A stretch of 32,777 nucleotides of DNA from Limnohabitans sp. Rim8 (lineage in GTDB: Bacteria; Pseudomonadota; Gammaproteobacteria; Burkholderiales; Burkholderiaceae_C): the NCBI GenBank assembly GCA_945875955.1, contig CAMCNQ010000004.1, positions 1 to 32,777 on the forward strand, in the 5' to 3' direction. Position 1 is the first letter of the stretch. Every line of letters begins with the position of its first letter. Positions 1 to 32,777 of this stretch are shown here, one piece after another. The translations under genes and the position numbers were made by a program. The notes under the pieces were generated by a model, which ran no database searches, was not told the origin of the DNA, and was given only the letters and a program-made list of their open reading frames with translations.

Positions 1-481
1 ACTGCACACTGCGTGTTCGGCTGGCACTCAGGCCACCAAACAAATAGCCCTGTTGAGTGCGCTCGGCCATCTCACCAATCAGCTCGGTCAGCTCGGGCGT
101 GTTCGGGTCCGCATGCACCAAGGCCGTATCGGCCCAACCCGCAGGCAAGGGCGAGACACCCGAAAACACGCGGTATTGCTCGGGCGTCAGGTCGCACAGC
201 ATGAGCGCCATGGCGGGTTCGTCAAAGTACTCGGCGTTGTTCACGGCCACACCAATGCCCACCGTGCCCGCCCAATCGGGCACATTGGGCAAGGCCTGGC
301 GCAGGTGGTCCAGCAAGGCCTGTGCTTCCGATGCGTAGTGGTCGGTGATGTAGAGCAGCCCCAAGCGAGGCTGGCTGGCGTAGTCGGGCAGGCGCATTTG
401 GGCCTGCAACTGGGCGATCACCAAGCCTGCAGCCATGCGCCACTGGGGATGGGTGGCGTGACCGTAGGGAAAAAGTTTCAT
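1..481 (-). CDS. FIST-domain sensory protein, N-terminal part (cut by window edge)
   Basis: This gene is not in the ORF track because it runs off the left edge. Translating the minus strand from the ATG at 481 gives about 160 residues without a stop, starting MKLFPYGHATHPQWRMAAGL and containing LGLLYITDHYASEAQALLDH and GYLFGGLSASR. This resembles the FIST N-terminal domain, a presumed small-ligand sensor often attached to signalling modules. The ATG overlaps the stop of the upstream phaM-like gene (ATGA), so the two are probably translationally coupled. What follows the N domain (FIST_C or an output domain) lies outside the window. The family assignment is from pattern recognition only; the reading frame itself is well supported by its clean codon use and coupled start. 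Confidence 0.72.
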   Translation of the reverse strand, partial: MKLFPYGHATHPQWRMAAGLVIAQLQAQMRLPDYASQPRLGLLYITDHYASEAQALLDHLRQALPNVPDWAGTVGIGVAVNNAEYFDEPAMALMLCDLTPEQYRVFSGVSPLPAGWADTALVHADPNTPELTELIGEMAERTQQGYLFGGLSASRTRSVQ

Positions 482-1245
482 GGTGTTTTGCGCTTTGAGA
501 CGGCTTTGCGGGGGACGGATTTGGCTGCCGGTTTGGTTTTGGCTGAAGTGGCTTTCTGGGCCATGGCTTTCTTGACCGTGGCCTTTTTGGCGGCCGCTGC
601 CTTTTTGGCTACGGGGGTTTTTCTGCCGGCTGGCGTGCTGGCAGCCTTGGCGGTGACGCCCGCCTTCAGGGCCTCAGCGGCCACGTCTTTGACGGCGGCA
701 GCGGCGATGTTTTGAAACTGCTGGGTCAATGCGCCCCACCACTGCAGTGGGTCCACAGCGGGCTTGGCCGAAGATGCACCAGAAGATGGGGGTTCTGCTT
801 GAACGGATTCTGGGGGTGCGGGTTCCGGCTCTGCTGCGGCCCTAGGCACAAAGGCTTGTGGCGCAGCAGCTTGTGGCTCAGGCGAAGGAGCGGTTGAAGG
901 AGCAGGTGGTGGAGCAGGTGCCTTGACCGTGAAGGCCTTGGCCAAATCGGCCATGTTCACATTCATGCTTTGCAAAGTGGTCAAGGTCATTTTTTGCACC
1001 TCCATGGCCTGGATGGTGGCTTTGAGGGCCGTGGTGTTTTGCTCCAGCCAAAACAACACCGACTTGAGCTCTTGGATGCGCTTGTCGATGTCTTCGATGC
1101 TCAGCGTGGGCGCGACCCAGCTGGCCATGCCGGGCATGCCCGCTGCTGCCGTGGGCTGGGCTTGCGATGCGGTTTTGGACAGGTTTTGCAAAAAATCAAA
1201 GCCCGGCACAAATTGGCCAAAGCCGAAGGCAGAAGGTTCGCTCAT
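478..1245 (-). CDS. phaM: PhaM-like polyhydroxybutyrate granule-associated protein
   Basis: A 255-residue protein. The N-terminus (PSAFGFGQFVPGFDFLQNL) and the following helical segment (IEDIDKRIQELKSVLFWLEQN) match PhaM-type proteins, which activate PHA synthase and tether PHB granules to the nucleoid. The middle is a Pro/Ala-rich linker. The C-terminal 60 or so residues are a histone-H1-like tail of repeated AKKA/KKA units, expected to bind DNA. The ORF track starts nine codons earlier, but the ATG at 1245 has AAGGA six bases upstream, so I prefer it. It overlaps the downstream FIST gene by four bases. The family is confident from the combination of conserved N-terminal helix and lysine/alanine tail; the exact role in this strain is inferred. 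Confidence 0.85.
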   Translation of the reverse strand: MSEPSAFGFGQFVPGFDFLQNLSKTASQAQPTAAAGMPGMASWVAPTLSIEDIDKRIQELKSVLFWLEQNTTALKATIQAMEVQKMTLTTLQSMNVNMADLAKAFTVKAPAPPPAPSTAPSPEPQAAAPQAFVPRAAAEPEPAPPESVQAEPPSSGASSAKPAVDPLQWWGALTQQFQNIAAAAVKDVAAEALKAGVTAKAASTPAGRKTPVAKKAAAAKKATVKKAMAQKATSAKTKPAAKSVPRKAVSKRKTP

Positions 1246-1291
1246 GGCATTTCCTTGGAAAGTGGTGCTCAAAGCTTACCTGAAGCGCCTT

Positions 1292-2386
1292 TCAACCCTC
1301 GACAAACACCCTCGCCTTGCGTGGCGTCAGCACCAAGGTCTCGCCTTCTTTGAAGTCTTGTTGGCGGTATTGCGATGCCGACAACTGCGCTTCGATGACC
1401 GCGTCTTTGCCAAACATGCCAGCCTCCACTGGATCGAGTTCCAAACGGGCCACGGGCCCCACCAAAATGGCGCGGGTCAGTTTGGCCACAATGCCGGTGT
1501 GCGTCGCGCCCGGCGTGTAACGCGTCACGTCCAGATCGTGCGGACGCACATAGGCAAAAGCCTTGGCGTCTTGCACCTGACCGTGCTCTGGGCTGTCCAG
1601 CCGGATGGCATGCTGGTCTACACCGATCAGCATTTCGCCTTCGTGGGCACGGCCGTGAAACAGGTTCACATCGCCCAAAAAGCCATACACAAAGGGGCTG
1701 GCGGGGTGGTCCCAAACGTCTTGGGGTGAGCCGATTTGTTCGATGTTGCCCTTGTTCATCAGCACCACCCGGTCGGCCACTTCCAGCGCTTCTTCTTGGT
1801 CGTGCGTGACGAAAATGCTGGTCACATGCAGCTCGTCGTGCAGGCGGCGCAACCAGCGGCGCAGTTCTTTGCGCACCTTGGCGTCCAGCGCCCCAAAGGG
1901 CTCGTCCAGCAGCAGCACTTTGGGCTCCACAGCCAGCGCGCGGGCCAAGGCGATGCGCTGGCGCTGCCCGCCCGACAGCTGCGAGGGGTAGCGGTCGGCC
2001 AGCCAATCGAGCTGCACCAAGCTCAACAGCTCGTGCACCTTGCGCTTGATTTCGGACTCGCTGGGGCGCTCTTTGCGGGGTTTGACGCGCAGGCCAAAGG
2101 CCACGTTTTCAAACACCGTCATGTGGCGAAACAGCGCATAGTGCTGGAACACAAAACCCACTTGGCGCTCGCGCACATGCACATGCGTGGTGTCTGCACC
2201 GCTGAAGGCGATGGTGCCGCTGTCGGCCGTCTCCAGGCCGGCAATGATGCGCAGCAGCGTGGTCTTGCCGCAGCCTGAGGGGCCCAGCAGCGCGACCAGT
2301 TCACCCGACTCGATGTCAAGGCTGACCTTGTCCAGCGCGGTGAAGTCGCCGAACTGTTTTTGGACGTTGCGGATTTCGATGCTCAT
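1292..2386 (-). CDS. cysA: Sulfate/thiosulfate ABC transporter ATP-binding protein
   Basis: A 364-residue ABC ATPase that powers sulfate/thiosulfate import. Walker A is GPSGCGKT (residues 35-42), the signature LSGGQ is at 137-141, Walker B VLLLDEP at 157-163 and the switch histidine is in THDQ (about 195). The C-terminal 120 or so residues form the TOBE-type regulatory domain ([14 protein letters not shown]), as in CysA. The start codon overlaps the cysW stop (ATGA), so translation is coupled. It is the last gene of the sbp-cysT-cysW-cysA operon, which fixes its substrate class. Length and motifs are normal for the family. Confidence 0.96.
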
Positions 2387-3282
2387 GGTGTCTCTTGCGG
2401 GTGAGGTCGCTCAGGTGGTGTGTTGGCCGATGCTTTCATGTCTTGTTCGTGGCGCCATTCAATGACCGACTTGATGGCCAAGGTGACCAGCGCCAGCAAG
2501 GCCAAGAGCGAGGCCACGGCAAACGCCGCGACCGACTGGTATTCGTTGTAAAGGATCTCGACATGCAGCGGCATGGTGTTGGTCTGGCCCCGGATGTGGC
2601 CGGACACCACCGACACCGCACCAAACTCGCCCATGGCCCGCGCATTGCACAAGATGACGCCATAGAGCAAGCCCCACTTGATGTTGGGCAGCGTGACGCG
2701 CCAAAAAGTTTGCCAGCCGGTGGCGCCCAGCACGATGGCGGCTTGCTCTTCGTCGCTGCCTTGCGCTTGCATGAGGGGAATCAGCTCTCGCGCGATGAAT
2801 GGAAAGGTCACAAACACCGTGGCCAGCACGATGCCCGGCACAGCGAAGATGATTTGGATGTCGTTCGCTTGCAGCCAAGGGCCAAACCAACCCTGGGCAC
2901 CAAACATCAGCACATAAACCAGGCCCGCCACCACGGGAGAGACCGAAAACGGCAAGTCCACCAAGGTGGTCAGCACCGATTTGCCTTTGAACTCGTATTT
3001 GGCAATGGCCCATGCCGCCGACACACCGAAGACCAGGTTCAAAGGCACGGCAATGGCGGCGGTGATCAGCGTCAGGCGAATCGCCGACCAGGCATCGGGC
3101 TCCTCGAGGGCTTCAAGGTAAGCATCCAGGCCTTTGCGCAAGGCCTCGGTGAACACCGCGGCCAAGGGCAAGACCAAAAACAAAAACATGAAGGTCAAAG
3201 CCAGTCCGATCAGGCCAAAGCGGATCCAGCGCGCCTCGGTGGTGCCCGCCTGGACTTTTTTGGAAGACATGGCGGCGCTCAT
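2383..3282 (-). CDS. cysW: Sulfate ABC transporter permease CysW
   Basis: A 299-residue inner-membrane permease with about six hydrophobic segments, beginning with one at residues 24-48 ([20 protein letters not shown]). The ABC-contacting loop is seen around [20 protein letters not shown], the EAA-like motif of binding-protein-dependent permeases. It pairs with CysT to form the sulfate channel. Both ends overlap their neighbours by four bases (ATGA), so cysT, cysW and cysA are one tightly coupled unit. An upstream in-frame ATG (MSAAM) offers an alternative start a few codons in; I keep the first because it gives the coupled overlap. Confidence 0.95.
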
Positions 3283-4142
3283 GACGAGGCTCCTGAACGG
3301 CGGCGTTGCCAGGTTTGCAAGGCGTTGATGACCAACAACAACACAAAAGAAACCACCAGCATCACCAAGGCCACGGCGGTGGCCCCGGCATAGTCGTATT
3401 GCTCAAGTTTGCCAATGATGATGAGGGGCGTGATCTCCGACACCATGGGCATGTTGCCGGCGATGAAAATGACCGATCCGTATTCGCCTATGGCCCGGGC
3501 AAAGGCCATGGCAAAGCCGGTCAAGAGGGCCGGCGCAATGGATGGAAAAATCACCCTGCAAAACGTCTGCCAACGGGTGGCGCCCAAACACGTGGCGGCT
3601 TCTTCCAGTTCTTTTTCGGCGTCTTCCAGCACCGGTTGCACCGTGCGCACCACAAAGGGCAGACCAATGAAGATCAACGCAATCACCACACCATTGCGGT
3701 TAAAAGCCAACTCAATGCCCAGGGGCTCCAGGTATTGACCCACCCAGCCATTGCCCGCCAACAGCGCGGTGAGTGAAATGCCCGCCACCGCCGTGGGCAA
3801 GGCAAACGGCAAATCGACCAAGGCATCGACGATTTTTTTGCCAAAAAAGTCATAGCGCACCAACACCCACGCGACCAACAGCCCAAAAACCACATTCACC
3901 AGAGCGGCGATCAGGGATGCGCCAAAGGTCAGACGGTAAGACGCCATGACCCGTGGTCCCGTGACGGCTGCGACAAACTGGTCCCAGGTCAAGGTGAAGG
4001 TCTTGAAAACCAAGGCCGACAGGGGAATCAGCACGATGAGACTCAAGTAAAAAATGGTGAAGCCCAGGGTCAAATTGAACCCGGGCAACACTTTGGCTGG
4101 TGCCCGCCGTTTGGCGGGCGCCGCAATGGGCATGGCGGTCAT
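3279..4142 (-). CDS. cysT: Sulfate ABC transporter permease CysT (CysU)
   Basis: A 287-residue permease with about six membrane spans; the first is [20 protein letters not shown]. The cytoplasmic EAA-type loop is [19 protein letters not shown], and [17 protein letters not shown] is typical of CysT. It forms the membrane channel together with CysW. The stop overlaps the cysW start. The upstream receptor gene ends nine bases before this start, with no terminator seen between, so the four genes look co-transcribed. The first ATG (MTAM) has no strong Shine-Dalgarno; the second ATG three codons later is an alternative. Confidence 0.95.
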
Positions 4143-4151
4143 GGGGGAAAC

Positions 4152-5144
4152 TTATTTGACGGTGTAAATCTTGTCGAACAGACCGCCGTCATTGAAATGC
4201 ACTTTTTGGGCATCGGCGAAAGAACCAAACACCTCGTTCACGGTGAACAGTTGCAAGGGCTTGAAGGTCTTGCTGTGTTTCTTGAGCACCGTTTGCGAAC
4301 GGGGGCGCAGCGCATGCTTGGCCGCGATTTCTTGGGCTTCTTCGGAATAGAGGTAGTCCAAGTAAGCCTTGGCCAACTCGCCTGTGCCTTTTTTAGCCAC
4401 GGTGCGCTCGACCACCGCCACCGGGTTTTCGGCCACGATGCTGATGGACGGGTGCACGGCATCGACCTTGCCCGCACCAAACTCGTTGTCCACCGACACC
4501 ACTTCGGACTCAAACGTCACCAGCACATCGCCGATGTTGCGTTGCAAGAAGATGGTGGTCGCATCGCGCCCGCCCTTGGCCAACACCGGCACGTTTTTGT
4601 AGAGCTTGCTGACAAACTCGGCGGCATCGGCGTCCGAGCCGCCCTTCTTCTTCACATAACCCCAAGCGGCCAAATAGGCCATGCGGCCATTGCCACCGGT
4701 TTTGGGGTTGACCACGATCACCTTGATGCCGGGCTTGATCAAATCATCCCAGTCCTTGATGCCTTTGGGGTTGCCATTGCGCGTGAGGAACAGCATGGTC
4801 GAGGTGGTGGGCGAGGCACTGTGTGGAAAGCGCTTGTTCCAGTCTTTGGCCACCACGCCGGTGCTGGCCAAAAAGTCCACGTCGGTGGTGGTGTTCATGG
4901 TCACCACATCGGCGTCCAAACCGTCGTTCACAGCCCGCGCCTGCGCGCTGGAGCCGCCGTGGGCTTGGTCGATCTTGACGTCCTTGCCCGTGGTTTTTTT
5001 GTAGTGCGCCACAAAAGCGGCGTTGTAGTCTTTGTAAAACTCGCGGGCCACGTCATAGGACGCGTTGAGCAAGGTTTGGGCGCTGGCCGACAGGCCCGAC
5101 AGGGCCAAAACCGTCGCCAAAGTGATGCGGGAGAGTTGTTTCAT
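4152..5144 (-). CDS. sbp: Periplasmic sulfate-binding protein of the cys operon
   Basis: A 330-residue secreted solute receptor. The signal peptide is MKQLSRITLATVLALSGLSA with probable cleavage after SASA. The mature part carries family motifs: LLNASYDVAREFYKDYN near the N-terminus, QAHGGSSAQARAV in the sulfate pocket, NPKTGGNGRMAYLAAWG mid-protein, and YLDYLYSEEAQEIAAKHALRPR near the C-terminus. It delivers sulfate (possibly thiosulfate) to CysTWA encoded directly downstream. It is a diverged paralogue of the second receptor at 25297-26307. The symbol could equally be cysP; sequence alone does not separate sulfate from thiosulfate preference. Confidence 0.93.
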   Translation of the reverse strand: MKQLSRITLATVLALSGLSASAQTLLNASYDVAREFYKDYNAAFVAHYKKTTGKDVKIDQAHGGSSAQARAVNDGLDADVVTMNTTTDVDFLASTGVVAKDWNKRFPHSASPTTSTMLFLTRNGNPKGIKDWDDLIKPGIKVIVVNPKTGGNGRMAYLAAWGYVKKKGGSDADAAEFVSKLYKNVPVLAKGGRDATTIFLQRNIGDVLVTFESEVVSVDNEFGAGKVDAVHPSISIVAENPVAVVERTVAKKGTGELAKAYLDYLYSEEAQEIAAKHALRPRSQTVLKKHSKTFKPLQLFTVNEVFGSFADAQKVHFNDGGLFDKIYTVK

Positions 5145-5205
5145 GCGGTGTTCAATCGGTTGGGTATTCAGTCAAGAGCGCGATTGTGGAACCCTGCCCT
5201 TTATT

Positions 5206-5233
5206 CTCAAACGAATCATTTGTAGTTTGCTTA
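5206..5233 (-). promoter_or_regulatory. Candidate CysB-type site upstream of sbp (first copy)
   Basis: On the minus strand this reads TAAG, 15 bp, then TCGTTTGAG, in an AT-rich stretch about 62 bp before the sbp start codon. The same pair (TAAG, 14 bp, TCGTTTGAG) lies upstream of the second sulfate-binding gene at 26373-26399. Sulfate uptake genes in proteobacteria are usually activated by CysB-family LysR regulators, so a shared CysB-like site is a reasonable guess. The shared 9-mer is observed; the regulator is inferred. Confidence 0.4.
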
Positions 5234-5238
5234 TATGG

Positions 5239-5250
5239 ATATCGCGATAT
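5239..5250. repeat. Perfect 12-bp palindrome ATATCGCGATAT
   Basis: A perfect 12-bp palindrome in the intergenic region between sbp and the small acidic gene, just upstream of the candidate CysB-type element. It could be part of an operator for the sulfate operon. No second copy was noticed. Confidence 0.35.
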
Positions 5251-5280
5251 AGGCGCTCTTTTCCGTCATGGACGGCCATG

Positions 5281-5315
5281 AAAAAAGCCACTGGGTGCAC
5301 AGCACACAATGGCTT
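5281..5315 (-). terminator. Rho-independent terminator of the small acidic gene
   Basis: On the minus strand two 14-base arms (AAGCCATTGTGTGC and GCACCCAGTGGCTT) pair at 13 of 14 positions, counting one G-T pair, around a 3-base loop. They are followed directly by six T. It lies 55 bp downstream of the stop of the gene at 5370-5657 and should separate it from the sulfate operon. Confidence 0.85.
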
Positions 5316-5369
5316 GATCTGATACAAGCAGCCGATCAGCCGTTGCACCGGCCATCGGCCCAAGGCCCA

Positions 5370-5657
5370 TCACTGAGCGTCAGTTTCGGCGCTCGCGTCG
5401 TCAAACCCTTCGTCTTCTTCGTCGATCGCCGCCATTTCAGCGTACTGGGTGCCCAGCAATTGGTTGCGGTAAGCCAAATAACCACGGCGGTGGGTTTCGT
5501 ACAGATTGCCCGCGTCGTAGGCTTCGGCGGCCAAACCGTGCTGCTTGGCGGCTTCCTGAAAGTGCTGCGCTGCCAAAGCGTGGCACTGCGCAATGCTGAC
5601 AAAATCATCGTCCAACAGATCGTCGAGTTCGGTTTCGTTTTGAATGTCGTTCGTCAT
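5370..5657 (-). CDS. Small acidic hypothetical protein
   Basis: A 95-residue protein that I do not recognise. It is rich in Asp/Glu at both ends (ELDDLLDDDFVS, AIDEEDEGFDD) with an Ala/Tyr-rich helical middle (AAQHFQEAAKQHGLAAEAYD). There is no signal peptide or membrane segment. The ATG at 5657 has AAGGGG about six bases upstream, and a strong terminator follows the stop, so it is a genuine single-gene transcription unit. The middle is compatible with a short four-helix or TPR-like fold, but this is only an impression. It is the last intact gene before the island boundary. Confidence 0.75.
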   Translation of the reverse strand: MTNDIQNETELDDLLDDDFVSIAQCHALAAQHFQEAAKQHGLAAEAYDAGNLYETHRRGYLAYRNQLLGTQYAEMAAIDEEDEGFDDASAETDAQ

Positions 5658-5784
5658 GCGTTACCCCTTGAAAGCGTTGATTGGCAAATGCCGAAATCAA
5701 GCTTTAAACATGGACAAGTCATGACCATGACAAGCATGTGGCGATATGGCGGCAACGGCCAGCTTTCCTCCATGAACGCGCACG

Positions 5785-5940
5785 CCCATCACTTCTGGAT
5801 GTAAATCTGGTCAAAGCTGCCGCCATCGGCAAAGTGGGCTTTGTCGGCTTTTTCCCAGCCGCCAAATGCCTGCTCAGGCCTGCGCCACAGCGCGGGTGCC
5901 TTTCTTGTCCACGTTCTTGTCCACCACGGTCACGGCAGGC
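5785..5940 (-). pseudogene. Decayed 3' fragment of a sulfate-binding protein gene
   Basis: This stretch aligns in the same orientation with the 3' end of the intact gene at 25297-26307. Bases 5785-5875 match 25293-25383 with two differences in 91. Then 125 bp (25384-25508) are missing. Bases 5876-5940 match 25509-25573 with about seven differences in 65. Translated, it gives [20 protein letters not shown] followed at once by a stop caused by the deletion, and in another frame [19 protein letters not shown] to the normal end IYIQK. Nothing upstream of the conserved part survives; the sequence switches to the thioesterase gene right after 5940. It marks the left edge of the island. Confidence 0.88.
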
Positions 5941-5944
5941 TTGG

Positions 5945-6394
5945 CTAAGCCAGCACGGCCATGGCGGCGGTCGCACGTGCCAGCACGCCACCACCCTGCG
6001 CGCGCCGGAGCTCTGCGGTGGCAAAAGCCAGGCGGCCTCCCAACTGGTCGATGCGTGCCACGGCGATAAGTTGGCCCGGCAGTACAGGCTTCTCGAAGTG
6101 GATGTTGAGCGAGACCGTCACCGCCACCTTGGGCAGCTCCAGCGCGCCGAGGACAGGGAACACCAGCGCGAGATCCAGCATCGTGCTCACCACGCCACCA
6201 TGGACGGCGCCGTTGCCCTGCATGTGGCGGTGTGTCGCCGTGAACCCCACCGTGAGGCTGCGCGCGACCGGGTCCCAGGTTTGCAGCACCATCGCCAGAT
6301 CGGCGGCCACAGGATTTGTGTCTATGGGCAGCGGCGCATCTGGCGCCTGCATGAACCGGCGCACCAGCAGCTGGTCGGGATTCTCGCCAGCCAT
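5945..6394 (-). CDS. PaaI-like hotdog-fold acyl-CoA thioesterase
   Basis: A 149-residue hotdog protein. The family signature GNGAVHGGVVSTMLDLALVF (residues about 55-74) contains the HGG...D motif typical of PaaI/YbgC-like thioesterases. Then VAVTVSLNIHFEKPVLPGQL and a terminal ATAAMAVLA strand follow. It probably hydrolyses an acyl- or aryl-CoA to recycle CoA when the pathway stalls. The ORF track begins 73 codons earlier inside the ligase gene; the ATG at 6394 starts two bases after the ligase stop and gives the normal family length. It is the last gene of the six-gene thiolase operon and its stop abuts the sbp remnant. Confidence 0.85.
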   Translation of the reverse strand: MAGENPDQLLVRRFMQAPDAPLPIDTNPVAADLAMVLQTWDPVARSLTVGFTATHRHMQGNGAVHGGVVSTMLDLALVFPVLGALELPKVAVTVSLNIHFEKPVLPGQLIAVARIDQLGGRLAFATAELRRAQGGGVLARATAAMAVLA

Positions 6395-6396
6395 GG

Positions 6397-7959
6397 TCAG
6401 ATCTTGCGGTTGCGGCCTTCCCAGTAGGGTGCCCGCAGTTCGTTCTTGAGCACCTTGCCGGCGCCGGACAGCGGCAGCCGCTCGGGCCGCACGAGCACGC
6501 TGCGCGGCACCTTGTAGCCAGCGATCTTCTCGCGTGCCCAGGCCATCACCGCGTCCGGGGTGAGCGCCGCGCCATCGCGAGGCACCACGATGGCGTGCAC
6601 GCGCTCGCCCCACTTGTCGTCGGGAATGCCGATGACCGCCACCTCGGCCACCCCGGGCATCAGGGAGATCGCATTCTCCACCTCGGTGGAATAGATGTTC
6701 TCGCCGCCACTGATGATCATGTCCTTGAGCCGGTCGACGATGTAGACGTAGCCGTCCTCGTCCATCACGGCGGCGTCGCCGGTGTGGAACCAGCCGTTGC
6801 GCATCACTGCGGCGGTTTCGGCCGGCTTCTTCCAGTAGCCCTGCATCACCGTTGGGCCGCGCACCACGATCTCACCCGTGGTGCCGCGCGGCACCTCCTT
6901 GTCTTCGCTGTCCACCACCAGCACTTCCAGGTTGGGCATGGCCTGGCCGCAGGAGCGAAGGCGGTCACCGGCGATCGCGGGCTTGCGCATCGACATCGGA
7001 AGCATGGTGCCGATGGGCGACAGCTCGGTCATGCCCCAGCCGTGCAGGAACAGCATCTCGGGCCAGATCTCCACCGCGCGTTTCAGCGTGGCGTGCGGCA
7101 TCGGCGCGGAACCGAACATGAACTGGCGCAGGCTCGCGAGCGGCATGCTCTCGATGCCCGGCACCTCCAGCATCATCGCGATCATGGTGGGCACCAGGGT
7201 CACATTGGTCACCTTGTGTTCGGCGATCTGCTCCAGCACCTGCTGGGCATCGAACTTCGGGATGAAGGTGTGGGTGCCGGCCGCCATGGTGATGGCGAGC
7301 GTCGACATGCCATCGGTCAGGTGGCACATGGGCGCAGCGTGCAAAAAGATGCTGCTGGCGTCGTAGCCGATCATGTAGATGGCGTTGACGGCGTTCGACA
7401 CCAGGTTGCAGTGGGACAGCATCACGCCCTTGGGTCGGCCGGTGCTGCCGCCGGTGTAGAAGATGCCGGCGATGTCGTCGCCGCTGCGACCAGCGTCGGC
7501 CATCGGCTCGCTGCGCGCCACCAGATTGTCCCAGCCCACCATGCCGTCGAAAGGCACAGTGCCGTCGCCCAGGTACACCACGTGCTTCAGCGTGGGGCAG
7601 TGTTCGCGCAGGCCGGGCAGCAGCTCGATGAAGGCCTCGTCCAGGCACAGCACCAGCGCCTCGGAGTCGTTCAGCATGTACGCCAGGTCGGCGGCCGTCA
7701 AGCGCGTGTTCAGCGGCAGCATGATCGCGCCGGCCCAGGGCACCGCGTAGTAAGACTCGAAGTAACGGTCACTGTTCAATGCCAGGATGCCGATGCGGTC
7801 GCCTTCATTCACGCCCAGCTGACGCAGGCCTGCCGCCGCGCGGGCGACGCGTTCCACACTCTCGGCCCAGGTGCGGCGGCGTGTGCCGCAGAGCGTGGCT
7901 GCGCCGTTCGCGCACACCTGCGCCGCGCGCTTGAGGCTCTGGGTCAGGCTTTCTTTCAT
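6397..7959 (-). CDS. Acyl-CoA synthetase (AMP-forming, class I adenylate-forming enzyme)
   Basis: A 520-residue ligase that activates a carboxylic acid with ATP and CoA. The P-loop-like motif is YTGGSTGRPKGVMLSH, followed by GWGMTELSP (adenine pocket), then GWFHTGDAAVMDEDGYVYIV and DRLKDMIISGGENIYSTEVE (hinge and A8 motif), and a C-terminal LSGAGKVLKNELR that carries the catalytic lysine. The best family match is medium/long-chain or cyclic acyl-CoA ligases; the substrate cannot be read from sequence. The track starts 45 codons earlier, inside the neighbouring gene. GGAG lies five bases before the ATG at 7959, so I choose that; the adjacent ATG at 7962 is the alternative. It is the fifth gene of the operon. 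Confidence 0.92.
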   Translation of the reverse strand: MKESLTQSLKRAAQVCANGAATLCGTRRRTWAESVERVARAAAGLRQLGVNEGDRIGILALNSDRYFESYYAVPWAGAIMLPLNTRLTAADLAYMLNDSEALVLCLDEAFIELLPGLREHCPTLKHVVYLGDGTVPFDGMVGWDNLVARSEPMADAGRSGDDIAGIFYTGGSTGRPKGVMLSHCNLVSNAVNAIYMIGYDASSIFLHAAPMCHLTDGMSTLAITMAAGTHTFIPKFDAQQVLEQIAEHKVTNVTLVPTMIAMMLEVPGIESMPLASLRQFMFGSAPMPHATLKRAVEIWPEMLFLHGWGMTELSPIGTMLPMSMRKPAIAGDRLRSCGQAMPNLEVLVVDSEDKEVPRGTTGEIVVRGPTVMQGYWKKPAETAAVMRNGWFHTGDAAVMDEDGYVYIVDRLKDMIISGGENIYSTEVENAISLMPGVAEVAVIGIPDDKWGERVHAIVVPRDGAALTPDAVMAWAREKIAGYKVPRSVLVRPERLPLSGAGKVLKNELRAPYWEGRNRKI

Positions 7960-7978
7960 CATGTCTCCAGTTCTAAGC

Positions 7979-8776
7979 TCAGCGGCCGTTGAATTGCGGT
8001 TTTCGCTTGGTGCGGAAGGCATCCACAGCCTCCATGAAGTCGTCGGTCTGCACCAGCGCAGCTTGGGCATCACGCTCGCGGTCGAGCTGGGCATCCAGCC
8101 CGTTCTCCAGCGCCGACCACATCACGCCAGGCAGCATGGCCAGCGCACGTGGCGCGCCTTGCGCGAGGCGCAGCGCGATGGCCTGTGACGTGGCGACGAG
8201 CGCGTCGTCGTCCACACATTGCCAGATCATGCCCCACTCGGCGGCCTGTTCCGCGGGGATGCGCTCGCCCAGCATGGCTAAGGCGATGGCGCGCGCTGGG
8301 CCGATGCGTCGCATCAGCTGCCAGCTGCCGCCCATGTCGGGCACCAGCCCCAGCTGCGCAGTGAAAGGCTGCTGGAAATAGGCACTGCGCCCGGCCACCA
8401 CAATGTCGGCCAGCAGCGCAAGCGAGGCGCCTCCGCCAACGGCAGCGCCGTTCACCGCACACACCTTGGGCTTGCCCAGCGCGGCAAGCGCGCGCGACAG
8501 GGCATGCACGCCCGTGTCGGTCGATGCCAAGAAGCGTTGCCCACGTTCAGCGGCGGGCAAGCCGACCCCCATCATCGGATCTCGCAGATCGGCACCGGCA
8601 CAAAAGCCACGGCCGCGGCCGGTGAGCAGCAACACGCGCGCCTCGGGCGCATGCTTTAAGCGTTCCAGCGTGGCCAGCAGTTGCTGGATCAAAGGCCCGT
8701 TCAAGGCATTCATCAATTCCGGCCGGTTAAGGGCCAAGGTGGCGACGCCGTTCGCGTCAATGTCGAGTTCGAGCAT
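7979..8776 (-). CDS. PaaG-like enoyl-CoA hydratase/isomerase family protein
   Basis: A 265-residue crotonase-fold protein. The oxyanion-hole segments FCAGADLRD and VGGGASLALLADIV are present. The two glutamates that act in classical hydratases are both replaced (GGGAS instead of GGGxE; FTAQLGLVPD instead of PE...G), whereas the aspartate in LVPDMGGSW is kept. This is the PaaG arrangement (1,2-epoxyphenylacetyl-CoA isomerase and related delta3-delta2 enoyl-CoA isomerases). It may therefore move a double bond rather than add water. It lies between the MDR reductase and the ligase with short gaps, as part of the operon. Confidence 0.88.
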   Translation of the reverse strand: MLELDIDANGVATLALNRPELMNALNGPLIQQLLATLERLKHAPEARVLLLTGRGRGFCAGADLRDPMMGVGLPAAERGQRFLASTDTGVHALSRALAALGKPKVCAVNGAAVGGGASLALLADIVVAGRSAYFQQPFTAQLGLVPDMGGSWQLMRRIGPARAIALAMLGERIPAEQAAEWGMIWQCVDDDALVATSQAIALRLAQGAPRALAMLPGVMWSALENGLDAQLDRERDAQAALVQTDDFMEAVDAFRTKRKPQFNGR

Positions 8777-8785
8777 GGCCGCCGC

Positions 8786-9796
8786 TCAGATCTCGACGCA
8801 GACCTTGCCGAACTGCTGGCCGCTCTCGACGAAGCGCACGGCTTCGGCCAGGTTGGCCAGCGGCAGCACGCGGTCGATCACTGGCCGTATGCCGTTGGTG
8901 CCGCAGGCGGCAATCACCTGCTCCAGGTGCTGGCGGCTGCCCACAGCGATGCCGTGGATACGCAGGCTGCCCATGGAGACGATCGGCAAGTTCACCTCCG
9001 CCTTCGCGCCGCTCACCATGCCGATCAAAGTGATCATGCCGCCCAGGCGTGTGGCCCGGATCGACTGCTGTAGCGTGCCGGCGCCGGCCGTCTCCACCAC
9101 CAGGTCCACGCCCTGGCCGGCGGTGAGCTTGCGAGCGGTCTTGCCCCACTCGGCGTCTTCACGATAGTTGATGCCGTGCTGGGCGCCCAGGTTCAGCATC
9201 TTCTCCAGCTTCTGCGCCGTGGAAGAAATGGCGATCACGCGCGCACCCGCGGCGTGGGCGAACTGCAGCGCAAACAGGGCCACGCCGCCGGAGCCTTGCG
9301 TCAACACGATGTGCTCAGGCCCGATACCGGCATGGGCGCGCACCGCGTTCCAGGCTGTCACCGCCGCACAGGGCAGGGTGGCAGCCTCTACGAAGCTCAT
9401 GCTGGCGGGAATAGGCAGCAGTGCGTCTTCGGAAAAAACGCGCAGCTCGCAGGCCACGCCGTCGTTCATGCCACCCAAGTCCTGCTGCAGGAACCGCTCA
9501 TCTGGCGGGCCGGAGAGCCATCCCGGAAAGAAGGTGTTGACCACCCAGTCCCCGGACTTGAAGCGCCGCACGCCTGTGCCTACGTCCACCACTTCGCCTG
9601 CGCCGTCCGACAGCGGGATCAGCCCGTTGGTCTTCTGCCGCGATCCGTAGCCGCCGCGCAGCGCCAGCACGTCGCGGAAGTTCAAGGAGGCAGCGCGCAG
9701 CCGCACCAGCACCTGGCCAGGGCCGGGTTGCGGATCGGGCAGGTCTTTCAATTGCAGGTTCTCGGTGCCCAGCGACTCCATCACCATGGCTTTCAT
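8786..9796 (-). CDS. Zinc-independent MDR-family NAD(P)-dependent oxidoreductase
   Basis: A 336-residue medium-chain dehydrogenase/reductase. The GroES-like N-terminal half contains SLNFRDVLALRGGYG and IPLSDGAGEVVDVG. The Rossmann half contains LTQGSGGVALFALQFAHAAG at about residues 165-185. The cysteines that bind catalytic and structural zinc in alcohol dehydrogenases are absent, so it belongs to the quinone-oxidoreductase/enoyl-reductase side of the family. In an operon full of CoA enzymes a role in reducing an enone, enoyl-CoA or quinone intermediate is plausible, but the substrate is not known. The stop is nine bases before the PaaG-like gene. Confidence 0.88.
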   Translation of the reverse strand: MKAMVMESLGTENLQLKDLPDPQPGPGQVLVRLRAASLNFRDVLALRGGYGSRQKTNGLIPLSDGAGEVVDVGTGVRRFKSGDWVVNTFFPGWLSGPPDERFLQQDLGGMNDGVACELRVFSEDALLPIPASMSFVEAATLPCAAVTAWNAVRAHAGIGPEHIVLTQGSGGVALFALQFAHAAGARVIAISSTAQKLEKMLNLGAQHGINYREDAEWGKTARKLTAGQGVDLVVETAGAGTLQQSIRATRLGGMITLIGMVSGAKAEVNLPIVSMGSLRIHGIAVGSRQHLEQVIAACGTNGIRPVIDRVLPLANLAEAVRFVESGQQFGKVCVEI

Positions 9797-9805
9797 GGAT
9801 TCTCC

Positions 9806-11917
9806 TTATTGGTTGTGGAAGCGCTGGCCGACTTCGGCGATGCGACGCAAGCGCTGCGGCGGGGTGAAGCGCGCGCCGAACTGGCTGGCGAGTTGGTCGC
9901 ACTCCGCCACGAAGCGCGCCGCACCGATGCGGTCGATATAGGCGAAGGGGCCGCCCAGGTGCGCGGGATAGCCCCAGCCCAGCACGGCGGCCACATCGCC
10001 GTCGATCGGATCCGCCAGGATGCCGTCGTCGAGGCAGCGAACGGCCTCGAGCGACTGCACGTGGAACAGGCGCCGCCGCACCGTCTCTTCGGTCAGCTCC
10101 GCGCGCCGAGGGAACAGTTCTGCCAAACCCGTCCAGATGTCGCGGCCCTGCTCGCTGTAGCCATACAGGCCCTTTCCCGCCACCTTGCCGATGCGGCCCG
10201 CCGCCAGCAGCTTCACCACCGTGTCTTCGGCGATGTTGCCGGCGTTGCCGATGCGTTGCCCGTCGCCGCGCATGGACTTGAGAATGTCGGACAGCAGCGG
10301 CAGCGTGGTCAGGTCAGCCAACGTCGCGCCACCCATCGCAAAACCGGCGTTCACCGCTGCGTTGTCGATCAGCTGCGCCGGCACGCCTTCACCGATGAGA
10401 TTCAGCGTCTCGCTGGAATAGGTGGTGACGATGCGGCTGGTGAAGAAGCCCAGGCCGTCGTTCACCACCACCGGCGTGCGTCCCAGCTGCTTCATGAAGT
10501 CGAGTGCACGCGCCAAGGTGGCGTCGTCCGTCTTCGCGGCGCGGATCACCTCGACCAGGGTCATGCGGTCCACCGGAGAGAAGAAATGCAGCCCGATCAC
10601 GCGAGCAGGCTGTGTCACATGCTGTGCCAGGCCGCCAATGGGCATGGTGGAGGTGTTGCTGGCGATGGGCACATCGGCGCCCACGGCTGCGGCCGCGCGG
10701 GCCAGCACCTCGTGCTTGATTTCAGCCTTCTCGAACACCGCTTCCAGCACGAAATCGGCTGTCGCAATGGCTGCGTAGTCGGCGCCGCCCGTGATGCGCC
10801 CCATCAACGTGTCCACCGGCATCGGCAACCGGCCCTTCTCGGCTTCCTTGTTGGCATGGGCGCGCATCGCGGCCACGCTCTTTGCGGCCGCTTCATCGTT
10901 CACGTCCAGCAGCGTCACGCGGATGCCGGCGAGTGCCGCCACATGGCCGATGCCGCGTCCCATCACGCCGCCACCCAGCACGGCCAGATGCTGCACCTTC
11001 AATGGGGGCAAACCCGCCGGACGCATCTTCATTGCGCGGGCACGGTTGACCCCGTTGAACAAGGTGCGAATCTTGTTCTTCGCGTCGCTGCCACTGGCCA
11101 GGCGCGCGAAGTGCCGCGTCTCGATCACCAGCCCTGCATCGATGCCGCGCTCCAGGCCCTGCTGCAGCACCTGGAGGATGGTGAGCGCCGCGAGGTTGTT
11201 GCCGCCGGCACTTTTCATGCTGCGGGCCCAGGCGCCCGTGAAAAACTGGCGGCCGGCCTGGGACTGCACAGAGAAGCCCGGCAGTGTGAAGCCCTTGCGG
11301 TCCCAAGGCTGGGTGGCGCCAGCGTTGGCCAGCACCCAGGCCTTGGCCGTGGCGAGCAACTGGTCGGCCGGCACCACCTCGTTGATCAGGCCCAGGGCCT
11401 TGGCGTCGGCCAGGGGCAGCCGCTTGCCTTCCAGCAGCAGCGGCGTGGCCGCAGCAATGCCTACCAGACGTGGCAGACGCTGCGTGCCCCCCGCGCCCGG
11501 CATCAGGCCGAGGGTGGCTTCGGGAAAGCCGAAGCGGGCAACAGGGTTGTCGGCGGCAATGCGGTGGTGGCAGGCCAGCGCCAGTTCGAGCCCGCCTCCC
11601 AGCGCGGTGCCGGGCATGGCTGCAGCCACCGGTTTGCCGCCTTGTTCGAGCTGGCGCAGGGCCAGCAGGAAGGGCGTAACGATGGCTTGAACGGCTTTGG
11701 GATCAGCCGCCGCCTGCAGTTCCTTCAGATCACCGCCGGCGATGAAGTCGCCCTTGTCTGAACCAATCAAGAGGCCTGTCACGCCGGGGTCGGCCAGCAA
11801 CTCGGCAGTCTTTTGCGCCAGCAGGCGGTTCAGGTCGCCCGATAGCGTGTTCACCGGGCCTTGGCAGGCGTACATCAGGGCCACGACGCCGTCGCCCAGG
11901 TCTTGTTGTCTGATCAT
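9806..11917 (-). CDS. Bifunctional enoyl-CoA hydratase / 3-hydroxyacyl-CoA dehydrogenase (FadB/FadJ-like)
   Basis: A 703-residue fusion for two consecutive beta-oxidation steps. Residues 1-190 are a crotonase domain with both catalytic glutamates (E111 in GGGLELALAC, E133 in FPEATLGLMPGAGGTQ). From about 308 there is an NAD-binding Rossmann fold (LAVLGGGVMGRGIGHVAAL), then SNTSTMPI and the catalytic histidine H444 in GLHFFSPVDRMTLVEV, then a C-terminal 3HCDH domain pair. The ORF track extends to 12544, but that extension reads through the thiolase gene in another frame and is spurious. The ATG at 11917 has only a weak GGA upstream. It sits directly after the thiolase, the standard fadA-fadB partnership, here in the order thiolase first. 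Confidence 0.93.
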   Translation of the reverse strand: MIRQQDLGDGVVALMYACQGPVNTLSGDLNRLLAQKTAELLADPGVTGLLIGSDKGDFIAGGDLKELQAAADPKAVQAIVTPFLLALRQLEQGGKPVAAAMPGTALGGGLELALACHHRIAADNPVARFGFPEATLGLMPGAGGTQRLPRLVGIAAATPLLLEGKRLPLADAKALGLINEVVPADQLLATAKAWVLANAGATQPWDRKGFTLPGFSVQSQAGRQFFTGAWARSMKSAGGNNLAALTILQVLQQGLERGIDAGLVIETRHFARLASGSDAKNKIRTLFNGVNRARAMKMRPAGLPPLKVQHLAVLGGGVMGRGIGHVAALAGIRVTLLDVNDEAAAKSVAAMRAHANKEAEKGRLPMPVDTLMGRITGGADYAAIATADFVLEAVFEKAEIKHEVLARAAAAVGADVPIASNTSTMPIGGLAQHVTQPARVIGLHFFSPVDRMTLVEVIRAAKTDDATLARALDFMKQLGRTPVVVNDGLGFFTSRIVTTYSSETLNLIGEGVPAQLIDNAAVNAGFAMGGATLADLTTLPLLSDILKSMRGDGQRIGNAGNIAEDTVVKLLAAGRIGKVAGKGLYGYSEQGRDIWTGLAELFPRRAELTEETVRRRLFHVQSLEAVRCLDDGILADPIDGDVAAVLGWGYPAHLGGPFAYIDRIGAARFVAECDQLASQFGARFTPPQRLRRIAEVGQRFHNQ

Positions 11918-11934
11918 TGGCTTCGATCCGTTCT

Positions 11935-13143
11935 TCAGATGCGTTCGATCAGTGTGGCCACGCCCAGCCCCAGGCCGGCGCACAGCGTCACGATGCCGGT
12001 ACGGGCGCCGCGGCGCTCCATTTCGTCGAGCAGCGTGCCCACCAGCATGCCGCCGGTGGCCCCGATTGGATGCCCCATCGCGATGGCGCCGCCATTGACG
12101 TTGACACGGTCGTGCGGTACCCCGGTCTCGCGCATGAATCTGAGCACCACCGAGGCGAAGGCTTCGTTCACCTCGAACAGGTCGATGTCTGCCAACTTGT
12201 AACCCCGTCTGGCAGCCGCGCGGCGCGCCGCTTCCGCAGGCGCCACCAGCATCAGGCAAGGGTCGCAGGCGGTCGTGGCTGAGGCCGTGATGCGTGCACG
12301 GGGCTTGAGCCCGAGTTGCCGGCCCACTTCTTCCGAGCCGATCAGAATCGCACTGGCACCATCCACCATGCCGGATGAATTGCCGCCGGTGTGCAGATGA
12401 TGCAGGCGATTGACCTGCGGATAGCGCTGCTTCACCGTCTCGCCAAAACCGCCCTTGGTGGCCATGTCGGCGAAGGCTGGCTTGAGCTTGCCGAGCGACT
12501 CGACAGTGGTGCCGGGGCGCACGATCTCGTCGCGCTCCAGGCAAATGGCGCCATTGAAGTCGCGCACCGGCACCACGGATTTCGCAAATCGGCCTTCGCT
12601 CCAGGCGAGGGCGGCCCGGGCCTGGGACTCGGCGGCGTAAGCGTCCACGTCATCGCGCGTGTGGCCTTCCAGCGTGCCCAGCAGGTCGGCGGCCACGCCC
12701 AGCGGCGTGAAGTTGGTCGTCGTGTTGAAGAACGCGTCACTGCCCCAGGGTCCGCCAGTGCCAGCGATGGGGATCAACGACATCATCTCCACCCCACCGG
12801 CGACCAGCAGGTCGCCGTGCCCGGCCACCACCTTCGCAGCGGCCAGGTTGACGGCGTCGAGGCCGGAGGCGCAAAAGCGGCTGATCACGCTGCCGGGAAT
12901 GGCGTCGCCCAGCCCGGCGTGCAGCGCCGAAGAACGCGCCAAGTTGGCGCCCTGGTCGTCCACGCCATCGCCCACCCCGAAGATCACGTCTTCGACAGGT
13001 AGCCGATCAAACCCGGTGCGGTCGCGCAGGGCGGTGAGCACGGTGGCCCCGAGATCGATGGGCGAGAGGGTGTGCAGCGCCCCGCTTGAGCGAGCGGCGC
13101 CACGCGGCGTGCGCACAGCATCGTAAATAAAAGCTTCAGACAT
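11935..13143 (-). CDS. Acetyl-CoA C-acyltransferase (thiolase)
   Basis: A 402-residue degradative thiolase that cleaves a 3-ketoacyl-CoA to acetyl-CoA plus a shortened acyl- or aroyl-CoA. The nucleophile is C91 in SRFCASGLDA, the histidine is H358 in AMGHPIGATG, and the second cysteine is C388 in LCAGLGLG. The last motif differs from the usual CGGGGQG/CVGGGMG but keeps the cysteine. It is the first gene of the operon ending with the thioesterase. No Shine-Dalgarno precedes the ATG; instead a TATGGT hexamer lies six bases upstream, which suggests a leaderless transcript driven by the 20-bp operator at 13177-13196. Confidence 0.93.
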   Translation of the reverse strand: MSEAFIYDAVRTPRGAARSSGALHTLSPIDLGATVLTALRDRTGFDRLPVEDVIFGVGDGVDDQGANLARSSALHAGLGDAIPGSVISRFCASGLDAVNLAAAKVVAGHGDLLVAGGVEMMSLIPIAGTGGPWGSDAFFNTTTNFTPLGVAADLLGTLEGHTRDDVDAYAAESQARAALAWSEGRFAKSVVPVRDFNGAICLERDEIVRPGTTVESLGKLKPAFADMATKGGFGETVKQRYPQVNRLHHLHTGGNSSGMVDGASAILIGSEEVGRQLGLKPRARITASATTACDPCLMLVAPAEAARRAAARRGYKLADIDLFEVNEAFASVVLRFMRETGVPHDRVNVNGGAIAMGHPIGATGGMLVGTLLDEMERRGARTGIVTLCAGLGLGVATLIERI

Positions 13144-13149
13144 ATGAGA

Positions 13150-13196
13150 ACCATAGAGAAAACCCTAGACAGGTGCTGTCGTCCGCAACTACGACA
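13150..13196 (-). promoter_or_regulatory. Operator A1 plus -10 of the thiolase operon
   Basis: On the + strand bases 13177-13196 read TGTCGTCCGCAACTACGACA, a dyad with arms TGTCGT/ACGACA. On the minus strand, 21 bp separate it from the hexamer TATGGT (13155-13150), and the thiolase ATG begins six bases after that. The same geometry occurs at 14916, 20118 and 23117. I interpret the dyad as an activator box overlapping the -35 region. Confidence 0.68.
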
Positions 13197-13244
13197 TGTC
13201 CTGTTTTGCTACGACAGCGCAACCCCGGATAGGGCCCCTACTAT
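13197..13244 (+). promoter_or_regulatory. Operator A2 and candidate -10 for the first tctC
   Basis: Bases 13197-13216 (TGTCCTGTTTTGCTACGACA) are a second copy of the 20-bp element, abutting A1 head to tail. A candidate -10, TACTAT, lies at 13239-13244, 22 bp downstream, one base more than at the other promoters. This would drive the tctC gene that starts at 13290 with a conventional leader and Shine-Dalgarno. Two adjacent boxes between divergent genes fit one box per direction. Confidence 0.6.
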
Positions 13245-13289
13245 CAGAGGAACACGCTCTGCGTATGCCTACACATCTAAGGAGACACC

Positions 13290-14264
13290 ATGAAACTGCT
13301 CTGGACACGCCGCGCACTCGGCATCGTGATCGCTGCGGCCGCGCTGACCGCTGGCGCGCAGGAGGCTTACCCCAACCGTCCCGTCAAACTCGTGGTCGGG
13401 TTTGCGCCCGGCGGCGGCGGCGACAGCGTGGCCCGACTGGTGGCTGAGCACATGGGGCGCACGCTCAAGCAACAGGTGGTCGTCGAGAACCGGCCGGGTG
13501 CCGGCACCACGCTGGCACCTGCTGCCGTGGCCGCTGCAGCGCCGGATGGCTATACCCTGCTGCTGGCGCCTGACTCCGTGTTCGGCCCCGACAAAGTGAT
13601 GTGGGCGCCCAACGCCAAATACGACGAGACCAGCTTCACGCCCATCAGCAAGCTGGCCAGCACCTTTTTCGTGCTGGCGGCGAACAAAGACTTCGGTGTG
13701 CGCACGGTCGCCGAGCTGATGGCCAAGGCCCGCGCCGACAAGGGCGAGTTGTTCGTGGCGTCGACGCAGGGGCTCTATCCGGCGCTGATCATGGAGAACT
13801 TCAACCGGGCTTCCGGTCTCAAGCTCAACCAGGTCCCCTACAAGGGCGGTGCGCCATCGGTGCTGGCCGTGGTGTCAGGCGAGGTGCCGGTGACGTTCGC
13901 GGTGCCGAGCTCCGTGATGCCCATGGTCAAGGACGGCAAGCTCGTGGCATTGGCGGTCACCAGTGCCAACCGCTCTGCGCTGACTGAGGGGGTGCCCACG
14001 CTGGCGGAATCGGGCATGCGGGGCTTTGACGTCGGCTACTGGTTCGGCCTGGCCGGACCGGCGGGCTTGCCAGCGGACATCACCCAGAAGCTGTTCGATG
14101 CCGCCTCTTCGGCGCTGGCGGACCCTGCCGTGCGCGCCCGCCTGAACACCCTGGGCTACGAGCCCGCGCCTTCGAAGTCGAGCGCGGAATTCCGGGCACA
14201 GGCCATCCAGGACGGCGCTGCGCTGCGCAAGATCGTGGAGACGCTGGGCATCAAGGGCAACTGA
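13290..14264 (+). CDS. TctC/Bug-family periplasmic solute receptor (first copy)
   Basis: A 324-residue secreted binding protein. The signal peptide runs through ALGIVIAAAALTAGAQ, then the family start AYPNRPVKLVVGFAPGGGGD and VVVENRPGAGTTLAPAAVA, typical of the tripartite tricarboxylate receptor (Bug) family. AAGGAGA lies six bases before the ATG. No tctA/tctB membrane genes are present, which is common for these receptors in Burkholderiales; it may work with a permease elsewhere or as a sensor. It is divergent from the thiolase operon and precedes the decayed aldehyde dehydrogenase, so the ligand is probably a pathway substrate. Confidence 0.92.
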   Translation: MKLLWTRRALGIVIAAAALTAGAQEAYPNRPVKLVVGFAPGGGGDSVARLVAEHMGRTLKQQVVVENRPGAGTTLAPAAVAAAAPDGYTLLLAPDSVFGPDKVMWAPNAKYDETSFTPISKLASTFFVLAANKDFGVRTVAELMAKARADKGELFVASTQGLYPALIMENFNRASGLKLNQVPYKGGAPSVLAVVSGEVPVTFAVPSSVMPMVKDGKLVALAVTSANRSALTEGVPTLAESGMRGFDVGYWFGLAGPAGLPADITQKLFDAASSALADPAVRARLNTLGYEPAPSKSSAEFRAQAIQDGAALRKIVETLGIKGN

Positions 14265-14395
14265 GTATGCGGCCGCGGTGCGTGGGCACGAAGAGCACAT
14301 CAGCAACCGCCTCACCCCTACCCAGCGCGCAACGTTCAACCCACTCATCTGCAGGACTTTTCAGGGTCCGGCCCCGTTCGCATACAGGAGAACAG

Positions 14396-14860
14396 ATGTT
14401 CAACTGTGAGATGCCCATCGATGGCCAGTCGGTCGGCGCGCGCTCGGCCAGCGCTTTGAAACCATGAACCCGGCGATGGGCAAGCAATGGGCCTTCATAC
14501 CGAGGGCGAATCCCGACATCGTCGACCATGCCGCCCATCGAGAAGCGCAGCATCTTCAACCACGCACTTTTGGAGCCCGTGGGCCTGGGGGTGGCGATCA
14601 CCCCTTGGAACTCGCCCCTGCTGCTGGCCGTGAGCAAGCTCGCAGCAGCAATGGCTGCGGGCTGTACGTTGGTGATGAAGCCTTACGAACACGCGTCTGC
14701 ATCGCTGCTTGAATTTGCCGGGTTGGTCGAGAAGGCCGGGATTCCCCCTGGCTTGGTGAACGTGGTCAAAGGCTATGGCCACGAGATCGGCGACGCCCTC
14801 GTGTCGCAGCCGTAGGGGGCGAAGATCGGCTTCATGGGCGGCAGGGTCGACTTCACACGC
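14396..14860 (+). pseudogene. Aldehyde dehydrogenase remnant
   Basis: The ATG at 14396 has a good AGGAGA ribosome site, and the sequence starts like an NAD-dependent aldehyde dehydrogenase (MFNCEMPIDGQSVGARSAS) but reaches a stop after 23 codons. The continuation RFETMNPAMGKQWAFIP is found in another frame, so there is a frameshift near 14450. After 14528 a large internal part is missing, and the reading resumes at LLEPVGLGVAITPWNSPLLL through LVMKPYEHASAS to GHEIGDALVSQP. A TAG stop follows, then a degraded GAKIGFMGG. The catalytic half with the active cysteine is absent. Its loss removes the obvious enzyme for oxidising an aldehyde released by the pathway. Confidence 0.87.
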
Positions 14861-14915
14861 GTTGTGCAAGGGCTCGATGCCCTGTGGCGCGCAGATTAGC
14901 CTGCGTAGGTGCTCG

Positions 14916-14962
14916 CGTCGTAGTTGCAAACGACAACTTCGCGATGCCATTGTGTCTATCGT
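14916..14962 (+). promoter_or_regulatory. Operator C plus -10 of the O-demethylase-like gene
   Basis: Bases 14916-14935 read CGTCGTAGTTGCAAACGACA, the reverse orientation of the island element (its complement matches A1 at 17 of 20 positions). After 21 bp comes TATCGT at 14957-14962, the identical hexamer at the identical distance as at operator B. The downstream start codon at 14988 leaves roughly a 19-nt leader. Confidence 0.65.
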
Positions 14963-14987
14963 TGCACATACAACTTCATCTTCTGCC

Positions 14988-16319
14988 ATGGCACCTATCC
15001 ATCCACAACGCCACGCCATCGACCGCACCGTTTCGTGGGGCAAGGACGAATACACCAACTGGATGGACGAGAGCATGTCGTGGAAGACGACCTGCTACGT
15101 CGGCGACTGGAGCTGGTTGCCGGAGCTGAACGTTCGCGGCCCCGACGCCGAACGCCTGCTCTGCGACTTCACAGTCATCAGCCTGGCGGCTCAAGAGATC
15201 GGTCAGGCCAAGCATGCGATCTTCTGCAGCCACACTGACAAGGTGCTGGGCGAAGGCGTGCTGGCGCGCCTGGGTCCGCAAGAGTTCGAGCTCAATGCGT
15301 CCGGTCCGGTCAATCTTTGGCTGCAATACAACCTCGCGCGCGGCGGCTACAACGCAGTGGCTGAACTGCGGCGTACCAAGACCAAGCTGCAGGTCTCGGG
15401 GCCGAATGCGCTGTACCTGCTGGAAAAGCTCGCGCGGGAAAGCCTGCGCGACATCAAGTTCATGCGCTTTCGCGTCGTGCCACTGGCAGGCTGCGACGTC
15501 GCCTTCCTGCGACAGGGCATGGCGGGCGAGATCGGCTTCGAGCTGCATGGCCCGATCGCGCAGCTGGACCAGATGCTGAATGCCATCCTGGAAGCCGGAC
15601 AGGCGTTCGGCATCCGCCGCCTCGGCTCCCGCACAGCGCTCATCAATCACCTGGAAGCCGGCTTCCCCACGGTGAACCTGGACTATCTCCCCGCCACTGC
15701 CGACACGGCGGAGCGCGAGTTCTTCGATCGGTACCACACGCAGCTGGCCCCGATCGACACCATCGAGTGGCGCGTGGGCGTGGCCCGCGTGCTCAAGGTG
15801 CGCGGCAGCTTCGAGGGCGACGACATCACCGCTTGGTACCGCAGCCCCGTGGAGCTCGGGTGGGCGCGCAACATCAAGTTCGACCACAACTTCCATGGCC
15901 GCGCGGCACTGGAGGCCGAAGTCGCTGCACCCCGGAGCAGCATCGTCGCGCTGGTCTGGAATGCCGACGACGTGCAGGAGGTCTACGCCTCGCACTTCGA
16001 CGGCAGTCCACAGCCCTGCGAGTACATGGACATGCCGCGTTCGCTGCTGGTGTGCACCTATGCCAGCCGGGTGCTGGCAGGCGGCCGGGACGTCGGGGTG
16101 GCCACCTCACGCGGCTACAGCTTCTACTACCGCAAGATGATCTCGCATGGCGTGATCGACCTCGGCTACGCCCTGCCGGGCACTGAAGTCACGGTTATCT
16201 GGGGCGAGCCGGGCAAGCGGCAAAAGGAGATTCGCGCCGTCGTCCACCCCTACCCTTTCAAGCGCAACGCGAACCGCGAGACGGACCTCGCGGCGCTGCC
16301 CGCGCGCCCTAACGCCTGA
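14988..16319 (+). CDS. LigM/DesA-like tetrahydrofolate-dependent aryl O-demethylase (GcvT family)
   Basis: A 443-residue aminomethyltransferase-fold protein. The GcvT-type folate domain fills most of the length (NLWLQYNLARGGYNAVAEL, GEIGFELHGPIAQLDQMLNA, LEAGFPTVNLDYLPA), and a C-terminal barrel domain ends with SRGYSFYYRKMISHGVIDLG and GTEVTVIWGEPG. This long form resembles LigM/DesA, which move the methyl group of vanillate- or syringate-type methoxyaromatics to tetrahydrofolate, rather than the shorter glycine-cleavage T protein; no gcvH/gcvP are nearby. The ORF track starts at 14775, but the upstream part overlaps the promoter; ATG at 14988 fits the operator geometry. There is no clear Shine-Dalgarno. 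A dimethylsulfoniopropionate- or sarcosine-type demethylase is a less likely alternative. Confidence 0.8.
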   Translation: MAPIHPQRHAIDRTVSWGKDEYTNWMDESMSWKTTCYVGDWSWLPELNVRGPDAERLLCDFTVISLAAQEIGQAKHAIFCSHTDKVLGEGVLARLGPQEFELNASGPVNLWLQYNLARGGYNAVAELRRTKTKLQVSGPNALYLLEKLARESLRDIKFMRFRVVPLAGCDVAFLRQGMAGEIGFELHGPIAQLDQMLNAILEAGQAFGIRRLGSRTALINHLEAGFPTVNLDYLPATADTAEREFFDRYHTQLAPIDTIEWRVGVARVLKVRGSFEGDDITAWYRSPVELGWARNIKFDHNFHGRAALEAEVAAPRSSIVALVWNADDVQEVYASHFDGSPQPCEYMDMPRSLLVCTYASRVLAGGRDVGVATSRGYSFYYRKMISHGVIDLGYALPGTEVTVIWGEPGKRQKEIRAVVHPYPFKRNANRETDLAALPARPNA

Positions 16320-16340
16320 CCAAAGATGGGGGCAAGAACC

Positions 16341-16651
16341 ATGCGTGCAGACCTCGAAAAGGCCAACGGAATGGCCAATGCGCTGTACCGCCTGCTGTTT
16401 GGACTCGCGGTTGCCGTTATGCTCCTCATGGCTGTCCACATCTTCCTGAGTGTTTGCAGCCGCTTGTTTATTCAGGCACCGCGACCGAGGCGGGCGCGAT
16501 CGGTGTGGTGCCAACCCTGGTTGTCGCAACGTCGCGTCGGCAGCTCAGCCAAGCCTTGCTCTTGAAGGCCCTGCGCTTCTCGGTCCACGCCACTGCGCAG
16601 ATTCGCTTCATTGCCCGGGATGCCATTCCCTTGACGCACCTGAAGGGCTAA
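16341..16651 (+). pseudogene. TRAP transporter remnants (DctQ N-terminus joined to a DctM fragment)
   Basis: From the ATG at 16341 the sequence reads like the first membrane helix of a TRAP small permease (LYRLLFGLAVAVMLLMAVHI). Near 16480 it loses sense in that frame. In another frame it reads GTATEAGAIGVVPTLVVATS through LLLKALRFSVHATAQI, resembling the conserved TEAGAxG segment of the large permease DctM, ending at a stop at 16651. A deletion seems to have fused the two genes and removed most of both. Bases 16652-16895 hold no gene I can support; both strands have short open frames there without recognisable motifs. Confidence 0.68.
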
Positions 16652-16895
16652 TCGGCTGTGCCCACCTTCCTGGCCCCGTTGGTGCAGGGCGAGAACAACG
16701 CGCTCTTGTTCATGCTGGCGTCGGTGGTGGATGCGTCGGCCATGCCGACCACCGTCAGCGGCAACACCCATGCGCCGAAGACCATGATCGCGAAAAAGGC
16801 GGCGGACCTGATCAAGGCCGCCGCAGCGGCACAAGGCCTCTCGCGCACGGCCTGGCAGGGCACCGACTCAGGGCGCGGGCACGCTGACACAGAAG

Positions 16896-18275
16896 CTACA
16901 AATCCAAAGCCGAAAGATCGCCGGCCGTCTCCAGCGCCCCTATTCGCGCTGCAGCGTTTTGTGCCTGTGCCCGCGTCAGCGGGTCTGTGGCATAGCCCGC
17001 GCAATCGATGAACTTGTCCAGTAACTGCTCATCGCTCATGGGCCGCAGCGGATCGCCCAATGGCCGGTCCACGACTTGAAACAAGGTACGGCCATCGCGC
17101 AAGCTCAGCCGCAGTGTGCCGCGCAACGCATCTTCCAGGCCACCGGTGCTGCGCACCTCGCAGCCAAAGCGCTGTGCCAGGGCCAGCACCTCCGGGTGCG
17201 CCAATGCCTCGGCCGAGAAATCGGCCAGCGTCAGCTGCCCATGCACCAGCGCCGCTGCGGTAGTGAAAGGGATGCTGAACTTCGCGTCATTGGCGGTCTG
17301 CGGGCGCTGCTTCTGGGCAGCCGGCGTGCACAGCATGCCGAATGTGGCGCTCACCTCGACCGTTACTTGCTCGATCTCGTGCGCTTGCAGGGCATGCGCT
17401 TCGCGCAGGATGAGCGCGGCCTCGACAAAAGGATGCGTGCCCCGACACGAGGGCCAGGGTTTGAAGCTGAGCTTGTCCACTTCCCACGAGTGGCCCAGGC
17501 CGCACGTGAGCCGCTCGGCGTCGAAGCGGCCGCCGGTGTACATGGCAAACAGGCCGTGGTCACCCTCGATCGGCCGGTCGTAGCACTGCACGCCGCGGCT
17601 GGCCAGCAGCACGGCGGTGATGGCCGCCTGAGCCGCCAACCCATCGCGGATTTCGCGCATGTGCGAGGGCGCATAACCGAAGAAGCCCTTGCTGCAGGTG
17701 ACCTGGCTGAACGCGAGGGCGAAAGCCTCCACCATCTGCGGCGCATCCAGCCCGAGCAGGCGGCCGGCCGCCGCGACCGCGCCACAGGTACCCAGCAGCG
17801 GACGGATCACCCAGCCGCGCGGCGTGTCGTCGTCGCCCATCGCCATGCCGAGGCGGCAGGTCAGATCGGCGCCAACCGCCATGGCGGTGATGAACTCGGC
17901 GCCACCGACGTTGCCGCGCAGGTGCGCCGCGGCCAGCGCCGCGGGCAAGGCTGTGCCATTCGGGTGCACCAGGCCAGCGTCGTGCGTGTCCTCGTAGTCC
18001 AGCGCGTGCGACATGGCGCCGTTGACAAGGGCCGCCACCGCAGGCGCTGCGCTGAGTTTGTGGCCCAGGATGCGGCAGGGGCCGCTGCCGCTGACGCGCG
18101 CAAGGTCGACGAAGGCCGCCGTGACCTGGCCCTGCGTGCCTGCTGCCAGGGCCACGCCGAATGCGTCGACCAGGCTGCGCTTGACCGAGGCCACCGTGCC
18201 CTGCGAGAGCTCGTCGAAGCGCACGCCCACCGCATGGCGCGCGAGCGCGAGCGACAGGTCGATGTGCTCACTCAT
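16896..18275 (-). CDS. MmgE/PrpD family protein
   Basis: A 459-residue member of the MmgE/PrpD family (2-methylcitrate dehydratase, cis-aconitate decarboxylase and related lyases/isomerases). Recognisable segments are MSHALDYEDTHDAGLVHPNG near residue 90, LGTCGAVAAAGRLLGLDAPQ, SKGFFGYAPSHMREIRDGLA, and FKPWPSCRGTHPFVEAALIL in the middle. No prpB/prpC genes accompany it, so a methylcitrate role is unlikely; it may dehydrate or isomerise a pathway acid. The track starts 48 codons upstream; the ATG at 18275 gives the normal family N-terminus (SEHIDLSLALARHAV). It lies about 200 bp downstream of the marR-like gene on the same strand and may share its transcript. Confidence 0.87.
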   Translation of the reverse strand: MSEHIDLSLALARHAVGVRFDELSQGTVASVKRSLVDAFGVALAAGTQGQVTAAFVDLARVSGSGPCRILGHKLSAAPAVAALVNGAMSHALDYEDTHDAGLVHPNGTALPAALAAAHLRGNVGGAEFITAMAVGADLTCRLGMAMGDDDTPRGWVIRPLLGTCGAVAAAGRLLGLDAPQMVEAFALAFSQVTCSKGFFGYAPSHMREIRDGLAAQAAITAVLLASRGVQCYDRPIEGDHGLFAMYTGGRFDAERLTCGLGHSWEVDKLSFKPWPSCRGTHPFVEAALILREAHALQAHEIEQVTVEVSATFGMLCTPAAQKQRPQTANDAKFSIPFTTAAALVHGQLTLADFSAEALAHPEVLALAQRFGCEVRSTGGLEDALRGTLRLSLRDGRTLFQVVDRPLGDPLRPMSDEQLLDKFIDCAGYATDPLTRAQAQNAAARIGALETAGDLSALDL

Positions 18276-18476
18276 CTTTCTGTCCAGTGCTGAGACGGTC
18301 TTGCGCAGCGTGGCGTGCCGGCTGCGAAGCTGCGGCTCCGCCCGCGCCTTGTTGCACGCGTCGAAGCGCTTCTGCAGCACATCGTCTGACTGGCCGAGGG
18401 CGCGCGCCTTGTGGCCCAAGCCGAACCGGCGAAATCCGCAGAGGCCCCAGGCTGTCCGTTCACCTGCATGGCGCGC

Positions 18477-19031
18477 TCAGTCAGCGAGCAGCTTGCGCAG
18501 CAAGCGGGTGAGCTGTTCGCGTTCGGATTCCGGCAAGGGCCTGCAGATGCGCGTCTCGTGCTCGCGCACGGCAGCTTCGTAGGCCACCAGCCTGGCCTGG
18601 CCGCGCGCCGAAAGCGCCAGCGCCCCAATGCGCTTGTCGCTGGGAATGGGGTAGGTCTCCACCAGCCCCATATCGACCAGGTGATTGACGATTTTCAGCG
18701 CCGCCGGTCTGGCGATGTCCAGCGCTCGGGCGATGTCCACCTGCCGCACCCCCGGGTTGGCACCAATGATCGACAACGCGGTGAAGCGTGCGGGGGTGAT
18801 CTCGTCCTCCTCAAGGGTGACCAGGAAGCTCGCGTAGATCTTGTTGTCCAGACGGCGCACCAAGTAGCCGAAGTAGGACGCCATGTGGTCGACGTCCAAA
18901 TTAGACGGTGCCGAGTAGGCGTACTGGTCGATCACGCCGCCGTGGCCGACCATGGTGCGCTTGCGCGTCGCGGCAGTGGCTGCCGCAGCGGCGCGCAGCC
19001 CCTTGCGAACGGCCGGGCGGTTGTCATTCAT
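18477..19031 (-). CDS. MarR-family transcriptional regulator
   Basis: A 184-residue winged-helix regulator. After a basic, alanine-rich N-terminal tail (RKGLRAAAAATAATRKR) comes the MarR fold: LGYLVRRLDNK-type dimer helix (here YFGYLVRRLDNKIYASFLVT), recognition region GVRQVDIARALDIARPAALK, and the wing ETYPIPSDKRIGALALSARG. MarR proteins usually repress and respond to aromatic acids or their CoA esters. The ATG at 19031 has AAGGA seven bases upstream and is preferred over the 20 codons before it. It follows the luxR-like gene by 22 bp and is clearly in the same operon. Confidence 0.88.
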   Translation of the reverse strand: MNDNRPAVRKGLRAAAAATAATRKRTMVGHGGVIDQYAYSAPSNLDVDHMASYFGYLVRRLDNKIYASFLVTLEEDEITPARFTALSIIGANPGVRQVDIARALDIARPAALKIVNHLVDMGLVETYPIPSDKRIGALALSARGQARLVAYEAAVREHETRICRPLPESEREQLTRLLRKLLAD

Positions 19032-19053
19032 GGACAGGTCCTTGGGCATGGCA

Positions 19054-19950
19054 TCAAGCGATGTGCACCAGCTTGGTGCTGTTCTGGACATGATGGTTCG
19101 GCAGGGTGACCCGGGCGGGTGCTGCAGTCGGGTTCATGGCGCGCCAGCGCAGGACTGTGGCAAACAGTTCCTGACGCGAGGCCACTCCGAGCTTTTCGTA
19201 GGCGCGCATGCGGTACGTGGCCACGGTGGTGGCGCGCAGCTTCAGGTCTTGGGCAATGCGGTTGACAGTGACACCGTCGAGGATGCGCGTGAGAACCTCG
19301 CGTTCCCGCCCTGTCAGCCGCGCGCCGAGTTCCGCCACGCCTTCGCTAACGCTGCCGCGCAAGGAGGCCATGCCATCTGTGTCGGTTGCGTAATGCCGGG
19401 CGACGCAGCGGGCAAGCAGTGTCGCCACGCCGATCAGACCCTCGATCTGGCGGGCGTCAAAGGGGCCGTGCGCCGAGCCGCGGTACAAGTGGGCCGTGAC
19501 CCAACACGATTCGCCGGTGCGCACCAGCAGGGTCAGGCGGTCCACCAGCCCGATCGCTTCCATGCACTCCCGGCGGTATGAGCCGATGGGCATTTCTTCG
19601 ACTGTCTGGCGGGCGACCAGCGTCACGCCCACTGGCCCCGCCGCGGGCTTGCGGTCGATCACCTGGCGCAAGCTGTCCTGGCTAGCGAACTCGCGCGCAT
19701 GCTGTGCGCCGGAGTGGAACGCCACCCAGGGCCCGCCTTCGGCGGCCCAGGAGAGCAGGCGCGGATTGCGCTGGGCTTCGTGGGCGAACACCGTACACTG
19801 CTTGGCCTCGAGCACGGGCCGGACCGCCGCGAGGATGCAGGACGCCAGCGACTCCGGGTCCTGGCTGCCGATCGCGTCGACCAGCGCCGCGACAACTTCC
19901 GCGTCCACCATCCGGTGCGGCGAAGACGGTTCCACCACCCATGTCTGCAT
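19054..19950 (-). CDS. LuxR-family transcriptional regulator
   Basis: A 298-residue protein with a C-terminal LuxR-type helix-turn-helix (residues about 212-267: RLTGREREVLTRILDGVTVN, then RIAQDLKLRATTVATYRMRA). The first 200 residues look like a sensory domain of GAF-like size but show no motif I can name; it is neither a receiver domain nor an obvious acyl-homoserine-lactone pocket. The start at 19950 has AGAAGGAG upstream. It is divergent from the feruloyl-CoA-synthetase-like gene. Because LuxR-type proteins use 20-bp dyads centred near -42, it is my leading candidate for the activator that binds the five island boxes. Confidence 0.88.
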   Translation of the reverse strand: MQTWVVEPSSPHRMVDAEVVAALVDAIGSQDPESLASCILAAVRPVLEAKQCTVFAHEAQRNPRLLSWAAEGGPWVAFHSGAQHAREFASQDSLRQVIDRKPAAGPVGVTLVARQTVEEMPIGSYRRECMEAIGLVDRLTLLVRTGESCWVTAHLYRGSAHGPFDARQIEGLIGVATLLARCVARHYATDTDGMASLRGSVSEGVAELGARLTGREREVLTRILDGVTVNRIAQDLKLRATTVATYRMRAYEKLGVASRQELFATVLRWRAMNPTAAPARVTLPNHHVQNSTKLVHIA

Positions 19951-19999
19951 GCCCTGTCTCCTTCTGAAGTTGGTCGCTACTGGATGTCAAGTTAAGCTT

Positions 20000-20014
20000 G
20001 TTAACCAGGTTAAC
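20000..20014. promoter_or_regulatory. Perfect 15-bp palindrome upstream of luxR-marR
   Basis: GTTAACCAGGTTAAC has perfect 7-bp arms around one central base, 50 bp before the luxR-like start codon, with a further GTTAAGCTTG just next to it. Size and AT-rich arms are typical for MarR operators, so this is a likely autoregulatory site for the MarR protein encoded in the same operon. Confidence 0.55.
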
Positions 20015-20117
20015 ATTATTGAGTGGCAGGCCACGCGGCGAACATGCGTGAAAACCCGTAGTTCACCTGGCACGTGTGGGGCGAATGCTTCCCGCGGCTG
20101 TGTGCAGCCGGACGCGG

Positions 20118-20164
20118 TGTCCTGTCTAAGCACGACAGGTCGGGTGCCGCGCTTGGGCTAGCAT
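20118..20164 (+). promoter_or_regulatory. Operator D plus -10 of the feruloyl-CoA-synthetase-like gene
   Basis: TGTCCTGTCTAAGCACGACA at 20118-20137 is followed after 21 bp by TAGCAT (20159-20164); the ATG at 20171 lies six bases further on. The box also contains a tighter dyad CCTGTC/GACAGG. The geometry is identical to operators A1 and B relative to their genes. Confidence 0.68.
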
Positions 20165-20170
20165 GTGAGC

Positions 20171-22048
20171 ATGACCACATTGGACAGCGCGCCGTATCGC
20201 CGTATTGCTCTTGGCTCACGCCAAGTCCACGCAGAGCATCGCGCCGACGGCAGCATCTTGGTGCGGTCCGTCGAACCCCTGGCGTCCTACCCGCGCAAGT
20301 TGACGGATCGCCTGCAAGAGGCAGCGCGCGAGTTCCCGGACCGTCTCTTCCTGGCGATACGGGACCGCAGCAGCCCAGATCGCTGGCGCGAACTGCACTA
20401 TGGCGAAGCCTGGGAGCGCGTGCAGCGAATCGGCCAGGCCTTGCTGGACCGCGGCCTGTCGCAGCACAGGCCCGTGGCCATCCTCAGCGGCAGCAGCATC
20501 GAGCACGCACTGCTCGCGCTGGCCGCCATGCACGTGGGCGTGCCGCACTGCGCCATCACCCCCGCTTATTCGCTGCTTTCCGACGACCACGTGAAGCTGC
20601 GCCATGTGCTCGACCTGCTAAAGCCCGGCCTGGTGTTCGCGGACGACGCTGCCGCGTTCGGCCGGGCCATCGACCGCACTGTGCCCGACGGCGTGGAACT
20701 GGTGCATTCCTTACGCGCATCCCCGGGGCGAGCGAGCACGCCATTCGAGCGTCTGCTCGCGCAGCCCGCTGGCCCGGACCTTGCCGCAGCCAGCGCCAGA
20801 GTTGCGCCCGAGTCGGTGGCCAAGGTCCTGTTCACCTCGGGCTCCACTGGCTTGCCCAAGGGCGTCATCAATACCCAGCGCATGGTGGCCTGTAACCAAC
20901 AGATGTTCGTACAGTCCATGCCGTGCATCACCCAGCAGCCGCTGGTGATCTTGAGCTGGCTGCCCTGGCACCACACATCCGGCGGCAACCAGATGATGGG
21001 GCTGACCCTGCACTGCGGCGGAACGTTCTACGTCGACGACGGCAAGCCGCTTGTGGGCGAAGTGGACAAGACAATTGACAACCTGCGGGAGATCGCGCCC
21101 ACCGTCTATTTCAGCGTGCCGCGCGGCTTTGCGGCGCTGGTGCCTGCCCTGCGCGCTGACGCGGACCTGCGCGCGAATTTCTTCTCCCGGCTTTCGCTGC
21201 TGTACTACTCGGGTTCCGCACTCGCCGCATCGCTGGTGAAGGATCTCGACGAACTGGCTGTGCAGACCATCGGTGAACGCATCCCCATGATGTCCGGCTA
21301 TGGTGCCACCGAGACGGCGCCCGCCGCCGTGGGTGCCAACTGGCTCACCAGCGAGACCGGCTTGGCGGGTCTGCCCCTTCCTGGTTGTGAATTGAAACTG
21401 GCACCGGTGGAATCGGGCAAGTACGAGGCCCGGCTGCGCGGACCAAACGTGACGCCGGGCTACTGGGGCCAGCCGGCGTTGAGCGCCAAGCTGTTCGATG
21501 AAGAGGGCTTTGCGCGCATGGGCGACGCGCTGTCGTTCGTCGTGCCCGGAGAGATCACGCAGGGGCTGGCCTTCGACGGCCGCATCGCCGAAGACTTCAA
21601 GCTGAGCACCGGCACCTTCGTCGGCGTAGGCACTCTGCGTGCGAAGCTGGTTCATGCGGGCGATGGCCTGTTCCTCGATGCGGTGATCGCCGGGGAAGGC
21701 CGCGATGAGGTCTGCGCGCTGGTGGTCGTCGATGTGGCGGTGTGCAGTGCCACCTGCGGATTGCCCAACGGTACGCCCCTGAGTGCCCTTGTGGTGCATC
21801 CTGCTTTGCGTCTGCGCCTGCAGACAGTGATCGACGACCTCGCCGCGCGGGCGACTGGCAGCTCCACTTATGTGGCGCGGGCCATTTTGCTCGGCGATCC
21901 ACCGAATGGTGCCGATGGAGAGCTGACCGACAAGGGCTCGATCAATGCGCGTGCGTTCCTGTCCAACCGGCCCACCTTGCTGGACCGCCTGTATGCGCAG
22001 CCCGCGGACGCGCAGGTGTGCGTCGCCCGCACGGGCGGCCGCCGCTAG
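20171..22048 (+). CDS. fcs: Feruloyl-CoA synthetase-like aryl-CoA ligase
   Basis: A 625-residue adenylate-forming ligase of the Fcs type, longer than ordinary acyl-CoA synthetases. Family features: ADGSILVRSVEPLASYPRKL near the N-terminus, VLFTSGSTGLPKGVINTQRM at residues about 219-238, SGYGATETAPA, the atypical hinge GLAFDGRIAEDFKLSTGTFV, and a terminal TDKGSINARA with the expected lysine. Members activate hydroxycinnamic acids such as ferulate. The track uses GTG at 20165; the ATG two codons later sits six bases after a TAGCAT hexamer and lacks a Shine-Dalgarno, in line with a leaderless message. The true substrate may differ from ferulate, since the typical partner vanillin dehydrogenase is missing. 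Confidence 0.87.
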   Translation: MTTLDSAPYRRIALGSRQVHAEHRADGSILVRSVEPLASYPRKLTDRLQEAAREFPDRLFLAIRDRSSPDRWRELHYGEAWERVQRIGQALLDRGLSQHRPVAILSGSSIEHALLALAAMHVGVPHCAITPAYSLLSDDHVKLRHVLDLLKPGLVFADDAAAFGRAIDRTVPDGVELVHSLRASPGRASTPFERLLAQPAGPDLAAASARVAPESVAKVLFTSGSTGLPKGVINTQRMVACNQQMFVQSMPCITQQPLVILSWLPWHHTSGGNQMMGLTLHCGGTFYVDDGKPLVGEVDKTIDNLREIAPTVYFSVPRGFAALVPALRADADLRANFFSRLSLLYYSGSALAASLVKDLDELAVQTIGERIPMMSGYGATETAPAAVGANWLTSETGLAGLPLPGCELKLAPVESGKYEARLRGPNVTPGYWGQPALSAKLFDEEGFARMGDALSFVVPGEITQGLAFDGRIAEDFKLSTGTFVGVGTLRAKLVHAGDGLFLDAVIAGEGRDEVCALVVVDVAVCSATCGLPNGTPLSALVVHPALRLRLQTVIDDLAARATGSSTYVARAILLGDPPNGADGELTDKGSINARAFLSNRPTLLDRLYAQPADAQVCVARTGGRR

Positions 22049-22067
22049 GCCACCGCGGAAAGCCGCC

Positions 22068-22562
22068 TCATACCACCTGCCAGAAGCGGAACACCGAGTG
22101 GTCGGTTTGCCGGTTGGCCGTGCCCACAAACACCGTGCGGTTCATCCAGTCGTGATCGCCCACGGGCGCCTCGAAGAACGGGGACAAGCGCATGTAGTAT
22201 TCGCTGGAATCCACCGGGTCCAGGCGCTCCATGCGGGCCGTGACCTCCGGCGTGGCGTAGCGGAAGCCGCGGTTCTTTACCAGGATCAGCGTGCCGTCGT
22301 CGGCCTGCACCATGTAATTGGCAGTGAACTCTACCGCTCCGTTGGGCCAGTACATCGGGTAGTCACCACCGCTGTGCGGCACCACTTTGCCATTGAGTTT
22401 CGGTCCCTTCACCTCGCCGCCGACGACGCCGGTGTAGCCGCGGATGGAGCCGTTGGGCAGGGTGCCCATCTTCACCCGCAGGGAAAACTGCACCCGAAAG
22501 GCAAAGGCAAATTCGAGCTTGGGCGCGGGAAGAGTCTCAAAATTGAAGTCGGAAGCGGTCAA
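22068..22562 (-). CDS. DUF3237 family protein (first of a tandem pair)
   Basis: A 164-residue protein of the DUF3237 (UPF0311) family. Typical segments are LEFAFAFRVQFSLRVKMG, GGEVKGPKLNGKVVPHSGGD, NGAVEFTANYMVQADDGTLI and the end SPFFEAPVGDHDWMNRTVFV. The fold is predicted to be a small beta barrel and no catalytic activity is established that I can cite. The start is TTG at 22562 with GAGG about eight bases upstream. It lies 35 bp after its paralogue and converges on the ligase gene, whose stop is 19 bp away. No signal peptide, so it is cytoplasmic. Confidence 0.85.
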   Translation of the reverse strand: MTASDFNFETLPAPKLEFAFAFRVQFSLRVKMGTLPNGSIRGYTGVVGGEVKGPKLNGKVVPHSGGDYPMYWPNGAVEFTANYMVQADDGTLILVKNRGFRYATPEVTARMERLDPVDSSEYYMRLSPFFEAPVGDHDWMNRTVFVGTANRQTDHSVFRFWQVV

Positions 22563-22597
22563 GGCAAGGTCCTCAGTTGGGATCAGGTTAGTCGAGG

Positions 22598-23083
22598 CTA
22601 GAGCACCGTGTAGTAGCGGATCACGTTGCCAATTTCCAGGCGTGCGCCCACTCCGATGAACAGGTGGCGGGTGAGCCAGTCGTGCGGGCCCGGCGGCGTC
22701 TCAAACGTGGGCGAGCAGCGGAAGTAATAAGACGCGGGGTCGACGCTCATCCCGGGTGTCAGCTTGTAGAGCTTCTCCATCACGTCGGGCGGTCCATGGC
22801 GGTAGCCGCGGTTCTGAATGTAGATGAGCGTGCCGTCGTCTTCCTGCATGAAGTAGCGGGCATCGAAGCAGAAAACGCCGTCGGTGCGCACGTGCGGGAA
22901 CTCACCCCCGTGGTTGAGCACCTTGCCGCGCAGCTTTGGACCTTCGAACTGGCCGTCGACCACCGGCACCGACAGCCGCGCCCCTCCCACCGGTGGGTTC
23001 TCCATACGAAGGCGCGGTGCCAGCGTGAGCCGCGTCTCGAAAGCAAACTCCAGGCGCGGGAAGAACGGGTCATCAATGGTCAT
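22598..23083 (-). CDS. DUF3237 family protein (second of a tandem pair)
   Basis: A 161-residue paralogue of the previous gene, with parallel motifs at matching positions: LEFAFETRLTLAPRLRM, DGQFEGPKLRGKVLNHGGEF, RYFMQEDDGTLIYIQNRGYR and SPTFETPPGPHDWLTRHLFI. The two are clearly related but well diverged, so the duplication is old or both came in together. The ATG at 23083 has no Shine-Dalgarno; TATCGT lies six bases upstream, in the same geometry as the thiolase and ligase genes. It is divergent from the second tctC. Confidence 0.87.
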   Translation of the reverse strand: MTIDDPFFPRLEFAFETRLTLAPRLRMENPPVGGARLSVPVVDGQFEGPKLRGKVLNHGGEFPHVRTDGVFCFDARYFMQEDDGTLIYIQNRGYRHGPPDVMEKLYKLTPGMSVDPASYYFRCSPTFETPPGPHDWLTRHLFIGVGARLEIGNVIRYYTVL

Positions 23084-23089
23084 GCGACG

Positions 23090-23136
23090 ACGATATCAGC
23101 GCCTGCGCCGCAGGGCTGTCCTATTCGGCTACGACA
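23090..23136 (-). promoter_or_regulatory. Operator B plus -10 of the DUF3237 pair
   Basis: The + strand reads TGTCCTATTCGGCTACGACA at 23117-23136. On the minus strand 21 bp follow before TATCGT (23095-23090), and six more bases lead to the DUF3237 start codon. Confidence 0.68.
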
Positions 23137-23150
23137 ACGCACTTGTCGTA
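23130..23150. repeat. Perfect inverted repeat overlapping operator B
   Basis: Arms TACGACAA and TTGTCGTA are perfectly complementary around a 5-base spacer (CGCAC). It shares the ACGACA half with operator B and may be a second binding site on the side facing the tctC gene at 23213. Confidence 0.55.
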
Positions 23151-23212
23151 CCTGGATAGGACGGCGGCCGCTTGCGGCGGGTGCTATCTTGCCCAACAAA
23201 CCCGAGGAGACC

Positions 23213-24205
23213 ATGCCCATGCGCCGCTACCTGCTCACCATTCTTGCCGCCGGTGCGCTGGCCACGCTGGCCGGCCCAGCTGCCCACGCGCAACGGCTGC
23301 CCGCCGACAAGCCCTTGCGCATCGTCGTGCCCTATGCCCCTGGCGGCACCACCGACCTGCTTGCGCGTCAGATCGGCACGCGCTTGGCCGACATCCTTGG
23401 CCAGCCGGTGGTGATCGAGAACAAGCCGGGCGGGGGTGGCACCATCGCTGCCGCGTACGTGACTGCCGCGCCAGCCGACGGGCTGACGCTGATGCTGGGC
23501 GGCATGGAGCTGGCCACCGCGCCTGCCCTGATAGGCGACAAGGGCATTGCGGCCGCCCGCGAGCTCACGGGCGTGGCATCGCTCACGCTCGGGCCGCTGG
23601 TGCTGGTGGTGAATCCGCAGAAGACCCCTGCGAAGACACTGTCTGAACTGCTGGTGGCCGCCCGTGCGCAGCCCGGCGGCATGACCTACGCTTCCGCCGG
23701 CAATGGCAACGTGACACACCTGTTCGGCGAGATCTTCAAGCGCTCAGCCAGGATCGACGTCCAGCACGTGCCGTACCGCGGCGCCGCCCCGGCGTTGACG
23801 GATCTGCAGTCGGGCCAGGTGAACATGATGGTGGCCGGCACCGCGAGCGTGCGCCAGCTCGTGGCAAACGGAAATCTGCGCGCGCTGGCCATAACGGGCC
23901 GCGATGCAGCGGCCGCCGGCTTTCCCAATGTGCCGACATTCGAGCAGGCCGGCATGCCGATGCCGGATACCGATTTCGGCGCATGGACGGGCCTGTTCGC
24001 GCCAAAGAACGCGCCCCGCGACGCGATCCGGCAGCTCAACCAGGCCGTCAACACCGCCCTCAATCTGCCGGAGTTGCGCGCCCAGCTGGCCGCCATGGGG
24101 CTGACTGCGGAACCGTCGAGCCCGGAGGCGCTGCAGACGCTGCTGACCAGCCAGATCCAGGCCTGGACGCAGCTGATCCAGCAATCCGGCATCAAGGTGG
24201 AGTGA
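23213..24205 (+). CDS. TctC/Bug-family periplasmic solute receptor (second copy)
   Basis: A 330-residue secreted receptor. The signal peptide is YLLTILAAGALATLAGPAAH with cleavage near AHA. The mature part carries LRIVVPYAPGGTTDLLARQI, PVVIENKPGGGGTIAAAYV and HVPYRGAAPALTDLQSGQVN, all hallmarks of the family. GAGGAG precedes the ATG at 23213; the second ATG two codons later has a more usual spacing and is an alternative. It is followed after two bases by the enoyl-CoA hydratase gene, so receptor and enzyme are co-expressed. It is a distinct paralogue of the receptor at 13290. Confidence 0.92.
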   Translation: MPMRRYLLTILAAGALATLAGPAAHAQRLPADKPLRIVVPYAPGGTTDLLARQIGTRLADILGQPVVIENKPGGGGTIAAAYVTAAPADGLTLMLGGMELATAPALIGDKGIAAARELTGVASLTLGPLVLVVNPQKTPAKTLSELLVAARAQPGGMTYASAGNGNVTHLFGEIFKRSARIDVQHVPYRGAAPALTDLQSGQVNMMVAGTASVRQLVANGNLRALAITGRDAAAAGFPNVPTFEQAGMPMPDTDFGAWTGLFAPKNAPRDAIRQLNQAVNTALNLPELRAQLAAMGLTAEPSSPEALQTLLTSQIQAWTQLIQQSGIKVE

Positions 24206-24207
24206 CG

Positions 24208-24984
24208 ATGGGCCAGGTGCAGCTTTGCGTGGAGGCGGGCGTCGCTCGGATCACACTCGACGCGCCATCCATGAACGCGCTGGACCGCGACATGGTCACT
24301 CGGCTCGGCCTGATCCTGGCGTCTTGCCAGGCGGACGATACGGTGCGGGCCCTCGTGTTGCAGGGTGCGGGGAGCCATGCCTTCAGCGCCGGCTCCGACT
24401 TGGCCGAGCTGCGTGGCCTGATCGCCCAGGGCCACGACGCCTTGGCGGCCAAGTTCACTCAAGACGACACGGTGTTCAGCGCGCTCGCCCACTTTCCCAA
24501 GCCGACCGTGGCGGCGATAGAAGGGGCCGCGGTGGGTGGCGGCCTGGAATTGGCCGCGTGCTGCGACCTGATCGTCTGCTCGCGCAACGCGAAGCTGGCG
24601 CTGCCCGAGATTCGGCTGGGCGTGTTCCCGGGCAGTGGTGGCACAGTGCGCGTCACGCGGCGCATCGGGCCGGGGCGAGCCCGCCGCATGATGTTGCTGG
24701 GCGACGCCATCGAAGCGCAGGCAGGCCTGGACTGGGGGCTGGTCGATTGGCTGTGCGAAGCTGGCGAGGCCGCCAGCGTGGCCATGGCGCTGGCCACGCG
24801 GCTGGCGTCCGGGCCTAGGCAGGCGCTTGAGGGCTGCAAGGCCTCTGTCAATGCAGCGATGGACCAGGACGAACGCGCGGCGCTCGCATTGGCACGGCAA
24901 TGGGCCGTCGACCTGGGGTTCAGCGAGGACCTGGCCGAGGGGCTGCGGGCTTTCGACGAGAAGCGGCGGCCAGTGTTCCGGTGA
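24208..24984 (+). CDS. Enoyl-CoA hydratase/isomerase family protein
   Basis: A 258-residue crotonase. The oxyanion motif is FSAGSDLAELRG, and both classical glutamates are kept (E114 in GGGLELAACCD, E134 in LPEIRLGVFPGSGG), so unlike the PaaG-like protein at 7979 it should be a true hydratase, or a hydratase/aldolase. Next to a feruloyl-CoA-synthetase-like gene, a role in hydrating (and possibly cleaving) a cinnamoyl-CoA ester is attractive, but it does not obviously match the Ech/FCA hydratase-lyase subgroup. The track's longer ORF begins inside tctC; ATG at 24208 is two bases after the tctC stop. Confidence 0.9.
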   Translation: MGQVQLCVEAGVARITLDAPSMNALDRDMVTRLGLILASCQADDTVRALVLQGAGSHAFSAGSDLAELRGLIAQGHDALAAKFTQDDTVFSALAHFPKPTVAAIEGAAVGGGLELAACCDLIVCSRNAKLALPEIRLGVFPGSGGTVRVTRRIGPGRARRMMLLGDAIEAQAGLDWGLVDWLCEAGEAASVAMALATRLASGPRQALEGCKASVNAAMDQDERAALALARQWAVDLGFSEDLAEGLRAFDEKRRPVFR

Positions 24985-25292
24985 ACGGCAGTGGCCGGGG
25001 ACCTTTCTGCGCCCCGCGCTGCACTTGTCTTGCTTGTGCATGAGGCGCTCTCAGAATGAGACCGCCAAGTAGACTCCCTGTCGAAACGCTTCCCAGCCCA
25101 CACGCTCGCGGGCCTAGCCTGTGCGCTGGCCCCCTTGCGCGGGCAGCGGACGCCTGCCCTGTCCGGCCAGTGGGCTTCCTCGTCGGCGCCCCCCGGGCGG
25201 CGACGCCGACAGCATTGCTCGCCTGCTGACAAAGCAGCAGGCGGCACAGCGGGGTCTGCTAGGGTCGGTGGTGCGTTTGGTGGACCCGGAGC
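24985..25292. other. Gene-free stretch at the right island edge
   Basis: About 308 bp with no supported gene on either strand. It is GC-rich and ends where similarity to the left sbp remnant begins. The only clear structure is the stem-loop at 25220-25243. No insertion-sequence ends or tRNA sequence were recognised. Confidence 0.6.
25220..25243. repeat. Stem-loop with perfect 9-bp arms
   Basis: CGCCTGCTG and CAGCAGGCG flank the 6-base loop ACAAAG. No T-run follows in either direction, so it is not a canonical intrinsic terminator. It lies about 50 bp from the repeat edge. Confidence 0.5.
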
Positions 25293-25573
25293 CCCATCAC
25301 TTCTGGGTGTAAATCTGATCAAAGCTGCCGCCATCGGCAAAGTGGGCTTTGTCGGCTTTTTCCCAGCCGCCAAATGCCTGCTCGATGGTGAACAAGTTCA
25401 GCTTGGGAAATTGCTTGGCGTACTTGGCTTGGGCCTTGGCCGAGATCGGGCGGTAAAAGTGTTTGCCCGCCAGGTCCTGGCCTTCGTCGGTGTAGAGGTA
25501 TTCCAGATAGGCCTGGGCCACAGCGCGGGTGCCTTTGCGGTCGACGTTTTTGTCGACCACGGTCACGGCAGGC
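25293..25573 (-). repeat. Right copy of the island-flanking direct repeat
   Basis: This is the 3' end of the intact sulfate-binding gene. It matches the left remnant (5785-5940) in the same orientation apart from 125 bp (25384-25508) missing on the left. Identity is about 98% in the distal 91 bp and about 89% in the inner 65 bp. Confidence 0.85.
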
Positions 25574-26307
25574 TCGGACAGGATGCTGATGGACGGGTAG
25601 ACCAGGTCGATCTTGTTGCCAAATTCTTTTTCCAGCAGGTTGGCTTCGTTTTCCCAAGAGATGAACACATCGCCCTGGTTGCGCTGGGCAAAGGTGATGG
25701 ACGAACCGCGCGCCCCGGTGTCGAGCACCGGCACGTTTTTGTAGAGTGCGGCCACAAAGTCTTTGGCTTTGTCGTCACTGCCCAATTTGCGCTTGGCGAA
25801 TTCCCAGGCGGCGAGGTAGTTCCAGCGGGCGCCACCCGATGTTTTGGGGTTGGGCGTGATCACGCTGATGCCAGGCTTGACCAGGTCGTCCCAATCGCGG
25901 ATTGCCTTGGGGTTGCCTTGGCGCACCACCAGCACGATGGTCGAGGTGTAGGGCGAGCTGTTGTGCGGCAGACGCTTTTGCCAGTCTTTGGGAATCAGCT
26001 TGCCGTTTTTGTGCAGCGCGTCGGTGTCACCGGCCAAGGCCAGGGTGGCCACGTCAGCATCCAAGCCGTCAATGATGGAGCGCGCTTGCTTGCCCGAGCC
26101 ACCGTGCGACTGCTTGAAGCTCAGGTCTTGGCCGGTTTTGGCTTTCCAGTGGGCGGCAAAGGCCTTGTTGAATTCGACGTACAGCTCACGGGTCGGGTCA
26201 TAAGACACGTTGAGCAGGCTGATGGGCGCTTGCGCTTGCACCGCCAGACCCGACACGGTCAAGGTCAGCAGCGCAGCGAATTTGAGAAAAGGGCGTTTTG
26301 TTTTCAA
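25297..26307 (-). CDS. sbp: Second periplasmic sulfate-binding protein
   Basis: A sulfate receptor of 336 residues from the TTG at 26307, which has GGAG seven bases upstream and gives a clean signal peptide ([19 protein letters not shown]). The ATG at 26328 used by the track would add seven residues (MYFWSAP) that fit a signal peptide less well. Family motifs: [53 protein letters not shown] and [20 protein letters not shown]. It has no transporter genes of its own and may share CysTWA with the receptor at 4152. Its 3' end is duplicated at the other end of the island. Confidence 0.92.
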
Positions 26308-26372
26308 GGGAGCACTCCAAAAATACACATCAAAGAACTGATGGGATGGATTCTGGAAGCGATCCGTTAAAA

Positions 26373-26399
26373 CTCAAACGACTGTTTTTTTATTTCTTA
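26373..26399 (-). promoter_or_regulatory. Candidate CysB-type site upstream of the second sbp
   Basis: On the minus strand TAAG, 14 bp, TCGTTTGAG, within an A/T-rich run. The 9-mer is identical to that upstream of the other sulfate-binding gene (5206-5214). It lies about 65 bp before the preferred TTG start. Confidence 0.4.
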
Positions 26400-26455
26400 A
26401 TGAGGGAATCATCTATGAAGGCTTTCTTGCACCCGCATGGCGTTCACACCGCGCC

Positions 26456-26983
26456 TCAAGGAGCCGTTAACCACCGCTTCAACACCGTGGCATTGGGTGG
26501 GCCAATCACACGTTGCGTCTGACCTCGGGCGTCGATCAGCACCACATAGGGCGTGACGTTGGGCCACGTCGGATCGACTGCTTGGCGGATGGCGGGCTCG
26601 AACCCATCAAAGGCGTACATCTGAGTCATGCCCTGGAAGTGCGAGGCATGGCGCAAGGCCTGTGGGCCCGCCACATCCATCATGACGGCATTGAGTTCGG
26701 GTTTGTCTTTGCGTTGTTGCACGGCCTTGTGCAGCACCGTAAAAGCAGCCGGGCAAGTGCTGCAGTAAGAGGTGGTGAACAAATAAGCCGCAGGGCGAGG
26801 GCCGTGCTGCAAAGCATGCGCCCAGGTTTTTTCGTCGAAAGGCAACACCGTGCGCGGGGTCGATGCCTTGGATTGGCCCTGAGGGTGTGCGTGCTGGTGT
26901 GTTTGCGCCCAAACCGCCGAGGCACTCAAGCCGAGTGCAGCGCTACAGATGGCGAGTGCCGTGAATTTAAAAACGGAGTTCAT
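26456..26983 (-). CDS. Exported thioredoxin-fold protein with CSTC motif
   Basis: A 175-residue exported protein. The signal peptide is TALAICSAALGLSASAVWA, followed by a His-rich segment (QTHQHAHPQGQ). The CxxC motif C74-S-T-C77 sits in LFTTSYCSTCPAAF, and TPYVVLIDARGQTQRVIG supplies the cis-proline-like region, so it is a thioredoxin-like or SCO-like redox/metal protein. The ORF track adds 42 upstream codons from another gene's frame; the ATG at 26983 is preceded by AGGAG. It overlaps the 3' end of the propeller gene by 17 bases, and belongs to the copper-type cluster. A role in metallating or reducing a periplasmic partner is inferred. Confidence 0.8.
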   Translation of the reverse strand: MNSVFKFTALAICSAALGLSASAVWAQTHQHAHPQGQSKASTPRTVLPFDEKTWAHALQHGPRPAAYLFTTSYCSTCPAAFTVLHKAVQQRKDKPELNAVMMDVAGPQALRHASHFQGMTQMYAFDGFEPAIRQAVDPTWPNVTPYVVLIDARGQTQRVIGPPNATVLKRWLTAP

Positions 26984-28208
26984 GGACTTGCGTCTCCTGT
27001 GTGTTGCGCCACACCACCACCATGCGCGAGCCACTTTGGGCCAAGCGTGGGTGGTCGTTGTAGCCCGTGGCTTGGCCCAGGGTTTTGAGCGTGAAATTTT
27101 GCCCGCCATCGGCTGATAGCCAGGCTTTGAGAGAAGTCACAGCGCCTTCGCTGCTGCGCCAGACCACCGCCACGTTTTGGCCATCGGCCAACACATCGGC
27201 ATGCTCGGCGCGCGCATCGGGCAACACGCGCAGGGTTTCGGTCAGCGGCTCACCTTGCGTATTGAGGCGGGCATAGCGCACAGCGGCTTGGTCTTGACCA
27301 TTGACTTTGCGGATACCAAACCAGACGGTGTGGTAACCCGTTGGATGGCCGCCTGCATTGAGCGCCAAACCAGGCCCATGGTGCGGGCAAGCGTTGATTT
27401 GCCAGTCGTCGTGCGAGCTGCGGGTGATGCGGTTGGCCGGTGCGCCCACAGGGGCAAAAGCATGGTCGCGAATGCCGCCCTCAAACACATGCCGCCAAGT
27501 GGCTTGCAACTGCCCTTGCGGGTTGCGGGCCAAACCGATGCGGCAGCACTCGCACGAATGGTCGGCCAGCTTGGTGTCGGGGCCAAAGGTCAGACCGCCG
27601 TCCTTGGACTCGTTGCGGTAAATCGCGGCACCCGCATATTTCTGTGTTGAGCCCTTGGGGGGCTGATCGCGCTTGTCCACCCACAGTGTGTGCAACACAC
27701 CTTGCGCGTCAAAGGCCACCGAATCAAAACGGTGGGTGATTTCCTGCCGATCCTGGTGCACCGTGAAGGGCGCACTGAATGTTTGCCCACCATCGCTGCT
27801 GCGCAGCATGCGAATGAAGCCCGTGTAGGGTTTGGCCAACGGCATGGTGTAGCTGATCACGGCCCAGCCTTGGGGGCCAAACACGATCTTGGGGCGGCTC
27901 TCGCCATCGGCCGCACTCGGGTCGGCTCCGGTGTTCAGGATACGTGCTTCGCTCCACTGCACAGCGCCGCCCAAAGGCGTGCTTTGCACAAAGAGTTGCG
28001 CCTGCGCATTCAAACCCACCACCCACAAACGGCCATCGGGTGCAATGGCTGCGCCCGTGGCCAGTTGCGGGCGTTGGTGGCGGTGCTGTGCCGATGCAAC
28101 AGGTTTGTTGGCTTCTTTGATCGCTTCTTGAGCTCCAGCCTGCGGCAACACACACAGCCCGGTCATCACCAGACCCAACACGGCACACCAACGGTTAAAG
28201 AGGTTCAT
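26967..28208 (-). CDS. Exported Asp-box beta-propeller protein with CECC motif
   Basis: A 413-residue secreted protein resembling the sialidase/BNR propeller fold. Three Asp-box-like repeats are visible: RSSDGGQTFSAP (about 136-147), ESKDGGLTFGPD (about 200-211) and LSADGGQNFTLK near the C-terminus. A CECC motif (C219, C221, C222) follows in DHSCECCRIGLARNP. The mature N-terminus is His-rich (AQHRHQRPQ). Sialidase activity is unlikely, given the context of copper chaperone and TonB receptor genes; a metal-binding or scaffold role is my inference. The ATG at 28208 is preferred over the TTG at 28223. Confidence 0.78.
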   Translation of the reverse strand: MNLFNRWCAVLGLVMTGLCVLPQAGAQEAIKEANKPVASAQHRHQRPQLATGAAIAPDGRLWVVGLNAQAQLFVQSTPLGGAVQWSEARILNTGADPSAADGESRPKIVFGPQGWAVISYTMPLAKPYTGFIRMLRSSDGGQTFSAPFTVHQDRQEITHRFDSVAFDAQGVLHTLWVDKRDQPPKGSTQKYAGAAIYRNESKDGGLTFGPDTKLADHSCECCRIGLARNPQGQLQATWRHVFEGGIRDHAFAPVGAPANRITRSSHDDWQINACPHHGPGLALNAGGHPTGYHTVWFGIRKVNGQDQAAVRYARLNTQGEPLTETLRVLPDARAEHADVLADGQNVAVVWRSSEGAVTSLKAWLSADGGQNFTLKTLGQATGYNDHPRLAQSGSRMVVVWRNTQETQVHELRF

Positions 28209-28243
28209 GGGCTTCTGTTCCAAAAAGAGGAGATTGAATGAGA

Positions 28244-28286
28244 GGCTGGCGAAGTCATCGTCACTTTAAACAAATCATCGCCAGCC
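28244..28286. repeat. Inverted repeat between receptor and propeller genes
   Basis: Perfect 9-bp arms GGCTGGCGA and TCGCCAGCC flank a 25-base A/T-rich loop in the 88-bp gap after the TonB receptor. There is no T-run, so it may attenuate or stabilise the transcript rather than end it. Confidence 0.45.
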
Positions 28287-28296
28287 GGACTTCACG

Positions 28297-30426
28297 TCAG
28301 CGTTGACCCAAAGATTTGGTCAGGCCCACCATCACGCTGCGCGGGGCACCTGCTGCGTAGGTGTTTTGCGTGTTGGGTGTGTAAGCGCCACTTTTGTAGC
28401 TGCTGGACGCATTGTCCGAGTACAGCTTGTCGGTCAGGTTACGTACCTGGCCCCAGACTTCCCAGCCATCGGCGAGCTTGTGGCTGGCCGTCAGGTTGAG
28501 CAGGGTGTGACCCGCGTAACGCACCGTGTTGGCATTGTTCATCCAATAGCTGCCTTGCTTGACCAAGCCCAAAGCCACGCGCGAAGACGGTGTGAACTTC
28601 CAGCCGACTTGGGCGGTGATGGTGTGCTTGGGGGCCTGTGGCATGTCTTTGCCCGAGTAGTCTTCGATGGCGCCCACTTTGTCACTCACGCGGTAGCTCA
28701 CAAAAGTGTGCTCGGCCCAAGTCGCTCCCACGCGCCAATCCCATTCACGCAACTCTTGGTTCAGGCTCAACTCCAGGCCTCGGCTGCGGGTGTTGCCCGC
28801 GTTTTTGTTGAAGCTGTTGCCGATCTCCGAGGTGTAAGACACGATGGTGTCTTTGCCGCTGAGTTGGTAGAGCGCCGAATCGAGGCGAATGCCCGAGGCC
28901 AACAAGGCACGCCAGCCCACTTCCACGTTGTCGTAGGTGGCCGAGTTCAATTCTGGAATGGCGGTCTTGCCGTACAGCTGGCTGACTTCGGGCGGTGTGA
29001 AGCCCATGCTCAGGTTGCTGTACAGGCTGCTAGTCGGGCTGATGGCATAGGTCGCGCCCAGCTTGGGGCTGAACTTGGCGAAGCTGCGCACCTCGTTGGC
29101 GGCACCGTAGTTGGCCCCGGGTGTCAGGTTGTTTTTGAAGTCGTAGCGGATGCGGTCATAACGGCCACCTGCCACCACACGGATTTTCTCGCTCGGGCTG
29201 AACTCCAGTTGTGCAAACAGCGCATCGTTGGCAATGCCCGCGCCGTAGTTGCGCACACCACTGGGGTTGGCCACGCTGTTCAAGGTGTAGCTGACGTAGC
29301 GGCCAGTCGGCACATCACGCACCACGGCCAAGTTGTCCGACACATAGTCGTTCTGGCTGCGGTCAATGTAGACGCCCGTGACCAAGCGGGCACGCAGCCA
29401 TTCGAGCTTTTGCTCGTGCTTCACGTCCACGCCCAGCGACTCAACGTGGTTGTTGTTCAAGGTGCCCTTGCAGGTGGCACCCGTGCAACCCGAGATGGTG
29501 TAGTTGGGCAATTGGCCGTGATCGTTGTTGCGGGCAAACAGCGTCACCGTGGTCAAGCCACCTTGGGTGGTTTCGCCTTCCCAAGCCAAGTTGGCGCGGG
29601 TAGTTTTGTCTTTGCGCCAGGTGAAGGTGTTGATGCTTTTGCCGGGGTTGCTGCGGAAGTCGTTTTCAAACAAGCTGCCGGGCGTGTCCGAGTCCAGATT
29701 CGTGTGCACCAGCGAGGCACGCAGCCAAGACTTGTCGCTCAGGTTGTAGTCGCCACGCAGTGTGAAAGAGTCTTTTTTGCCGCCGCTGTACTGCTGCCAG
29801 TTGTGGGTATCGCGTTGTGAGCTGTAGTGCGAAAACCGCAGACCCAAATCACCCCAGGTGTTGCTCGCACCCGAGTCCACACGGGTAAAGCCATCGGTGT
29901 TGTCGTGGCGAATGCCCACATAGCCTGTCGGTGTGCGTGAAGGTCGTTGCGTCAAAAAGTTGACCGCGCCACCCACGGCGTTGCTGCCATACAGCGACGA
30001 GGCCGCACCTTTGACCACTTCAACACCGCCCGAGCCGTTCATGTTGCTTTCGTTCAGGGCGTTGTGGTTGAACACGCCCAGCGGACGGATCGGGATGCCA
30101 TCTTCCAGGTACTGGTAGACCGCGTTGGTGCTGATGGGCTGGCGAATGGCCATGCTGTGCTGCTCGTTGCCCAGATCGTTCCAGTGCACGCCAGGAATGC
30201 GGTTGATGATCTCGCCCACCGACTTGGGCTTGTCGGCGTCCCACTGGGCGCGGCTGACCGCCCCAATGGACACGGGGGTTTCGGACAGTTTGGTTTCGGA
30301 GCGCGAGCCCGACACCACGATGGTGTCCAGCGCTGTTGAGGTTTGGGCCACAGCGTGGCCACTCAGGCTGGAGAACAGGCCAAGCACGGCCAAAGACAAT
30401 GGAGAAAGAGAGAGGGGATTTTTCAT
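28297..30426 (-). CDS. TonB-dependent outer-membrane receptor, probably for copper
   Basis: A 709-residue outer-membrane receptor. The signal peptide is SPLSLAVLGLFSSLSGHAVA, and the plug domain follows: LDTIVVSGSRSETKLSETPV, then VGEIINRIPGVHWNDLGNEQ and GVEVVKGAASSLYGSNAVGG. The barrel ends with the C-terminal segment SVMVGLTKSLGQR. The barrel has an extracellular-loop-like CxxxxxC pair (GCTGATCKG). The cluster context (PCuAC chaperone, two DUF2946 proteins) points to copper rather than siderophore uptake. The track uses TTG at 30438; ATG at 30426 gives the better signal peptide. Confidence 0.88.
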   Translation of the reverse strand: MKNPLSLSPLSLAVLGLFSSLSGHAVAQTSTALDTIVVSGSRSETKLSETPVSIGAVSRAQWDADKPKSVGEIINRIPGVHWNDLGNEQHSMAIRQPISTNAVYQYLEDGIPIRPLGVFNHNALNESNMNGSGGVEVVKGAASSLYGSNAVGGAVNFLTQRPSRTPTGYVGIRHDNTDGFTRVDSGASNTWGDLGLRFSHYSSQRDTHNWQQYSGGKKDSFTLRGDYNLSDKSWLRASLVHTNLDSDTPGSLFENDFRSNPGKSINTFTWRKDKTTRANLAWEGETTQGGLTTVTLFARNNDHGQLPNYTISGCTGATCKGTLNNNHVESLGVDVKHEQKLEWLRARLVTGVYIDRSQNDYVSDNLAVVRDVPTGRYVSYTLNSVANPSGVRNYGAGIANDALFAQLEFSPSEKIRVVAGGRYDRIRYDFKNNLTPGANYGAANEVRSFAKFSPKLGATYAISPTSSLYSNLSMGFTPPEVSQLYGKTAIPELNSATYDNVEVGWRALLASGIRLDSALYQLSGKDTIVSYTSEIGNSFNKNAGNTRSRGLELSLNQELREWDWRVGATWAEHTFVSYRVSDKVGAIEDYSGKDMPQAPKHTITAQVGWKFTPSSRVALGLVKQGSYWMNNANTVRYAGHTLLNLTASHKLADGWEVWGQVRNLTDKLYSDNASSSYKSGAYTPNTQNTYAAGAPRSVMVGLTKSLGQR

Positions 30427-30522
30427 GGCAAGTTTCAAATGGATCGGTCACGACCAGCACACAGGGCCGCAGTGACAACAAGCGCCGAACACCTGGCGGT
30501 GTTCAGCCCGGTTCAACAAGGA

Positions 30523-30882
30523 TCAATTCGAAACGGGCGGCCCGCGAGAGGGCAAAGGCGGGGCCGTGCGTGCGGTCAGCACGGCCTCGGGCAAACGCTG
30601 CACGATGCGCGCGCGGGCATCGGGCACATGGGCCAGATCGGCCACCGTGGGTGGCGGCAGGGCGGGCGTGGCGTGGGCGCACAGCGGGCAGTCCATGCTG
30701 CTGCGCACCTGGGCATCACCGCCCTCGCCTTGCACCACTACTTTCATGAGGCCCATGCTGGAACACACCACCCCCATGGTTTTGGGCTGCAGCGTGGCCG
30801 CCAAAACCGAGACCCCCACAAACAGCACGTACCAGACCAGCACAAGGCGGGTCAGGCGGCGCAGCTGAGTCATGAAGGACAT
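30523..30882 (-). CDS. DUF2946 family membrane-anchored protein (first copy)
   Basis: A 119-residue protein with one hydrophobic N-terminal segment (RLVLVWYVLFVGVSVLAATL) followed by GVVCSSMGLMKVVVQ and a short Cys motif MDCPLCAHA, the features of DUF2946. The rest is Pro-rich and low in structure. Such proteins often accompany copper TonB receptors and PCuAC, but no function is established. The start is uncertain: TTG at 30894, ATG at 30882 or ATG at 30873; I use 30882. It is paralogous to the protein at 31501. Confidence 0.78.
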   Translation of the reverse strand: MSFMTQLRRLTRLVLVWYVLFVGVSVLAATLQPKTMGVVCSSMGLMKVVVQGEGGDAQVRSSMDCPLCAHATPALPPPTVADLAHVPDARARIVQRLPEAVLTARTAPPLPSRGPPVSN

Positions 30883-30918
30883 GTTGTTGGGCAAATCTTT
30901 GCTGAGTGATCAGACCGA

Positions 30919-31398
30919 TCAGTGCTTGTGCATCTGGCCTGCGCCATGGTTCATGGCCGGTGCAGCGGCCGTGCGGGCGGGCACTTTCAATTCAACCGAT
31001 TGGCGCTTGCCATCTTTGCCTTCCACCACCAGCGTCACCGGCACCGTGTCACCGTCTTTGACTTGGCCTTTCAGGTCCATCAGCATGACGTGGTAACCGC
31101 CAGGCTTGAGCTCAACTGCTTTGCCTGCGGGCAAGGCCAAGCTGGGGACGGCACGCATTTTCATGACGCCACCGTCCATGGCCATTTCGTGCACCTCGAC
31201 CACACCGGCCACCGGCGACTGGGCCGACAGCAGTTTGGCGTCTTGCGCCGATTGCAATTGCATGAAGGCGCCGGTGGCCTTTTGCTGAGGCACGGTGGCG
31301 CGCACCCAGGCGTCTTTCACGGTGACCTGCGCTTGGGCTACCAAGGACACGGTCATGGCCAGGAAAAGGGCAGACACAGACAAAGTGGGACGGAACAT
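30919..31398 (-). CDS. PCuAC-type periplasmic copper chaperone
   Basis: A 159-residue exported protein. The signal peptide ends at VSLVAQAQ. The copper motif H-X10-M-X21-H-X-M is complete: H70, M81, H103 and M105 (in EVHEMAMDGGVMKM and GGYHVMLM). The C-terminal tail MNHGAGQMHKH adds further possible ligands. PCuAC proteins carry Cu(I) in the periplasm, classically towards cytochrome oxidase. AGGAG lies six bases before the ATG. It sits between the two DUF2946 genes, upstream of the TonB receptor. Confidence 0.93.
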   Translation of the reverse strand: MFRPTLSVSALFLAMTVSLVAQAQVTVKDAWVRATVPQQKATGAFMQLQSAQDAKLLSAQSPVAGVVEVHEMAMDGGVMKMRAVPSLALPAGKAVELKPGGYHVMLMDLKGQVKDGDTVPVTLVVEGKDGKRQSVELKVPARTAAAPAMNHGAGQMHKH

Positions 31399-31500
31399 GG
31401 ATCACTCCTGGTGGTTATCGAACAGATGAAGGGGCAAAACAGTACGCTCGGCAAACCCCATTGATCGGGGCGCAAAGGCACAGGAGACGCCGAAACCGAC

Positions 31501-31908
31501 TCAGCCCCCCAGCGTTTCAGGGGGCGGCGTTTCAGGCGAAAAAGATGGGGGTGCGCGGGCTTGCCAGGGCTGCCCCAGCAAACTGGCCAGCCGAGCGGCT
31601 GACAAGGGCTGCAAAACATGAGACAAGTTGCCCGTTGGCCAAGGTGCCAACAGGTCGACCACCGGGGGCGCGATCAGGGGCAAGCAGGCGGGGCAGTCGA
31701 GCGCGGTATGTGCGACCACGCCATCCACATCGGCACCTGCAGCGTCCGCCTGCACCAATTTCACGCCGCCCATGGCGCTGCAAACCAGCTGCACGGCCTC
31801 TGGCTTGACCAGCGGCGAAGCCACCGCTGCCCCGACAAACAACACAAACCACACCAGCACAAAGCGGGTGAGGAGATGGGCGTTGCGCAGGGATTGCAGG
31901 CTGAACAT
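31501..31908 (-). CDS. DUF2946 family membrane-anchored protein (second copy)
   Basis: A 135-residue protein with the same layout as the one at 30523: hydrophobic segment LTRFVLVWFVLFVGAAVA, then VQLVCSAMGGVKLVQ, and a Cys motif ALDCPACLP. The tail is Pro-rich. The ORF track's 241-residue version extends 106 codons into the divergent gene; ATG at 31908 gives the domain start. It heads the copper cluster, 99 bp away from the divergent glutathione transferase. Confidence 0.8.
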   Translation of the reverse strand: MFSLQSLRNAHLLTRFVLVWFVLFVGAAVASPLVKPEAVQLVCSAMGGVKLVQADAAGADVDGVVAHTALDCPACLPLIAPPVVDLLAPWPTGNLSHVLQPLSAARLASLLGQPWQARAPPSFSPETPPPETLGG

Positions 31909-32007
31909 GGCACCAATTATCCCATGACCTGCTCCCGTCATCTGAGTGACCCCAACTTTCAGGAGTATTGCTAAGCTCAAGACACAAAAACCCTTTTGGA
32001 GACTCCC

Positions 32008-32655
32008 ATGCTCACACTCTGCGGCTTTGCGGCCAGCAATTACCACAACAAAGTCAAATTCGCCCTGCTCGAAAAAGGTGTGCCTTTTGAAGAAGAACTG
32101 GCCTGGGTGGGTGCCACCGACATGGCGGCCAGCCCTTTGGGCAAGGTGCCCTACTTGAAAACACACCAGGGCGTCATGTGCGAGTCGGCCGTGATGCTCG
32201 AATACATTGAGCAGCAATACCCGCAAAGCCCCCTCTTGCCTGCAGACCCGTTTGCCGCCAGCAAGGTGCGCGAGCTGGCCTTGTTTTTAGACCTTCACCT
32301 GGAATTGGTCGCCCGCAACCTCTACGCCGAGGCATTTTTTGGCGGCAAAGTGAGCGACTCGGTGAAAGAAAAGACCGCTGCCCAGCTCGAGAAGAACATC
32401 GCCGCTTTTGCCCAACTGGCCCAATTTTCACCGTTCGTGGCGGGCGAGACCATGACGCTTGCCGACTGCGCCGCCGTGGCCCACCTGCCCTTGGTCGCAG
32501 GCGCCACCAAACTGGTTTTTGGCCGCGATTTTCTGGCCGGCCTTCCGGTGCGTGAGTACCTCAAACACATGGGCGAGAGGCCCCACATGCAAAAAGTCAA
32601 CGCCGATCGCAAAGCCAACATGGAGATGATGCTGGCCCGCATGAAAGCCAAATAA
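32008..32655 (+). CDS. Glutathione S-transferase family protein
   Basis: A 215-residue cytosolic transferase. The thioredoxin-like N-terminal domain begins MLTLCGFAASNYHNKVKFAL (S/N near residue 10 is the usual catalytic position) with the cis-proline motif GKVPYLKT and the glutathione-binding CESAVMLEYIEQQY. The helical C-terminal domain contains FVAGETMTLADCAAVAHLPL, the conserved N-capping/hydrophobic staple region. GGAG lies seven bases before the ATG at 32008; the TTG at 31996 in the track is less likely. Downstream to 32777 I see no supportable gene. Confidence 0.9.
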   Translation: MLTLCGFAASNYHNKVKFALLEKGVPFEEELAWVGATDMAASPLGKVPYLKTHQGVMCESAVMLEYIEQQYPQSPLLPADPFAASKVRELALFLDLHLELVARNLYAEAFFGGKVSDSVKEKTAAQLEKNIAAFAQLAQFSPFVAGETMTLADCAAVAHLPLVAGATKLVFGRDFLAGLPVREYLKHMGERPHMQKVNADRKANMEMMLARMKAK

Positions 32656-32777
32656 GCCCTTGGCACGCCAAAGCAGGCGCTGGCGGCTCAGATGCTCGGG
32701 GGGTGTTGTGCATTTGCAAAGCCTTCGTTGACCTGGGTCAATACCGATTTCATGCATGCGGTTCAGCATGCGGGCAT

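Follow-up and report, generated by a model that had tools for sequence, protein, structure and literature searches.

The two DUF3237 proteins encoded in the stretch of Limnohabitans sp. Rim8 DNA analysed here (32,777 nucleotides in full, henceforth the window), termed A and B, are probably two separate, catalytically complete decarboxylating lyases with a calycin-like fold, comparable to PhcF, PhcG and PinX and of complementary specificity, which would feed the acquired catabolic regulon in which their genes lie. As counterparts of a known pair that removes CO2 from lignin-derived dimers, they are likely to act as two individual lyases and not as one complex. By analogy with PhcF, PhcG and PinX, each would decarboxylate a 4-hydroxyaryl carboxylic acid with a beta C-O bond: the phenolate would expel the beta-oxygen, or open a cyclic ether ring, and so form a p-quinone methide, after which CO2 would leave and an aryl-conjugated C=C would be left. 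The specificities of A and B could be complementary with respect to enantiomers or to two related substrates, as those of PhcF and PhcG are for phenylcoumaran acids. In the same scheme the regulon would be repressed by a MarR protein, TctC receptors would import the acids, an O-demethylase would strip their methoxyl groups, and a feruloyl-CoA synthase together with a beta-oxidation set would degrade the side chain.

Both genes are on the minus strand in a head-to-tail arrangement, with B (22598..23083; 161 aa, ATG start) heading the unit and A (22068..22562; 164 aa, TTG start) following downstream after a gap of 35 bp. Each protein matches the Pfam DUF3237 profile PF11578 over its entire length (1-149 of 149 positions), with 138.3 bits for B and 123.2 bits for A against a gathering score of 24 bits. 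The two are 43% identical over 154 aa, hence "diverged paralogues", as the adjoining pair had been described in the original prediction, is the right label. The same genome has a third DUF3237 gene, on a different contig (C56), whose product is about 33% identical to A or B. The gene for a feruloyl-CoA synthase-like AMP-forming ligase (fcs, 20165..22048, plus strand; PF00501, and PRK12582 with 734 bits), whose orthologue in Variovorax is annotated as feruloyl-CoA synthase, is convergent with A and ends 19 bp from the end of A. On the other side, a gene for a TctC solute-binding protein (tctC2, 23213..24205, plus strand; PF03401, 206 bits) is divergent from B and is followed by a member of the enoyl-CoA hydratase/isomerase family (ech2, 24208..24984, plus strand; PF00378, 195 bits).

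The structure prediction that had been proposed as a check gave, for each protein, a confident single-domain barrel (AlphaFold2 pLDDT 95.0 for B and 92.3 for A). Foldseek searches with both models recovered the solved DUF3237 structures 4pux, 3g7g and 3c5o at E values of about 1e-13 to 1e-14 with TM scores of 0.8-0.95, so that the modelled A and B show the calycin-like β-barrel of these crystal structures. The three UPF0311/DUF3237 structures share Pfam family and fold with A and B (E about 1e-13), but they have no assigned function, are about 30% identical, and are set beside A and B by family and fold rather than by tree. One of them, 3c5o, is RPA1785; by its gene number it would be a neighbour of the coumarate genes RPA1786 and RPA1787, and rpa1786 encodes a hydratase acting on hydroxycinnamates (PMC12366328). 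The next Foldseek matches were PhnH (6jjs and 6jjt, E about 1e-7) and two Aspergillus DUF3237 entries; dirigent proteins appeared at chance level and with B alone (E 0.06). A fold related to phenolic acid decarboxylase (PadC) was considered and set aside, since Pfam and NCBIfam yielded no PAD family and the top 50 Foldseek matches contained no PAD structure. Both proteins retain the family-invariant residues Y77, D83, Y120 and W136 (B numbering), along with E12 and R122, and on account of this neither looks degenerate.

In the literature searched, where few papers name DUF3237, we found nothing on this cluster. The description of the family as uncharacterised nevertheless no longer holds in full, since PhcF, PhcG and PinX are DUF3237 or DUF3237-homologous decarboxylases. 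The adjacent genes SLG_09360/09370 encode PhcF and PhcG, which convert DCA-CC stereoselectively to a stilbene by decarboxylation; PinX likewise removes CO2 from lariciresinoate and opens a ring in doing so (PMC12997858). PinX carries a DUF3237 domain and is 42% identical to PhcG and 38% to PhcF (PMC12607616). In the genome of Sphingobium sp. SYK-6, two adjacent DUF3237 genes at 0.997 Mb (locus L105) were assigned to phcG and phcF by position and adjacency, and a gene at 0.763 Mb was likewise assigned to pinX by its coordinates. B is 45% identical to SYK-6 PhcG and 51% to SYK-6 PinX, and A is 42% identical to SYK-6 PhcF.

Phylogenetic analysis with IQ-TREE under a profile-mixture model, from which the longest branches had been left out, recovers one clade of A and PhcF (97/94) and another of B, PhcG, PinX and their kin (97/90), and places both proteins with the PhcF/PhcG/PinX-type decarboxylases against other DUF3237 proteins. 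Topologies holding A and B together (AU p = 0.011) or PhcF and PhcG together (AU p 0.026) were rejected. In a tree with seven more sequences, the A-PhcF side (95/85) includes one N. capsulatum and one Roseinatronobacter protein, and a union of A and B is again rejected (p = 0.0007). In a tree that retained the longest branches, the join of A and PhcF lacks resolution. The AU tests reject a recent local tandem duplication as the source of the pair. Instead, as judged from these trees, A and B are two ancient lineages that split long before the cluster arose.

The likeness to SYK-6 extends to gene order: in both, tandem DUF3237-type genes lie in the same phcG-phcF order and strand within an aromatic catabolic context. 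Unlike the SYK-6 system, the window cluster encodes neither GMC oxidases nor a lignostilbene dioxygenase, but a feruloyl-CoA synthase, TctC receptors and a beta-oxidation set, with a shared operator of the MarR type; further, SYK-6 belongs to the Sphingomonadales, whereas the window derives from the Burkholderiales. PinX (of N. rhizosphaerae, with SLG_07290 as the SYK-6 homologue) falls in the same DUF3237 sub-clade as B, but it is encoded by a lone gene of the pinoresinol pathway without a CoA-ligase regulon. The nearest relative of A outside the Burkholderiales (N. capsulatum, 50%) is encoded directly before a carotenoid oxygenase gene of the lignostilbene-dioxygenase family. Additionally, a plasmid of Roseinatronobacter sp. 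S2 (L213, 1443-18949) carries three DUF3237 genes, two GMC oxidoreductases, a carotenoid oxygenase, three aldehyde dehydrogenases, peptide-type ABC transporters and a MarR regulator, which would be the layout expected for a phenylcoumaran pathway; the third DUF3237 protein of this cluster groups with PhcF. With aromatic-dimer decarboxylases as the nearest characterised relatives of A and B, the earlier suggestion of two small enzymes, for example lyases, acting on an aromatic intermediate gains support. Identities of 40-50%, however, fix neither substrate nor reaction, as PhnH, which has the same fold, performs a hydroalkoxylation.

The partners of the phc pathway, i.e., a GMC oxidoreductase and a lignostilbene dioxygenase, which are features of the pathway and not of the enzyme, were not found in the window cluster by Pfam and NCBIfam searches. 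In the metagenome-assembled genome (MAG) USSF (L045), one GMC gene is located at a distance of about 8 kb from B. RPE65-family proteins are absent from two cluster-bearing genomes (Burkholderiales bacterium 8X and MAG USSF), which makes a stilbene product unlikely as an obligatory outcome, and this candidate was dropped. The window's own genome has five RPE65/lignostilbene-dioxygenase-type genes on contigs C92, C279, C81 and C143, two of them in tandem on C92, which suggests a wider catabolism of lignin dimers.

The B-A unit is bound to the surrounding catabolic genes by a 20-bp palindrome, TGTCSTNNNNNNCTACGACA, which has three exact occurrences (13177, 13197 and 23117), a single-mismatch site at 14916 (minus strand) and two sites with two mismatches, at 20118 and at 23144 (minus strand); a pattern search of the rest of the 3.0-Mb draft assembly found a single further site at 0-1 mismatch. 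Two copies lie ahead of B: TGTCCTATTCGGCTACGACA (23117..23136, plus strand; exact pattern match, 28.4 bits), between the start of B and tctC2, and a second, inverted copy, CGTCCTATCCAGGTACGACA (23144..23163, minus strand), in the same divergent promoter region. Of the remaining sites, recovered like the inverted copy by both the pattern and a position weight matrix (PWM), TGTCGTCCGCAACTACGACA (13177..13196, plus strand) occupies the divergent promoter of the thiolase operon and tctC1 and is abutted by TGTCCTGTTTTGCTACGACA (13197..13216, plus strand), TGTCGTTTGCAACTACGACG (14916..14935, minus strand) precedes a DesA/LigM-like gene, and TGTCCTGTCTAAGCACGACA (20118..20137, plus strand) precedes fcs. 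Each unit is thus preceded by operators: the beta-oxidation operon together with tctC1, the gene of the DesA/LigM type, fcs, and the B-A pair together with tctC2.

The PWM, built from the window sites, detects sites of 16-26 bits before the orthologous units in six related clusters, those of Variovorax PBL-E5, Variovorax SRS16, Xenophilus aerolatus, Burkholderiales bacterium 8X, Ramlibacter RYN_569 and MAG USSF; the maxima in shuffled sequence were mostly below 11 bits, with one of 15.2 (these operator statistics combine the pattern search with locus scans). With a site before each unit, near absence of the pattern elsewhere in the genome and conservation in six clusters, the genes form a single regulon, and the claim that A and B share their 20-bp operator with the catabolic enzymes is borne out. 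The MarR-family regulator encoded in the cluster (18477..19091, minus strand; PF12802/PF01047, with a weak match of 66 bits, below the cut-off, to the Saro_0803 family NF053777) is a candidate for the operator-binding protein. Such an arrangement recalls the CouR/FerC-regulated hydroxycinnamate operons, with their MarR-type repressor, palindromic operators and hydroxycinnamoyl-CoA synthetase (PMC4737184), but the window operator sequence was matched to none known and its binding protein is here a putative one.

The other members of the cluster are in keeping with a regulon of this kind. A beta-oxidation-type operon (5945..13143, minus strand), identified by NCBIfam matches and syntenic in Variovorax, encodes a thiolase, a FadJ-like protein, an MDR dehydrogenase, an enoyl-CoA hydratase, an acyl-CoA ligase and a PaaI-like thioesterase. 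It is divergent from the gene for a further TctC solute-binding protein (tctC1, 13290..14264, plus strand; PF03401, 184 bits). A predicted THF-dependent aryl O-demethylase-like protein of the DesA/LigM/GcvT family (14988..16319, plus strand) scores 238 bits with the NCBIfam DesA model and 235 bits with LigM, both below the equivalog cut-offs. An MmgE/PrpD family protein (16896..18419, minus strand; PF03972/PF19305) and a LuxR-type HTH regulator (19054..19950, minus strand; PF00196), the latter conserved in the cluster, complete the set. Between tctC1 and the DesA-like gene (14330-14815), coding remnants such as IEKRSIFNHALLEPVGLGVAITPWNSP have, from their translation alone, the look of a decayed aldehyde dehydrogenase, and the reading frames 3' of the DesA-like gene (16320-16890) are broken, possibly decayed genes. 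In Variovorax and Ramlibacter an operator-preceded Rieske oxygenase, with a VanA C-terminal domain in Variovorax, takes the place of the DesA/LigM-like gene. The presence of two unrelated kinds of aryl O-demethylase under the same operator points to methoxylated aromatics as substrates. The cluster is probably an acquired regulon for plant aromatics or methoxylated phenylpropanoids.

The cluster is patchy in the genus, being found among 149 relatives in the window's own genome and in one sister species (G344) only. It is flanked by two sulfate-binding-protein genes which are near neighbours in many relatives (e.g., G054, G039, G027, G018, G014), and on this ground the cluster, of roughly 20 kb, has the appearance of an inserted island. 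Direct repeats flank it (window 5773-5944 and 25281-25577; 91 bp at 98% and 69 bp at 88%), the left copy being a fragment of the right sulfate-binding-protein gene. The duplicated piece and the flanking genes are consistent with acquisition as an island.

Comparison with the six other syntenic clusters, from Burkholderiales genomes or plasmids (seven with the window), allows the relationship between A and B to be assessed. Orthologues of A (69-77%) and of B (78-90%), together with operators, are present in all six. The B-A tandem, in contrast, recurs in just one, that of Ramlibacter. In MAG USSF, A closes the beta-oxidation operon and is convergent with B. On the two Variovorax plasmids and in 8X and Xenophilus, 2.6-16 kb separate A from B, and A has a divergent TctC gene and operators of its own (L046 7270 and 7314; L158 16636 and 16681; L159 1995; L160 4502). 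In Xenophilus and Pseudooceanicola, B immediately precedes fcs. Tandem adjacency can accordingly be discarded as a conserved trait, and co-membership of the regulon alone is conserved. Beside a Variovorax cluster, a second CoA-type catabolic cluster with an NTF2-like protein, SDRs, acyl-CoA ligases and TctC was observed (L040, 17434-28459). In the sister species G344 (C140; L204, 250-1150), B and most of tctC2 have been deleted in place, A (88% identical) is kept directly behind two operators and ech2 is kept on the opposite side, albeit in an incomplete MAG (85%), so that a copy of B may lie elsewhere.

These patterns bear on the proposal that A and B form an obligate heteromer, i.e., one enzyme of two subunits, which we regard as highly improbable. 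The two genes do co-occur in every complete syntenic cluster and adjoin each other in the window and in Ramlibacter. However, in five of the seven clusters A is not the next gene after B on the same strand, and in four of them it stands well apart from B with an operator of its own; G344 retains A while B has been deleted; PhcF and PhcG each act singly; and the split between the A and B lineages long predates the cluster. The original prediction, which had offered a heteromer as one option, is therefore disfavoured on this point.

A further possibility, which we entertain with some reserve, is that A and B are two independent regulon enzymes that do not decarboxylate, such as an isomerase, a hydratase, or a former or opener of lactone or ether rings acting on a phenolic intermediate of a CoA pathway. 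Such a role would fit the CoA dependence of the cluster and its lack of an obligatory stilbene dioxygenase. It also finds a precedent in PhnH, the herqueinone hydroalkoxylase of Penicillium herquei, which adds a phenol to an alkene in a ring-closing reaction where a glutamate serves as the acid (PMC8704240). PhnH is likewise a small phenol-handling barrel, related to A and B in fold (TM about 0.7 at the above E value) and by a weak sequence match (E 0.005). It differs in being fungal and biosynthetic and in forming a ring where A and B would open one, and it is about 20% identical; its ring closure can, by analogy, be viewed as a chemical cousin of the ring opening by PhcF and PhcG. Against this possibility, all three characterised bacterial relatives, which fall on both sides of the A/B split, are decarboxylases, making decarboxylation the parsimonious ancestral activity of both clades.

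That one or both proteins are non-catalytic, serving as lipocalin-like carriers or as sensors of pathway compounds, is suggested by the calycin-like barrel and by the lack of an assigned function for most DUF3237 structures. It appears very unlikely in light of their close kinship with enzymes and the family-invariant polar residues kept in both. Under the preferred reading of A and B as two decarboxylating lyases, a more specific and rather speculative proposal, to which we give little credence, is that the cluster specifies a CoA-dependent route, so far undescribed, for ferulate dehydrodimers or similar phenolics that cross-link plant walls. An example would be the 8-5 cyclic diferulate, apparently the same compound as DCA-CC. 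A and B would here decarboxylate both enantiomers with ring opening and the feruloyl-CoA synthase would activate the remaining cinnamate side chain, dispensing with the sphingomonad route through a GMC oxidase and an obligatory lignostilbene dioxygenase.

The original prediction had further placed DUF3237 firmly in a catabolic context, and had proposed neighbourhood statistics with CoA ligases as a test. The outcome is divided. DUF3237 is present in 29 of 250 genomes of the order. Among 21 neighbourhoods of DUF3237 genes outside the A/B clade (20 from the order and that of the C56 paralogue of the window's genome), none has a homologue of the window's acyl- or aryl-CoA ligases within about 7 kb, as compared with 3 of 14 control stretches. 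The commonest neighbours of these other lineages are TctC receptors, ABC and MFS transporters and FAD oxidoreductases, with AMP-binding and enoyl-CoA-hydratase families absent from among them; genes for TctC receptors were often seen close by within the order (L168, L172, L173, L175, L179). The A and B lineages, on the other hand, are tightly associated with a feruloyl-CoA synthase and an aryl O-demethylase. DUF3237 is thus unsupported as a general marker of aryl-CoA catabolism in the order, and the catabolic link, which stands for A and B through their membership of the regulon, belongs to the sub-clades of A/B, PhcF/PhcG and PinX and not to the family as a whole.

Confining the aromatic link to one sub-clade guards against over-annotation of DUF3237 proteins as agents of aromatic catabolism. 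Within that sub-clade, a family of "unknown function" would be tied to concrete chemistry in the Burkholderiales, with the PhcF-like and PhcG-like lineages representing an old pair of paralogues that has been retained together in two different pathways. In the present case the pair would serve a compact regulon, partly plasmid-borne in soil Variovorax, that is probably devoted to methoxylated plant phenolics.
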